Source: Thermoflexales bacterium (lineage in GTDB: Bacteria; Chloroflexota; Anaerolineae; B4-G1; DUEL01). From it: DNA of 48,574 bases. The notes beneath the pieces were generated by a model. The model saw nothing but the letters and a program-made list of their open reading frames with translations, ran no database searches and was not told where the DNA came from. The stretch covers positions 1 to 48,574 of the forward strand of contig JACIWQ010000010.1 of assembly GCA_014360895.1 (NCBI GenBank), written 5' to 3'. The position numbers were made by a program, and so were the translations under genes. Of the stretch, positions 1 through 48,574 are shown one piece after another (the first letter of the stretch is position 1; every line of letters starts with the position of its first letter).

Positions 1-11
1 CCGCATTTCTT

Positions 12-66
12 CCCCCGGGGGGGGCACCCCCCCCCCCCCCCCCCCCCCACCCCCCCCCCCCCCCCC
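12..66. repeat. G/C homopolymer tracts at window edge
   Basis: Positions 17-24 are eight G, 27-48 are 22 C and 50-66 are 17 C, interrupted only by A49. Such tracts at the start of a sequence are commonly assembly or polishing artefacts at a contig end. Positions 67-254 hold no gene that I can support. Confidence 0.8.
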
Positions 67-251
67 TTTGTGGGTGTGGGCCGGGGCCGGGGGAGGGGTG
101 AGGGCACTACCCTTCCCACAGCAAGCGCAGTGCGGATTTTGCCTTATTGCGATTTTCCCTTAAAGTCCATTCACACAGAGAACACGGAGAACACCGAATC
201 ATGCAGACGCGGCATGCCGGAACACCCTCACTTTTCTCGCGGTACAAATGA

Positions 252-260
252 TGATATAAT
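252..260 (+). promoter_or_regulatory. Extended -10 promoter of tpiA
   Basis: TGATATAAT is a perfect extended -10 element (TGnTATAAT) 47 nt before the tpiA start. No good -35 is visible at the usual distance (positions 232-237 read TTTTCT), which fits an extended -10 promoter. A GAGGTGA ribosome-binding site lies at 296-302. Confidence 0.55.
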
Positions 261-307
261 GCCCAGCCGGAATACCAGGGACTTCCAGCCCGAACGAGGT
301 GACCTCT

Positions 308-1084
308 ATGCGTAAGCCGTTCATCGCCGGCAACTGGAAAATGCACAAGACCATAGACGAAGCGGTTGCGCTGGTGACCGAACTGCGCGGCCTGCTGGAG
401 GGCGTGGAGGGCATAGAAATCGCCGTCTGCCCGCCATTCCCCGCGCTGGAGGCGGTGCGGCGGAGCCTGGCGGGCTCCCCCATCCGCGTGGGCGCACAGA
501 ACATGCACTGGGAGGAGGCCGGCGCTTTCACCGGCGAGGTCTCTCCCCGCATGCTGGTGGGCCTCTGCGATTGCGTCATCATCGGTCACTCGGAGCGGCG
601 CACCCACTTCGGCGAGACCGACGAGATGGTGAACCGCAAACTGCGCGCCGCCCTGGCCCATCATCTCACCCCCATTGTCTGCGTGGGGGAGAACCTGGAG
701 CAGAACCGGGCCGGGGAGACGGAACGGGTCGTCGGGGCCCAGGTGCGGGCCGCCTTCGCCGGGGTGGAGGCCGAAGAGGCCCGCCAGGTCGTCATCGCCT
801 ACGAGCCCATCTGGGCCATCGGCACCGGCGTCCCCGCCTACGGCCCGGATGCCAACCGGATCGTTCGTGACGCCATCCGCGCCGTTCTGGCCCAACTCTA
901 CGGGGACGAGGTCGCTCAGGCCATCCGCGTCCAGTACGGCGGCTCGGTGACCCCCGCCAACATCGCCGAATTTATGCAGGAGCTGGAGATAGACGGCGCG
1001 CTGGTGGGCGGCGCCAGCCTGCGCGCCCCCGACTTCGCCGCCATCGTCCGCCAGGGCCTGGAGGCGAAGCGGGGACGCGGATAA
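308..1084 (+). CDS. tpiA: Triosephosphate isomerase
   Basis: Cytoplasmic glycolytic enzyme interconverting dihydroxyacetone phosphate and glyceraldehyde 3-phosphate. The 258-residue product has the family's usual length. All signatures are visible: the N-terminal AGNWKMHK with the catalytic lysine, IIGHSERR with the electrophilic histidine, AYEPIWAIGTG with the catalytic glutamate and start of the mobile loop, and the phosphate-binding VQYGGSV and GALVGGASL segments near the C-terminus. I chose ATG at 308 because GAGGTGA lies 5 nt upstream; an in-frame GTG at 299 overlaps that ribosome-binding site. The gene stands alone with its own extended -10 promoter; the next gene starts 32 nt downstream on the same strand and may be co-transcribed. 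Confidence 0.97.
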   Translation: MRKPFIAGNWKMHKTIDEAVALVTELRGLLEGVEGIEIAVCPPFPALEAVRRSLAGSPIRVGAQNMHWEEAGAFTGEVSPRMLVGLCDCVIIGHSERRTHFGETDEMVNRKLRAALAHHLTPIVCVGENLEQNRAGETERVVGAQVRAAFAGVEAEEARQVVIAYEPIWAIGTGVPAYGPDANRIVRDAIRAVLAQLYGDEVAQAIRVQYGGSVTPANIAEFMQELEIDGALVGGASLRAPDFAAIVRQGLEAKRGRG

Positions 1085-1116
1085 ACCCGGACGCGCGCGG
1101 ATTTCCTTTGAAACCC

Positions 1117-2694
1117 ATGCACCGACTGCGCCTGCCTCTCTACCTGCTCACCGCCCTCGCGCTCCTGGTTTTCATCGGGTACCTGGTCGTCTTCCTGGAC
1201 TACTCGGTGGCCCTCTTCCGCTGGCCGTACGACTACGACCAGGGGGAGGGGTTTGAACTCTACGACGCGGTGCTCTACCGCCAGGGGGAATGGCCGTATC
1301 GGGATAACAGCACTTTCCCGTTCTACGGTTCCAACTACCCGCCCCTCTTCCACCTGCTCATCGTCCCCCTTCTGGGGGTTTTCGGCCCGCGCCTGATCGC
1401 CGGACGCCTGGTCTCCTTCACGGCCACCCTGGCCACCGCGGCGACCATCGCATGGGTGGTGCGGCGGGAGGTTGGGGGACGGCGCGGCCCGGTCCCTCAG
1501 GCCGTCCCCATCCTGGCGGGCCTTTCCTTCCTGGCGGCCAACATCGTCTACCAGATCGGTCCCCTCTGCCGCCTGCACATGACGATGGTGATGTTTGAGA
1601 CGCTGGCCGTGGCCGCCATCGCGCAGTTCCAGCACCCCCGCTACGGCGACCGGTACTTTCTCCTGGGCCTCTTCCTGTTGCTCTGCGCGGGGTACACCAA
1701 ACAACTGGCCGTCTTCACCGTCGTCGCTGCGCTGGGGTTCGTCTTTCTGCGGGACATCCGCCGGGCGCTGGCGGGCGGGGCCGGCCTGGCGCTGGTCGCC
1801 GGAGGGCTCTTCCTGCTGATAGACCGCGCCACCGGCGGGCAGTGGACCGTCAACATCATCCACGCCAACGTCAACGAGTTTGATTACCGGCAGACGCTGG
1901 CCTTCCTGAACGGGTGGCTGCGGCTTCACCCCGTCCTCATCCTGCTGGCGACGGGGATGTTGGTGTGGGAACTGTTCTGGGACCGACTGTCGGTCTACAG
2001 CCTCTGGTTTCCGCTGGCGGTGGGGATGGGGCTCCTGAGCGGGAAGTGGGGGGCCGGACCGGCGTACTTCACCACGTCTATCGCGGCGGCCTGCGTCCTG
2101 GCGGGGCGGGCGCTGCTGCGGCTGACCGACGCGGTCTCCCGCCGCTGGCCCCGGTGGGAGAACGGGGTGGCCCTGCTGGTGCCCGTCCTCTTCCTCATCC
2201 AGGCCGCCTGCAACCTGCACCTGCCCACCGAGGGGCCGGTCTTCGGGCCGCTGGCGCGGGTGCTGGGCGTCGCCGACCGGACGATTCAGGGGGATTGCAC
2301 CGTCTTCCCCTACTACGACAGCGGCGGCTACACCCAGTTGGGCCACCGGCTGACCGGAGCAGACTACCGGGCCGGGGAGCGGATTCTGGCCTACGTCCGG
2401 GATGCGGATGGGCCGCCGTTCAGCGAGGAGGCCGCCTTCAGCCTGCTGGCGGGCCGCCCGGTGGTGACCAACCCTACCCAGTTGCTGAACCTCTACAAGA
2501 ACGGGTTACTGGACACCTCGGAACTGGTCCGCCGGATTGAGGCAGAGGAGTTCGGTGTCGTCGTCTTTCGGGCCCAGTTCTACCCGCCACCGGTCCTGGA
2601 GGCCATCGGCCAGCACTACCGGCCGGTAGAGCATATCTGCATGAACGGCTTTTACTACCACATCCTTCTGCCGAATCGGCGGCTCACCCGGTAG
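1117..2694 (+). CDS. Polytopic membrane protein, GT-C glycosyltransferase-like
   Basis: A 525-residue integral membrane protein with roughly ten hydrophobic segments spread over residues 1-390 and a soluble C-terminal part. An acidic/aromatic stretch (DYDQGEGF) lies in the first extracytoplasmic loop, followed by NYPPLFHLL. This layout resembles GT-C fold enzymes such as ArnT/PMT-like glycosyltransferases that use polyprenyl-phosphate sugars, where an acidic residue in the first loop is catalytic. The assignment rests on topology and loop motif only, so the substrate is unknown. ATG at 1117 is preferred over an in-frame TTG at 1108. It lies 32 nt after tpiA, with no terminator visible between them. 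Confidence 0.6.
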   Translation: MHRLRLPLYLLTALALLVFIGYLVVFLDYSVALFRWPYDYDQGEGFELYDAVLYRQGEWPYRDNSTFPFYGSNYPPLFHLLIVPLLGVFGPRLIAGRLVSFTATLATAATIAWVVRREVGGRRGPVPQAVPILAGLSFLAANIVYQIGPLCRLHMTMVMFETLAVAAIAQFQHPRYGDRYFLLGLFLLLCAGYTKQLAVFTVVAALGFVFLRDIRRALAGGAGLALVAGGLFLLIDRATGGQWTVNIIHANVNEFDYRQTLAFLNGWLRLHPVLILLATGMLVWELFWDRLSVYSLWFPLAVGMGLLSGKWGAGPAYFTTSIAAACVLAGRALLRLTDAVSRRWPRWENGVALLVPVLFLIQAACNLHLPTEGPVFGPLARVLGVADRTIQGDCTVFPYYDSGGYTQLGHRLTGADYRAGERILAYVRDADGPPFSEEAAFSLLAGRPVVTNPTQLLNLYKNGLLDTSELVRRIEAEEFGVVVFRAQFYPPPVLEAIGQHYRPVEHICMNGFYYHILLPNRRLTR

Positions 2695-2740
2695 CAACGA
2701 GGGTTTTGCCGCCGACGGGCCGGGAAGGAAAGGAGCACCG

Positions 2741-3217
2741 ATGGGAGATGAGGTCGCTGCCTTCCGTTGCTCGGGATGCGGAAGTACCCTGCTCATCCCC
2801 AATCCGGATGGGACGCTGACCTGTGCCTACTGCGGCACGACCTACGAGATCACCGGACGCGCCTGTCCGGAATGCGGGGCCGTCAACCCTCCGGAGGCGG
2901 AACACTGCATCCGTTGCGGACGAGTCCTGGACCTGGTCGGGCTCATTCTCCAGAGCCGCCTCCAAACCACCCGGGAGCGGCTGGAACAGGTCCGTGCGGA
3001 AGCGGCACGGCTCAAGGAAGAGTCCGAGGCCGCATCCCAGGAGCGGCTGCGGAGGTGGTGGGCAGAGGAGGAGGAACGGCGGCGCGCGCTGGCGGCCGCC
3101 CAGGCCGAACGGGACCGGCAGGAGCGGATGTTGCTGACCGGGGCGCTGGTCTTCGCGGCCATCGTCATCCTGGGGATTCTCATTTACCTGCTGGTGACCG
3201 CGCTCTCCGCGCCCTGA
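2741..3217 (+). CDS. Double zinc-ribbon membrane protein with coiled coil
   Basis: A 158-residue protein of unknown function. Two zinc-ribbon modules come first: CSGCG...CAYCG at about residues 10-35 and CPECG...CIRCG at about 45-65, giving four CxxC pairs. A strongly charged Glu/Arg-rich helix follows (about 75-127), probably a coiled coil, and then one hydrophobic helix (about 130-153). It is probably a tail-anchored inner-membrane protein with a cytoplasmic zinc-binding head; such heads often mediate protein contacts. GGAAAGGAG at 2727-2735 supports ATG 2741. A second zinc-ribbon membrane protein of unrelated layout lies at 8849-9310. Confidence 0.7.
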   Translation: MGDEVAAFRCSGCGSTLLIPNPDGTLTCAYCGTTYEITGRACPECGAVNPPEAEHCIRCGRVLDLVGLILQSRLQTTRERLEQVRAEAARLKEESEAASQERLRRWWAEEEERRRALAAAQAERDRQERMLLTGALVFAAIVILGILIYLLVTALSAP

Positions 3218-3241
3218 GGGCATCTCCTTCTTCGGGCTCGC

Positions 3242-3530
3242 GATGACGGCCAGGGGGGCATTGCGAGGGGCGATAGCCCCGAAAGCCTGCCACGAGCAGA
3301 GCGTGGTGGCAATCCCCAGAAGCGGCAGGGAGATCGCTTCGCCCCCTTCGGGGGCTCGCGATGACGGCCGGGGGGGCATTGCGAGGGGCGATAGCCCCGA
3401 AAGCCTGCCACGAGCAGAGCGTGGTGGCAATCCCCAGAAACGGCAGGGAGATCGCTTCGCCCCCTTCGGGGGCTCGCGATGACGGCCGGGGGGTCATTGC
3501 GAGGGGCGATAGCCCCGAAGCAATCCCCAT
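3242..3530. repeat. Tandem 118-bp REP-like palindromic repeats
   Basis: Two full copies beginning at 3242 and 3360 and a third partial copy beginning at 3478 repeat with an exact 118-nt period and only a few mismatches. Each unit contains several short hairpins (for example GGGGCGATAGCCCC and CGCCCCCTTCGGGGGCTCG) and the GATGAC...CATTGCGAG ends seen in other REP-like elements of this window (10231-10362, 10575-10598, 15948-15981, 48511-48535). The rest of the gene-free stretch 3218-3672 is a double palindrome and a promoter. Confidence 0.85.
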
Positions 3531-3568
3531 TTAGGTGACGGTCACCTCGGAGGTGACCGTCACCTAAA
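3530..3568. promoter_or_regulatory. Tandem double palindrome upstream of PLP-enzyme promoter
   Basis: Positions 3530-3547 and 3551-3568 form a perfect 18-bp inverted repeat around a 3-nt centre. Each arm is itself a palindrome: AGGTGACgGTCACCT at 3533-3547 and AGGTGACcGTCACCT at 3551-3565. The site is therefore two dyads with centres 18 bp apart, ending 33 bp before the -35 hexamer. This is the geometry expected of paired dimeric-regulator sites. A mobile palindrome is an alternative, because REP-like DNA abuts it. No T-run follows, so it is not a convincing terminator. Confidence 0.6.
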
Positions 3569-3598
3569 GAGCCGGACGCACCCGGCCCGTTCCCTTGT

Positions 3599-3626
3599 TT
3601 GACAGTAACCCGATTACCGTTATAAT
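3599..3626 (+). promoter_or_regulatory. Consensus sigma-70-type promoter
   Basis: TTGACA (3599-3604) and TATAAT (3621-3626) separated by 16 nt, a perfect match to both consensus hexamers. It lies about 47 nt ahead of the PLP-dependent enzyme start at 3673. Confidence 0.85.
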
Positions 3627-3672
3627 GGAGCAAAACCCTATCCGATACAACCCATCAGGAGAAACTGCCCAT

Positions 3673-5133
3673 ATGATAGACCTGACCATCCATAGAGCCG
3701 GATTGGAGCGAGCTGTCCAGCGAGCCCGGGAGCGGGGCATCGTCATCCCCACCTTCGCCCAGATGAAGGACCCCAGCCGGATCCCCGAAACCATTCGCGC
3801 CCGCCTGCGGGAAGTCGGCCTCTGGGATGTGAACCCTCTCAACCTGTTCCGCATCACCTGGAAAAATGAACCGGTCCCCTTCGGCGGCGGGTTTGGGGGG
3901 GTGAATTATCTGGAGTTCCCACCCGCCCTCACCGGAGTCCCTGCCCGTATCATCGCCCTGGTAGGCAAGTGGTTCCCCACCGGCGCCCACAAAGTCGGAG
4001 CGACCTTCGGCTGCCTGGTCCCCCGGCTGGTCACCGGACAGTTTGACCCCACATACCATAAGGCCGTCTGGCCCTCCACCGGTAACTTCTGCCGGGGTGG
4101 GGCCTACAACTCCGCCCTTCTGGGCTGCGAATCCATCGCCATCCTGCCGGAGGAGATGAGCCGGGAACGGTTTGAGTGGCTCTCCCGCCTGGCCGGAGAG
4201 GTCATCGCCACGCCGGGCTGTGAGAGCAACGTTAAAGAGATTTTTGATAAATGCTGGGAACTGCGTCGGACCCGTCCCGAGGTCTTCATCTTTAACCAAT
4301 TTGAGGAGTTCGGCAACTACCTCTGGCACTACGAAGTGACCGGCCACGCGATGGAGGAAGTGCTGGCACGGGAACTGGGGCCGAAGGGGACCTACCGGGG
4401 CGTCGTTCTGACCACCGGCTCGGCGGGCACCATTGGCTGCGGGGACTACATGAAGCAGGTCTTCCCCACCAGCAAGGTCGCCGCCAGCGAGGCACTCCAG
4501 TGCCCCACGCTCCTGATGAACGGCTTCGGCGGCCACCGTATTGAGGGCATTGGCGATAAACACGTCCCCTGGATTCACAACGTCAAAAACACCGACCTGG
4601 TGATGGCGATAGACGACGCCGCCTGCCTGGCGCTGGTCCGCCTCTTCAACGAACCGGCCGGGCGGGCCTACCTGGTGCGACAGGGCGTGCCGGAGGCGCT
4701 GGTGGAACGGCTGGACCTGCTGGGCATCTCCGGCATTGCCAACCTGCTCTCCTCCATCAAGTTCGCCAAATGGTACGAACTGGGCGAGCACGATGTGGTC
4801 CTCACCGTCCTGACGGACTCTATGGAACTCTACGGGAGCCGGCTGGTGGAACTGCGCCAGGAGCGGGGGGAGTACACCGAAATGGACGCGGCGGCGGACT
4901 ACCACCGCTATCTGCTGGGGTGCACGGTGGACTTTATGGCCGAACTGGGCTACTGGGAACGGCGCCGCATCCACAACCTGAAGTACTTCACCTGGGTGGA
5001 GCAACAGGGGAAGACGGCGGAGGAACTCCAGGCCCAGTGGTACGACCCGGACTACTGGACAGGCATCCAGCGGCAGGTAGCGGAGATAGACGCCCTGATT
5101 GAGGAGTTCAACGCCCGCGTGGGGCTGATGTAA
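3673..5133 (+). CDS. TrpB/cysteine-synthase-like PLP-dependent enzyme (fold type II)
   Basis: A 486-residue cytoplasmic enzyme of the tryptophan-synthase-beta superfamily. PTGAHKVGATFG (about residues 100-111) supplies the Schiff-base lysine. PSTGNFCRGGAYNSALLG corresponds to the substrate-binding STGNxG loop, and VLTTGSAGTIGCG to the glycine-rich loop that binds the PLP phosphate. It is longer than cysteine synthase (about 310 aa) and TrpB (about 400 aa), with a large C-terminal extension containing an EYTEMDAAADYHRYLLGCT stretch. Similar long proteins are usually annotated only as pyridoxal-5-phosphate-dependent protein beta subunit, and the substrate is not known to me. AGGAGAA at 3657-3663 supports ATG 3673, although the frame is open from 3595. 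It stands alone, with a perfect promoter before it and a hairpin after it. Confidence 0.75.
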   Translation: MIDLTIHRAGLERAVQRARERGIVIPTFAQMKDPSRIPETIRARLREVGLWDVNPLNLFRITWKNEPVPFGGGFGGVNYLEFPPALTGVPARIIALVGKWFPTGAHKVGATFGCLVPRLVTGQFDPTYHKAVWPSTGNFCRGGAYNSALLGCESIAILPEEMSRERFEWLSRLAGEVIATPGCESNVKEIFDKCWELRRTRPEVFIFNQFEEFGNYLWHYEVTGHAMEEVLARELGPKGTYRGVVLTTGSAGTIGCGDYMKQVFPTSKVAASEALQCPTLLMNGFGGHRIEGIGDKHVPWIHNVKNTDLVMAIDDAACLALVRLFNEPAGRAYLVRQGVPEALVERLDLLGISGIANLLSSIKFAKWYELGEHDVVLTVLTDSMELYGSRLVELRQERGEYTEMDAAADYHRYLLGCTVDFMAELGYWERRRIHNLKYFTWVEQQGKTAEELQAQWYDPDYWTGIQRQVAEIDALIEEFNARVGLM

Positions 5134-5140
5134 ACACAAT

Positions 5141-5168
5141 GGGTGGCCGCGCCTTGTCGCGGCCACCC
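5141..5168 (+). terminator. Hairpin after the PLP enzyme gene
   Basis: An 11-bp perfect stem, GGGTGGCCGCG (5141-5151) and CGCGGCCACCC (5158-5168), with a 6-nt loop, begins 8 nt after the stop codon. Only GTTCT follows, so the U-tract is weak. It ends 16 nt before the TPR gene start and could be an attenuating structure rather than a full terminator. Confidence 0.55.
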
Positions 5169-5184
5169 GTTCTATGGATTGCCG

Positions 5185-7440
5185 ATGGCCGGGAATCGCG
5201 CTGTTTACGAAGACGCACTCCGACAGGGAGCTGCTCGGGCCTGGGAGCAGCGCTGGGAGGAGGCCATCGCGGCCTACCAGCAGGCCCTGGCCGAATTTCC
5301 GGATGAACCGGACGCGCTGAGCGGGTTGGGCCTGGCCCTGGCTGGCGCCGGACGGGTGGAAGAGGCGTTGCCCGTCCTCCAGCGCGCCGCTGACCTGGCT
5401 CAGGAAAATCCGGTCCTCCGGGAGCAAGTAGCTCAGGTACTGGAGCGACTGGGGCGCCTGGAGGAAGCCGCCCAGTCTTACCTCCAGGCTGCCGACCTCT
5501 ACCTCCATCAGCAGGCATCCGGTCTGGCCGTGGAGCGCTGGAAGGATGCTCTCCGGGTTGACCCCTCCTGTATCCCTGCCCACGTCAATCTCCTGCGCGT
5601 CTATGTGGGGCAGGGGAAACACCACGAAGCCATCTCCGAGTATCTGGCCCTGGCGACCCTCTACCGCGATCGGGGTGAGACCGAGAAGGCCATGGAACTC
5701 TGCCAGTACGCCCTGAAACTGGACCCGCGCCATCCGGACGTTCTGGCGCTATTGGACGCGCTCCGTTATGGAGTCCCAACGACCGTGGGGACGGGGCCGC
5801 TGGCGGAGCTCTTCCCGGAGGAACGGCCCGAGGCGCCATCGGAGGGAGGAAACCCCGTGGAGACGGCCCGGCGCGCGGCACTGGCCCAACTGGCCGAAGT
5901 GGTCTTTGAGGAGGCGCCGCCCCATACCGGCCCCCTGATCCTCCGTCCCCTCTCCAAACGGGAAATAGATACCCTCATCAGCCGGGGGATTGATGCCCAG
6001 GAACGGGGTGACATAGACGAAGCTATCGCCTGCTACGAAGAGGTCCTGAGGGGTGGTGTCATTGAGCCGGCAGTCAATTTCAACCTGGGGCTTCTGTATC
6101 AGCAAAAACTACAATTTGAGGAGGCGATTGCCCAGTTCCAGCAATCCGTCTCCAGCCCCCAGTACCGGCTGGGCAGCTTTTTTGCTCTGGGAGAGTGCTA
6201 CCGGGCACTGGGGCGCATAGATGAGGCCCTGACCCACTTCCTGGAAGTACTCAAAATCGTGGACCTGAGCACCGTCCGGCAGGACCAGGCGGATGACCTG
6301 ATTCGCCTGTACGATGAACTGGCCCACACCTATGCCGCGCGCGGGGAGCGAGAACAGGCCGTGGAGTTCATCAACACGCTGATTTCGTTCCTCAGTGCGA
6401 AGGGGTGGGAAGACAAGGTCCTTCAGGCCCGGCAACGGTTAGACCTGCTTTCCCGTGAAGGGCCGGTCATGAGCCTGGCCGAGATGCTGACCGTCCCGGG
6501 CTCGGAACGGGTCATTCAGTCCATCGGCCTGGCCCAGGAGTATCTGCGGCGCAACATGCCCCGGGCGGCGATGGATGAACTGATGATCGCCCTGGAACGG
6601 GCCCCGGCGCTCCTCCCCGTCCACCGTCAGATTGGAGAAACCCTGGTCGCGATGGGGCGGACGGAACAGGCGGTGGGAAAATTCCTGGCCATCGCGGATA
6701 CATACCGCGTCCGGGGGAACTTCTCCCAGGCGGTCGCGATGTACGAGCGGGTTCTCCGTCTGGCGCCGATGAACATCACGGCTCGTCTCAAGTTGATAGA
6801 CCTCCTGGTCAGCTTGGGGGAGATTGACCGGGCCCTGGAGCATTACCTGGCTCTGGGGGATGCCTACTACCAGATGGCTCAACTGGACCAGGCGCGGGAG
6901 AAATACAACGAGGCATTGCAACTGGCCCCGCGCGGGAGCCCCGAGCGCCGATGGGAGGTCAAATTCCTCCACCGAATCGGCGATATTGACCTGCAACGGG
7001 TGGAGTGGCGGCGGGCAATGTCCGTCTATGAGCGCATTCGGGACCTCGCCCCGGATGATGAGAAGGCGCGCTTCACCCTGATGGACCTCTACGAGCGGAT
7101 GGGGCGGCCGGATCGGGCACTGGCGGAACTGGATGGCCTGCTCCAGCATTATATGCAGGCCGGGAAAGCCCAGAAGGCCGTCTCTATCCTGGAGAAGCTG
7201 GTGCAGGAGAAACCGGACGGGATTCCCTTACGGGCCCGCCTGGCCCAACTCTACCTGAATACGGGGAGGAGAGAGGACGCGCTGCGGGAACTGGACATCC
7301 TGGGGGACCTGCAACTGCAGGCCGGGAAAGTGAAAGACGCCATCGCGACGGTTCAGGTCATCCTGCGGCTGCGCCCGCCCAATGCCGAGGCCTACCGTCA
7401 ACTGCTGGAGCAACTCCAGGCCGGACAAATCCCGGGATAG
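5185..7440 (+). CDS. Large tetratricopeptide-repeat protein
   Basis: A 751-residue protein built almost entirely of TPR helices; repeated patterns such as A-x-x-x-Y-x-x-[AV]-L-x-L-x-P and LGLALAGAGRVEEALP recur from residue 10 to the end, probably 15 or more units. No catalytic motif, signal peptide or membrane segment is visible, so it is probably a cytoplasmic scaffold. A less regular segment (about residues 195-250) with a proline/glutamate-rich linker divides an N-terminal from a C-terminal TPR superhelix. I chose ATG 5185; the frame is open upstream to GTG 5143, but that would place the start inside the preceding hairpin. The partner cannot be named from sequence. Neighbouring purA is convergent and ends 26 nt away. 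Confidence 0.8.
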   Translation: MAGNRAVYEDALRQGAARAWEQRWEEAIAAYQQALAEFPDEPDALSGLGLALAGAGRVEEALPVLQRAADLAQENPVLREQVAQVLERLGRLEEAAQSYLQAADLYLHQQASGLAVERWKDALRVDPSCIPAHVNLLRVYVGQGKHHEAISEYLALATLYRDRGETEKAMELCQYALKLDPRHPDVLALLDALRYGVPTTVGTGPLAELFPEERPEAPSEGGNPVETARRAALAQLAEVVFEEAPPHTGPLILRPLSKREIDTLISRGIDAQERGDIDEAIACYEEVLRGGVIEPAVNFNLGLLYQQKLQFEEAIAQFQQSVSSPQYRLGSFFALGECYRALGRIDEALTHFLEVLKIVDLSTVRQDQADDLIRLYDELAHTYAARGEREQAVEFINTLISFLSAKGWEDKVLQARQRLDLLSREGPVMSLAEMLTVPGSERVIQSIGLAQEYLRRNMPRAAMDELMIALERAPALLPVHRQIGETLVAMGRTEQAVGKFLAIADTYRVRGNFSQAVAMYERVLRLAPMNITARLKLIDLLVSLGEIDRALEHYLALGDAYYQMAQLDQAREKYNEALQLAPRGSPERRWEVKFLHRIGDIDLQRVEWRRAMSVYERIRDLAPDDEKARFTLMDLYERMGRPDRALAELDGLLQHYMQAGKAQKAVSILEKLVQEKPDGIPLRARLAQLYLNTGRREDALRELDILGDLQLQAGKVKDAIATVQVILRLRPPNAEAYRQLLEQLQAGQIPG

Positions 7441-7466
7441 GAGCCCAGGGCAACGAGGCGTCGCCC

Positions 7467-8750
7467 TTACCGCCATACCACCTCTTCCCGCTCCGGCCCG
7501 ACCCCGATCAGGGTAACGGGCACACCGACCGTCTCCTCTATCCGTTCCACGTAGGCCCGCGCGGCCACCGGCAGGTCCTCCCACCGGCGGGCCGAACGAA
7601 TCTCTTCATCCCAACCGGGCAGTTCCTCATACACCGGCTGCCAGCGGGCCACCTCCTCTGCCCCCCACTCGCCGGGAAAGCGGAAAATCCGCTCCCCGCC
7701 CCGTTCGTACGCGACGGCCACTCTCAGCGGATGAATTCCGGTCAGCACATCCAGTTTGGTCAGCGCCAGTTCCGTCAATCCGTTGACCTGGGCAGCATAG
7801 CGCAGGATAGGGAGGTCCAGCCAGCCACAGCGCCGGGGACGGCCCGTGGTGGTGCCGTATTCTCCCCCGGCCTCCCGGATGCGCTCGCCGACGGCGTCGG
7901 TCAGTTCGGTGGGGAAGGGCCCGGCGCCCACGCGGGTCGTGTAAGCTTTGGCGACGCCGATGACCCGCGTCACCTCTTGCGGCCCAAAGCCCAGCCCCGT
8001 CAGCGCCCCGCCCGCCACGCAGGAGGAACTGGTCACATACGGGTATGTGCCGTGATCCAGGTCCAGCAGGGTCCCCTGGGCCCCTTCGCAGAGGACGGTC
8101 TGACCGGCCGCCAGCGCGCGGGCCACCAGTTCGGAGCCATCGGTGAGATAGGGGCGGAGCCGCCGGGCCAGGGCGACGGACTGGGTCACAATCTCGCCGA
8201 CCGGCAGCGGCTCCAGGCCGTAGTGTTCCTGGAGCAAGCGGTTGTGAGCTTCTACCAGCGCCACTACCCGCTCGCCGAACTCCTCCGGGTCGGCCATGTG
8301 GCCGGCGCGCAGGCCGACGCGGGCGGCCTTATCGGCATAGACGGGGCCAATGCCCCGGCGGGTGGTGCCGATGGCCTCCTGCCCCCGCGCCGCCTCCCGC
8401 GCGCCGTCCAGCGCGCGGTGGGTGGGCAGGATGATGTGGGCCGCGGCCGCCAGTTTCACCCGCTCCGGCCCCACATCCACCCCCAGCGCGGCCAGTTCGT
8501 CCAGTTCCGCTGCCAGTTGGATCGGGTTGACCACCACCCCGGCTCCGATCAGGCAGGTGACATGGGGGTGCAGGATGCCGGAGGGGACCAGATGCAGGCG
8601 GAGAACGTGGCCCTGGGCGACCACCGTATGGCCGGCGTTATCGCCGCCATTGTAGCGGGCGACGATATGGGCCTCCCGGGCCAGGTCGTCCACCACCCGC
8701 CCTTTCCCCTCATCCCCCCACTGAGCCCCGACAACGATGATGGCTGGCAT
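7467..8750 (-). CDS. purA: Adenylosuccinate synthetase
   Basis: GTP-dependent ligation of aspartate to IMP, the first step from IMP to AMP; a cytoplasmic homodimer. The 427-residue product has the normal length and all signatures: VVGAQWGDEGKGRVVD with the phosphate-binding loop and catalytic Asp, YNGGDNAGHTVV with the catalytic His, GTTRRGIGPVYADK, CEGAQGTLLDLDHGTYPYVTSS, and TTTGRPRRCGWLD at the IMP site. ATG 8750 is preceded by GGAGGAC (ribosome-binding site). The in-frame extension to 8789 lacks one. It converges on the TPR gene and lies 98 nt downstream of the PLDc_N gene on the same strand. Confidence 0.97.
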   Translation of the reverse strand: MPAIIVVGAQWGDEGKGRVVDDLAREAHIVARYNGGDNAGHTVVAQGHVLRLHLVPSGILHPHVTCLIGAGVVVNPIQLAAELDELAALGVDVGPERVKLAAAAHIILPTHRALDGAREAARGQEAIGTTRRGIGPVYADKAARVGLRAGHMADPEEFGERVVALVEAHNRLLQEHYGLEPLPVGEIVTQSVALARRLRPYLTDGSELVARALAAGQTVLCEGAQGTLLDLDHGTYPYVTSSSCVAGGALTGLGFGPQEVTRVIGVAKAYTTRVGAGPFPTELTDAVGERIREAGGEYGTTTGRPRRCGWLDLPILRYAAQVNGLTELALTKLDVLTGIHPLRVAVAYERGGERIFRFPGEWGAEEVARWQPVYEELPGWDEEIRSARRWEDLPVAARAYVERIEETVGVPVTLIGVGPEREEVVWR

Positions 8751-8848
8751 CGGGGTCCTCCTTTCGTTCAGAACGCGGCCCTTTTTCATACCGGTTGCCC
8801 GGCAGGATCAACCCGCCCGCAGCGGGCAGCGGGCCGGACTTCCGGGCC

Positions 8849-9310
8849 CTATTCTACCGGCTCCACTACCTGTGGGGTAACGCTGACGCCGCAGTATGGG
8901 CAGACCGCCCAGTGGAGTTGTAGGGGGCGCTTGCAGGCCGGGCAGGCCTGTTTGAGGCGGGTATGGCAGACGGGACAGAGGATGTAATCCGACTTGGCCC
9001 GCGCGCCGCAGCCGGGGCAGGTTTCGGGCTCCTCAATGGCCTGCAGAAGCGCCTCCTGTTCCAGCGAGCGCTCGTAGGCCTCCGCCAGCGTCTCGCGCGG
9101 GCGCAGCATCAGGTATACGATGATCCCGAAGAGAGGAATGAGCGCCACCAGCAGCGTGGCGACAATCCATGCCAGGACGTCCCGGGAACGGGCCCGCATG
9201 TCCCGGAAGGTCCAGATAATGGCCCCGCCATGCAAGGCGGTGAAAACGACACCAGCGCCCAGCGCCAGCCAGAAGACGAGTTTTGCCAGGGTATCCAGAA
9301 GGCCTTCCAT
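8849..9310 (-). CDS. PLDc_N-type membrane protein with C-terminal zinc ribbon
   Basis: A 153-residue protein of unknown function. Two hydrophobic helices (about residues 8-35 and 45-70) enclose a short loop, with FGIIVYLMLRPRE after the second; this is the pattern of the phospholipase-D-nuclease N-terminal (PLDc_N) domain, which here occurs without any phospholipase domain. A charged linker then leads to a zinc-ribbon region with four CxxC pairs (CPGCG, CPVC, CPACKR, CPYCG). It is probably an inner-membrane protein with a cytoplasmic metal-binding tail. AAGGAGC supports ATG 9310. A TTGCCC/TATAAT promoter lies immediately upstream. Confidence 0.75.
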   Translation of the reverse strand: MEGLLDTLAKLVFWLALGAGVVFTALHGGAIIWTFRDMRARSRDVLAWIVATLLVALIPLFGIIVYLMLRPRETLAEAYERSLEQEALLQAIEEPETCPGCGARAKSDYILCPVCHTRLKQACPACKRPLQLHWAVCPYCGVSVTPQVVEPVE

Positions 9311-9344
9311 ACGTCGCTCCTTATTGGTTTGCCCCAATGGGGAT

Positions 9345-9372
9345 ATTATACCATTGATTCAGCGCTGGGCAA
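9345..9372 (-). promoter_or_regulatory. Promoter of the PLDc_N gene
   Basis: On the minus strand, TTGCCC (9372-9367) and TATAAT (9350-9345) are separated by 16 nt, about 35 nt ahead of the start codon at 9310. The same hexamer pair recurs before the LCP and S1 genes, and in related form before the NTPase cluster. Confidence 0.75.
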
Positions 9373-9387
9373 CTGGACAAAGGTGGC

Positions 9388-10111
9388 AGGTGCATTTCAG
9401 TTTTATGGCGAGTTGTGGTAAAATAGAAAAATAAAGATAATAACGGTCAACCAGAGACAGCCAGGAGGGAGCAATGAACCGCCAACGGGAACGAATTAAG
9501 GCACAACTTCTCGCCGAAGTCGGGGAGATGATAGACGAGGTGTTGGACTGGGAGGAGGGGCATCCTGCCCCCACTCTGGTGGAGATTGAGGAAGTCGTGC
9601 TGAAGCTGCGCCAGAGGGTGGCCCAGCGAGTGGCCGAGGCTCTGATAGAGCAACAGGAAATGGCGCGGCCGGTGCCGGGGCCAGCTTGCCCGGAGTGTGG
9701 GCAGGAGATGCGGTACAAATGGAAAGGCCAGGTGACCGTGGAGAGTCGGGTCGGGCCATTGAACATTGAGCGAGGGTATTATTACTGTGAACGCTGTCGC
9801 AGCGGTTTTCCCCCTCTGGGCCAGCAACTGGGGCTGAGGGACCTCCATTGGAGTGAGGGGGTGGTGAAGGACGTGGTCTGGTTGAGTGCGTTGATGCCCT
9901 ACGAACAGGTGGCCGAAGTGATGGAACGGTTGGGGCAAGTGGGGATTTCGGCCTCTACTTTGCGGGCCCAGGGATGCGTTGGAGTCGGGCGGGTGCAGAG
10001 CGGCTTCTCCCTGTCCGGGTTGCTGTGATGAGCGGCCGCTTTGATCAACTATGGCCGCAAGTCTACTCTTGCTCATAAATCTACTCTTTGCCATAGAACT
10101 GAAATGCACCT
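9388..10111. mobile_element. Internally deleted ISKra4-like element with terminal inverted repeats
   Basis: The left end 9388-9409 and the right end 10111-10090 are inverted copies matching at 21 of 22 positions (both begin AGGTGCATTTCAGTT), with the match stopping abruptly outside. No target-site duplication is obvious. The 724-bp interior carries only the N-terminal part of a transposase (9474-10028), so about two thirds of a normal ISKra4-type transposase is missing. It is probably a deletion derivative that would need a transposase in trans. Confidence 0.75.
9474..10028 (+). pseudogene. Truncated ISKra4-like transposase (N-terminal part)
   Basis: An open frame of 184 residues. The N-terminal helical region (EMIDEVLDWEEG...QRVAEALIEQQ), the zinc-binding CPECG...CERCRSG pair (about residues 74-109) and GFPPLGQQLGLRDLHWSEGVVKDVVWLSALMPYEQVAEVMERLG resemble the start of ISKra4-family transposases, which normally run to 350-500 residues with a catalytic DDE core. 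Here homology-like sequence stops after ISASTLRAQG, and a short unrelated tail leads to a stop, so no catalytic domain exists. GGAGGG lies just before ATG 9474. The frame lies wholly inside the inverted repeats. Whether it makes a stable product is unknown; if expressed it could act as a DNA-binding competitor. Confidence 0.7.
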
Positions 10112-10164
10112 CGTTCTTTGTTCTTTCGGGGGGGCGGGGTGTGTTCCAAATTTGTCGGGCCTAC

Positions 10165-10610
10165 GCCACCGTAACGCCGGCTGCCAGGCCGGTTCGGTAC
10201 AGGCTGACAGCCTATGCTACGTTAGGTGGCGGGAGATTGCTTCGCCGCCTCCGGCGGCTCGCAATGACGGCCACAGGGTCATTGCGAGGGCACGGAGTGC
10301 CCGGAGCAATCTCCAAAGGTGGCGGGAGATTGCTTCGCCCCTTCGGGGCTCGCAATGACCCTCGCAGAGAGGGGCGGAGAGAGCGCGCGAAGGGGTCGGC
10401 GCAGGCCGACCGTCGGCAGAAGTGCCCCGGAAGGCCGATTGCTAATCGGCGCCAGGGCGCGGTCCGGCCAGTTTGGCGCTCCTCCATCTCTGGGGTATAA
10501 TAGTCCCCAGATTCATGGGGGTTCGGTAACGATTCGGCGTCATCCCTCTCGGCGCAAGGCCACGCCCCGAAGGGTTGCTTCGCTCCGCTCGCGATGACAT
10601 TACTCGCCCG
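10165..10610. repeat. Cluster of REP-like palindromes
   Basis: This gene-free stretch (10112-10678) holds several dispersed palindromic repeats. A GCCGGCTGCCAGGCCGG element with CAGGCTGACAGCCT lies at about 10180-10220. Two facing REP-like units (GGAGATTGCTTCG...CTCGCAATGAC, then GTCATTGCGAG...GGAGCAATCTCC) occupy 10231-10315, and a further unit 10320-10362. A shorter piece at 10575-10598 reads GCTTCGCTCCGCTCGCGATG. Apart from the promoter at 10473-10501 I see nothing else here. Confidence 0.75.
10473..10501 (+). promoter_or_regulatory. Promoter of the flavodiiron gene
   Basis: TTGGCG (10473-10478), 17 nt, then a perfect TATAAT (10496-10501). It would give a leader of about 170 nt containing a REP-like palindrome before the flavodiiron protein start at 10679. 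Confidence 0.6.
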
Positions 10611-10678
10611 AGGCGCCGCTGGGGGTGGGGTGAAGGCTGAACAGTTACGAACTTCACTATCACATGGAGGGAAAAACC

Positions 10679-11899
10679 ATGCCCGCTATAGAAATCCGCC
10701 CCGGCATTTTCTGGATCGGCGTCAACGACCGGACGACCGACCTCTTTGAGGGCTACTGGCCCATCACCCAGGAGGGCGTCTCCTACAACGCCTATCTGGT
10801 CAACGGCGAGAAGAAGGCGCTCATTGACCTGGCGAAAGGACTGAAGACCGACGAGTTTCTGGCCCAGATTGCCGACGTCACCGACCTGGGCCAACTGGAC
10901 TACATTGTCATCAACCATATGGAGCCCGACCACACGGGCATCCTGGGCATCCTGCGGCAACTGGCCCCTCAGGCCGTCATCCTGGGGACGGCGAAGACCA
11001 AAGAGATGGTCGCCGCCTTCTACCAGGTTACCGAGAACGTGCGCGTGGTAGAAGACGGCGAGACGCTCCCGCTGGGCCCCCATGTCCTCCAGTTCTTCCA
11101 TACTCCCTTTGTCCACTGGCCCGAAACCATGATGACCTACGAGACGACCCAGCGAGTGCTTTTCTCCTGCGACGGCTTCGGGGGGTACGGCGCACTTCAA
11201 GGAGCCATTTTTGACGACCAGTATGCCGACCTCTCCTACTATGAACGGGAAGCCCTGCGGTACTACGTCAACATTGTGGCCGTCTTCAGCCGACCGGTGC
11301 TGCGCGCGCTGGAGAAACTGAGCGGGATTCCCATAGACGTGGTGGCCCCATCCCACGGGCTGGTCTGGCGGCAGGACCCCAGGCGGATTATAGAACTCTA
11401 TCGCCGGTGGGCCAGCTACGCCACGGGCGAGGGCGACCCCGCCGTGACGCTCCTCTACGGCTCTATGTACGGCAACACAGAAAAAGTGATGAACGCCGTG
11501 GCACAGGGGGTCTCCCGGGCCGGGGTGCCGGTGGAGGTGTACGACGTCGCTCGGACCCACATCAGTTACATCCTGCCGGCCCTCTGGCTGAACCGGGGGG
11601 TCATCGTCGGCGCGCCGACCTATGAAGGCGGACTTTTCCCGCCTATGGCCCACGCGCTGGACGTCGCCGCCCGTAAGCGCATCCAGAACCGCAAGGCGGC
11701 CTACTTCGGGAGTTACGGCTGGAGCGGCGGCGGGGAGCAGGAATTCCGCCGTCTGGCCGAAACCATGAAGTGGGAAGTCCTGGACTCCTTTACCTTTCGG
11801 GGCGGCCCCACGGTGGATGACCTGAAGCGCGCGGAGGCCTTCGGCGAAAACTTCGCCCGCCAGGTGGCCCAGAATCCCGCCCGGTCGCAGTCCGGATGA
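10679..11899 (+). CDS. Flavodiiron protein (A-type flavoprotein, FprA/NorV-like)
   Basis: A soluble 406-residue enzyme that reduces O2 to water or NO to N2O at a diiron site, protecting anaerobes from oxygen or nitrosative stress. The metallo-beta-lactamase-like half (about residues 1-250) shows the iron-ligand set NHMEPDH, HTPFVHWPETM, FSCDGFGG and APSHGLVW. The C-terminal half is a flavodoxin domain whose FMN-binding loop LLYGSMYGNTEK is visible, with GAPTYEGGLFP and FGSYGWSGGG completing the fold. The length equals the two-domain class A. I chose ATG 10679 because GGAGGG at 10667-10672 precedes it; the ATG at 10664 overlaps that site. The next gene overlaps its stop by 4 nt. Its electron donor, usually a rubredoxin, is not encoded nearby. 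Confidence 0.93.
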   Translation: MPAIEIRPGIFWIGVNDRTTDLFEGYWPITQEGVSYNAYLVNGEKKALIDLAKGLKTDEFLAQIADVTDLGQLDYIVINHMEPDHTGILGILRQLAPQAVILGTAKTKEMVAAFYQVTENVRVVEDGETLPLGPHVLQFFHTPFVHWPETMMTYETTQRVLFSCDGFGGYGALQGAIFDDQYADLSYYEREALRYYVNIVAVFSRPVLRALEKLSGIPIDVVAPSHGLVWRQDPRRIIELYRRWASYATGEGDPAVTLLYGSMYGNTEKVMNAVAQGVSRAGVPVEVYDVARTHISYILPALWLNRGVIVGAPTYEGGLFPPMAHALDVAARKRIQNRKAAYFGSYGWSGGGEQEFRRLAETMKWEVLDSFTFRGGPTVDDLKRAEAFGENFARQVAQNPARSQSG

Positions 11900-12840
11900 G
11901 AACTCGCGGCTCTCTGGGAGACAAAAACGGGCCCGTCAACCCTCGTTCCCGCCAGGTCGCGCGGGCTCTGGTCACGGCGGTGGGGGTGGCCGTTCTGACC
12001 GTCGGATGTGGGGCACCTGTCCCTTCCCCGACGCCGATGCCGTCTCCCCCGCCGTCTCCCACGTCCACGCCGCCTCCCACCCCCACGCCGACCCCGCTGC
12101 CCCCCGTCCCCCTGACCATCCGCTTCCCGGAGACGGTCTCGGCGCTGGAGGGGGTGACCGTCTCGGTGGAACTGCCGGGGCTGGCTGAACGGGACCCCCA
12201 GGCCCGGGTGTGGGCTCAGGTTTTCCCCCCGGGCTCCCAAGAACCGGTCTGGGAATCGCCGCTGGAAATGGCCGGAGACGGGATGTACGTCTCCCCCCGG
12301 CCGATCTACTTCCCGTTGGAGTCCGTCCCGGGCGACTGGCGGCTGTTCATTGAAATTCAATCCCATGTCCCCATCCGAGGGGGACGCTGGTTCCGTTTCC
12401 GGCAGGAGCCCCTCCCGCTCTGGGATTTGACGGGAGAGGTGCCTGAGGAAGTCTACCTGCCGGTGCCGCAACCGTTCGCCCGGGTCCAGCAAGAGGGGGA
12501 CCGGGTCGCCGGAAGCCGGGCATGGCAGCGGGGCGGGGAGCGGTTAGAATTGTGGTGGGCCCCCGGCCCGGCGGAACCGCTGACGCTGGATACCGCATGG
12601 ATGCTGGAAGAGGCCACCTTTCCGATCGGGGAGGCCGTAGAGGTCACCGCAGTGGAACCCGTAACGCGGGGGAAACGGCCGGGATTTCGCTTCTACGAAC
12701 AGTGGCCGGGCGGACCGGCGGAGGCCCTGTTGCTCCAGGGCTCCAGCCGGTATCTCTATCTCCTGCGCGTGCGCGTCTCGGGCCGCGAGGCGCTGACGCC
12801 CCTGCTGCGGGAAATCCAGGCCGCGATGACGGTGAAATAG
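11896..12840 (+). CDS. Lipoprotein with proline/threonine-rich linker
   Basis: A 314-residue predicted lipoprotein of unknown function. Residues 1-20 are basic and polar, followed by a hydrophobic stretch ending in a lipobox-like LTVGC; the cysteine would be lipidated and mark the mature N-terminus. A Pro/Ser/Thr-rich linker (about residues 40-70) follows, typical of surface proteins in this window. The rest looks like a beta-rich extracytoplasmic domain (LTIRFPETVSALEGVTVSVELPGL...). The ATG overlaps the stop of the flavodiiron gene by 4 nt (ATGA), so the two are translationally coupled, although no functional link is evident. nadA starts 21 nt downstream. Confidence 0.75.
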   Translation: MRTRGSLGDKNGPVNPRSRQVARALVTAVGVAVLTVGCGAPVPSPTPMPSPPPSPTSTPPPTPTPTPLPPVPLTIRFPETVSALEGVTVSVELPGLAERDPQARVWAQVFPPGSQEPVWESPLEMAGDGMYVSPRPIYFPLESVPGDWRLFIEIQSHVPIRGGRWFRFRQEPLPLWDLTGEVPEEVYLPVPQPFARVQQEGDRVAGSRAWQRGGERLELWWAPGPAEPLTLDTAWMLEEATFPIGEAVEVTAVEPVTRGKRPGFRFYEQWPGGPAEALLLQGSSRYLYLLRVRVSGREALTPLLREIQAAMTVK

Positions 12841-12861
12841 CCCTTTCGGGAAACGGCAGAT

Positions 12862-13920
12862 ATGGAAAACGATTTTGCGGAACTGCAACAACGGGTCACC
12901 GCCTGGAAGGCCCAATTGGGGCCGGACCTGGTCATTCTGGGCCACCACTACCAGCGGGATGAAGTCATCCAGTTCGCCGATTTCCGGGGGGATAGCCTGC
13001 AACTGGCGCGGGATGCCGTCCGCACCGACGCCCGTTACATCGTCTTCTGCGGCGTCCACTTTATGGCCGAAACGGCGGCCATCCTGGCAAAGCCCGGGCA
13101 GGTGGTGCTCATTCCCGATGCGGAGGCCGGTTGTTTCCTGGCCGACCGGGCCGACCTGCCCCTGGTGGAGGCGGCCTGGCGAGACCTGAGCTGGGTGCTG
13201 GATGTGGAGCGGGAAGTGATGCCGGTGACCTACATCAACTCGGCCGCCGTCCTGAAAGCGTTCTGCGGGCAGCGCGGCGGGATGGTCTGCACCTCTGCCA
13301 ACGCCGGAAAGATTCTGGCCCGCGCGCTGGCGGAACGCCCCCGGGCCCTCTTCTTCCCCGACCAGCACCTGGGACGCAACACTGCCCGCCGGATGGGCAT
13401 CCCGCCGGAGGACATCCTGCTCTGGGACCCCCGCCGCCCCCTGGGCGGGCACGACCCGGAGCACATCCGACAGGCCCGACTCTTCCTCTGGCCCGGTTGG
13501 TGCTACGTCCACACCCGCTTTCGGCCCGAACACGTCCGGGCGTGGCGGGAACGAGACCCTCAGATGCGGATCCTGGTCCATCCCGAATGCACCGAGGAAG
13601 TGGTTGCCCTGGCCGACGAGGTCGGCTCCACCTCTTACATCATCCGCCGGGTGGAGGAATCGCCGCCGGGAACCAAGTGGGCCATCGGGACGGAATTCAA
13701 CCTGGTCCATCGCCTGGCCCGGGAACATCCGGAGCAGTTCATCGTCTCCCTCTCCGACGAGCCCCACTACTGCCGGACAATGAACCTCATCACGCTGGAG
13801 AAACTGGCCCGGGTCCTGGAGGGATTGGTGAACGGCGAGGCGATCAACCCTGTAGTCGTCCCGCCGGAGGTCGCCGAACCGGCCCGCCAGGCATTGGAGC
13901 GGATGCTGGAAATCAGATGA
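12862..13920 (+). CDS. nadA: Quinolinate synthase A
   Basis: Condenses iminoaspartate with dihydroxyacetone phosphate to quinolinate in de novo NAD synthesis, using an oxygen-sensitive [4Fe-4S] cluster. The 352-residue protein shows LGHHYQRDEVI near the N-terminus, the family motif VFCGVHFMAETA, and the three expected cluster cysteines: C91 in DAEAGC, C214 in PGWC and C304 in HYC. HPECTEEV and GSTSYI complete the third domain. The usual partners nadB and nadC are not adjacent. It lies in a same-strand run after the lipoprotein and 18 nt before glmS, so it is probably part of a polycistronic unit. Confidence 0.95.
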   Translation: MENDFAELQQRVTAWKAQLGPDLVILGHHYQRDEVIQFADFRGDSLQLARDAVRTDARYIVFCGVHFMAETAAILAKPGQVVLIPDAEAGCFLADRADLPLVEAAWRDLSWVLDVEREVMPVTYINSAAVLKAFCGQRGGMVCTSANAGKILARALAERPRALFFPDQHLGRNTARRMGIPPEDILLWDPRRPLGGHDPEHIRQARLFLWPGWCYVHTRFRPEHVRAWRERDPQMRILVHPECTEEVVALADEVGSTSYIIRRVEESPPGTKWAIGTEFNLVHRLAREHPEQFIVSLSDEPHYCRTMNLITLEKLARVLEGLVNGEAINPVVVPPEVAEPARQALERMLEIR

Positions 13921-13938
13921 GTTTGTGGGGAGGGAAAG

Positions 13939-15783
13939 ATGTGCGGCATTGTTGGCTATATCGGCCTGCGGAACGCCACCCCCATCATTCTGGAAGGACT
14001 GAAACGGCTGGAGTATCGGGGATATGATTCGGCCGGACTGGCAGTCCTTCAGTCCGACGGGACCATCGGAGTCCGGCGGGAGGCCGGAAAAATCGCGGCG
14101 CTGATGGAAAAAGTGCAGGGGGCGCCGGTGGACGGCCCCGTGGGCATCGGCCACACCCGGTGGGCCACCCACGGCCCGCCCTGTGAGCGCAATGCCCATC
14201 CCCACCTGGGCCCGGCCGGGGATGTGGCCGTCGTCCACAACGGCATCATAGAAAACTACCGCGCACTGCGGGAGGAACTGGAGGCCGAGGGCCACCGCTT
14301 CGCCTCCGACACCGACACCGAAGTCGTCGTCCACCTGGTGGAGGGGTATCTCGCGGGTGGCGCCTCCCTGGAGGACGCGGTGCGCCAGGCCCTCGCTCAG
14401 GTAAAGGGCGCTAACGCCTTCGTCTTCCTCAGCCGCCGCCATCCGGATCGCATTCTGGCCGTCCGGCTGGGCAACGCGGGCGGCCTCACCGTCGGCCTGG
14501 GCGACGGGGAGAACTTCGTCGCCTCGGACATCCCGGCCATCCTGGACCACACCCGCCGCATGGTCTTTCTGGAGGACCGCCAGATGGCCATCGTGACCCG
14601 CGAGTCCGTCCGCGTGGAGACGCTGGATGGGCGACCCGTCCCTCTTCGCCCCCACACCATCCCCTGGGACCCCGTCTCGGCGGCCAAGGAGCCGTACCGC
14701 CACTTTATGCAGAAAGAAATCTACGAGCAGGCCCGCTCGGTCACCGACACCCTGCGCGGCCGGGCCGACTTTGAGGCCGGACGGGTGCGATTGGAGGGGC
14801 TGACGCTCACCCCCGAAGAGGCCCGCCGTCTGGAGCGTATCGTCATCGTCGCCTGCGGCACCTCCGCCTACGCCGGCCTGGTGGGGAAGTTCATGCTGGA
14901 GGCGCTGGCCCGCATCCCGGTGGAGGTGGACTACGGCTCCGAGTTCCGCTACCGGGACCCGTTGCTGAACGGGCAGACGGCGGTCCTGGCCATCACCCAG
15001 AGTGGGGAGACGGTGGATACCCTGGCCGCGATGGAGGAGGCCCGCCGCAAGGGCGCCCGCCTCTGGTCCATCGTCAACGTCATCGGCAGCCAGGCCCACC
15101 GCATCGCCGACGGCTCCATCCTGATGCATGCCGGCCCCGAAATCGGCGTCGCTTCCACCAAAGCTTTCACCGCCAGCCTGGTGGACCTCTACCTGCTGGG
15201 CTGCTATCTGGGGGAACTGCGGGGCGTGCTGACCGGCAAGGACCTGCGGCGGCGGGTGGATGACCTGGCCCGTCTGCCCGACCTGGTGGGGCGGGTGCTG
15301 CAGCACGGCGACGAATACACCCAACTGGCCCAGACTTACTACGACCGGGAGCACTTCCTGTACCTGGGGCGGGGGATTAACTACCCGGTAGCGCTGGAAG
15401 GGGCGTTGAAACTCAAAGAGATTTCTTACATCCACGCCGAGGGGTATCCCGCCGGGGAGATGAAACACGGGCCCATCGCCCTGATAGACGAGCGGATGCC
15501 CGTCGTCGCCATTGCCGTGCGGGATTCGGTGTACGACAAGATGATCAGCCAGATAGAGCAGGTGAAGGCGCGCGGCGGTCGGGTGATCGCGCTGGCAACG
15601 GAGGGGGATACGGAGATCGGCCTCAAGGCCGACCATGTCCTGACCGTGCCGCCTACGCCGCCGCTGCTGGCGCCGGTGGTGAACGTCATCCCGATGCAGT
15701 TGCTGGCCTACCATATGGCGGTACGGCGGGGCTGCGACGTGGACCAACCCCGCAACCTGGCCAAATCGGTGACGGTGGAGTAG
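13939..15783 (+). CDS. glmS: Glutamine-fructose-6-phosphate aminotransferase (isomerizing)
   Basis: Makes glucosamine 6-phosphate, the entry point to UDP-GlcNAc, peptidoglycan and surface polysaccharide. The 614 residues match the family. The N-terminal glutaminase domain (1-220) begins MCGIVGYIG with the catalytic Cys2 exposed after Met removal, with GHTRWATHGPP and HNGIIENY. Two SIS domains follow (about 290-430 and 460-600) with the sugar-phosphate loop ITQSGETVDT and the C-terminal PRNLAKSVTVE carrying the catalytic lysine of the isomerase. AGGGAAAG lies just before the ATG. No glmS ribozyme is possible upstream, because nadA ends only 18 nt before it. Confidence 0.97.
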   Translation: MCGIVGYIGLRNATPIILEGLKRLEYRGYDSAGLAVLQSDGTIGVRREAGKIAALMEKVQGAPVDGPVGIGHTRWATHGPPCERNAHPHLGPAGDVAVVHNGIIENYRALREELEAEGHRFASDTDTEVVVHLVEGYLAGGASLEDAVRQALAQVKGANAFVFLSRRHPDRILAVRLGNAGGLTVGLGDGENFVASDIPAILDHTRRMVFLEDRQMAIVTRESVRVETLDGRPVPLRPHTIPWDPVSAAKEPYRHFMQKEIYEQARSVTDTLRGRADFEAGRVRLEGLTLTPEEARRLERIVIVACGTSAYAGLVGKFMLEALARIPVEVDYGSEFRYRDPLLNGQTAVLAITQSGETVDTLAAMEEARRKGARLWSIVNVIGSQAHRIADGSILMHAGPEIGVASTKAFTASLVDLYLLGCYLGELRGVLTGKDLRRRVDDLARLPDLVGRVLQHGDEYTQLAQTYYDREHFLYLGRGINYPVALEGALKLKEISYIHAEGYPAGEMKHGPIALIDERMPVVAIAVRDSVYDKMISQIEQVKARGGRVIALATEGDTEIGLKADHVLTVPPTPPLLAPVVNVIPMQLLAYHMAVRRGCDVDQPRNLAKSVTVE

Positions 15784-15797
15784 GAGGCCTCCGGTTT

Positions 15798-15982
15798 TTG
15801 CGGCGGGCGGCGAAGGGCCACGCTGAGGGCCACGGCCCGAGCCCTCGGCCCCGAAGGGCCTCGGCCCGAGGGGGCTTCCTCGCCCCGTGGGGCTCGCCCG
15901 AAGCGCCGCCCGCCGCTTCTTTTTCTCCCGTAACTGTCCAGCGGTTGTGGAGATTGCTTCTTCGCTCCGCTCCTCGCAATGA
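15798..15982. repeat. Compound inverted repeat and REP-like unit
   Basis: GCGGCGGGCGGCGAA at about 15800 pairs with GAAGCGCCGCCCGCCGC near 15899-15916. Between them lies a string of small GC hairpins (GGCCCCGAAGGGCCTCGGCC and others). The internal segment is closely matched, in inverted orientation, by 48460-48560 at the other end of the window. A REP-like TTGCTTCTTCGCTCC...CTCGCAATGAC follows at 15955-15981. No gene is seen in 15784-16074. Confidence 0.75.
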
Positions 15983-16009
15983 CTAGCTGAATCGTTACTT
16001 TCTCCGGAC

Positions 16010-16038
16010 TTGACACGTCGGCAGTTTTGTGGTACAAT
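16010..16038 (+). promoter_or_regulatory. Promoter of the TetR gene
   Basis: TTGACA (16010-16015), 17 nt, TACAAT (16033-16038). The TetR operator begins at the second base after the -10, so repressor binding would cover the transcription start. Confidence 0.85.
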
Positions 16039-16039
16039 C

Positions 16040-16057
16040 ATACCGACCGGTCGGTAT
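16040..16057. promoter_or_regulatory. TetR-type operator
   Basis: ATACCGACCGGTCGGTAT is a perfect 18-bp palindrome of the ACCGACCGGTCGGT class often seen upstream of TetR-family genes. It sits between the -10 element and the ribosome-binding site of the TetR gene that starts 18 nt later, which indicates negative autoregulation. Confidence 0.85.
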
Positions 16058-16074
16058 ACAAAAGGGGAGCGGCG

Positions 16075-16677
16075 ATGCGAGGACGGGCCGAAGAGACGCG
16101 CGAACGGATTCTGGCGGCGGCAGAGGAGTGCTTTGCCCGCCAGGGGTACGACGCCACCGGTGTGGCCGAAATCTGCGAGCGGGCCGGGGTCAGCAAAGGG
16201 GCTTTTTTTCACCACTTCCCCACTAAGCAGGCCGTCTTCCTGGCACTGCTGGAGCGATGGCTGAAGGGGTTAGAGGAACAATTGACTACCCTGCGCGCCG
16301 GAGCCGCCACGGTCCCCGCCGCCATGATGCAGATGGCGGGGACAGCCCAGCAGGTCTTTGAGATGGCACGTGAGCGCCTCTTCATCTTCCTGGAGTTCCT
16401 CAACCGGGCCGCCCGTGACCCCCAGGTCTGGAAGGCAACAATCCAGCCGTACCACCGCTACCGGGAGTTCTTTGCCCGGATGATAGAGGCTGGCGTCGCT
16501 GAAGGGAGCCTGCGGCCGGTGGACCCCGAGGCTGCTGCCAGTGCCATTCTCTCTATGGCCATCGGGCTGGTCCTCCAGGCCACGATGGACCCTGAGGGGG
16601 CGGACTGGGGCGACCTTGTCCGTAAAGGCCTCCGGATCCTCCTGGACGGACTTCAGGGGTCGGAAGCCACAGGATGA
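16075..16677 (+). CDS. TetR/AcrR family transcriptional regulator
   Basis: A 200-residue one-component repressor. The N-terminal TetR DNA-binding domain is clear: ETRERILAAAEECFARQGYDATGVAEICERAGVSKGAFFHHFPTKQAVF at about residues 5-55, with the recognition helix at VSKGAFFHHF. The C-terminal ligand domain (60-200) is all-helical and has no recognisable ligand signature. I chose ATG 16075 (GGGGAG upstream); the open frame from 16027 would run through the operator. The palindrome at 16040-16057 suggests autorepression. No efflux pump or enzyme lies next to it, so other targets must be elsewhere. Confidence 0.92.
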   Translation: MRGRAEETRERILAAAEECFARQGYDATGVAEICERAGVSKGAFFHHFPTKQAVFLALLERWLKGLEEQLTTLRAGAATVPAAMMQMAGTAQQVFEMARERLFIFLEFLNRAARDPQVWKATIQPYHRYREFFARMIEAGVAEGSLRPVDPEAAASAILSMAIGLVLQATMDPEGADWGDLVRKGLRILLDGLQGSEATG

Positions 16678-16782
16678 GGGAGTGGTACGGTTCTTCCCGT
16701 AACGCCGGCCGCCAGGCTGGTGGAAAACGGCGAATCCGGTCGGCCCTGTGAGGCCAGACTCCGCGAATTGATGGAGAGAACA

Positions 16783-17514
16783 ATGAGTCGGAACCTGATC
16801 ATAGAGTTGCCCCCGGTCTCTGTGATCATCCCGGCCTATAACGAGGAGGCATTTCTGGGGATGACCATCACCGGAGTCCTGGAATCCGGGTTCCCCTGTG
16901 AGCTCATCATTGTGGATGACGGTTCCACCGATCAGACCTCTCAGATCCTGAAAGGTTTTGAGCCCCGGATCCGGGTGGTCCGACACCCGGTCAATCGGGG
17001 GAAGGGTGCCGCCATGGCCTCGGGGGTTCGGACCGCCGCCGGGGAAATCGTGGTGTTCTGTGACGCGCACGTGCTGGGGCTGAGGCAATACCATTTCCTC
17101 TCACTGGTTCTCCCCCTGCTTCAGGGGCCGACCCGGGCCGTTCTGGGTGTGGCGATGCCCCGGACGCCGCCCTTCCCGTGGCTCATTATGCCCATTCTGA
17201 CGGGACAACGGGCTTATTTCCGGCGCGATCTGGAGCCTTTGCTGGTCACTATGGAACGTCTGGGCTACGGAGTGGAGACCTTCCTTTTCCGTTGCTTTCC
17301 TCTCCGGCAAACCGCGGTAGTGTTGCTGCCCGGTCTGATCCATCTGATTAAGCCTCAGTTTCTCTCGCCCCCCGCGGTGGCGAAGGGATACTGGCGGGAA
17401 TCGGTGGAAATCCTGGGGACTTTGGCCTGGCTTGGAAAAGAGCACGGGACTGCGCTGCTGCGGAGGAAGATATGGCCGAAAGGAGGGTTCCCGAAGCCGT
17501 CCGTCTTCGCCTGA
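16783..17514 (+). CDS. Family 2 glycosyltransferase
   Basis: A 243-residue GT-A fold glycosyltransferase. VSVIIPAYNEEAFLG begins the nucleotide-sugar domain, IIVDDGSTDQTSQI carries the first Asp region, RHPVNRGKGAAMASG follows, and VVFCDAHV stands where GT2 enzymes have the metal-binding DxD (here D-A-H, an imperfect motif). The C-terminal 80 residues are rich in aromatic and hydrophobic residues but show no clear membrane helix. GGAGAG before ATG 16783 supports this start over ATGs at 16720 and 16771. The next glycosyltransferase overlaps its end by 43 nt, so the two form an operon; the acceptor is unknown. Confidence 0.8.
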   Translation: MSRNLIIELPPVSVIIPAYNEEAFLGMTITGVLESGFPCELIIVDDGSTDQTSQILKGFEPRIRVVRHPVNRGKGAAMASGVRTAAGEIVVFCDAHVLGLRQYHFLSLVLPLLQGPTRAVLGVAMPRTPPFPWLIMPILTGQRAYFRRDLEPLLVTMERLGYGVETFLFRCFPLRQTAVVLLPGLIHLIKPQFLSPPAVAKGYWRESVEILGTLAWLGKEHGTALLRRKIWPKGGFPKPSVFA

Positions 17515-18482
17515 GTGTGGTCATCCCGACGCTCAACGAGGCCGTCTACCTACCTAATTTGCTGGACGCCCTGGCCGTCCAGACCCGCCCGGCGGACGAA
17601 ATCGTCGTCGCCGACGCGGGGTCCACCGACGGGACTCCCGATATTGCCCGAAGATACGGCGCGCGGGTGGTGAAGGGGGGAACCCCGGCAGTCGGCCGGA
17701 ATGCTGGAGCCGGGATCGCGACGGGCGACCTGCTCCTGTTCCTGGACGCGGACGTTGTCCCCCCGCCGGATTTCATAGAGCATGCTGTGGCGGAATTCCT
17801 GCGGAAAGGCTACGATGTAGCGACGGCGCGGGTGGTCCCGTGGGACGGCAGCCTGCTGGAGCGGGTGGCCCACGATATGGCGAACCTCTACTTCATCCTG
17901 ATGCAGCCCGTCCTGCCCTATGCGCCGGGCTTTTGCATCCTGGTCCGGCGAAGCTTGCATGAGAAAATCGGTGGCTTTGACGAGACGCTCTGGATGAGCG
18001 AGGACATAGACTACGTCCGGCGGGCGGCCCGCTGCGGCCGCTTCGGAGTCCTGACCAGCACATGCATCCCCGTCTCCATGCGGAGATTCCGCAAGGAGGG
18101 GATGTTGCGCACGGGGGCCAAATATCTTTGGTGTGAGATGCAGATGTTGCGGGGGAAACCGGTTCGGAAAATCCCTTTTAAGTATGAGTTCGGAGCCTTT
18201 CCGCCCCCGGCCCGCCATCAATCCCGGCGCCACTTCAGAGTCCTTGCCGTACCGCTTCCCCTGGAGGTGGTCCAACAGATGCTCCAGGGGAAGTCTACCC
18301 ACCGCAAAGAACGCGAAGAAAAGTCCGCACAACCTCCGCGCTTCAAAAACTCAACCGATCCGATGAAAACACTTTTTGGAAAGGAGTCCCGTGAGAATCC
18401 TGTTGACTGGAGCCTTCGGCAACGTCGGGCAGAGTGCAATGGAAGAGTTGATCCGCCAGGGGCATCGGGTCCGGTGCTTTGA
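17472..18482 (+). CDS. Family 2 glycosyltransferase with unusual C-terminal tail
   Basis: A 336-residue GT2 protein. LSVVIPTLNEAVYLPNLLDAL, EIVVADAGSTDGT and LLLFLDADVVPPPDFI (a proper DAD metal site) identify the catalytic domain, and GGFDETLWMSEDIDYVRRAARCG contains the ED catalytic-base region. It resembles the short polysaccharide-type glycosyltransferases of TIGR04283 layout. After about residue 235 the sequence becomes Arg/Pro-rich; from about 18300 it reads through DNA resembling the dispersed CAAAGAxGCGAAG intergenic repeat and then overlaps the next gene by 92 nt. The true conserved end is probably near 18230, and a frameshift or lost stop is likely. It overlaps the preceding glycosyltransferase by 43 nt. 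Confidence 0.75.
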   Translation: MAERRVPEAVRLRLSVVIPTLNEAVYLPNLLDALAVQTRPADEIVVADAGSTDGTPDIARRYGARVVKGGTPAVGRNAGAGIATGDLLLFLDADVVPPPDFIEHAVAEFLRKGYDVATARVVPWDGSLLERVAHDMANLYFILMQPVLPYAPGFCILVRRSLHEKIGGFDETLWMSEDIDYVRRAARCGRFGVLTSTCIPVSMRRFRKEGMLRTGAKYLWCEMQMLRGKPVRKIPFKYEFGAFPPPARHQSRRHFRVLAVPLPLEVVQQMLQGKSTHRKEREEKSAQPPRFKNSTDPMKTLFGKESRENPVDWSLRQRRAECNGRVDPPGASGPVL

Positions 18483-19413
18483 CCTGCGGACGAAAGCCAA
18501 CGAGCGCGCGGCCCGCCGCTGGGGCGACCGCATAGAGGTCGTCTGGGGCGACCTGCGCAACCCCGAAGACGTCGCCCGGGCGGTGGAAGGGCAGGACGTG
18601 GTCGTCCATCTGGCCTTCATCATCCCCAAACTCTCCGCCACGGGGATTGAGTCGGAGGCCCGGCCCGACCTGGCCTACCAGGTGAACGTGGAAGGCACCC
18701 GCAATCTGATAGAGGCGATGAAGGCCCAGCTCCGCCCGCCGCGCCTGGTCTTCTCGTCGTCCCTGCACGTCTACGGGCGGACGCAGGACCAGCTCCCGCC
18801 CCGCCGGGCCGACGATCCGGTGGACCCCATAGAGCACTATTCCCGACATAAGGTCCTCTGTGAGCAGATGATCCGGGATTCGGGCCTGGAATGGGTCATC
18901 CTGCGCTTTGGCGCGGTCTTCCCCCTCGCCATGCGCCCCGACCCGGGGATGTTTGACGTCCCGCTGGAGAATCGGATGGAATTCGTCCACACCCGGGACG
19001 TGGGCCTGGCGATTGCCAACGCGGTGAGCCACCCGGAGGTCTGGGGGAAGGTCCTGCTCATCGGCGGGGGGCCCCGCTGCCAGTTCTACTTCCGGGAGAT
19101 TGCGACGCGGATTCTGGAGGCGATGGGGGTGGGGATGCTCCCGGAGGAGGCTTTCAGCACGGTCCCCTTCTGCACCGACTGGCTGGATACCGAGGAAAGC
19201 CAGCGGCTCTTGCAGTATCAGCAACGGACGCTGGACGATTATATCCGGGACATGGTGGCCGTGCTGGGCTTCCGGCGGCATCTGATCCGGGCCTTCCGCC
19301 CGCTGGTGCGGCGGTGGCTGCTGCGGCAATCGCCGTACTGGAGACGGCGGCAGGAGGAGGCCCGGCGGGCCCGCCGCGCCCGGCCGGTCCAGCGGCCCTC
19401 GCTGGCCCGGTAG
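18391..19413 (+). CDS. NAD-dependent epimerase/dehydratase (extended SDR)
   Basis: A 340-residue Rossmann-fold protein. RILLTGAFGNVGQSAMEEL is the TGxxGxxG NAD(P)-binding motif. VVHLAFI and the SSLHVYG segment are typical of sugar-nucleotide epimerases, but the catalytic motif reads HYSRHK instead of YxxxK, so the YxxxK tyrosine (Y of HYS, K of RHK) is kept with normal spacing. GVNVEGTRNLIEA matches the family. A basic C-terminal tail (RRWLLRQSPYWRRRQEEARRARRARP) is unusual and may associate with the membrane. I chose GTG 18391 because AAGGAG precedes it; a TTG at 18376 is the alternative. It is probably the last gene of the glycosyltransferase operon and acts on a nucleotide sugar. Confidence 0.8.
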   Translation: MRILLTGAFGNVGQSAMEELIRQGHRVRCFDLRTKANERAARRWGDRIEVVWGDLRNPEDVARAVEGQDVVVHLAFIIPKLSATGIESEARPDLAYQVNVEGTRNLIEAMKAQLRPPRLVFSSSLHVYGRTQDQLPPRRADDPVDPIEHYSRHKVLCEQMIRDSGLEWVILRFGAVFPLAMRPDPGMFDVPLENRMEFVHTRDVGLAIANAVSHPEVWGKVLLIGGGPRCQFYFREIATRILEAMGVGMLPEEAFSTVPFCTDWLDTEESQRLLQYQQRTLDDYIRDMVAVLGFRRHLIRAFRPLVRRWLLRQSPYWRRRQEEARRARRARPVQRPSLAR

Positions 19414-19469
19414 AGGGAAGCGTACCGTAGCACTGGCCGCCACGAACGTGCCAGGCACTTTCAGCAGAT

Positions 19470-19497
19470 GTGGGACAACTGCGAGCAGTTGTCCCAC
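19470..19497. repeat. Perfect 13-bp inverted repeat
   Basis: GTGGGACAACTGC (19470-19482) and GCAGTTGTCCCAC (19485-19497) around GA. It follows the epimerase gene by 57 nt but lacks a U-tract. A half-copy of the window's terminator core (GTGCCAGGCACTTTC, 19448-19462) precedes it. Together they may end the operon inefficiently. A GCCGGCCGCCGGGTCGG palindrome follows at about 19515-19533. Confidence 0.6.
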
Positions 19498-19572
19498 AAA
19501 CTGCACAGATGTAGCGCCGGCCGCCGGGTCGGTACGGGCGAACAGCCCGCGCTAAGGGGAAAATAAACCTCA

Positions 19573-19656
19573 TCGGAAATAGGACGCGGATGAACGCGGA
19601 CGAGCGCAGATTTTCCATAAGAAGACACGTGCTACGCCACCTGACGCTATTTCCGA
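19573..19656. repeat. 84-bp dispersed repeat, copy 1
   Basis: The element runs from TCGGAAATAG to CTATTTCCGA, which are inverted repeats of each other. A diverged copy in the opposite orientation lies at 46636-46723, sharing the inner GGACGCGGA...ACGCGGACGAGCGCAGATTTT. The short length, terminal inverted repeats and two dispersed copies resemble a miniature mobile element. It lies in the leader of the radical SAM gene at 19696. Confidence 0.75.
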
Positions 19657-19695
19657 TAAAGTCCAACGAGTCCCAAAGCCTGCGAAAGGAGAGAT

Positions 19696-21237
19696 ATGAA
19701 CGTTCTGCTCGTTTACCCCCGCTTCCCGGATACCTTCTGGAGTTTCAAGCACGCGCTGCGGTTCATCCGCAAGGCGGCGTTCGGTCCGCCGCTGGGGCTG
19801 CTGACCGTGGCGGCCATGCTGCCCCGGGAGTGGCCGAAGCGGCTGGTGGACCTGAACGTGACCGACCTGCGCCCGGCCGACCTGGAATGGGCCGACATGG
19901 CGATGGTGAGCGGGATGGGCATCCAGCGGGAGTCGGCACGGGAGGTCATTGCTCGCTGCAAGGCGGCAGGGCTGACCGTCGTCGCCGGAGGGCCGCTCTT
20001 CACCGAGGAATACGAGAAGTTCGGCCAGGTGGACCACTTCGTCCTGGACGAGGGGGAATTGACCCTGCCGCGCTTCCTGGCCGACCTGGAGCGGGGGACG
20101 CCCCAGCGGGTCTACCGGGCCGACGGCTTCGCCGATATGCGCCAGTCGCCCGTACCGCTCTGGGAACTGGCCGACATGCCCCGCTACGCGTCTATGGCGG
20201 TGCAGTTCTCCCGGGGGTGCCCCTTTGACTGCGAGTTCTGCAACATCACCGCGCTCCTGGGCCGGGTGCCCCGCACCAAGAGCGCCGAACAGGTGGTCGC
20301 CGAATTGGACCGTCTCTACGGCCTGGGCTGGCGGGGGAGCGTCTTCTTCGTGGACGACAATCTCATCGGCGACCGCCGCGCGGCGAAGAACGAACTCCTG
20401 CCCGCGCTGATAGAATGGCGGAAGGACAAAGTCGGCGTCACCTTCAGCACCCAGGTCTCCATTAACCTGGCCGACGACGAGGAGTTGCTGCGCCAGATGG
20501 TGGAGGCAGGATTCACCACCGTCTTCATCGGCATTGAGACGCCCTGCGAGGAGAGCCTCTCGGAGGCCCACAAGGCCCAGAACCTCCGCCGGGACCTGCT
20601 GGAGAGCGTCCGGCGCATCCAGCGGGCCGGGATGCACGTGGAGGGAGGCTTCATCGTCGGCTTTGATAGCGACACGCCGTCTATCTTCCGCCGCCAGATG
20701 GAGTTCATCCAGCAGAGCGGCATCGCGGCGGCGATGGTGGGGTTATTACAGGCCCCCTACGGGACCCGGCTCTACGAGCGGCTGAAGCGGGAGGGGCGAC
20801 TGGCCGGGGAGCCCTCCGGCAACAACGTGGTGGATTTCACCAACATCATCCCGAAGATGGGGCTGGAGGTGCTGAAAGACGGGTACCGGGGGCTCCTGAA
20901 GTATATCTATTCCCCCGCTGCCTACTACGAGCGGGTGCGCACGTTCCTGAAGGAGTACCGTCCTCCGCGCCTGCGGGTGCATCTGGATGGGGAGACTATC
21001 CTGGCCTTCTTCCGGTCCGTCTATCAACTGGGGATTCGGGGGGCCGAGCGGGTGCACTACTGGCGGCTGCTGCTGTGGACGCTGTTGCGGCGGCCGCGCT
21101 CGTTCCCGATGGCGGTGACGCTGGCGATTTACGGCTTCCACTTTCGCCGGGTCTGCGAAGAGCAGGTGCTGCGCGCGACGCAGAGCCTGGCACAGGTTGC
21201 GAAAGGCAGGCCGGCGTTGAATCCCGGCGAAATGTAG
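19696..21237 (+). CDS. B12-binding-domain radical SAM protein (DUF4070/HpnP-like)
   Basis: A 513-residue enzyme with an N-terminal cobalamin-binding-like Rossmann domain (MNVLLVYPRFPDTFWSF...FGPPLGLLTVAAML, 1-150). The radical SAM core follows, with C175, C179 and C182 in RGCPFDCEFC binding the [4Fe-4S] cluster, and then a DUF4070-type C-terminal region (about 350-510). The WSFKHAL...FPPLGLLTVAAMLP pattern is that of the HpnP family, whose best known member is the hopanoid C-2 methylase, but many relatives have other or unknown roles; no hopanoid genes are visible here. The DxHxxG B12 signature is absent, as is usual in this family. GAAAGGAGAG supports ATG 19696. The methyltransferase gene downstream is convergent. 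Confidence 0.88.
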   Translation: MNVLLVYPRFPDTFWSFKHALRFIRKAAFGPPLGLLTVAAMLPREWPKRLVDLNVTDLRPADLEWADMAMVSGMGIQRESAREVIARCKAAGLTVVAGGPLFTEEYEKFGQVDHFVLDEGELTLPRFLADLERGTPQRVYRADGFADMRQSPVPLWELADMPRYASMAVQFSRGCPFDCEFCNITALLGRVPRTKSAEQVVAELDRLYGLGWRGSVFFVDDNLIGDRRAAKNELLPALIEWRKDKVGVTFSTQVSINLADDEELLRQMVEAGFTTVFIGIETPCEESLSEAHKAQNLRRDLLESVRRIQRAGMHVEGGFIVGFDSDTPSIFRRQMEFIQQSGIAAAMVGLLQAPYGTRLYERLKREGRLAGEPSGNNVVDFTNIIPKMGLEVLKDGYRGLLKYIYSPAAYYERVRTFLKEYRPPRLRVHLDGETILAFFRSVYQLGIRGAERVHYWRLLLWTLLRRPRSFPMAVTLAIYGFHFRRVCEEQVLRATQSLAQVAKGRPALNPGEM

Positions 21238-21244
21238 TCGCCCC

Positions 21245-22063
21245 CTATTCTCGCGCTCCAGGGACAGCCACTGCAAACACTTCCCGCTCAAAGAACCAGC
21301 GGAAGGGCGGCCAGTGGAAGAGGATATAGCGGGCCAGGCGGAAGATAAGGCCCTCCCGCCGGTGTTGCGGCGGCGTATCCAGCCAGACACGGGCACGGAA
21401 TCCGTTGCGGCGCAGCACCCGCCAGAGGCTTAGCCCGCTCTGCTCGTTGACGTGCACGTCCACATTGGCAGGAATCAGCGCCCGGGGGTCGCGGGGATAT
21501 GCGGCCCCCTGTCCCATCAGAATCCGCACCAGCCGGACCACCGGGTAGGCGTAGCGGTCATACCAGGCGTTGGGGGCGGTGTGGATGACCAGCCGACCAT
21601 CGGGCTTGAGGACCCGGCGCGCCTCCCGGAGCGCTTGATCCAGTTCCCAGGGGTAGAGGTGCTCCACGATGTCAAACATAAGTACCCGGTCAAAGGTGCC
21701 GTCGGGGAAGGGAAGACGGCGGGCATCGGCCTGATAGACGCCCGCCGCCTCCCCGTCCGCCACGGCCTGCCGGGAAAGGGTGACGGCGGCCCGCGCGTAG
21801 TCAATCCCGTGGGCTTCTGCGCCTGCGCGGGTGCAGTGGCGCAGAATCTCCCCCCGCCCGCACCCCACGTCCAGCACCCGCATCCCTGGGCCGATGCCGG
21901 CCACCGCAAAGGCGGCCCGCAGCCGGCGGGAGAGTTCCTTCCCCTCCGTGGCGACGAATTCCTCATACCCCTCGCAGACGGAGAGGAAGTACTCATGGTC
22001 GTACCGGTCCGGTGGCACCGACGGTGCCGCCCCGGCGGAGTTCGGATTTCTGACCTGATTCAC
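21245..22063 (-). CDS. SAM-dependent class I methyltransferase
   Basis: A 272-residue methyltransferase of the Methyltransf_11/25 type. MRVLDVGCGRGEILRHC (about residues 45-60) is motif I binding SAM, HGIDYARAAV contains the acidic motif II, and FDRVLMFDIVEHLYPWELDQALREARRVLKPDGRLVIHTAPN covers motifs III-IV. The N-terminal DHEYFLSVCEGYEEF is typical of ubiquinone/menaquinone-biosynthesis-like or sugar methyltransferases, but no substrate can be assigned. I prefer GTG 22063 with AAGGTGG upstream. The frame stays open through repeat DNA to 22273 only because the repeats contain no stop in it. It ends 7 nt from the convergent radical SAM gene. Confidence 0.85.
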   Translation of the reverse strand: MNQVRNPNSAGAAPSVPPDRYDHEYFLSVCEGYEEFVATEGKELSRRLRAAFAVAGIGPGMRVLDVGCGRGEILRHCTRAGAEAHGIDYARAAVTLSRQAVADGEAAGVYQADARRLPFPDGTFDRVLMFDIVEHLYPWELDQALREARRVLKPDGRLVIHTAPNAWYDRYAYPVVRLVRILMGQGAAYPRDPRALIPANVDVHVNEQSGLSLWRVLRRNGFRARVWLDTPPQHRREGLIFRLARYILFHWPPFRWFFEREVFAVAVPGARE

Positions 22064-22090
22064 GGCGATTCCCACCTTGTAGGATGAAAC

Positions 22091-22320
22091 CCCGAAGGCA
22101 CAAAGACACGAAGAAAATAAATTTTTACTTCGTGTCTTCGTGTCTTCGTGTCTTCGTGTCTTTGTGGTAAAATGGAAAACCACGAAGACACAAAGGCACA
22201 AAGAAAATAAATTTTTACTTCGTGTCTTCGTGACTTTGTGGTAAAATGGAAAACCACGAAGACACAAAGACACAAAGAAAATAAATTTTTACTTCGTGTC
22301 TTCGCGTCTTTGCGGTAAAA
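22091..22320. repeat. Three-unit hairpin repeat of CACGAAGACACAAAG type
   Basis: The core AAGAAAATAAATTTTTACTT occurs at 22111, 22201 and 22275. In each unit it is flanked by CACGAAGACACAAAG-like and inverted CTTCGTGTCTTCG-like arms, so each unit folds into a long hairpin. The first unit is 16 bp longer through extra copies of an 8-bp TGTCTTCG. The third unit supplies the last codons and the stop of murJ. Remnants of the same family lie at 46589-46612, 46744-46772 and about 18300-18320. Confidence 0.85.
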
Positions 22321-23902
22321 TCTTCTTGTGCAGAGCGTCGGTCAGAGCGGCCCGCAGCAGGTGGAGTTCCTCCACCCGCAGGGCCATGCTCAGAAGGGCG
22401 TAGGCGCCCCCTGCCAGTCCCCCGGCTCCGCCGACGACCAGAAGTTCCCCCCACAGGCCCGGCCCGGCCCAGGCCTCCAGCGGACGGGCCACTCTCCATG
22501 CGATGAGCGCCAGCACCAGGGAGGCGACCGTCACCCGAACCAGTAACCCCCAGACGCCGGAGTCCCCCAGTCCCCCCAGGTGGCGGCGGGTGAGGTAGAG
22601 CATGGTCAGCGCGTGGGCTGTCCATTTGCCGGAGTTGACCAGGACCAGCAACGGCAGCGTCAGGACTCCGGCGGCGGCCAGCGCGACCGCTGTCAGCGCG
22701 TAGAGGACGGTCGTCCCGATGCCCACCAATGCCGGGGTCCAGGTATCTTTGCGGGCATAGAAGGCGAAGATGAGCACCTGGTCCACCGCCGCGAACAGCA
22801 GGCCTGGGAGATGGCAACGCAGAGCTTCCGCTACGGCCAGGGTGTCGGCGCGGGTGAATCCCCCGTGCTCAAAGACGAGCGCCACCACGGGAACCGAGAG
22901 GCTCCACAGGGCGGCGGTTGCCGGAATGATGAGAAAAAGGACCAGACGGAGCCCCTGGGAGAGGGTGGTGCGGAACAGGGACGGGTTTGGTTCGGCGGCC
23001 TGCCGGGAAAGGGTGGGCAGAATGGCCAGCGAGATGGCCACGACGACCATCCCCAGCGGGAACTGGATAATCTGCGCCGCGTACTCCATCCAGGCGATGG
23101 CGGAGCCGCCGATGCGGGAGGCCAGGTGGTAACTGAGCACCACGGAGAGCAGGTTATCCACCACCAGACCGATCAGGACGGGCAGGTAGAGTTGCCCGAT
23201 GCGCCGTAGCGCCGGGTGGCCCAGGTCCAGGGTGGGGCGGAGACGGGCATCCCGCAGGCCGGGCAATTGGAGGACGACCTGGAGAATAGACCCCACCACC
23301 AGTCCCAAGGCCATACTGCGGACGCCCCACCACCGCCCCAGCAGGAGGGCCATCACCACGAGCGACGCGTTGAAAATCGCGGCGGTGAAAGCGGGGAAGG
23401 CGAAGCGCCGAAGCGCGTAGAGGGCGGCCGAGAAGACACCGGCCAGATTGAGAAAGAGGAGGGCCGGGAGGACCATCCGCAGGAGTTCGGTCGCCAGTTT
23501 CTGATCGGTCGGAGCTAGCCCGCCTGCCATCAGCCAGACCAGTTGGGGGGCGAAGATTTCCCCCAGGAGCAGGAAGAGGCCCACTATCAGGGTCACGGCG
23601 CTGGTCAGCAGGGCCAGCAGGCGCCACAACTCCGCCCGGCACTCCTCGGAGGCATAGTCGGAGAAGACGGGGACCAGCGCGGAACTAATCATCCCGCCCA
23701 CCAGCAGGTCGTACATCGTGGTGGGGACGCGGACTGCGGCGTTCAGGGCACTGACAGAGGGGCCGGCCCCGAATAGGCCCGATTTGACCATCTCCCGGAG
23801 CAATCCCAGGACTCGGCTGGCGATGTTGCCCAGGGAGATGAGACCGGCCGCCTGGGTGACCTCTACCTGCTCGCCCGCGAGCGCGCCTTCTGATGGCGCC
23901 AT
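22289..23902 (-). CDS. murJ: Lipid II flippase MurJ (MviN family)
   Basis: A 537-residue polytopic inner-membrane protein of the MOP superfamily that flips lipid II to the periplasmic face for peptidoglycan synthesis. About 14 hydrophobic segments are visible; the N-terminal SLGNIASRVLGLLREMVKSGLFGAG and the AFNAAVRVPTTMYDLLVGGMISSALVPVFS-like region are the family hallmarks. GGAGGAGGG immediately precedes ATG 23902. Its last seven or so residues (QRREDTK) come from the adjacent repeat and are probably not functional. It lies 12 nt after the PAS-domain gene on the same strand, so the two are probably co-transcribed. Confidence 0.93.
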   Translation of the reverse strand: MAPSEGALAGEQVEVTQAAGLISLGNIASRVLGLLREMVKSGLFGAGPSVSALNAAVRVPTTMYDLLVGGMISSALVPVFSDYASEECRAELWRLLALLTSAVTLIVGLFLLLGEIFAPQLVWLMAGGLAPTDQKLATELLRMVLPALLFLNLAGVFSAALYALRRFAFPAFTAAIFNASLVVMALLLGRWWGVRSMALGLVVGSILQVVLQLPGLRDARLRPTLDLGHPALRRIGQLYLPVLIGLVVDNLLSVVLSYHLASRIGGSAIAWMEYAAQIIQFPLGMVVVAISLAILPTLSRQAAEPNPSLFRTTLSQGLRLVLFLIIPATAALWSLSVPVVALVFEHGGFTRADTLAVAEALRCHLPGLLFAAVDQVLIFAFYARKDTWTPALVGIGTTVLYALTAVALAAAGVLTLPLLVLVNSGKWTAHALTMLYLTRRHLGGLGDSGVWGLLVRVTVASLVLALIAWRVARPLEAWAGPGLWGELLVVGGAGGLAGGAYALLSMALRVEELHLLRAALTDALHKKILPQRREDTK

Positions 23903-23914
23903 CCCTCCTCCGGT

Positions 23915-24241
23915 CTATTCTTTTCTTTCATAGCGTTCGTAGTAGCCCAGAAGGCGGCCATCGGCGCTCCGCACCGCCCGCATATAGACCCGATACCGTT
24001 CGTTCTCGTAGATGAACCGTTCCTCCACGCCATCCCGCATCTCTTCCAGGACCTGGAGGATGATCTCTTGCGAACGGGGGTTGTGGCAATCCAGCAGCGA
24101 CTGGCCCAGCAGGGTTTCGCCGCCCTTGTAGTGGGCGATCGCGGCCCGATTCATGTAGCGGATGATGTGGTTTGTGTCGGCGACAAGGATGGGTTCCGGC
24201 AGGCTATCCAGAATGGCAGCCAGCAGCGAGGTATCGGACAT
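23915..24241 (-). CDS. Single-domain PAS protein
   Basis: A 108-residue protein consisting of one PAS domain and nothing else: LLAAILDSLPEPILVADTNHIIRYMNRAAIAHYKGG (about residues 5-40), LLGQSLLDCHNPRSQEIILQVLEEM, then VEERFIYENERYRVYMRAVRSADGRLLGYYERYE. The SLLDCHNPRS segment and closing GYYERYE are shared with small stand-alone PAS sensors that I recall from anaerobic bacteria. The ligand (haem, flavin or small molecule) cannot be decided from sequence. AGGAGG supports ATG 24241; upstream sequence in the same frame is tRNA. It lies 12 nt before murJ, suggesting a link between a sensed signal and cell-wall synthesis, which is inference only. Confidence 0.8.
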   Translation of the reverse strand: MSDTSLLAAILDSLPEPILVADTNHIIRYMNRAAIAHYKGGETLLGQSLLDCHNPRSQEIILQVLEEMRDGVEERFIYENERYRVYMRAVRSADGRLLGYYERYERKE

Positions 24242-24266
24242 CGGGGCCTCCTGGTGATAGAACAAT

Positions 24267-24293
24267 AAACCGGCTGGAACACCCAGCCGGTTT
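24267..24293 (-). terminator. Rho-independent terminator of tRNA-Val
   Basis: An 11-bp perfect stem (AAACCGGCTGG / CCAGCCGGTTT) with a 5-nt loop, followed on the minus strand by ATTGTTCT, begins 1 nt after the tRNA 3' end. It separates the tRNA from the PAS-murJ genes. Confidence 0.85.
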
Positions 24294-24294
24294 G

Positions 24295-24368
24295 TGGGCG
24301 GTACAGGACTTGAACCTGTGGCCTCCACGATGTCAACGTGGCGCTCTGGCCATCTGAGCTAACCGCCC
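24295..24368 (-). tRNA. tRNA-Val (GAC anticodon)
   Basis: The 74-nt cloverleaf folds perfectly: acceptor GGGCGGT/ACCGCCC, D stem GCTC/GAGC, anticodon stem CCACG/CGTGG with loop TTGACAT giving anticodon GAC, and T stem ACAGG/CCTGT with loop TTCAAGT. The discriminator is A and the CCA end is not encoded. It has its own promoter (24381-24409) and terminator. Confidence 0.96.
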
Positions 24369-24380
24369 ATTCCGGCATAG

Positions 24381-24409
24381 ATTATACCACCGCTGGCAAA
24401 AATTGGCAA
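24381..24409 (-). promoter_or_regulatory. Promoter of tRNA-Val
   Basis: On the minus strand, TTGCCA (24409-24404), 17 nt, then TATAAT (24386-24381), 12 nt before the mature 5' end. Confidence 0.85.
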
Positions 24410-24456
24410 GGGTCCGGTCGTCCTCACCCCTCCCCCGGCCCTTCGGGCCACCCCCT

Positions 24457-24487
24457 CCCCTCTCCTGATTGAAGGTCAGGAGAGGGG
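24457..24487. terminator. GC-rich hairpin downstream of the lectin-fold gene
   Basis: A 12-bp perfect stem (CCCCTCTCCTGA / TCAGGAGAGGGG) with a 7-nt loop is flanked by further CTCACCCC / GGGGTG complementarity (24423-24503). It follows the minus-strand gene at 24533 by 46 nt. No U-tract is present, so it may be a dispersed repeat rather than a terminator; a CTCACCCCTCCCCCGGCCC fragment recurs at 48418-48436. Confidence 0.5.
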
Positions 24488-24532
24488 CAGGGGGGTGGAG
24501 TGAGGTTGTCCCAACTCCCGTCTCAACCCGGG

Positions 24533-25336
24533 TCAGATGCCTGGAAGAGGCTGAAACGTCACCTCTTCCACCTCCATCCACTGGGCGCCGGGGACATCCA
24601 GAAGCCCCCAGCCCAGGCGGCCCCAGGGAGTAGCCACCATGTACTGGTTGTCCATCCACATGACGAACCCCAGCGGCCCCCGGGGGGATGGAGCGCCCTC
24701 CAGCACCGGCTCCCCGTCCACCTCAAAGCGGACCGCCCGCCCCCGCCATTCCAGCGTGTAGAGATGCCATTCGGTCATATCGGCGCGGATGAGGGCCTCT
24801 CGCACCCGCAGGGCCTGCTGGATCGGAGGCCAGAGCCGCCGATAGAGGGCGCGCAGGTTCATCAACGGGACCAGCAGTGGCGCCAGCGGCGCCCATACCA
24901 GCGCCTGCGGGGTCCCCGCATCTATGGTGGCAGCTTTCCATCCCCACCCTGGCACATCCAGGTCCAGTTTCATATCCGACGGGGGCGAGGCGTAGAAGAA
25001 CCAGACGGCCCGGGGAAGCGCGGGGACGCGGCCGCCCGTCATCAGGAAAGGGTCATTCCAGAAGCCGAAGCCCGCCGTCCCTCGCAGGACGCCCGCCGGA
25101 TGGGAGAAGCGGGCCCGAACCGTCATCCGCAGCGGCGGCCGCCAGGGGAAGCAACGCCGGGGCCGGCCCCGATAGTCATCTATCTGGGCATCGGAGTATC
25201 GGGGCGCGGCGGCGTCGGTCAGGCAGAAGCGCAGGACAGGCCCGACTCGCTCCACCGACCCGACTCCCACCGCATAGACCCACTCCGGCGGGAAGGAGTC
25301 CTCCGGGAAAGCCAAACTCCGCTTCTTTCCTCCCAT
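24533..25336 (-). CDS. Concanavalin-A-like lectin/glucanase-fold protein
   Basis: A 267-residue protein of unknown function without a signal peptide or membrane helix. The pattern RMTVRARFSHPAGVLRGTAGFGFWNDPFL near the middle and TEWHLYTLEWRGRAVRFEVDGEPVLEGAPSPRGPLGFVMWMDNQY near the end is the beta-sandwich signature of family 16 glycoside-hydrolase/LamG-like folds. There the WHxYxxxWxxxxxxFxVDG strand pair is conserved, but I do not see the catalytic ExDxE of GH16, so it may bind carbohydrate rather than cleave it. GAGGG before ATG 25336 supports the start. It is divergent from the LCP gene, whose promoter begins two bases beyond this start codon. Confidence 0.65.
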   Translation of the reverse strand: MGGKKRSLAFPEDSFPPEWVYAVGVGSVERVGPVLRFCLTDAAAPRYSDAQIDDYRGRPRRCFPWRPPLRMTVRARFSHPAGVLRGTAGFGFWNDPFLMTGGRVPALPRAVWFFYASPPSDMKLDLDVPGWGWKAATIDAGTPQALVWAPLAPLLVPLMNLRALYRRLWPPIQQALRVREALIRADMTEWHLYTLEWRGRAVRFEVDGEPVLEGAPSPRGPLGFVMWMDNQYMVATPWGRLGWGLLDVPGAQWMEVEEVTFQPLPGI

Positions 25337-25337
25337 C

Positions 25338-25365
25338 TTGCCCTCTATGCCAATCGTGCTATAAT
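25338..25365 (+). promoter_or_regulatory. Promoter of the LCP gene
   Basis: TTGCCC (25338-25343), 16 nt, then TATAAT (25360-25365) preceded by TGC, giving an extended -10 as well. Transcription would begin near 25372, so the following heptamer-like repeat lies in the leader. Confidence 0.8.
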
Positions 25366-25371
25366 CTTTGC

Positions 25372-25427
25372 ACGTGAAGAGTGGAACGTGAAACGTGATG
25401 CGTGAAACGTGAAACGTGATGCGTGAT
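25372..25427. repeat. ACGTGAA-type short tandem repeat
   Basis: About seven imperfect 7-8 bp units of ACGTGAA/ACGTGATG form the 5' leader of the LCP gene. The same motif family occurs inside the coding sequence of the radical SAM gene at 32815-32894. Confidence 0.8.
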
Positions 25428-25439
25428 CCGCGAGGCAAT

Positions 25440-26816
25440 ATGGCCCAACGAATTCCCAGACGAAGAGCCACAAGCAGCCGGAGCGTAACGTATTTCACCG
25501 TCGGCCTGGTGGTCCTGTTCCTGCTGGTCGCCGGTGGGATCGGCTACTTGTTCTTTCAACAGGTCCGGGCCTGGGTGGCCAATTCGGACATCCTGCCTAA
25601 CCCCAACCCGTCGTCCAGCAATCCCGTCATTGACTGGCAGCCCGGGGAGCCTATCCCAACCTGGGAAGGGAAGGAACGGGTCAACATTTTGGTGATGGGC
25701 ATTGACGCCCGACCCGGAGAGGAAGGGCCCTGGCGAACCGACTCTATGATCATTCTGACGGTGGACCCGTTGACCCTCTCCGCCGGGATGCTTTCCATCC
25801 CCCGCGACCTGTGGGTGCCCATCCCGGGCTACGGGGAAGGGCGCATCAATACGGCCAACTACCTGGGCGATGCCTACGATTACCCCGGCGGCGGCCCCGC
25901 TCTGGCCGCCCGCACCGTCCAGTATAACCTCGGCGTCCCCATCCACCACTACGTGCGGGTGGACTTCAGTGCCTTCGTGCATCTGGTGGACCTCATCGGG
26001 GGGATTGACGTCTACGTCCCGGAGGAGATCAACGACCCCTGGTATCCGGGCCCCAATTACGACTACGACCCCCTCTACATTCCGGCGGGATGGGTCCACA
26101 TGGACGGGGAACTGGCGCTGAAATATGCCCGTACCCGCCACAGCGGGCGGGGGGATTTTGACCGCGCGGCCCGGCAGCAACAGGTGCTGATGGCCGTACT
26201 GGATAAGGTCACCCGGCTGGACCTCCTGCCTCAACTGCTCCCCCAGGTCCCTCAGATGTGGGAAACGGTGCAGGATTCGGTCGTGATGGACCCGAACCTG
26301 ACCCTGGATAAAATCATCCGGCTGGCCAAACTGGCGACGCAGATTCCCAAAGAGAACATCCGCACTGCGGTGATAGACGAGACCTGTACGGAGATGTGGA
26401 CGACGCCGGACGGCCAGCAGGTTCTGGTGCCCATTCGGGACCGGATGCGGGAGGTGCGGGACTACGTGTTTATGATGCCCCAGGGGACGCCGAAGGTGGA
26501 GGACCCGGCGACCCGCATCGCGACGGAAGCTGCCGTCGTCCATGTGCAGAACGGTACCCTCACCCCGGGGCTGGCCCAGAAGACGGCCGAATATCTGCAG
26601 GCGCGAGGAATCCACATCGGGGGGTACGCCAACGCCGACCGCTCGGACTACGCGCAGTCCATGATTCTGGTCTACACTGGCAAGCGATTCACCGCCGAGA
26701 CTATCGCCGGATGGCTCAACCTGCCCCCGACCGCCATCGTGGAAGCTCCCGCGACGCAGGCCGGGGTGGATATTCTGGTCATTCTGGGGGCGGATTACCA
26801 GTTGCCGACGCCATGA
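25440..26816 (+). CDS. LytR-CpsA-Psr (LCP) family cell-wall ligase
   Basis: A 458-residue protein that would transfer polyprenyl-linked glycopolymers to peptidoglycan on the outer face of the membrane. A single N-terminal membrane anchor (about residues 17-40) follows a basic leader. The LCP domain (about 80-250) shows VNILVMGIDARPGEEGPWRTDSMIILTV, MLSIPRDLWVPIPGYGEGRINTAN, LIGGIDVYVP and ALKYARTRHSGRGDFDRAARQQQVL, including the conserved Arg and Asp residues that bind the pyrophosphate and metal. A LytR_C domain occupies the C-terminus (about 365-455). I chose ATG 25440 with GCGAGG upstream; GTG/ATG at 25416-25421 lie inside the repeat. The gene ends at a bidirectional terminator shared with clpC. 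Confidence 0.93.
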   Translation: MAQRIPRRRATSSRSVTYFTVGLVVLFLLVAGGIGYLFFQQVRAWVANSDILPNPNPSSSNPVIDWQPGEPIPTWEGKERVNILVMGIDARPGEEGPWRTDSMIILTVDPLTLSAGMLSIPRDLWVPIPGYGEGRINTANYLGDAYDYPGGGPALAARTVQYNLGVPIHHYVRVDFSAFVHLVDLIGGIDVYVPEEINDPWYPGPNYDYDPLYIPAGWVHMDGELALKYARTRHSGRGDFDRAARQQQVLMAVLDKVTRLDLLPQLLPQVPQMWETVQDSVVMDPNLTLDKIIRLAKLATQIPKENIRTAVIDETCTEMWTTPDGQQVLVPIRDRMREVRDYVFMMPQGTPKVEDPATRIATEAAVVHVQNGTLTPGLAQKTAEYLQARGIHIGGYANADRSDYAQSMILVYTGKRFTAETIAGWLNLPPTAIVEAPATQAGVDILVILGADYQLPTP

Positions 26817-26818
26817 AA

Positions 26819-26850
26819 AAAGTGCCAGGCACCGGACTGCCTGGCACTTT
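26819..26850. terminator. Bidirectional terminator between LCP gene and clpC
   Basis: A 13-bp perfect stem (AAAGTGCCAGGCA / TGCCTGGCACTTT) with a 6-nt loop. The minus strand continues with a run of six T, and the plus strand with TTTCTCT. It sits between two convergent genes. Confidence 0.9.
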
Positions 26851-26864
26851 CTCTCATCTCCCGC

Positions 26865-29300
26865 CTATGACCGCTGGCGGAAGATGCGGACCCCCTCTCC
26901 ATCCGCGTCCACGTAGATGGTATCGCCGGGGCCGAATTCGCCCGCCAGCAACGCCTCGGAGATGGCATCCTCTACCTGGGTCTGGATGACCCGGCGCAGG
27001 GGACGGGCGCCGTACTCCGGCGAGTACCCCTCCCGGGCCAGCCATTCCCGCGCCGCCGCCGAGACCTCCAGCCGCAAGTCCCGCTCCGCCAGCCGCCCCG
27101 CCACCTTCGCCAGTTCCAGGTCCACAATCCGGGCAATCTGCTCCGGCCCCAGCGGCCGGAAGACAATCACCGCGTCCACCCGGTTGAGGAACTCCGGCCG
27201 GAAGGTCCGCTTCAACTCCTCCCGCAACTTCTGGCTCATTTCCCGATACTCCTGCTCGGCCTCCTGGGCCCGGTCGGCCGGCCGGGCGAAGCCCAGACCG
27301 CCCCGCCGAATGGCCTCCGCGCCGATGTTGGAGGTCAGGATGATGATGGTATTGCGGAAGTCTACCCGCTGACCCTTCGCATCGGAGAGGTTCCCCTCTT
27401 CCATAATCTGCAGGAGGATGTTGAAAACCTCCGGGTGGGCCTTCTCCACCTCGTCAAAAACGACCACGGAGAACGGGCGGCGGCGAATGGCCTCGGTCAG
27501 TTGACCGGCGTCCTCATAGCCCACGTACCCCGGCGGCGCACCCACCAATCGGGCTACAGTGTGCCGCTCCATGAATTCGGACATGTCCAGCCGGATCAGC
27601 GCGTCCTCGGTGCCGAAGAGGAAGGCCGCCAGCGCTTTGGTCAGTTCCGTCTTGCCCACGCCGGTGGGGCCCAGGAAGAAGAAGGAGCCAATGGGCCGCC
27701 GGGGGTCCTTCAGCCCGGCGTAGGCCCGCCGCAGGGCCCGGGCCAACGTCTGGATGGCCTCGTCCTGCCCGACGACGCGCTGGCTCAGTTCCGCCTCCAT
27801 CTGCAGCAGCCGCTGGCTCTGTTCGGCCGCCAGTTGGGCCAGCGGGACACCCGTCCACATAGAGACGACCTCCGCCACATCCTCCACTCCCACGGTAGCC
27901 CACTGACCGTTACCTTTTCCGCTCTGCAGGGCTTCTATCTCTTGCTCCAGGTTCTGGATGTGGAGACGGATGCGCCGGGCCTCCTCAAAGCGCTGCGCCC
28001 GGACAGCTGCCTCCATCTGCTCCTCCAGTTCCCGCAGACGGGCGCTGGATTCCCGGAGTCGGATGGCTTCCGGGGATTTGTAAATTCGCACCCGCGAGGC
28101 GGCCTCGTCTATGACGTCTATAGCTTTATCCGGCAGGTAGCGGTCGGAGATGTAACGGGCAGAGAGACGGGCGGCGGCGACCAGAGCCTCGTCGGTGAAG
28201 CGGACGTGGTGGTGGTCCTCGTAGAGGTGGGCCAGCCCCCGCAGAATCTCCACCGTCTCCTCCACGGTGGGTTCGCGGACAATGATGGGCTGGAAGCGCC
28301 GCTCCAGCGCGGCGTCGGATTCAATGTAGCGGCGATACTCATCCATTGTGGTGGCGCCGATACACTGGAGTTCGCCCCGGGCCAGGGCAGGCTTGAGAAT
28401 GTTCGCCGCGTCCAGGGCCGACCCGCCCGCGCCGGCGCCGACCAGTACGTGCATTTCGTCAATAAAGAGAATCGTGCCGCTCTTCTTCAGTTCCTCAATG
28501 ACCCGTTTCAGCCGTTCCTCAAACTGGCCCCGGTAGATGGTACCGGCGACCAGCGAGCCAACGTCCAGTTGGAAAACCCGTTTATCCAGCAGGATGGCAG
28601 GGACATCCCCGGCGACGATGCGCTGAGCCAGGCCCTCCACGATGGCGGTTTTGCCCACGCCGGGCTCGCCGATGAGCGCGGGGTTGTTCTTGGTCCGACG
28701 GGCCAGGATCTGAATGACCCGCTCTATCTCCGCCTCGCGCCCGATGACCGGGTCCAGTTTCCCCTCTTCGGCCAGGGCGGTCAAATCCACGCCCAGGCGG
28801 CCCATGAGAGGGCTGGGGGCAGGACGCTGGCGGGTGCGGGGGCGGCTCACCGGAACGAGCCGTTGCTCCAGAGAGCGGACAGCTTCCTCTCGCAGTCGGT
28901 CGGTATTGACGCCCAGTCGCCGGAGGACACTGACCGCCAGCGCGTCCCCTTCGCGCGTGAGGGCGATGAGAAGGTGTTCGGTATCTACTTTTGGGTCTCC
29001 CCGACGGCGGGCCTCCTCCACGGCCCGCTGGATGACCCGTTTGGTGTCTTCGGTCAGTTGGGGGGGCTGGAGGGAGGAGCGTCGCTCTTCGGGGTTGAGG
29101 CGGAGGATGACCTGGCGGACGCGGTTTTCCTGCAGGCCCATCTGGCGCAGGACTTTCGCCGCGCCGCTCTCCTCCTGGATCAGCCCCAGCAGCAGGTGCT
29201 CGGTGCCCACGTAGAGATGGCGCATGCCCCGGGCGGCCTGTTCGGCCAGACGGAGCACCCGTTCCGCTTCAGGCGTAAACATCTTCCAGTGGTCTTCCAT
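26865..29300 (-). CDS. clpC: ATP-dependent Clp protease ATP-binding subunit ClpC
   Basis: An 811-residue Hsp100 unfoldase that feeds substrates to ClpP. A double Clp_N repeat (about 1-145) is followed by AAA1 with Walker A GEPGVGKTA and Walker B ILFIDEMH. The short middle domain contains a UVR-like segment (RAQRFEEARRIRLHIQNLEQEIEAL), diagnostic of ClpC rather than ClpB, and AAA2 has GPTGVGKTELTKALA and VVFDEVEKAHPEVFN. A C-terminal D2-small domain ends the protein. The start is ATG 29300 with GAGGG nearby; TTG 29309 is an alternative. Its start lies 32 nt inside the S1-domain gene, implying translational coupling. No mcsA/mcsB/ctsR genes accompany it. The gene ends at a strong shared terminator. 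Confidence 0.95.
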   Translation of the reverse strand: MEDHWKMFTPEAERVLRLAEQAARGMRHLYVGTEHLLLGLIQEESGAAKVLRQMGLQENRVRQVILRLNPEERRSSLQPPQLTEDTKRVIQRAVEEARRRGDPKVDTEHLLIALTREGDALAVSVLRRLGVNTDRLREEAVRSLEQRLVPVSRPRTRQRPAPSPLMGRLGVDLTALAEEGKLDPVIGREAEIERVIQILARRTKNNPALIGEPGVGKTAIVEGLAQRIVAGDVPAILLDKRVFQLDVGSLVAGTIYRGQFEERLKRVIEELKKSGTILFIDEMHVLVGAGAGGSALDAANILKPALARGELQCIGATTMDEYRRYIESDAALERRFQPIIVREPTVEETVEILRGLAHLYEDHHHVRFTDEALVAAARLSARYISDRYLPDKAIDVIDEAASRVRIYKSPEAIRLRESSARLRELEEQMEAAVRAQRFEEARRIRLHIQNLEQEIEALQSGKGNGQWATVGVEDVAEVVSMWTGVPLAQLAAEQSQRLLQMEAELSQRVVGQDEAIQTLARALRRAYAGLKDPRRPIGSFFFLGPTGVGKTELTKALAAFLFGTEDALIRLDMSEFMERHTVARLVGAPPGYVGYEDAGQLTEAIRRRPFSVVVFDEVEKAHPEVFNILLQIMEEGNLSDAKGQRVDFRNTIIILTSNIGAEAIRRGGLGFARPADRAQEAEQEYREMSQKLREELKRTFRPEFLNRVDAVIVFRPLGPEQIARIVDLELAKVAGRLAERDLRLEVSAAAREWLAREGYSPEYGARPLRRVIQTQVEDAISEALLAGEFGPGDTIYVDADGEGVRIFRQRS

Positions 29301-30474
29301 CGCCCTCAACTCCCGTCTGCGGCGTCCCCATATCTGTCGGTGCTTCCCAGTGGTCTACCTGCCGCAGACTCAGCCCCAGGCGGTGGCGCTCCGGTTCCAT
29401 TCGGATGACCCGAACAGTGAGCACCTGATTGGGACGGACCAACTCACGGACGGCCTCGCCGTCCGGCCCATCCAGTTCGGAGGCGTGGATCAACCCCTCT
29501 ATCTCCTCATCCCCCACGATGCAGGCGAAGGCTCCCCAGCGGGTCAGGCGGGTGATCCGGCATTCCACCAGTTGCCCCACCTGATAGCGCTGACCTGCCG
29601 ATGTCCAGGGGTCTGGCTGAAGCCGCTTGATGCTGAGGGAGATGCGCTGACGCTCCCGGTCCACCGAGAGCACGACCACCTCCACTTCCTGCCCAATCTG
29701 GAGCAGTTCCCCCGGATGTTCTATCCGCCCCCAGGAGATTTCGGAGAGATGGACCAGGCCGTCCACTCCCCCAATGTCCACGAAGGCGCCGAAGGGGGTC
29801 AGGTTGCTCACGCGCCCGTGGCGAACTTCGCCTTCCCGCAGGGAGTTGAGAATATCGGCCCGGGATCGCGCCTGGCGTTGTTCCTCCGCCGCCCTTTCGG
29901 AGAGGATGAGCCGGTTGCGCTCCCGGTCGGCCTCAATGACGGCCAGTTTCAGCGAAGTGCCGACCAATCGGGAGAGGAACTGCCAGCAATCGGGATCGGA
30001 GACCCGGGGGGCGCCCCGGGAGGGGGAGAGGTGGGAAGCGGGGACGAACCCCCGCAGTCGCCCCAGATAGACGATCAGGCCTCCCCGATTCGCCGCTGCA
30101 ACGGTTAGTTCTACCAGTTCGCCCTTTTCCTGGAGGGAGCAGGCGTAGGCCCAATCCTGTTCCGCCTGCGCCCGGGTGAAGGAGAGCACCGGAACGCCAC
30201 CGGGCCCTTCGGGGTCCACGACGTAGACCATCACCCGGTCTCCAGGTTTCAGTCGGGCGAGGATTTTGGGGTCTATCCGTTCCAGTTCCGGGCCGCTGAT
30301 GACGCCTTCACACTTGGTGCCCACATCTACCAGGATCAGGTCGCGGCGAACGCGTACGATTCGTCCCTGCACAACGTCCCCGCGCTGGAGGTGGGCACAT
30401 GGAGTGAATTCGTTCAGCAGCCGGGCGAAGTCCTCCTGGGCTGGGCTGGGAGAAGAATGTGGCTCTTCGTTCAT
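29269..30474 (-). CDS. S1 RNA-binding domain protein (ribosomal protein S1-like)
   Basis: A 401-residue protein with four S1 OB-fold repeats at about residues 30-100, 112-185, 205-275 and 292-365. The third (VRHGRVSNLTPFGAFVDIGGVDGLVHLSEISWGRIEHPGELLQIGQEVEVVVLSVDRERQRISLSIK) is closest to consensus. This is the size of the short S1 proteins of Gram-positive and Chloroflexota-type bacteria; it probably helps mRNA bind the 30S ribosome, though a separate RNA-binding role cannot be excluded. Its 3' end overlaps clpC by 32 nt. A TTGCCC/TATAAT promoter precedes it, giving a short leader. Confidence 0.85.
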   Translation of the reverse strand: MNEEPHSSPSPAQEDFARLLNEFTPCAHLQRGDVVQGRIVRVRRDLILVDVGTKCEGVISGPELERIDPKILARLKPGDRVMVYVVDPEGPGGVPVLSFTRAQAEQDWAYACSLQEKGELVELTVAAANRGGLIVYLGRLRGFVPASHLSPSRGAPRVSDPDCWQFLSRLVGTSLKLAVIEADRERNRLILSERAAEEQRQARSRADILNSLREGEVRHGRVSNLTPFGAFVDIGGVDGLVHLSEISWGRIEHPGELLQIGQEVEVVVLSVDRERQRISLSIKRLQPDPWTSAGQRYQVGQLVECRITRLTRWGAFACIVGDEEIEGLIHASELDGPDGEAVRELVRPNQVLTVRVIRMEPERHRLGLSLRQVDHWEAPTDMGTPQTGVEGDGRPLEDVYA

Positions 30475-30494
30475 TCGGGCCTCCGGCTACGTAT

Positions 30495-30522
30495 ATTATA
30501 GCCGGTTCTGTGCAGGGGGCAA
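30495..30522 (-). promoter_or_regulatory. Promoter of the S1-clpC unit
   Basis: On the minus strand, TTGCCC (30522-30517), 16 nt, then TATAAT (30500-30495), 20 nt before the S1 start codon. Confidence 0.75.
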
Positions 30523-30541
30523 GTCGCGGGGCGCAAGGGCA

Positions 30542-30593
30542 CAAGTTGCAGGTCGCAGGTCGCAAGTCGCAGGTCGCAGGTCGCAGGTCGCAG
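30542..30593. repeat. Heptamer tandem repeat (CAGGTCG)
   Basis: Seven consecutive 7-bp units: one CAAGTTG, then CAGGTCG with one CAAGTCG variant, ending in a partial CAG. It lies just upstream of the S1 promoter. The gene-free stretch 30475-30762 otherwise holds only this, the S1 promoter and the hairpin at 30700-30739. Confidence 0.95.
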
Positions 30594-30699
30594 CGGGCAG
30601 GGGCAGAGAAGGGGAGGAGCAGAGGAGTAAGCATGGGCTGGAGGTTTTGGGGAGGAGAACGGGAAAATGCCGACTCTCGCCCCTTTCGTTCATCCGATA

Positions 30700-30739
30700 A
30701 AGAGCGGCTTCGCGGTGCTGGGCCCACGAAGCCGCTCTT
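30700..30739 (-). terminator. Hairpin after the coiled-coil membrane protein gene
   Basis: A 13-bp perfect stem (AAGAGCGGCTTCG / CGAAGCCGCTCTT) with a 14-nt loop, followed on the minus strand by TTATC. It lies 23 nt beyond the stop of the gene ending at 30763 and probably terminates that operon. Confidence 0.65.
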
Positions 30740-30762
30740 CGTGGGGGGCGGGGCCAGCAGGG

Positions 30763-31308
30763 CTATGCCTCTCGGAAGGCGGATTCTTTGCGGTGACCGT
30801 TGCCCCCTTCGGTCAATGCCATTTCCTGCTCCAATAGTTCCAAGCGGCGGGTCAGGCGCTCGTTCTCCCGGGCCAGGCGGCGTGCATGTTCTCGCATGGC
30901 CTGGACTTCCGCAGAGGATTGAATCCAGATGCGGCGGGCATAGACGATGATGCGGAAAGCCAGCGCAATTGCCAGGATAAGCAGTGCGAGGCCAACAGTG
31001 ATCACGATCGTTGTGCCAGCCACGCGCAGGAGAAAAAGTTCTATCGCCCATCGGGCCTGACGGTAGGCCCGCTCGTCGGCCTGCTGTTGCTCCAGGGCCT
31101 GAAGGCGCAGTTCCTGTTCCCGCTGATAGGCCTGGAGGTCTATGGTTGCCCGCTGGGTCTGGATGGCGGCCTCCTGCTGGATCCGCTCCGCTTCAGCCTG
31201 ATTGCGGTAGGGGTTCATCAGATCGGTATTGGAGAGAGCTAGCCCTGCCACCAGGCCGATAACAACCAGCATGATGACCAGGAAGACCAGTGCACCGTTG
31301 GCTGTCAT
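30763..31308 (-). CDS. Two-helix membrane protein with two coiled coils
   Basis: A 181-residue protein of unknown function. TM1 is at about residues 6-26, then comes a Gln/Arg/Glu-rich coiled coil (35-85), TM2 (about 91-120) and a second charged coiled coil (128-168) ending in a polar tail. The two helices place both coiled coils on opposite sides or in a hairpin; the topology is not certain. TAGGAGGG precedes ATG 31308. It is the second gene of a two-gene operon with the small membrane protein at 31318-31515 (9 nt gap). No family is recognised. Confidence 0.7.
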   Translation of the reverse strand: MTANGALVFLVIMLVVIGLVAGLALSNTDLMNPYRNQAEAERIQQEAAIQTQRATIDLQAYQREQELRLQALEQQQADERAYRQARWAIELFLLRVAGTTIVITVGLALLILAIALAFRIIVYARRIWIQSSAEVQAMREHARRLARENERLTRRLELLEQEMALTEGGNGHRKESAFREA

Positions 31309-31317
31309 GGTACCCTC

Positions 31318-31515
31318 CTATGGGCCTCTAACGAGGATGACCAGGACACCGAGAGCCGTCGGCACACCGAAGAGGCCCAGGGTCAGTGTGCCCAGGTTGA
31401 GGAGTCGGCTGAACCTGTAGTTGCGATAAATCAGCCAGAACTGGGTCCCCAATACGGCTATCTCCCCAATGACAAAGGCCAGAATCAGGACAATGGCAAA
31501 CCATACCGGCATCAT
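31318..31515 (-). CDS. Small two-helix membrane protein
   Basis: A 65-residue, strongly hydrophobic protein with two membrane helices (about residues 4-30 and 40-63) joined by a short basic loop (YRNYRFSRLL). No family is recognised. GGAGGTG lies 5 nt before ATG 31515 (a second ATG follows directly). A -10-like TATGAT is at 31551-31546, with no matching -35. The 11-bp-phased repeats at 31629-31644 lie about 110 nt upstream, consistent with an activated promoter. Confidence 0.7.
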   Translation of the reverse strand: MMPVWFAIVLILAFVIGEIAVLGTQFWLIYRNYRFSRLLNLGTLTLGLFGVPTALGVLVILVRGP

Positions 31516-31628
31516 CTCGCACCTCCCGCGCAGGTTTCTGTTCTTATCATACCATATGAAGGCCCCGGCTGTACTATCAAATGGGTAGCAGTCAGTTTAT
31601 CGGGTGTTATCTTCCAACCAACAGGTTG

Positions 31629-31644
31629 CTCACAGATTTCTCAC
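31629..31644 (-). promoter_or_regulatory. 11-bp-phased GTGAG direct repeats (two units)
   Basis: On the minus strand GTGAGAAATCT is followed by GTGAGCAA: two GTGAG boxes exactly 11 bp apart (CTCAC at 31629 and 31640 on the plus strand). It closely resembles GTGAGATAACTGTGAGCGA at 39338-39320. Spacing of one helical turn on the same face is typical for OmpR/SARP-type winged-helix proteins. Confidence 0.5.
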
Positions 31645-31678
31645 AATGTGTGCGGCAGTCCAATAGCGGGTACAACAA

Positions 31679-31710
31679 AAAGTGCCGGGCTTTCGGATGC
31701 CCGGCACTTT
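31679..31710 (-). terminator. Terminator of the radical SAM/NTPase cluster
   Basis: A 12-bp perfect stem (AAAGTGCCGGGC / GCCCGGCACTTT) with an 8-nt loop. The minus strand continues into a five-T run and GTTG. It lies 28 nt after the stop of the radical SAM gene. The stem core is nearly that of the 26819-26850 terminator. Confidence 0.88.
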
Positions 31711-31737
31711 GCTGAACCGAAATGGTTGCCTGGGTTT

Positions 31738-33291
31738 TTACGGGGTACCGTGAGTCCGCATTATTCTCAGCCCCTCCAGCCGCAGGAGGTCGGGGAGCAC
31801 GGCCCGATAGACGGCACAGTAGGGAGACGGGGCCAGCGGTGTGCCCCGATGCCGTTGGGCCATCAGCGGACAGCCGCCCGCGCAGATGTAGCGCCAGGGG
31901 CACTCCCGGCATTCCTCCTTTTCCTCCACCGGCGGGTTGCGGAACCCGTCCTCCGCCCGCACTGCGGCCAGCGGGTCCTCCTCCCAGACGGTGCCGGCCG
32001 TCCGCTCCATCTCCATATGGCAGCGGGCCACTCTGCCCTCCGGCCCGACCACCAGATAGGCGTGCCCGGCGCCGCAGGGGTAACGGTGGGGGAGGCCGAA
32101 GTCGCAGCGGTCCAGCAGATTGCAGAGGGCAAAGGGGAGGCTGCCGGCCACCGATTGCAACCGACGTTCTATCTCATCCAGGGCGGCCCGCAGGCCGGCG
32201 ATGAGGCGCTCCGGTTCGGGATTCAGGTCGGGACGGCCGGGGGCCGGGCGGACGAAGTTCAGGTTGAAGGGCATTTTCCGGTCCAGCGCGGAGGCCACCA
32301 CCTCCGCCAAACGGTCCACATTGTAGGTAGTGACGGTGACGGAGAGGTGAGGGGTCAGGCCCAGGGCCATCGCCTGTTCCAGTCCTCTGGCAACTCTCGC
32401 GAAGGAGCCGTTGCCGTCGGCGGACATCCGTTGCCCGTCGTGGGCCGGGCCCAGGCCGTCCAGGGAGACGGCAAGCCGAATCCCCTCATCCCGGAGCCAG
32501 CTCAGCAGGGCAGGGGTCAGGGTCGTGCCGTTGGTGAGGAGCACTTCCCGCAGTTCCAGGCCGGCCTGGGCGGTGCGTGCCCGCGCATACTCGTGGACGG
32601 CGCGGAGGGTGGGGAGGTTGAGGGTTGGCTCGCCGCCGGCGTACTTGAGTTTCAGGGCCCGGAAGCCACCTGCCCGCGCCGCGCGAATGGCCCCCTCCAC
32701 CGCCGCCTGCCCGACCTCCGGGGACATGTCGGCGTCGCCCCGGGGGGCGTAGCAGTAGGCGCAGCGGAGGTTGCAACGGGTCGTGAGGTGGAGCCAGATG
32801 GTGAGGGCGGGAGGGGTGAAGCGTGAAGCGGGAGGCGTGAAACGTGAAGCGTGAAGCGTGAGGCGTGAAACGTGGCGTGAAGCGTGAAACGTGACGGTAT
32901 CGGGGGGCTGGGGTGCCAGGAGGCCCAGCGCGGCCAGTTGGTGGGCGGTGGGGTCGGCCAGGGGGGCGGGGGTAGCGAAAGAATCCAGCATCTGAGCTGC
33001 CGGAGGGTTCAGCACCACCACTCCGGCGGGGCCGACGGGGTTGAAGGCCAGATGGTAGCCGTCGGGAAGGGGGGCGCGGTAGAGGGAGGGAGAGAGTCCC
33101 CAGAGCCCGGCAGGAGGCGGCTTGCCGATGGCCGATGGCAGGCCGGAGGGCATCGCGGGCGCGCAGGCGCAGTCGGTTTCGGCCACCTCAATCGCCGAAG
33201 TGATCCAGAAACCGGCGGCACAGGCGCAATCGGATTCACCATAATCATCGGCTGAAGGTGGAGTGAAAAAGATAGCACAACGATGGCTCAC
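31738..33291 (-). CDS. Radical SAM/SPASM protein with Cys-rich N-terminus
   Basis: A 517-residue peptide-modifying-type radical SAM enzyme. Residues 1-50 contain two near-identical boxes, ESDCACA (19-25) and ETDCACA (38-44). Residues 65-125 (LYRAPLPDGYHLAFNPVGPAGVVVLNPPAAQMLDSF) look like a PqqD/RRE-type peptide-binding module. Residues 131-162 (TFHASRHVSRLTLHASRFTPP) are translated ACGTGAA-type repeat DNA. The radical SAM core has C173, C177 and C180 in TTRCNLRCAYC with AGGEPTLN. The C-terminal SPASM region has CGAGHAY...ARCHME, ECRECPWRYICAGGC and SPYC for auxiliary Fe-S clusters. AGGAGC precedes GTG 33291. It overlaps the GNAT gene by 47 nt and ends at a good terminator. The substrate is unknown; no separate precursor peptide gene is visible. 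Confidence 0.85.
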   Translation of the reverse strand: MSHRCAIFFTPPSADDYGESDCACAAGFWITSAIEVAETDCACAPAMPSGLPSAIGKPPPAGLWGLSPSLYRAPLPDGYHLAFNPVGPAGVVVLNPPAAQMLDSFATPAPLADPTAHQLAALGLLAPQPPDTVTFHASRHVSRLTLHASRFTPPASRFTPPALTIWLHLTTRCNLRCAYCYAPRGDADMSPEVGQAAVEGAIRAARAGGFRALKLKYAGGEPTLNLPTLRAVHEYARARTAQAGLELREVLLTNGTTLTPALLSWLRDEGIRLAVSLDGLGPAHDGQRMSADGNGSFARVARGLEQAMALGLTPHLSVTVTTYNVDRLAEVVASALDRKMPFNLNFVRPAPGRPDLNPEPERLIAGLRAALDEIERRLQSVAGSLPFALCNLLDRCDFGLPHRYPCGAGHAYLVVGPEGRVARCHMEMERTAGTVWEEDPLAAVRAEDGFRNPPVEEKEECRECPWRYICAGGCPLMAQRHRGTPLAPSPYCAVYRAVLPDLLRLEGLRIMRTHGTP

Positions 33292-33760
33292 AACCTGCTC
33301 CTTGTTTTGAAGATGGCAACTCCAGGGCCATTTCTATCCATTCATCCTCCCCCCAGCCCGTAGGCCTGAAACCGTATTCTGAAAAAAGTTTCATAGCCTG
33401 ATGGTTATCGGATCGGGTGGTCAAGACCAGGCGAGAAAGCCCACGCTCCTGGGCCCAGGCAATAGCCTGCACGAGCATCTGCGCACCCAACCCCTGACCT
33501 CTGGCAGAAGCCAGAAGCCCAATACCCAGTTCGGCTTCCTCTTCGCTGGTAGGGAAAAGGCGGCACCACCCAACAATCCGTTCGCCGCTCAGCGCAACCA
33601 GCAGCAAGTGGCATGAACAATCCGGCTGGCTCAGCGCGTGCTCCCAGGCCGGCGTGGGCTCAAAGCGGGGGGTGCGCATCATCCCCTCAGCGCAGACGGT
33701 GTTGACAATAGAGCAAAGTTCGTCGTGGTCTCGAAGCCGATATAATCTTACCTCATGCAG
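33245..33760 (-). CDS. GNAT-family acetyltransferase
   Basis: An approximately 171-residue N-acetyltransferase. The acetyl-CoA-binding motif A is plain (ELGIGLLASARGQGLGAQMLVQAIAWAQERG), as is the C-terminal motif B region (LVLTTRSDNHQAMKLFSEYGFRPTG). The acyl acceptor is unknown. The start is a problem: homology-like sequence begins at HEVRLYRLRDHDEL, but no ATG, GTG or TTG lies there. The nearest candidate is CTG at 33760, inside the end of the NTPase-TPR gene, and the next ATG (two in tandem, about 33682) would cut off 26 residues of the domain. A non-standard start or a single-base error at the ATGA near 33757 are both possible. It overlaps the genes on both sides, so it belongs to the same transcript. 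Confidence 0.75.
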   Translation of the reverse strand: MHEVRLYRLRDHDELCSIVNTVCAEGMMRTPRFEPTPAWEHALSQPDCSCHLLLVALSGERIVGWCRLFPTSEEEAELGIGLLASARGQGLGAQMLVQAIAWAQERGLSRLVLTTRSDNHQAMKLFSEYGFRPTGWGEDEWIEMALELPSSKQGAGCEPSLCYLFHSTFSR

Positions 33761-36700
33761 CCAGTTGGTGCAGTTCTTCGTATGGGCCGAAATGTTTGAC
33801 CAGTTCTTTCCAGAGACGCCAATCTTCCTTTCGGGCTTTCCAGGGGAATTCATCGGCCATACCGGCGACAGCGTCATAGAAAGTCCTCAACTCCGAAACA
33901 TTCAGCACTTTCAGGCGATTATGGATCAGGTTGAGCGCCCGGCGAAGGTCCCGGAAATTTTCAGCCACCAGGGCATCATACTCCAGGGCCAGAGCAAATT
34001 CCCGGGCCGCCTGTCGTAAAGAGGGATAAGGTGGATGCAGTTGACTCTCCTGGGTTGGTGCAAAGCGATCCAGGGCACGCACGCCCTTAAGGATGTGCAA
34101 TCGGGCCATCTGAGAGAAAACAGCTAGAATCGTGTTCTCCTGGATAATAGGAGAGGTCTCAGGGGTTATCTGATACTGAGCAAACTGCTCCTGGATCAAC
34201 TGCTCCACTTTGGCTTGGTGTAAGCGGAGTTTTTCATCTGCGCCGGTGTAATGATATAGCCACGCCAAACCCATCGCAGCATCCAGATACAGCACCCATA
34301 GTTTGTGTTTCTCAGAAATTTCCATCGCCTGCCGGAATGAAGATTCCGATTGGCGGGCATGTTGTTCAATGTCCACCCCTTCTATCAAGGGGGGACGACA
34401 GAATTCCCGGTGGGCGATAGCTTCCTCATAGTAGGCTGTCCCCAACCGTTCAGGCTCCAGGAGGCGCTGAGAAAAAATCTCCTTAGCTTGGTGGCTGTAT
34501 TCCAGTGATTTCTCCAACCGGCTTTTCCGGGTGGCCGCCGGACAGGGCGGCTCGCTCATATAGCGGTAACAGGCGGCCAGGGAAAGAGCAGCCAATCCTT
34601 CGCCGCGATGGAAGTCGACCTCCCGAGCCACAGCCAACGCCCGGTGGGCCCACTCTTCGGCTGCCCGATAATCACCGGCGTAAATCTCAATCTGGGCGCG
34701 AGTGTTTAGCGCAAGGGACACGGCGCCGGCCAGGCCCAACCCCTGGCGCAATTTTAAAGCATCATTGGCATGACGGCAGGCGGGGTCAAATTCGCCCCGG
34801 AGAGCCAGGACAAAGGCCAGGTTGGTCAGCGTATTGGCCTGTTCGGCTTCCATTTTGACCGCGCGCCAGTGGGGGAGGGCTTTCCAGTACATCTCAGCTG
34901 CGGCGATAAATTGCCCCTGTACTCGCCGCAGATATCCCCAATGGTTATACAGTCGGCCAAGTATGGCACTATGCCGAATCCGAGTCTCTGAAGAAACCTC
35001 TAGAGCCCCCAAACGTTGTTGGGCTTCGTATAACCTGTGTTCGGCCTCAATCAAGTTCCCCTGATAGAAATGAATAGCAGCTTCAGCAATATCTAACTCG
35101 GCCTGGGTGAGGGGGCCGCCATCTGCAATCAGATACCGGGCCTCCCCTCGCAGCCTCTCTACCAACAGCTTTGCTTTGTCATACTCTCCAGCGACAATCT
35201 GCCGCTTAACCCACCGGACCGCTGCATCGGCCCGGACCTCGGCAAGAGAAAGATTCTGAACCCTGTCGGTGTGGCCTTGGGGAGCTTGTTCCCTCAAGAA
35301 TTCCATCAACTCTACTTGCAACTGAGCGTCCAATGTCCCATCGCCCATAGCCAACGCTTCTTCGGCGTACACAAAATATTGGTCAAATCCTTCGCGAGGG
35401 CTTCGGCGCAATCTGTAGTAAAGGTATTCCACCAAAGCTTCTCGGAGGCGCGCTGTTTCCAGAGCAATTTGATCTGAAGGGGGAAGACCAGATTGAACCT
35501 CGTACAAGCTTAAAATGTTCGCTTTGATCTGGTCAATGAGGGCTTCGTAATACTCCCGAAGAGGCTTGAACACCGCCTCCGGAATAGTCCCCCGGGGGTC
35601 ACGGAGAAGAGCATACATTTCATCATGCAGGAAGAGGCGCTGGTCAGCAGGACGGATTTTCACAAAAGAGAGGCGGCGGACCCGCTCGCATGCCTCTTTC
35701 AGCACATCCCCGCCAAGACCTGTGATTTGGCCTAAAAGGGCTTCATCGGCACCCCGATGTAGCCAGCTCAGGGCTTCCACCACTTTCTCCGTTGGATGCA
35801 AAGCCATGCGGATGGCCTCTTCCACCCCTTTTAGCAGACTGCCCTGGAGTTTCTCTCGTTCCTCTTTGGAAAGCCCTTTCACCTCTTCAAGAGACCGACC
35901 CAATGGAAAAGGCTGCCCGCTGATTGCCAGATACTCTATGGCCAGAGCTAGAAAGACGGGGCGCACTGTACCATCGTCCCGTAGGCCATAGAAACACATG
36001 CGGCGGAGATCGTTGTCCCACTGGGACAATCTATCAGCAGCCAACCGGTCTCGCGCTTCGGGGCTGGAGCGAAGAAAAGGAAGCAATACTTGAAAGTACT
36101 CTAAAGTTTCCTCTTCCGTAAAGCCCGAGAGCGAGATCGGAATAAAATTCCCGATGTTCTTCAATTCTTCTTCCACAGGAACAGGGCGGCCAGCCAGAAT
36201 GATCACCGTGTTCTGAAGATTAGGGAGAAAATCCTTCAAAAGCCATCCATAAACCATAGCAGCACCAATGGGAATACCCAATTCTCGGGCAACCGGATCA
36301 TCACGAAGAAACAATCGTTCCACCGTGTCTAAACCGAACAGAACGCGAGTTTGTTGGGCCATCTCGTTCCAGTCGCGGATGAAAGCCTCGATCATTTGCT
36401 CTTTCTGCCGTTGCCGTTCTGTGCTTTCTTCGGGTACCCGTCTCCACTTTTCTCGCTCTTCCAGATACCGTTCAAAGCCCTCCCCGCTCGGAGACATCAC
36501 GTCTTGAAGAGATTGCAAAAGCCCTTCCACAGTATGATTGATGGTGTGGTACATATCCACCGGCCGGGTGGCAGCTCGCAGGGATAGACCCTCCGGAGGA
36601 TTTTGGAGAATATGTTGAAGCAAGCGGGTTTTGCCGATACCGCCTGGCCCGGTAATGTAAATCACATACCGGTGGGGATGGTCCCGAAGGGCTTCCTCCA

Positions 36701-36791
36701 CAGAGGCCAGTTCCTTTTTCCGACCCACCAGCGTCGCCGTGGCGAGAGGGCTCAAATACACCTCTTCCGGGGAAATCGTAAAAGGGATCAT
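33753..36791 (-). CDS. STAND-like P-loop NTPase with TPR C-terminus
   Basis: A 1012-residue protein. After a short leader, the NTPase begins VGRKKELASVEEALRDHPHRYVIYITGPGGIGKTRLLQH, with Walker A GPGGIGKT at 48-55 and a Walker-B-like RVLFGLDT at 149-156. IILAGRPVP, before the ELKNIGNFIPISLSGFTEEETLEYF segment, resembles the sensor-1 and arm region of STAND/AAA ATPases. A helical middle domain leads to TPR-like helices (about 560-920), for example GYLRRVQGQFIAAAEMYWKALPHW and FVLALRGEFDPACRHANDALKL. STAND proteins of this shape act as ligand-triggered switches in signalling or antiphage defence. No effector domain (nuclease, TIR, protease) is visible in it. Its ATG overlaps the previous stop by 4 nt; it is the last of five NTPase genes. 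Cytoplasmic. Confidence 0.8.
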   Translation of the reverse strand: MIPFTISPEEVYLSPLATATLVGRKKELASVEEALRDHPHRYVIYITGPGGIGKTRLLQHILQNPPEGLSLRAATRPVDMYHTINHTVEGLLQSLQDVMSPSGEGFERYLEEREKWRRVPEESTERQRQKEQMIEAFIRDWNEMAQQTRVLFGLDTVERLFLRDDPVARELGIPIGAAMVYGWLLKDFLPNLQNTVIILAGRPVPVEEELKNIGNFIPISLSGFTEEETLEYFQVLLPFLRSSPEARDRLAADRLSQWDNDLRRMCFYGLRDDGTVRPVFLALAIEYLAISGQPFPLGRSLEEVKGLSKEEREKLQGSLLKGVEEAIRMALHPTEKVVEALSWLHRGADEALLGQITGLGGDVLKEACERVRRLSFVKIRPADQRLFLHDEMYALLRDPRGTIPEAVFKPLREYYEALIDQIKANILSLYEVQSGLPPSDQIALETARLREALVEYLYYRLRRSPREGFDQYFVYAEEALAMGDGTLDAQLQVELMEFLREQAPQGHTDRVQNLSLAEVRADAAVRWVKRQIVAGEYDKAKLLVERLRGEARYLIADGGPLTQAELDIAEAAIHFYQGNLIEAEHRLYEAQQRLGALEVSSETRIRHSAILGRLYNHWGYLRRVQGQFIAAAEMYWKALPHWRAVKMEAEQANTLTNLAFVLALRGEFDPACRHANDALKLRQGLGLAGAVSLALNTRAQIEIYAGDYRAAEEWAHRALAVAREVDFHRGEGLAALSLAACYRYMSEPPCPAATRKSRLEKSLEYSHQAKEIFSQRLLEPERLGTAYYEEAIAHREFCRPPLIEGVDIEQHARQSESSFRQAMEISEKHKLWVLYLDAAMGLAWLYHYTGADEKLRLHQAKVEQLIQEQFAQYQITPETSPIIQENTILAVFSQMARLHILKGVRALDRFAPTQESQLHPPYPSLRQAAREFALALEYDALVAENFRDLRRALNLIHNRLKVLNVSELRTFYDAVAGMADEFPWKARKEDWRLWKELVKHFGPYEELHQLAA

Positions 36792-37927
36792 CGCTCTCCC
36801 TCCTTCTGCCGAGTTAAACAGTTTTGATGATAGGATCTTTCACCCTCCCAGCGCGTTGCCGTAGAGGGAAATTCCTTCGCCCAGCGCTCATATAGATCGC
36901 GCGCGGCTTGGTGGAGAGCTTCCCACTTATCCGGATGGTTTTGCTGGAGGTGAAGTTCCACTAACTGGCGAACGATTCTATCCAAGACATACGCTCTTTC
37001 GTCAACGTCCCACTGGGCCAGGGCCCAACGGATCAGTTCGTCCCGCACCTGCCGGGCCTGAGCATATGTCCATTCCCGATAGGAGCGGTCACCGGTATAA
37101 GCCGCCATCATCTCGGGAATTCGGTCCTCATCAAAAGCGCGCAGAACACAGAGCGCCTCCAGATATTCGCGGATTTTCTGGCGGTGTTCCTCAGGGACTG
37201 GCTCCAGTAATTCCTCAATCACCGCATCTGACACCTGAGTGGGTTGGGGTTCTGCAGCGAGGAGGTAATTAGCCAGGGGGTTGCCCCCCGTCATACGGTG
37301 GATTTTCCCGGCTTGCGGAAGACCTTGTTGGGCCTGCCTTTCCAATTGCTGTCGGGTCTCCTCTTCACTTGGGAGCGGTTTTACGATCACCGGCTCTGCA
37401 CGAATCGTCAGGTCAGGTGTCCTCCATGGATACCATCGGCCGCGCCCTGTTAAGACAATAAACACCCGGGGCTCGGAGATCAGGGGGGCCAGTAGGTACT
37501 CCTCCAACAATGCCAGCAATGTCCAATCAGACTCATAAACGTGGTCTAGGATAAGGATAAGCGTTTTCCTGATCTTACGGACATGCTGGAGAAGTGTGCG
37601 AGACATCTCGGCCAAGTCGGTGCCCAGACGCTCCCCAGGCCCCCCAATCTTCTCGCTGACCCGACGGATAATATCCGCTGTGGCCCATCCCGGCTCCCTA
37701 CCCCTGTACTCCTTCAGGTCCAGCCGTAACACCTGGAGATCCTTGCGACGACGAAGTTGCCATTCCCAATGGGCTGGCAGCCAGGACTTTCCCACCCCAC
37801 GCTCCCCTCTAAAAATAACGGCGCGCTTTTCACCGGACTCTAAAATACGATCCAGCCGACTCAGTTCTTCTTCACGATTTACAAACTTGTCCGGCGAGTA
37901 CAATGGCGGAGAGAGCAGAACGGTCAT
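36788..37927 (-). CDS. P-loop NTPase (AAA/STAND-like), third small cluster member
   Basis: A 379-residue protein. VNREEELSRLDRILESGEKRAVIFRGERGVGKSWL gives Walker A GERGVGKS at 41-48; TLILILDHV (about 121-129) is Walker B, with His in place of the usual second acidic residue. RVFIVLTGRGRW follows as a sensor-1-like strand, and PLPSEEETRQQLERQAQ as the helical arm. The last 170 residues are helical and charged, with no known domain. The frame is open upstream to 38536, but GGAGG just before ATG 37927 and the 4-nt overlap with the upstream gene fix the start. It also overlaps the downstream NTPase-TPR gene by 4 nt. It is probably a soluble partner of the other NTPases; no function is known. Confidence 0.75.
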   Translation of the reverse strand: MTVLLSPPLYSPDKFVNREEELSRLDRILESGEKRAVIFRGERGVGKSWLPAHWEWQLRRRKDLQVLRLDLKEYRGREPGWATADIIRRVSEKIGGPGERLGTDLAEMSRTLLQHVRKIRKTLILILDHVYESDWTLLALLEEYLLAPLISEPRVFIVLTGRGRWYPWRTPDLTIRAEPVIVKPLPSEEETRQQLERQAQQGLPQAGKIHRMTGGNPLANYLLAAEPQPTQVSDAVIEELLEPVPEEHRQKIREYLEALCVLRAFDEDRIPEMMAAYTGDRSYREWTYAQARQVRDELIRWALAQWDVDERAYVLDRIVRQLVELHLQQNHPDKWEALHQAARDLYERWAKEFPSTATRWEGERSYHQNCLTRQKEGER

Positions 37928-39126
37928 TTGAGTCCTCCTTGAAAATAATAGATAGACATCGTCTGGTACCAATGGATGGCTGCTTGGATGTCCATTGCCG
38001 CTAAAAGGCCATCCCCTTCTCGCCGGACATGCTCCTCCACAACGCGGCGAGTAATAACCAGTATTTCGCGCGGGAGGGGATAGACCGTCTTCGCCAACAA
38101 AGTCTCTATATCCCGCAGAGCAGGGGAGGCCAAAGCATCCAGGCTGCCAAAGGCGCCCTCGGTGGCCACGTAGACCCGCCGACGAATCACCTCTGCCAAC
38201 AACTCCGGCGTCCAGTGAATGACGGACACACAAGCCGGGGTAAATATATCCGGGAAGCGTTCCTCCAGTGGAGATTGCGCTTCCATAGGGAGAAACCCCT
38301 TCAGGAATACCCGCTCTTCCGCCCATTCCCCCGCCCATTGCAATAGGGGCTTCAAGCAGCCGGCGATGGCCGATGGGTCGGCAATTGTTTCGGGCGCGCC
38401 ATCCAGCCCATCCAGCAAGACATAGACGCTCGGAAAGCCCAACAGGCCCCGCAGGAGATCCTTTAATCGCACCCAACGTTCTCCGGGTGGAGGTGGCGGC
38501 CCACCTCCGGCAACCGCTTCCAGAGCGTCGCACCACCTGATTACCTCATCGGGAGCAGGCGGGTTTCGGAGGACGAAAGCGGGGTCCAGAACTTCCGACA
38601 GGATCTGGGGATTCGCGGCCGCACGGCACCGCCCCAGATAGGCCGAGAGGGGACCAGGAAGATTCCAATGAAGTGTCTCAGCAATATGCCGACGTCCCGG
38701 TTCATCCAAGCGAAGAAACCAATAAGGACGATAGGCCATAACCAGGAGGAGCGCGATCGCGCCTGCGCGGGACAAAGCAGCCAGGTGCTCCTCTTCTGAA
38801 GGATGTGTGTGTCCCCAGGCCAGGAAGGGGGGCACATAGGGGATCGGGAAGGGGCGATTGGTCTCTTGCCCGACCCAGCAGGCCTGCATCACGCTGATGC
38901 GCAGGGCCGTTTTGCCACCGCCTGCTGGAGCAAAAACCCAGGAAACTCCATCTCCCCAGACGCGCGCGAAGATATGGTGGCCGACCAAGTACTCACTGAG
39001 GTGGGGATCGGCAGCCGCATCCAGCAATGCGAAGGGGTCAAACCGAAAGCCAGCCCACCTCAGCCACTTGGTCACCTCCGGCGCGTCCGGCATGCCCTGA
39101 GGAATAGTGCTATCTGGAGAAGCCAT
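37924..39126 (-). CDS. P-loop NTPase, paralogue of the winged-helix NTPase
   Basis: A 400-residue protein. WAGFRFDPFALLDAAADPHLSEYLVGHHIF precedes VSWVFAPAGGGKTALR (Walker A at about 66-73). VYVLLDGLDGAPET (about 234-247) is Walker B with Asp-Gly-Leu-Asp. The DPxLSxYxV...F lead-in and the LLDGLDG strand match those of the next gene upstream (EDEPWLSVCFVPPPEF and WVMTDGLEG), so the two are divergent paralogues. Residues 170-215 form a Pro-rich insertion. The C-terminal 120 residues are helical, with no DNA-binding domain. The start is uncertain: ATG 39126 and GTG 39135 lack a good ribosome-binding site. It lies 220 nt after the winged-helix NTPase gene, and that gap holds the phased repeats. 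Confidence 0.72.
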   Translation of the reverse strand: MASPDSTIPQGMPDAPEVTKWLRWAGFRFDPFALLDAAADPHLSEYLVGHHIFARVWGDGVSWVFAPAGGGKTALRISVMQACWVGQETNRPFPIPYVPPFLAWGHTHPSEEEHLAALSRAGAIALLLVMAYRPYWFLRLDEPGRRHIAETLHWNLPGPLSAYLGRCRAAANPQILSEVLDPAFVLRNPPAPDEVIRWCDALEAVAGGGPPPPPGERWVRLKDLLRGLLGFPSVYVLLDGLDGAPETIADPSAIAGCLKPLLQWAGEWAEERVFLKGFLPMEAQSPLEERFPDIFTPACVSVIHWTPELLAEVIRRRVYVATEGAFGSLDALASPALRDIETLLAKTVYPLPREILVITRRVVEEHVRREGDGLLAAMDIQAAIHWYQTMSIYYFQGGLK

Positions 39127-39322
39127 CGGAGTCACAGAAGGGGAAGGGGGAGAAACAGTAGCAATATCATCTATGCCGGACCAACCGAAAAATCGCCGGA
39201 TAGTAAAAATAGCATCTTTTTACCCCCTCTGGTTTCTCCAAATGCAGATATATTATGGCGCGGTTAATAAAATGAGGCAAGAGCGTATAGGGCTTTCGCG
39301 CTTGCAATTCTCTTTAAAATCG

Positions 39323-39349
39323 CTCACAGTTATCTCACCAATTCCTCAC
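39323..39349 (-). promoter_or_regulatory. 11-bp-phased GTGAG direct repeats (three units)
   Basis: CTCAC occurs at 39323, 39334 and 39345 on the plus strand, i.e. three GTGAG boxes at exact 11-bp steps on the minus strand, the strand of the operon. They overlap the stop codon of the winged-helix NTPase gene and lie upstream of the next NTPase gene. The following 190 nt (39136-39322) is AT-rich, and a CATAAT/TATATC stretch near 39248-39258 could be a -10. Confidence 0.55.
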
Positions 39350-40764
39350 CAGCGGACCTGAAGGACCACGCCGTGCCCCCGGCGAGTGAGGAGGAGAACC
39401 GGCTCTCGGGGGTCCGGTTCTATCGCCTGTCGCAAGCGCCAGAGATTGGTATCTATCAGGCCGGCATATTGGGTGGGGGCTTCGTAACCGTCATCCCCTG
39501 GGCGAGGAATCCGCTCCTTGCCGAGATACACCCGGAAGTACAGTTCGGCTTTAGTAACTACCTGACCACTATGGCGATACAAATAGCAGAGCATGTCATA
39601 GGCTTTTGCCGGCAGGTCCTCCAGGTTAACCAAGCGGCCTCCGATTCTTACCTGCCGCCTCTCCTCGTCAAGATAGAATCGCGGAGGATGTTCCTGCCGC
39701 AATCTTTTCCAAGTTTCCTCCCCTATGGGTGTGTCCTGGGGATTGGCCATATAGTATTCGGCCAGTACCGCCACTTGGTCCAGCCACTCCCGGGGCGACG
39801 TGCCTCCCACTTTCTCCAACCACTTCCGGAGCGTGGGAGCGCTGCAGAGTTGGTCCAGGGAGAATGTTTCTTTCCCAAAAGCGAAGGCCAGGCGCCGTTC
39901 CACTAGCCCCTGGAGCATAGAAGGGTCCCATCGGATCCGGATGCCCTCTATGCGCCGTCGGGCCATCCCACTGGCGCGGCTGACCGCTGGCTCCATCTCT
40001 GCTGGTAGGAACAATTTGTACACCGGGCCGGATGGGCTGAAAAGAGAGAGAGTGGATAGAAAAGCCTTCAGGCTTTCCGTCAGGTGTTCCGGGGCCACGC
40101 TGGCCCATCCTTCTAAGCCGTCGGTCATTACCCAGATACCTTCCATCCCCAACCCCTTCACCGCACTGAGCAATTCAGCCAACACCATTTCGGAAGGAGC
40201 ATCATTGTACAGAACAGTGGGAACAGGGGCTCCTAAAACCTGGCGAATCAGAGGGGCCCCCGGCTCAGAGCCCTCTGCCAGTGGTTTCCAGCGCACTTCC
40301 GGCGGGCCGAGGGTATACCGATGGATAAACCAGATAATGCGTTCCTGGACCCATTCGGAGACGCCCGTGTAATCCTCCGGGAAACGGTAGAGATGGTGGA
40401 CCAGTGCCGAAGCACAGGCATCCAGCATCTCCCTTGTTAGCCGACTGACCCAGGGCAGGCCCGAATGCTCCTCCGGTGGAAGCGGGGCCGGGCGCCAGTG
40501 GACTATCAAACGCACCGGCCTGCCATCCGGGCGAATATTAAGGGCCTCCAACTCCCGGTAGATAGCCGTCTTGCCGCTTCCTGGCTCGCCAAAAATCACA
40601 CAGGAGCGAGAGTCAGCCATCCGACCGAATTCCGGTGGGGGAACAAAACATACCGAAAGCCACGGCTCATCCTCCGCCCGAAGAAATCGGAAGACAGTCG
40701 GGCCAGGAGAATCACCCTTTGAATCGGCAAGAAGTCTCTGAGAATCGGAGGGTTCTATGCCCAT
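39346..40764 (-). CDS. P-loop NTPase fused to C-terminal OmpR-type winged helix
   Basis: A 472-residue protein. CVIFGEPGSGKTAIYREL gives Walker A at 59-66, and GIWVMTDGLEGW (209-220) is Walker B. A helical region follows, then residues 364-472 form a winged-helix domain of the Trans_reg_C (OmpR/PhoB) type: RQVRIGGRLVNLEDLPAKAYDMLCYLYRHSGQVVTKAELYFRVY...IDTNLWRLRQAIEPDPREPVLLLTRRGHGVVLQ, with the recognition helix at DTNLWRLRQAIEP and the wing at TRRGHGVVL. The order NTPase then winged helix is the reverse of SARP/AfsR proteins. It is probably a nucleotide-switched transcription factor for this cluster; the phased repeats overlapping its own stop codon are candidate targets. The start ATG shares one base with the preceding stop (TGATG). 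Confidence 0.8.
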   Translation of the reverse strand: MGIEPSDSQRLLADSKGDSPGPTVFRFLRAEDEPWLSVCFVPPPEFGRMADSRSCVIFGEPGSGKTAIYRELEALNIRPDGRPVRLIVHWRPAPLPPEEHSGLPWVSRLTREMLDACASALVHHLYRFPEDYTGVSEWVQERIIWFIHRYTLGPPEVRWKPLAEGSEPGAPLIRQVLGAPVPTVLYNDAPSEMVLAELLSAVKGLGMEGIWVMTDGLEGWASVAPEHLTESLKAFLSTLSLFSPSGPVYKLFLPAEMEPAVSRASGMARRRIEGIRIRWDPSMLQGLVERRLAFAFGKETFSLDQLCSAPTLRKWLEKVGGTSPREWLDQVAVLAEYYMANPQDTPIGEETWKRLRQEHPPRFYLDEERRQVRIGGRLVNLEDLPAKAYDMLCYLYRHSGQVVTKAELYFRVYLGKERIPRPGDDGYEAPTQYAGLIDTNLWRLRQAIEPDPREPVLLLTRRGHGVVLQVRW

Positions 40765-42491
40765 CAGGCCGGCCCCAACACTTCATCCAGGTCTTCTGGT
40801 GTCAACCGGCGCCCTGTCTCACCGATACGCCGAAGCAGGGCGTTGCCCAGGGAAATCAGTTGGCGAGGGCTATGCCCGGATGCTGCAATCAACCGCTCCT
40901 CTGCCGCAAGCCCTTCCCATACCCGCAGGTCACACCACGCATCCAGGGTCTCCTCAGAGGTTAGACGGCCCAACCGGCGCTGCAGCAAGGCCCGAAGGTC
41001 CTCATCTGACCATTCCAGCGACTCCCCATACTTCCATAGGCTTGTAGCAGGAGAGGCGGCCACGAAAACCTGAAAGGAGACACCGGTCTGAACCAATACA
41101 TCCTTAAATGCGTAAAAAGATAGAATAGCATCTTCGGTTTCCATGATTCCCTGAACATCCAACAGAACCAGAGTACGAGGGAAATCCGCCGGACGGGCTT
41201 CATCTAACAACCGGAGAAGGTCTGCCTGGGAAAGCGTTGATTTAGATAAACCAGCAGGATAGGCTTTGAACTCCTCCTGTACTTTTCCACCCTCCCCAGC
41301 GGATGACAAGCCCGCTTCCTGAAGATAGATGAGAGGGTCCACAGGCAGGTAGCCGGAAAGAAGCCGTTTGATCGCTTGTCTGGCGCTATAGGGGCATTTC
41401 GTTAAAGCGGAGGGGGAAAGCGCGACGTATCGGGCGATTGCTTGAGCCGTCCACCGCGCCAGATTGTCCAGGCTTAATGGAAGTGCGGCCACTCGGCAGT
41501 ATACCGGAAACGCCGTTTGCCTATCCAGAACATCGTAGGCCAGGAGAAGCGCGGCGGCGGTTCTGCCGCCTCCGGGCACAGTGACGAAAATTTCACTGGA
41601 AGAAAGGGCTATCTTCTCCCACCATGAAGGGTGCACCCGGGCTTTCAGCAAATGAGCGTCCACTTCCGCTCTCTCCGGGCCAAACAGGTTGACGCTCAAC
41701 CCCAGATACCTAAGGCCCCGAATGACCCATCGGTCCGGCGCAGACAAATCCTTGCCGAGGGTAACTTCTGACCAAATGCCTACAATCGCCCGCCATTTTT
41801 TCTCGGTCCATTCGGGGAGAGAGCCTCCCAAATTCAGCAGCTTGTCGGCTACGCGGGAGCGCCAATCTTCATCAAGATGATTGTAGACCCATAGGAGAGA
41901 CGCACACTCTTCAGTGGGAGCAAAATCCTTTGCTTCAGGAAATTTTTCTAACAGGGCGACCGCGCAGCGGAGTTCTGGGGGAGACCCTCTTTCCCACACT
42001 TCCTCCAGGCGGGCACGAATCCGGCCATGTCGCCAGATACCCCCCATTTGCCTAAATTTCACGTAACGGCGTGCACCCTCGGATAAGTCCCTCCGAAGAA
42101 GGTCGGGGAACTCTTCTTCAATACCGCAGATAGCCCGGGTCTCTTCTTCGCGCTGGCGTCGCTCTTCTTCTTCGTGACCTTTCCACTGCTGGAGGCCAAA
42201 ACCGATCAGAGCTGAGAGCAGGGAACCCAGAAAAGCGATGGATTCTTTTCCTTCGCCCACCAGCGGGATTTTCAGGGTATCGGGAAGGAGATACCTCATG
42301 AGGTAAAAAAGCCCAATAGCCCCCAATACCCATAGGAGCAAGATAAACAGGGCTTTAAAAAACCGCCAAAGAGCCAAAAAAAGCCATTCATCGGCAAGAT
42401 GCCAGTACCACCGCTGGATTCGGCGAAACCAGTCCTGATACCAGCGCCCGATTCGGTGGAGCCAGCCAGGGGAAGATTTTCTGCCCGCCAC
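40764..42491 (-). CDS. Membrane-anchored protein with degenerate P-loop NTPase domain
   Basis: A 575-residue protein, first gene of the cluster. A basic/aromatic leader (GWLHRIGRWYQDWFRRIQRWYW) is followed by membrane helices at about 36-69 and 84-101, then a charged helix (HEEEERRQREEE) and a cytoplasmic region. EIFVTVPGGGRTAAALLLAYDVL (301-323) occupies the Walker A position but has Arg in place of the invariant Lys, so ATP hydrolysis is doubtful. RTLVLLDVQGIME (439-451) is Walker-B-like without the glutamate. FQVFVAASPATS resembles sensor 1, and SGHSPRQLISLGNALL a C-terminal helical lid. It looks like an inactive NTPase anchoring the system to the membrane. GGAGGGGGGT precedes GTG 42491. 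Confidence 0.72.
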   Translation of the reverse strand: MAGRKSSPGWLHRIGRWYQDWFRRIQRWYWHLADEWLFLALWRFFKALFILLLWVLGAIGLFYLMRYLLPDTLKIPLVGEGKESIAFLGSLLSALIGFGLQQWKGHEEEERRQREEETRAICGIEEEFPDLLRRDLSEGARRYVKFRQMGGIWRHGRIRARLEEVWERGSPPELRCAVALLEKFPEAKDFAPTEECASLLWVYNHLDEDWRSRVADKLLNLGGSLPEWTEKKWRAIVGIWSEVTLGKDLSAPDRWVIRGLRYLGLSVNLFGPERAEVDAHLLKARVHPSWWEKIALSSSEIFVTVPGGGRTAAALLLAYDVLDRQTAFPVYCRVAALPLSLDNLARWTAQAIARYVALSPSALTKCPYSARQAIKRLLSGYLPVDPLIYLQEAGLSSAGEGGKVQEEFKAYPAGLSKSTLSQADLLRLLDEARPADFPRTLVLLDVQGIMETEDAILSFYAFKDVLVQTGVSFQVFVAASPATSLWKYGESLEWSDEDLRALLQRRLGRLTSEETLDAWCDLRVWEGLAAEERLIAASGHSPRQLISLGNALLRRIGETGRRLTPEDLDEVLGPA

Positions 42492-42529
42492 ACCCCCCTC
42501 CGGACCGACATAGAGGACGAACCGATTTT

Positions 42530-42558
42530 ATTTTAGCATAAAAATAGCCGGAGGGCAA
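42530..42558 (-). promoter_or_regulatory. Promoter of the NTPase cluster
   Basis: On the minus strand, TTGCCC (42558-42553), 17 nt, then TAAAAT (42535-42530), 38 nt before the GTG start at 42491. A second overlapping TAAAAT lies at 42530-42525. Confidence 0.7.
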
Positions 42559-42578
42559 CTTGCTGAGAGAGTTGCGCG

Positions 42579-42815
42579 CTTGCCTGTGCTGGACCCAAGA
42601 AACGCATGCGCAGGCCGTTAGCCCTATGGTGCTAATTTTCGCTTAGCACAGGCTGTTGAGCCTGCAAAAGCGGGCCAGGATGGGCATCCTGCGGGACTAT
42701 GTGTCCGTCCTCTCAGGCCTGGCGGCCTGCGCCACGTTCTTTCTGCACAAATGTTAGTACCATTGGGCTGTTAGCCCGCACCCGGCAAGCCCGGTGGCCT
42801 ATGCTCCAAGACCAA
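42579..42815. repeat. Gene-free stretch with GCAGGC-type palindromes
   Basis: This region between the NTPase cluster and the Thr-Pro protein holds degenerate inverted repeats. GCAGGCCGTTAGCCC, CACAGGCTGTTGAGCCTG (about 42646-42664), AGGCCTGGCGGCCTG and TGGGCTGTTAGCCCG are of the type that recurs at 10180-10220 and 19515-19555. No open frame with coding character is seen. Confidence 0.6.
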
Positions 42816-42829
42816 CAGCGCAAGCCATG

Positions 42830-43906
42830 CTACTGATATATCACCACCACTGGCGGCGGGGAGAGGCGGAGGACGTCGGCGGGGGACATCAGAGGGACGT
42901 CGTAGTCGTAGAAGAGTTTGAAGCCGCCGTACTCAAACCCCGGCTCCCGGCTGTACTGGACATAGTCGCCGATTTTGGCCCCCGGAGAGCCAAAACCGTC
43001 CGCATCCCAGACCAGGTCCACGCAGGGGTAGTCCAAGATGCAGTGTTTGCTCCCAATCATCCGGTCGTCAAACTGGTGGATGATGAGAATCTTGCGCTCG
43101 CCCACCGCGCGGGAGATGCGGTCCAGCCGGGCCTGGATGCGGTTGATCTGCGGGCCGCTGATAAATCCCAGGTTCTCCCCCGGCACCTGCTCGGCACCGA
43201 CGATGAACTCCGGGTCCACCGCCAGATGGACGCCCGGCTCCAGCAGGAACGGCTCCACCATGTCCAGTTCCGCCTCCAGGTCGGCCCGGCCCACCTGGAG
43301 GTCCAGGAAGACCCATACGTCCGCCTCCCGCGCGGCGTCTATCCAGAGGCGAATCGTGTCGGTGGGCACCCGGTGGTTGTAGTCCTCGTCCTCTCCGGCA
43401 TAGCCGTCGGCGATGGTGACGACCATGTGGAAGGCCGGGACGGTTTCCACTGTGGGATCCAGGTCCCGGTAGGCCTGGACCTGCTCCGCCAGCAGGGCAA
43501 GGGTGGTGGTGATGTCGTGGCGGCCCAGGATGCCCAGGCCCGGCCCCAACGGGGTGCCGTAAAAGGCCACCACCCGACGGCCTGCCAGCGCGGAGGCCGG
43601 ACACCCCGCCACCAGCGGGAGCGGCTCCGGGTCCGGACATGGCTCGGGGGTCGGGAGGGGAGAGCGCAGGGCAGACCCCGCCGTCTGCGGGAGCGGCGTC
43701 GGGGTGGGAGTCGGTGTGGGCGTGGGCGTGGGGGTCGGGGTCGGGGTGGGCGTCGGAGTCGCCGTCGGCGTGGGCGACGGGGTAGGAGTGGCCGTGGCGG
43801 TCGGGGTGGCCGTGGGGGTGGAGGTCGGGGTGGGGACCAGCGCGGCCTCACGCCCGGCGGTCAACTCCCGGCCGATAGCCAGAGACAACAAAAGGCCCGC
43901 CAGCAC
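42830..43906 (-). CDS. Secreted protein with long Thr-Pro repeat linker
   Basis: A 358-residue extracytoplasmic protein. A short hydrophobic N-terminus ([11 protein letters not shown]) is followed by a Thr-Pro dipeptide repeat of about 50 residues (25-72), encoded by a GTCGGG/GTGGGC-type microsatellite. A 250-residue domain follows ([38 protein letters not shown]... to the C-terminus) whose alternating strands with VFLDLQVG and VHLAVDPEF look like a TIM-barrel fold. VDPEF, with an acidic pair, could be a catalytic site, but no enzyme family is recognised with confidence. The start is uncertain: GTG 43906 gives a very short signal sequence, and the hydrophobic reading continues upstream ([12 protein letters not shown]) to an ATT at 43930 without any standard start. 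Heptamer repeats lie just upstream. Confidence 0.65.
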
Positions 43907-43980
43907 CAGAGGAGCCCAGCCGCTACGAATGGTTGATTCGTGATTGGTGATTTGTAATTCGGGGTGCGTGATATGTGCCC

Positions 43981-44057
43981 CCTGCTTCCTGCTTCCTGCT
44001 TCCTGCTTCCGGCTTCCGACTTCCGACTTCCTGCTTCCGACTTCCTGCTTCCGACTT
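43981..44057. repeat. Heptamer tandem repeat (CCTGCTT/CCGACTT)
   Basis: Eleven consecutive 7-bp units: four CCTGCTT, one CCGGCTT, two CCGACTT, then alternating CCTGCTT and CCGACTT. The last unit contributes two bases to the TAA stop of pheT (44058-44056). Related 7-8 bp motifs of a GTGATTC/GTGATTTG type occupy 43934-43957. Confidence 0.95.
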
Positions 44058-46569
44058 ATCCCCCCCGCAACGTGGCGCCGATCTCCCGCTCCAGGCGCCG
44101 GACGATTTTCTCCCGCACCCGCGCCACCTCCGAATCGGTCAGCGTGCGGTCGCCGGCCTGGTAGGTCAGGCGGTAGGCCAAGCTCTTCTTGCCCGGCCCC
44201 ACCTGCTCCCCGCGATAGACGTCAAAGAGGACGACGGAGTGCAGCAGCGGCGCGCCGGTCTGCGCGATGAGGTCCCGCACCCGCACCGCCGGGGTCTCCT
44301 CGTCCACCACCACCGCCAGGTCCTCGTAGACGGGCGGGTGGAGGGAGATGGGGGTCATCCGGCGCGGCGCGCCCCAGAGGCCCATGAGGACCTCCAGGTC
44401 AAACTCCAGCGCGACCACCGGCCCCTCCGGCAGGTCAAAGGCCTCCCGCACCAGGGGGTGGAGTTCGCCCATGACGCCCAGGACGTGCCCGTTGACGGAG
44501 ACCTGCGCGCAGCGGCCCGGATGGAAGGCGGGATGCTGACCGCGCTCAAAGGTGCCGGAGAGGCCCAGGCCTGCCAGCAGCGCCTCCACCACGCCCTTGA
44601 GGTCGTAGAAGCCCAGGAGGGTCGTCTGGCGGTCGGGGAGCCAGGAGCGGGGCTCGCGCGGGCCCGTCATCGCCACTCCCAGGCGGAGGGGTTCGTCCGG
44701 CAAAGTCTCTCCCTCCACGGGCAGGTAGACGGCGCCGATCTCAAAAATCGCCACCCGCTCCTGGAAGCGCAGGTTCTCCCGCAATGTGCGCAGGAGCGAG
44801 GGGAGCAGCGTCTGGCGCAGGTAAGCCCGGTCGGCGGAGAGGGGGTTCCGGAGCCGCAGGTAGCGGGCCGGGTCTGGGGCCGGGCCCTGCGGATAGAGTT
44901 TCCCTTCGTCCTCCAGGTCCACCAGCGAGTAGGTAATGACTTCGTCCAGCCCACAGCCCACCAGCAGGTCCCGCACCCGTTCGGCGCACTCCAGGCGGAC
45001 GTTGGGCCGCTGGGGTGGCAGTTCGTCCCGTAGGAGCGTGGGTGGGAAGCGGTCGTACCCCCAGACGCGGCCAATCTCCTCCACCAGGTCCACGGGACGG
45101 GTGACATCGGGGCGGTGGGAGGGGACGGTGACCCGGTAGATGGGTTGATTTGAGGAGGTGGTGGGCTGGACGGCGAATTCCAGGGCGGTGAGGATGCGGA
45201 CGACGTCCTCCGGCGGGATTTCCACGCCCAGGATGCGGGTGACGTCGGCGGGGTTCAGTTCCACGGTCCGGGGCGGCTGGCGGCCCGGGTAGACGTCGCC
45301 GACCACCGGCGCGACGGTCCCACCGGCCAGTTCGGCCATAAGGAGCGCGGCGCGCAGGGCGGCGGGGACCGTCAACTCCGGGTCCACCTGGCGGCCAAAG
45401 CGCTGGGCGGCCTCGCTGGTCAGTCCCAGGAGGCGGGAGGTGCGCCGGACGCTCAGGAAGTGGAAGTTGGCCGATTCCAGGAGAATGTCGGTGGTGGCGT
45501 CGGTGATTTCGCTCTCCAGGCCGCCCATGACGCCCGCCACGGCCACGGGCCCCGCGCCGTCGGTGATGAGGAGCATCTCGCCGTCAAAGGTGCGCAGAAA
45601 CCCGTCCAGGGTGGTCATCTGTTCGTTCGGACGGGCGCGCCGGACGATGATGGCGGGTCGGCGCTCGCCGGGGCGCGGGCGCAGGCGGTGGTAGTCAAAG
45701 GCGTGGAGAGGCTGGCCCAGTTCCAGCATCACGTAGTTGGTGATGTCTACAATGTTGCTGATGGGGCGCATGCCCGCCAGCCGCAGCCGCATCTGCATCC
45801 AGAAGGGGGAAGGGCCCACACGGACGCCGCCGATGAAGGCCGCCGAGTAGCGGGGGCAGAGGTCGGGGTCGGCAATCTCCAGGGCGACGAAGTCCGGCTC
45901 CGGGGCAACGGAGACGGGATGGCGCGCCAGGACCTGGCGGGGGTCGTCCCGCAGGGGTTGGTCCAAGAGTGCCGCCACCTCCCGGGCGATGCCGAAGACG
46001 GAGTAGAGGTGGGCGAAGGGCCCTTTGATGTCAAATTCCAGGACGGCGTCGCCCAGGTATTCGGCCAGGGGAACGCCCACGGGGGCATCGTCGGGCAGGT
46101 AGATGATGTCTTCGTGCTGGTCCGAGATGCCCAGTTCTTTTTCGGAGCAGACCATAGCGCGGGAGGGGACGCCGCGAATTTTGGTGGCCTTGAGTTTGGT
46201 GACCTGGAAGCCGGGGGCGTGGCCGTCGTAGAGGTGGGCGCCTTCCAGCGCGAAGGCGACCTTGATGTGCAGGTCGGTCTGGCCCCGGCGGGCCAGGAGG
46301 CCCGGCGCGCCGGTGACGACGACCTCCGGCGCCGGCCCGCCGTACTCCACTTCCGCCAGGACCAGCCGGTCGGCATTGGGATGGGGGTGGATGGCGCGCA
46401 GTTCGCCGACGACGATTTTATCCGGCTCCCAGGGGAGTTCCGCGCCGGGCAGGCCGATGTAGGTGACCGTCTCCACCTCCAGACCGGCCAGGGTGAGCCG
46501 TTCGGCCAGTTGGGGGATGGGGATGGGAATGTCCACGTAGTCTTTGAGCCACGATAGCGGCACGCGCAT
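44056..46569 (-). CDS. pheT: Phenylalanine-tRNA ligase beta subunit
   Basis: The 837-residue beta subunit of the (alpha-beta)2 synthetase. It has an N-terminal [14 protein letters not shown], an EMAP-II-like tRNA-binding domain (about 40-150), the B3/B4 editing region ([56 protein letters not shown]), the B5 domain, the catalytic-like core and a C-terminal FDX-ACB domain ([29 protein letters not shown]...[20 protein letters not shown]). GGAGGAA precedes ATG 46569; the frame upstream to 46614 lacks a start signal. It lies 203 nt downstream of pheS on the same strand, separated by repeats but with no clear terminator, so both are probably under T-box control. Confidence 0.96.
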
Positions 46570-46588
46570 GGGTTCCTCCAGTTCGTTT

Positions 46589-46772
46589 CTTACCACCAAG
46601 ACACGAAGGCACAAAGCAAAAAGGAACAGACTTTATCGGAAGTAGCGCCAGGTGGCGCAGCGCGTATCTCCTTAAGTAAGAAAAATCTGCGCTCGTCCGC
46701 GTTCGTCCGCGTCCTATTTCCGATGAAGTTTAATATTTTTTCCCTTCGTGTCTTCGTGTCTTTGTGGTTCTC
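46589..46772. repeat. pheS-pheT spacer: inverted CACGAAGACACAAAG repeats
   Basis: ACCACCAAGACACGAAGGCA (from 46591) and the inverted CTTCGTGTCTTCGTGTCTTT (ending near 46769) flank the dispersed 88-bp repeat at 46636-46723. In the pheST transcript these arms could pair into a long hairpin between the two genes. The same family forms the three-unit array at 22091-22320. Confidence 0.75.
46636..46723. repeat. 88-bp dispersed repeat, copy 2 (inverted)
   Basis: Reverse-complement relative of 19573-19656, with ends TCGGAAGTAG and CTATTTCCGA forming imperfect terminal inverted repeats. The part GCGCTCGTCCGCGTTCGTCC is nearly identical between copies; the other half has diverged. Confidence 0.75.
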
Positions 46773-47822
46773 CTAAAACTGATGCAGGAAGCGCAGGTCG
46801 TTGCCGTAGAAGAGGCGGATGTCGTCTATGCCGTATTTGAGCATGGCGGGGCGCTCCACGCCCAGGCCGAAGGCGAAACCGGACCACTGGTCCGGGTCGT
46901 AGCCGCCGTTGGCCAGGACGACGGGGTGGACCATGCCCGCGCCGGCAATCTCCAGCCAGCCGGAGTATTTGCAGACCCGACAGCCCTTGCCGCCGCAGAG
47001 GATGCAATCTATGTCGGCCTCAATGCTGGGTTCGGTGAAGGGGAAGTAGGAGCCGCGAATGCGGATGCGCCGCTCGGCGCCGTAGAAGCGGCGGGCGAAG
47101 GCGGTCAGGGTGCCGATGAGGTCGGTCATGGTGATGTGGCGGCCTACTGCCAGACCCTCCACCTGGAAGAACTGGTGTTCGGAGCGGGCCGTAATCTGTT
47201 CGTACCGGTAGCACTTGCCGGGGAGGATGACCCGGATGGGCTCCGGGTACCGTTCCCGCATCACGCGGATCTGTCCGGGGGAGGTGTGGGTGCGCAGAAG
47301 GACCTCGTCGGTGATCCAGAAGGTATCCCACATCTCTCGTGCCGGGTGGTGGGGCGGCATATTCAACAGGCCGAAATTCATCTCGTCGGTCTCCACATCC
47401 CGCGCCTCGTAGACCTGGAAGCCCATTTCGGCGAAGATGGCGTAGATCTGGCGCAGGGTGCGGGTGGTGATGTGGAGGTGGCCCGGCCCGAGGGGGCGGC
47501 CCGGCAGGGTGACGTCCAGCGCGCCGGCCTCCAGTTCCCGCGCCAGTTGGGCCTGGCGGACGGCTTCAGTGCGGGCTTGGCAGGCGTCCTCCAGGCGGCG
47601 CTTGACCTCGTTGGCCCGCTGCCCGACGGTGGGCCGCTCTTCCGGCGGCAGGCTGCCGAGGGAGCGCAGGATGGCTGTCAGCGCGCCCTTCCGGCCCAGG
47701 TAGGCGTGATACCACCGGTCCAGGTCCTCCGGCGTCTGGGCCTCTTCCAGGGCCTGGAGGGCCTCCGTCTCCAGTTGGGCCAGTTGTTCCAGGGGCGTAT
47801 TGCGTACTGCGTGTTCCGTCAT
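46773..47822 (-). CDS. pheS: Phenylalanine-tRNA ligase alpha subunit
   Basis: The 349-residue catalytic alpha subunit. An N-terminal coiled coil (about 8-95) binds tRNA-Phe. Class II motif 2 (RVILPGKCYRYEQITARSEHQFFQVEGLAVG) and motif 3 (SGFAFGLGVERPAMLKYGIDDIRLFYGNDLRFL) are complete. A zinc-like insertion CILCGGKGCRVCKYSGW sits before motif 3, as in many Gram-positive-type PheS proteins. GGGAGGGA precedes ATG 47822. It is the first gene behind the T-box leader, so its expression should rise when tRNA-Phe is uncharged. Confidence 0.97.
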   Translation of the reverse strand: MTEHAVRNTPLEQLAQLETEALQALEEAQTPEDLDRWYHAYLGRKGALTAILRSLGSLPPEERPTVGQRANEVKRRLEDACQARTEAVRQAQLARELEAGALDVTLPGRPLGPGHLHITTRTLRQIYAIFAEMGFQVYEARDVETDEMNFGLLNMPPHHPAREMWDTFWITDEVLLRTHTSPGQIRVMRERYPEPIRVILPGKCYRYEQITARSEHQFFQVEGLAVGRHITMTDLIGTLTAFARRFYGAERRIRIRGSYFPFTEPSIEADIDCILCGGKGCRVCKYSGWLEIAGAGMVHPVVLANGGYDPDQWSGFAFGLGVERPAMLKYGIDDIRLFYGNDLRFLHQF

Positions 47823-47870
47823 AAGTCCCTCCCCTGTCGGCTATCGTCCGTCGTCTATGGTCTGACGTCC

Positions 47871-48324
47871 AAAACAGAAACGCCCTCGCCCCGCTGGGGA
47901 CGAGAGCGCCGGACTCCCGTGGTACCACCCCACTTGGTTCCCGAAGGAACCCCCTCATTGCACCGACAGCGCTGAGCGCGCGATCGGCTGCCCGGATAAC
48001 GCAGGGCCTGCGGAGCGGACTACTGGGGCTGGTGGACTGGTATCTATAGATTGGTGTCTGGCGGGCAGATTGCGTCCCAGTTACCAGTTTCCAATTTACG
48101 GTTACCAGCACCAACCTGTTCACCCGTCGGCTCGGGAGCGAACTTCGGCGGGCTTCCTCCGAGCAGGACTCTCAGTCGGGCCGGCGGCACCCCGCCCCGG
48201 CTTCGTGCCGGGCTGCGAGCGATGCTGGCGCTGGTCCTGCCTCCCTGTCGGCCTCCCTCCGCCTACTCCTCTCCGTCGTCGCCTTTGATGAGGGTCAGTT
48301 GTCAGCACAGCGGGCTTCGCTGCT
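47871..48324 (-). promoter_or_regulatory. T-box riboswitch leader (tRNA-Phe) of pheST
   Basis: The leader contains the canonical T-box antiterminator sequence GGGGTGGTACCACGG (minus strand, 47932-47918), whose TGGT matches the ACCA end of an uncharged tRNA. A competing terminator follows: stem CGCTCTCG...CGAGGGCG at 47908-47881, with TTTCTGTTTT at 47880-47871. Upstream, GAGTAGGCGG and AGGGAGGCA resemble Stem I motifs. A specifier TTC (Phe) lies at 48142-48140 in GAAGTTCGCTCC. Between Stem I and the antiterminator is a CTGGTAAC-type repeat (about 48065-48115). Stem positions are judged by eye. Confidence 0.9.
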
Positions 48325-48331
48325 GGCCCGA

Positions 48332-48360
48332 ATTATGCCCCAGAATACCGGATTTGTCAA
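48332..48360 (-). promoter_or_regulatory. Promoter of the pheST T-box transcript
   Basis: On the minus strand, a perfect TTGACA (48360-48355), 17 nt, then CATAAT (48337-48332). This places the transcript start near 48325, giving a leader of about 500 nt before pheS. Confidence 0.85.
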
Positions 48361-48410
48361 GGGCGCGATCGCCTTTACCCGCCTGAGGTTCGGACAAAAG
48401 TTGAGACAGG

Positions 48411-48574
48411 CTTGTCCTCACCCCTCCCCCGGCCCCACGGCCACGCCGCGAGCGGCTCGCCGCGTGGCGGGGCGAGGAAGCCCCCTCGGGCCGAGGCCTT
48501 TCGGGGCCGAGGTCGCTTCGCTCCGCTCGCGATGACTTTGCTCGGGCCGTGGCCCTTCGGGCCACCCCCACCCC
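48411..48574. repeat. REP-like and GC-hairpin repeats at right edge
   Basis: A CTCACCCCTCCCCCGGCCC fragment (48418-48436) is followed by CCACGCCGCGAGCGG...GAGGAAGCCCCCTCGGG...GGCCTTTCGGGGCC hairpins, which match 15820-15895 in inverted orientation. A REP-like CGCTTCGCTCCGCTCGCGATGAC follows at 48512-48534. No gene is seen between 48361 and the window end. Confidence 0.7.

Follow-up and report, generated by a model that had tools for sequence, protein, structure and literature searches.

The window (that is, the whole stretch of 48,574 nucleotides that we analysed) contains a cluster of genes that are all on the minus strand. These encode, in order, a membrane ATPase, an ATPase with a winged helix, two more ATPases, an AAA_16-TPR protein, a GNAT protein, a radical SAM/SPASM protein, and proteins of 65 and 181 amino acids (Table 1). 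A group of short repeats, which we call operator 1, lies between the second gene and the third, and the radical SAM gene is followed by a hairpin and then by operator 2. The first three ATPases are related to one another, and the same gene order recurs in many genomes of the class. PADLOC did not call any system at the cluster and its only hits there, to TPR and to a viperin-like (generic radical SAM) protein, were weak.

Table 1. Genes, repeat boxes, and predicted promoter elements of the cluster, by position in the window.
Feature	Positions	Strand	Remarks
Membrane-anchored paralogous ATPase	40764..42491	-	first gene
AAA+ ATPase with C-terminal OmpR/PhoB-type winged helix	39346..40764	-	proposed regulator
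Operator 1 box 1, GTGAG	39345..39349	-	overlaps TGA stop of ATPase-winged-helix gene; conserved in 22 loci
Operator 1 box 2, GTGAG	39334..39338	-	
Operator 1 box 3, GTGAG	39323..39327	-	
Operator 1 degenerate in-phase boxes 4 and 5	39301..39316	-	TAAAG (39312-39316), GCAAG (39301-39305)
Candidate -35, TTGCCT	39275..39280	-	17 bp from -10; orthologues lack a -35 consensus
Candidate -10, CATAAT	39252..39257	-	92 bp from operator 1 box 1; aligns with orthologues
Paralogous ATPase, 403 aa	37924..39135	-	first large gene behind operator 1
ATPase_2/AAA_16-like ATPase	36788..38536	-	true start probably near 37940
AAA_16 and TPR protein, 1012 aa	33753..36791	-	
GNAT acetyltransferase	33245..33877	-	
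Radical SAM/SPASM protein	31738..33291	-	two N-terminal DCACA motifs
Inverted repeat and T run (GTGCCGGGC...GCCCGGCAC)	31681..31711	-	terminator-like, ahead of operator 2; read from sequence
Operator 2 box 1, GTGAG	31640..31644	-	
Operator 2 box 2, GTGAG	31629..31633	-	
Operator 2 degenerate box 3, GTTGG	31618..31622	-	L079 has the same word in phase
Candidate -10, TATGAT	31546..31551	-	93 bp from operator 2 box 1
65-aa two-TM protein	31318..31515	-	first gene behind operator 2
181-aa membrane protein	30763..31308	-	predicted TM segments and a charged, probably coiled-coil stretch

Two of the proteins vary in ways that are worth recording. Parts of the first gene are exchanged from one genome to another: its product has transmembrane segments in the window, a TIR domain at L138 (G223), and EAD7 at L129 (G237) and L073 (G011). 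Also, nearly all full-length orthologues of the radical SAM/SPASM protein (for example those at L071, L072, L073, L077, L079, L133, and L134) carry one to three N-terminal DCAC(A/S/P) motifs, which look as if a substrate or a core-like repeat had been fused to the enzyme.

The repeat unit of both operators is GTGAG, with copies 11 bp apart. A sequence-only reading of the window had placed the complement, CTCAC, at 39323, 39334, and 39345 and again at 31629 and 31640, with a shared core of GTGAGAnAnCTGTGAGC; when we reread the sequence, all five boxes were there, and the core was correct for 39338-39322 and 31644-31628. To these we add the degenerate boxes TAAAG and GCAAG in operator 1, which have counterparts at L076, L077, and L078 and a weak consensus across loci, and GTTGG in operator 2. 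As in operators of OmpR-family regulators, the half-sites run head to tail, are one helical turn apart, and are upstream of a predicted promoter. The hairpin is likely to be the terminator of the main operon, judging from its sequence, and similar hairpins are found at L075, L077, and L079.

The repeats are rare. GTGAG-N6-GTGAG matches the window three times, as compared to a mean of 0.05 and a maximum of 2 in shuffled sequences. When we scanned the window for spacings of 8-24 bp, none but 11 bp recurred: besides the 22-bp pair that is implied by the triple, there was one lone pair, at 18 bp. The whole 3.57-Mb genome has just seven matches, three of which are in the window, and a reversed control pattern has three. 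So the matches are neither numerous nor randomly placed, as they might have been if the sequence-only reading were mistaken. Using a 33-bp model of the array, the two arrays in the window score 37.4 and 21.3 bits. We inspected the four other exact matches in the genome as well as three relaxed ones, and none of them scores above 9 bits; most overlap or adjoin coding sequence. (The highest-scoring of the seven, G000:C3:11374, precedes a small Cys-rich open reading frame, and we discarded it as a probable chance match.) In its own genome, then, the only two convincing arrays are both at this cluster.

The array is conserved behind the regulator gene. We searched 396 genomes of the class for orthologues, and the full-length ones are 29-73% identical. 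The first 70 nt from the stop codon contain a GTGAG array of three half-sites in 11-bp steps at 22 loci, from 21 genomes and 14 families of one class, and box 1 usually coincides with the stop codon (TG-GTGAG, for example). The sequence-only reading had staked its proposal on conservation beside orthologous genes, and this is what we see. When we applied a fixed GTGAG score to the 70 nt after each stop, a shuffle p-value of 0.01 or less was obtained at 22 of 34 winged-helix loci, while other gene families give 0/23, 0/22, 0/27, 1/27, 0/13, 2/21, 0/7, and 0/3 (these p-values ignore the relatedness of the genomes). Given the 14 families and the identities down to 29%, shared inheritance of unconstrained non-coding DNA is an unlikely explanation, although these counts also ignore relatedness. 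The array is present as well in three relatives that were outside of the training set (L149, L150, and L153), and these loci contain no further site of at least 14 bits except for the array's own one-box shift. The class is probably the Anaerolineae: the L140 orthologue has five named relatives, from Anaerolineae and Chloroflexi MAGs. A search for relatives with the window's protein as the query gave no match.

There are exceptions. A solitary copy of the regulator (L130, in G393) has neither the operon nor the array. L081 (G007) has a full-length orthologue and the cluster but neither the gap nor the array, which counts against our model. In a few genomes, arrays are found elsewhere, either before the first gene or in a divergent arrangement, so the regulon differs between genomes. 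Finally, in a distant clade (L085, L086, and L087), TGTCA-type triplets in 11-bp steps, as judged by eye, follow the winged-helix gene, and the recognition helix is different. This one clade hints that the repeat word and the recognition helix may change together.

What would bind these boxes? The C-terminal domain of the protein encoded just upstream is similar to a winged-helix profile (1.8e-12), to RegX3 (3.8e-7 over residues 364-468), to PhoB (2.4e-7), and also to WalR and YycF, and the match spans the whole domain. An AlphaFold model of the protein (pLDDT 92, pTM 0.88) has a winged-helix fold that hits YycF, VicR, and PhoB on pho-box DNA (1gxp) with target TM scores of 0.70-0.79. In the model, the fold has an N-terminal sheet, three helices, and a C-terminal hairpin, and there is an insertion ahead of the recognition helix. 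Thus, by sequence (RegX3, PhoB) and by predicted fold alike, the winged helix is of the OmpR/PhoB type, which bears out the earlier guess. The rest of the protein is less conventional. We found no receiver domain but rather an AAA+ ATPase in its place, so this is not a two-component response regulator. The ATPase had no hit to a STAND family, and its best fold matches are Orc1/Cdc6, TnsC, and BrxC. There was no match to a BTA domain either, and the winged helix is C-terminal, so the protein is not a SARP. We did not recognise any other DNA-binding domain among the proteins of the cluster.

The helical phasing of the arrays to the promoters, which the sequence-only reading did not notice, suggests how they might work. 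The -10 boxes are predictions and were chosen automatically by a model that was blind to phase; at operator 1, the scan ranks an overlapping TAATAT (offset 94) above the CATAAT of Table 1 (offset 92). From box 1 to the predicted -10, the offsets are 48, 50, 58-60 (8 loci), 70-71 (4 loci), 81-84 (3 loci), and 89-94 (4 loci), which are close to whole helical turns (about 49, 60, 70, 81, and 92 bp). For the first arrays, phasing at 10.5 bp gives R = 0.77 (permutation p = 0.0005), and for the second sites, which are a separate set, it gives R = 0.53 (Rayleigh p = 0.003), with both p-values ignoring relatedness. The second-site offsets include 93 in the window, 92 at L079, 71 at L073, and 81 at L139 and L141, but some of the others do not fit the phase or are distant (54 at L071, 77 and 116 at L128, 105 at L080, 104-109 at L137, and 115 at L074). 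We also looked for a -35 consensus across the orthologous promoters and found none, as the matches are at background (2.3 versus 2.5). Whole-turn phasing to the -10 together with the lack of a -35 consensus points to an activator that would sit on one face of the helix. There are no boxes ahead of the first gene of the window's cluster, so in the window, the regulator's own expression is not under the array.

The link from the cluster to the membrane-protein operon, which had been proposed from the window alone, extends to other genomes. Besides the window, arrays are found behind the radical SAM gene at L071, L072, L073, L079, L129, L131, L134, L137, L139, and L141, with scores of 12-25 bits. 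In most of the readable cases, including several clusters, these precede membrane-protein genes, and in some cases they precede other genes. At L133, two arrays lie ahead of a membrane-protein gene that is divergent from the cluster, and two dispersed paralogues of the membrane protein, L074 (in G003) and L080 (in G002), have arrays of their own. The weakest of the second arrays are at L072 and L131 (about 12 bits). Reversed contigs yield 17 hits of at least 9 bits, so a score below about 13 should not be trusted by itself. At L137 (in G123), the second array is followed not by the gene for the 181-aa membrane protein but by one for an SPFH/Band_7 protein (4876-5692, minus strand).

We propose that the adjacent ATPase-winged-helix protein has its operator in these boxes and would activate its own cluster as well as the membrane-protein operon, and we put the probability of this at roughly 0.83. 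In the window, the regulator and the membrane ATPase that precedes it would be made from their own box-free promoter. When a trigger arrives, the AAA+ part would assemble the regulator, presumably in an ATP-dependent manner, and several of the C-terminal winged helices would bind head to tail on three or more 11-bp half-sites (GTGAG-N6) along one face of the helix. The bound array would then recruit RNA polymerase to a promoter that lacks a clear -35 and whose -10 is downstream by a whole number of helical turns. The targets would be the ATPase-ATPase-TPR-GNAT-radical SAM operon and, separately, the membrane-protein operon behind the terminator.

Two parts of this proposal can be weighed separately: that the cluster's own winged-helix protein binds the boxes, and that it activates rather than represses. 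We infer both. A protein that binds the same boxes as a repressor or as a looping operator, and that releases the operons when it is triggered, could account for the several genomes in which arrays are far from the -10 or flank a gene on both sides. However, the arrays precede the -10, in most cases at whole-turn spacing, and the -35 is missing. An upstream, phased site and a missing -35 are hallmarks of activators, while the site of a simple repressor would extend into the core promoter. We therefore consider repression to be unlikely. It is less probable still that we are looking at PHO boxes or at sites for another OmpR-family response regulator that is encoded elsewhere. PHO boxes are 11-nt direct repeats whose word depends on the species (PMC4415409), which could extend to GTGAG-N6. 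But in a PHO regulon, many phosphate genes around the genome would be preceded by boxes, and we found only the two convincing arrays, both at the cluster. Furthermore, the array accompanies the ATPase-winged-helix gene in 14 families, and the distant proteins at L085-L087, with their other recognition helices, have their own triplets at a similar place.

We give slightly less credence still to the idea that the repeats are used by another product of the cluster or at the level of RNA. Repeats at the end of a gene could work in the transcript of that gene, but the second array is intergenic and comes after a terminator-like hairpin, and the cluster lacks another recognised DNA-binding domain. 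Also, the repeats keep their helical phase to the downstream -10, so they appear to act as DNA. As for chance or coding constraint, box 1 does overlap the tryptophan and stop codons (TGG TGA). Boxes 2 and 3, though, are non-coding and are conserved throughout the class, and at the dispersed membrane-protein sites the boxes do not overlap codons in this way. Chance is contradicted by the enrichment near the stop codon and by the arrays at the three loci outside the training set. We regard this explanation as negligible. We are left with activation by the cluster's own protein as our preferred reading.

Among known systems, the closest cases seem to be the SARP activators AfsR and PimR: by analogy, the regulator would function as they do without being a member of that family. 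AfsR, a large STAND-type SARP of Streptomyces, also combines an OmpR-type DNA-binding domain with a nucleotide-binding domain and recognises 11-bp direct repeats, and ATP relieves the inhibition of its transcription activation (PMC10936776). But in AfsR the DNA-binding domain is N-terminal and is followed by BTA, NOD, and TPR, while our protein has a C-terminal winged helix, no BTA or TPR, and an Orc/TnsC-like ATPase rather than a NOD. Similarly, the afs box has two repeats that overlap the -35, while here three or more repeats are upstream. The operator of PimR, a SARP-LAL, has three heptamers with 4-bp spacers, which are bound cooperatively at one target promoter (PMC5930380). This resembles our arrays in its 11-bp step, its three repeats, and its position clear of the -35, but the repeat (CGGCAAG), the protein architecture, and the target pathway differ.

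The regulator might read DNA much as PhoB does on the PHO box, with the same winged-helix fold (1gxp, 3t72) on 11-nt head-to-tail repeats, which in PHO boxes have words such as CTGTCAT or GTTCACC (PMC4415409). It would not belong with PhoB, however, as it lacks a receiver, has an ATPase in place of phosphorylation, uses another word, and has a local rather than a global regulon. The ATPase part matches the Sll1717-family P-loop ATPases and the DS41_1 anti-phage protein (NCBIfam) in 22-23 of 24 orthologues, but the window's protein does not reach the curated cut-offs and has the winged helix in addition. The cluster also resembles the NTP-dependent conflict systems of Kaur et al. 2020 (PMC7159879) in having several ATPases and, in orthologues of its first gene, TIR or EAD domains. 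That paper includes Chloroflexi among the hosts, and a term search of it gave no match for this gene set with a radical SAM and a winged helix. Our term search of the open-licence literature found no description of the cluster, but an earlier description may exist.

Because orthologues of the first gene carry TIR and EAD7 domains, a conflict-type role is suggested, and the cluster may be an inducible conflict or stress system. More specifically, and tentatively, it could be a previously undescribed, transcriptionally inducible multi-ATPase system of the Anaerolineae. A sensor ATPase with membrane, TIR, or EAD parts and an AAA+-winged-helix activator would switch on membrane effectors and a radical SAM/SPASM enzyme whose own N-terminal DCAC motifs might be a built-in substrate. 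We think that this fuller picture is rather less likely to be right than wrong. In any case, the arrays provide a testable pair of regulator and operator for a widespread and unstudied cluster of the Chloroflexota. They also identify its likely regulon, which includes membrane proteins that nothing else would have tied to the cluster. An AAA+ domain with a C-terminal OmpR-type domain would be an unusual design for an activator under ATP control. Owing to the whole-turn spacing, the mechanism could readily be probed in a reporter assay.

We also note two features of the intergenic DNA. After operator 1, there is a short open reading frame with a ribosome-binding site (39170-39230, minus strand; ATG CTA TTT TTA CTA... 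and close variants), which starts alike in G000-G003 (L010, L011, L012, and L013) and is possibly a leader peptide. We considered it as a leader or a RiPP precursor, but the peptide is not conserved beyond those four genomes, and we dropped frameshifting into the next gene because there is no slippery site in common. And at 30480-30640, ahead of an S1-domain gene, the intergenic DNA contains tandem GCGACCTGCGACCT-like units of about 7-14 bp.

Follow-up and report, generated by a model that had tools for sequence, protein, structure and literature searches.

A predicted membrane-anchored pseudo-NTPase as a candidate output subunit of a five-NTPase operon in Chloroflexota

The stretch of DNA analysed here (the window) comprises 48,574 nucleotides of a Thermoflexales contig and carries an operon of five related STAND/ORC-like NTPase genes, N1 to N5, headed by N1. 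All features described below lie on the minus strand. N1 (40764..42491) has a GTG start and encodes a predicted membrane-anchored pseudo-NTPase of 575 aa, and its stop overlaps the start of N2 (TGATG). The N2 protein (39346..40764) contains the intact P-loop GEPGSGKT and a C-terminal winged helix (Trans_reg_C), and N3 (37924..39135) contains APAGGGKT. N4 (36788..37927; GERGVGKS) is joined to N3 by an ATGA overlap; its start is very probably the internal ATG at 37927, which gives a protein of 379 aa and not 582. The start of N5 (33753..36791) overlaps N4 in the same way (ATGA), and its 1012-aa product is an NTPase of the AAA_16 type with the P-loop GPGGIGKT and TPR repeats. These are the four neighbors with intact P-loops that the first-pass annotation had placed beside N1.

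A GNAT acetyltransferase gene (33245..33877), with a homolog in 9 of the 27 other loci, and the gene of a radical SAM/SPASM protein (31738..33291) follow. The latter was recognized by Pfam Radical_SAM and by its C-terminal Cys pattern, it carries two DCAC motifs near its N-terminus (residues 21-24 and 40-43; 33163..33231), and, with the window counted, 25 of 28 loci have a homolog next to the operon. A promoter-like site directly upstream of N1 (42530..42558; TTGCCC, 17 nt, and TG before TAAAAT) and a terminator-like 12-bp stem directly downstream of the radical SAM gene (31679..31710) are consensus matches only; the region holds 6 promoter-like matches against 4.5 expected and 9 terminator-like matches against 13.7 expected. 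The gene order N1-N5 is identical in 25 loci (21 + 4). A locus search seeded with N1 alone returned no relatives, and one with an N2 alignment did. The window operon adjoins phenylalanyl-tRNA synthetase genes, no recognizable defense island was seen among the flanking window ORFs, and a plasmid search with N1 and N2 gave zero matches.

The two membrane helices that had been proposed ahead of the NTPase domain of N1 are predicted as a hairpin formed by residues 47-65 and 84-100 (42192..42353). The first segment is clear, with a mean Kyte-Doolittle value of 2.52 in a 19-residue window (residues 47-65), and the second is weaker (1.98 over the 17 residues 84-100; 1.40 over the 19 residues 84-102). 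Both appear in the AlphaFold2 model as long helices, H10-68 and H82-134, separated by a short, low-confidence loop (residues 69-81). The model (mean pLDDT 85.1, pTM 0.72) has a P-loop NTPase fold with a central parallel sheet, a P-loop and a helical lid, as in the STAND/ORC-Cdc6 clade of AAA+ proteins. Its best structural matches are Cdc6/ORC, NLR resistosomes and apoptosomes, with VIA-align Z values of 11.5 to both ORC-Cdc6 and Cdc6, 11.2 to the NRC4 resistosome, 10.5 to the Dark apoptosome and 10.2 to CED-4. Foldseek gave a probability of 1.00 with a best E of 1.3e-3 and zero matches at E <= 0.001, and a sequence search of solved structures with N1 gave no meaningful match. On the model and its structural matches, a fold other than that of an NTPase was rejected for N1. 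A sensor-2-like GHSPRQL lies in the lid (40857..40877); this motif is not fixed, because it reads PAQL in the N1 proteins of L015 and L016. Pfam matches of N1 to VTT and BIV_Env fell below the cut-offs and were taken as chance. The full-length ORF and dN/dS values below 0.35 in five pairs (0.16-0.34, purifying selection) rule out a pseudogene.

The degenerate Walker A noted from the sequence, VPGGGRTA, is present in this ORF (PGGGRTA, residues 306-312; 41556..41576). It lacks the lysine of GxxxxGK[ST], and the arginine in its place, Arg310, is encoded by AGA at 41562-41564. The Walker B-like LVLLDVQG (residues 441-448; 41148..41171), described as having no second acid, retains the Asp and has no acid at +1 to +4; the four partners in the window still have both the Walker A lysine and the second acid. 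N1 probably does not hydrolyze ATP, judging from these motifs, and the term "inactive" is safe at most for this predicted lack of hydrolysis. Lysine-to-arginine changes can leave nucleotide binding in place, and arginine supports binding in some P-loop proteins.

Of the 38 N1 proteins, gathered in three sets (29 + 4 + 5), 11 have Lys at the Walker A position, 14 have Arg and 1 has Gln, and 12 have lost the motif. The split N1 of L121 (three ORFs) and the 242-aa protein of L022, which aligns with N1 only in part, were left out of these counts. The question of whether orthologs share the arginine has a divided answer: it is fixed in 4 of 4 N1 orthologs from the same genus, and a normal GK[ST] is found in 11 of the 38 relatives, one of them the N1 of L023, which is a further and divergent cluster from this genus. 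In the operon tree, from which L019 and L021 (too few columns) and one of the two N4 proteins of L037, its second (included when N4 was counted), were omitted, there were at least 4 changes to or from Arg across well-supported branches. As the arginine is fixed in the genus and recurs elsewhere, it represents a trend, and a local mutation or sequencing error at Arg310 is ruled out.

Lysine retention was compared between N1 and its partners. By alignment columns, Lys was kept in 8 of 33 N1 proteins versus 116 of 120 N2-N5 proteins (Fisher p 7.7e-18, given purely as a description, since the rows are related to one another). In the 33 rows, L117 and L118, which have Arg in the column by chance, were counted as lost (12 Arg, 12 lost), and L087-L089 were left out of the 120 as too divergent. 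By partner, Lys was kept in 30/34 N2, 28/28 N3, 30/30 N4 and 28/28 N5; another tally, with L087-L089 included, gave 27/31, 25/25, 26/26 and 25/25. Degeneration is not unique to N1, since the divergent cassettes L128, L129, L133, L135 and L138 have an N2 or N4 without Lys or a recognizable P-loop. No N1 is seen in several cassettes (the N4-N5 cassettes and L128, L129, L135 and L138). Weak homology underlies part of the "lost" state, because some of these proteins match the N1 profile poorly (17-22 bits for L081 and L083-L085, 38-40 for L076 and L082) and were assigned partly by operon position.

Within four residues, the Walker B Asp is joined by an acid in 0 of 8 Lys-bearing N1 rows and in 118 of 120 N2-N5 proteins. 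The Walker B argument is mixed, because 11 Arg rows could be assessed and in 7 of them an acid stands three or four residues after this position (L015, L016, L018, L021, L037, L075 and L079; the row of L019, whose protein ends at the contig end, was not counted), which slightly lowered our confidence in the reading favored below. These acids, together with the ability of arginine to support binding in some P-loop proteins and with the Lys-bearing relatives, from which it follows that the ancestor probably bound ATP, would suit an N1 that is an ordinary Walker A deviant, binding and slowly hydrolyzing ATP, with an arginine of no functional meaning. Against this reading, 12 of 38 proteins, some of them weak homologs, have lost the motif altogether, and the second acid is missing from the window N1 and from all 8 Lys-bearing rows; we regard the reading as very unlikely.

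The N-terminus of N1 is a swappable slot. Among the 32 N1 proteins scanned, 7 carry recognized modules above Pfam cut-offs: TIR in L080 and L086, caspase in L076, trypsin in L137, EAD7 in L072 and L020 (internal in one of the two), and CbiA/MinD-ParA in L136. In the other 25 no recognizable catalytic or adaptor domain was found; membrane segments are present in most. The window hairpin occupies the slot that is filled by TIR, caspase, trypsin or EAD7 in some relatives and by a larger domain between the membrane segments in others. In the reduced cassettes, TIR, EAD7 or CHAT is found on 3 of 5 N4 proteins, and the two genomes with an EAD7-N1 additionally encode EAD7-CHAT (G011) or both EAD7-TIR and TIR-trypsin-EAD7 (G237). 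Because such modules stand at the N1 position of the operon in 7 of 32 cases, N1 most likely carries the output module. The earlier suggestion of a regulatory or scaffold subunit was right in part and too vague, as these modules point to an output subunit.

Many N1 relatives have a domain of about 130-215 residues between two membrane segments, and these segments may be sensors. Together with the Trans_reg_C winged helix at the N2 C-terminus, this architecture is consistent with N1 acting as a receptor whose membrane part senses an extracellular or envelope signal and passes it to the four active NTPases, which act on transcription through the N2 winged helix. The TIR, caspase, trypsin, EAD7 or MinD/ParA-like domains in 7 of 32 proteins speak against a receptor, the short, low-confidence loop of the window protein offers little for sensing, and we consider a receptor unlikely. 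A different sensory role, in which the eroded domain binds nucleic acid of an invader and the active partners respond, appears improbable. Inactive STAND domains in general have been proposed as nucleic-acid sensors (Kaur et al., PMC8195603, section 19), with proposals published for iSTAND, iSTAND2 and BREX BrxB. ORC/Cdc6 is the closest fold to N1, and in 4 of 5 pairs N1 had the lowest identity among the genes compared. On the other side, a protein that senses DNA would hardly be expected to be tethered to the membrane.

We favor, with somewhat better than even confidence, the reading that N1 provides the output of a conflict system (immunity or programmed cell death) in Chloroflexota that is built on five related STAND/ORC-like NTPases, among which N1 would be the non-hydrolyzing, effector-bearing member. 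In such a system, N5 with its TPR arm would detect the trigger, and the active NTPases would switch nucleotide state and assemble together with N1, which would supply an interface without hydrolysis. Lacking hydrolysis, N1 would be carried passively, so that its N-terminal module would be clustered. Since the window module is a two-helix membrane hairpin, it would likely act through a clustered membrane lesion or through membrane recruitment. In other species, TIR modules would cleave NAD+, caspase and trypsin modules would act by proteolysis, and EAD7 would recruit EAD7-tagged effectors. The N2 winged helix probably gives DNA binding, either for autoregulation or as the trigger itself, and the system probably includes the radical SAM/SPASM protein as well, for peptide maturation. 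A bolder version, which we think unlikely, is a split apoptosome: one STAND/NLR-like machine spread over a heteromeric wheel of five paralogous NTPases, with the effector on the dead subunit N1, the DNA-binding winged helix on N2 and the TPR sensor on N5, in which the trigger or amplifier would be a peptide cross-linked by the neighboring radical SAM/SPASM enzyme on its own N-terminal DCAC repeats and read by the N5 TPR arm.

On the favored reading, N1 may serve a bacterial defense or suicide system as its output arm. If this is correct, apoptosomes and inflammasomes would gain a relative made of several subunits, with sensing, switching and killing on separate proteins. One could then ask what such an assembly gains from an NTPase subunit that is dead, since inside one operon family N1 occurs naturally with Lys, with Arg, with Gln and with the motif lost. 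STAND switches would also be tied to the peptide chemistry of a radical SAM enzyme, with a seemingly built-in substrate.

An inactive STAND protein with a swappable effector is of a known kind; a five-NTPase N1-N5 assembly was not found in the literature. Clamp loaders, RFC and ORC are heteromeric AAA+ assemblies with degenerate subunits, and the operon resembles them in having several paralogous AAA+ subunits, some of them without ATPase activity or, as for N1, predicted to be so, with ORC/Cdc6 as the best structural match of the N1 model; it differs in that the heteromer is here only a proposal, and no link to DNA replication was seen for the N1-N5 operon. Degenerate subunits of ORC are treated in PMC8195603, section 19.

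As described for MoxR-vWA ternary conflict systems (Kaur et al. 2020, PMC7159879), iSTAND proteins combine an inactive STAND NTPase with an N-terminal TIR, caspase-like, trypsin-like or EAD module and are enriched in multicellular bacteria. The N1 family is alike by sequence in its inactive STAND domain and swappable effector or EAD (family-wide, 7 of 32 scanned). It differs from the systems described there in its partners, which are a radical SAM protein and the NTPases N2-N5, all four STAND/ORC-like and with an intact P-loop; N1-N5 and 10 flanking window ORFs gave no Pfam match to MoxR or vWA. Section 15 of Kaur et al. 2021 (PMC8195603) describes a two-gene STAND operon in which an active NTPase is paired with an eroded one bearing a variable effector, and its authors inferred a toroidal hetero-multimer. 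The co-encoded active and inactive NTPases and the variable effector on the inactive one are shared with N1-N5. Compared with that description, there are five NTPases instead of two, the winged helix and TPR arm are on separate subunits, and the N1 modules are TIR, caspase, trypsin, EAD7, MinD/ParA-like or membrane segments, with no Pfam match to GT4 or HEPN among the 32 N1 proteins scanned.

The FxSxx-COOH peptide-processing systems, as outlined in PMC7159879, section 24, have a radical SAM/SPASM enzyme, an AP-ATPase-TPR protein and TIR effectors, and the N1-N5 operons are similar in combining such an enzyme with TIR effectors and an NTPase that bears TPR repeats. The TPR region of N5 matched NCBIfam HaaT with E 1.8e-8 (33 bits, far under the cut-off of 1125), and the window radical SAM protein scored 64 bits against the FxsB maturase family TIGR04269 (cut-off 370) and is not a member. 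No FxSxx precursor or metallopeptidase was seen among the window operon genes, and, in contrast to the outlined systems, the candidate substrate motifs (DCAC) are on the radical SAM protein itself. PADLOC left N1 and N3 unmatched and matched the remaining NTPases weakly. N2 and N3 are distantly related by sequence to the DS-41 anti-phage system (DefensePredictor, PMC13092281; NF053860/NF047389), if, as its name implies, NF053860 (DS41_1 anti-phage protein) is the DS-41 of that paper. Against NF053860, N3 scored 57 bits (E 1.6e-15), N2 48.9 bits (E 4.8e-13) and N1 15.5 bits, all far under the cut-off of 370.

N1, the minus-strand ORF at 40764-42491 of the window (contig 2 of a 3.57-Mb draft genome), encodes 575 aa and carries the features that the first-pass annotation had ascribed to it. 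These consist of a degenerate Walker A motif (PGGGRTA, residues 306-312), a Walker B-like LVLLDVQG (residues 441-448), and two membrane segments, of which the one at 47-65 is clear and the one at 84-102 is weaker. The four neighboring NTPases, N2 to N5, do have intact P-loops in the window, as had been claimed. The proposed structure prediction was run, and the AlphaFold2 model, built with 15 sequences (mean pLDDT 85.1, pTM 0.72), showed a P-loop NTPase fold by Foldseek and VIA-align. The top Foldseek matches in the PDB were AAA+ proteins (Tip48/RuvBL2, TnsC, Cdc6, RFC and ORC); the best had an E value of 1.3e-3 with a probability of 1.00, and none reached E 0.001 or better. VIA-align gave Z scores of 11.5 for Drosophila ORC-Cdc6 and Pyrobaculum Cdc6, 11.2 for the NRC4 resistosome, 10.5 for Dark, 10.2 for CED-4 and 9.9 for Apaf-1, with each match spanning about 205-225 residues; the tool itself warns that middling Z values are common. 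Judged by their titles, the 50 VIA-align matches listed are P-loop NTPases. The structural matches together with the sequence motifs therefore identify the N1 domain as a P-loop NTPase of the STAND/ORC type.

The alternative that the Walker A arginine is a local mutation was not borne out, as Arg is present in all four genus orthologues (the window and loci L014, L015 and L016). G003, one of the genomes, has a second, divergent cluster (L023) whose N1 has Lys. The Walker A position of 29 N1 proteins was occupied by Lys in 8, Arg in 12 and Gln in 1, and the motif was gone in 8; it was also lost in four Roseiflexus-type N1, and five more from divergent cassettes had Lys (3) or Arg (2), resulting in 11 Lys, 14 Arg, 1 Gln and 12 lost among all 38. 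The Walker A Lys was retained in 30/34 N2, 28/28 N3, 30/30 N4 and 28/28 N5. An acid follows closely after the Walker B Asp in 32 of 34 N2, in every N3, N4 and N5 row, and in none of the 8 Lys-bearing N1. Acids located three or four residues past this Asp in 7 of the 11 assessable Arg-bearing N1 speak against a simple degeneration story. In a tree built from the joined N2-N5 sequences of 27 loci, the Arg label needed five changes, at least four of them by the well-supported branches, and the lost state formed one side of a single branch (support 82). Altered P-loops in some N2 and N4 also argue against an erosion unique to N1: the N2 P-loop of L133 reads GSGRS, and none was found by pattern in N2 or N4 of L128, L129, L135 and L138. 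N1 dN/dS was 0.16-0.34 in five pairs, and N1 had the lowest identity among the genes compared in four of them. Also against an erosion confined to N1, Asn or Arg replaces the Walker A Lys in N2 of L036, L076, L077 and L079, and the N1 P-loop beside it is Arg or lost in all four.

The N-terminus of N1 varied in content. At least one N-terminal membrane segment was predicted in 22 of 29 N1. In many of these, two segments flank a domain of roughly 130-215 residues, whereas the loop is short in the window N1 and in those of its genus-mates. A Pfam scan of 32 of the 38 N1 (all except L015, L016 and L117-L120) detected a module above the cut-off in 7. These were TIR (L080, L086), caspase (L076), trypsin (L137), CbiA/MinD-ParA (L136) and the effector-associated adaptor domain EAD7, which is N-terminal in L072 and lies inside the NTPase domain, past the Walker B strand, in L020:12779-14119 (-), where the Walker A residue is Gln. 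EAD7 is one of the published adaptor domains of this kind (PMC7159879). The EAD7-N1 genome G011 also encodes an EAD7-CHAT protein elsewhere, and G237 encodes EAD7-TIR and TIR-trypsin-EAD7 proteins; EAD7 was not detected in the window's genome at E 0.01. TIR, EAD7 or CHAT was found on 3 of the 5 N4 scanned, in reduced cassettes. The protein at L136:10954-14328 (-) is a single 1124-aa chain in which N1 is fused to a MinD/ParA-like domain and an N4-like NTPase.

The order N1-N2-N3-N4-N5 was kept in 25 loci, window counted (21 and 4 from two locus sets). Variants included an additional N4 between N1 and N2 (L037), an N4-N5 fusion without N3 (L018), and an N1 split into three ORFs at 6410-8852 (+) adjoining full-length N2-N5 (L121). 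N1 was assigned by position as well as by a low-scoring profile match in L081 and L083-L085 (only 17-22 bits) and in L076 and L082 (38-40 bits). In the window, adjacent genes overlap by TGATG at N1/N2 and by ATGA at N3/N4 and N4/N5. A promoter-like site upstream of N1 and a 12-bp terminator-like stem downstream of the radical SAM gene are consensus matches of a kind also given by shuffled sequence.

A radical SAM/SPASM homologue adjoins the N5 end of the operon in 25 of 28 loci, window counted; in L117-L121 it is encoded on the other strand and runs convergently to N5. In the remaining three, L016 stops at the contig edge, L078 has the start of the gene, and L082 is without the gene there. This subfamily was found in 68/396 class genomes (E 1e-80), and an N1/N2-profile match lay within 15 kb at 31 of its 72 places. 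Of the 72 flanks 18 were examined, and an N5-type protein adjoined the gene in 16 of them. Eleven of the 18 came from the 41 places that lacked an N1/N2 match, and N5 was there in 9 of these 11. Because N5 accompanies the enzyme even there, N5 and radical SAM look like the constant core, with N1-N4 coming or going as a set or partly. One to four [DN]CAC motifs occur near the N-terminus in 22 of 24 radical SAM sequences. Apart from these, the loci showed the motif only in the two truncated radical SAM frames (L078, L086) and in two short L081 frames. The protein may be an enzyme that carries its own RiPP-type substrate. The window copy (31738-33291, minus strand) belongs to a family that is linked to the N5 TPR-NTPase in the loci examined. 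Between it and N5 is a GNAT acetyltransferase gene (33245-33877, minus strand), with a homologue in only 9 of 27 other loci.

Inactive STAND domains with swappable effectors are already known from iSTAND, iSTAND2, a two-gene GT4/HEPN system and BREX BrxB (PMC7159879, PMC8195603, PMC12839542). The N1 cassette shares this logic. It differs from those systems in that MoxR/vWA and GT4/HEPN are absent within what was scanned, and in its four intact-P-loop paralogues, winged helix, TPR arm and radical SAM enzyme. No paper listed by searches of open-licence PubMed Central text was recognised as describing the N1-N5 cassette. We infer that it would assemble, respond to a trigger and kill.

N1 was present in 10/60 genomes, own genome counted (E 1e-3). 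Its profile matched 51/396 class genomes (E 1e-8), a count that takes in paralogous N2 and N3 matches, and the N2 profile matched 166/396 (E 1e-10), in many cases only by way of the winged helix. At E 1.4e-89 or better, N2 matched 27 places in 25 class genomes. Of 400 genomes sampled from the phylum, 14 gave a match at E 1e-30, and six of these fall outside the class. The GC content of the window is 0.52-0.61 in the kilobase bins 34000-42999, against 0.59-0.69 in the flanking bins, and N1-N5 (33753-42491), being mostly below its flanks, may have been acquired horizontally. Upstream of the operon, the phenylalanyl-tRNA synthetase beta and alpha genes (44056-47822, minus strand) provide a housekeeping context. 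N3-N5 of L015 (genome G001) and L016 (G003) are at least 99.5% identical with dS below 0.01, and dS is 0.10 for N1 and 0.30 for N2; the pair appears mosaic, as a recombinational exchange of the N1-N2 end would produce.
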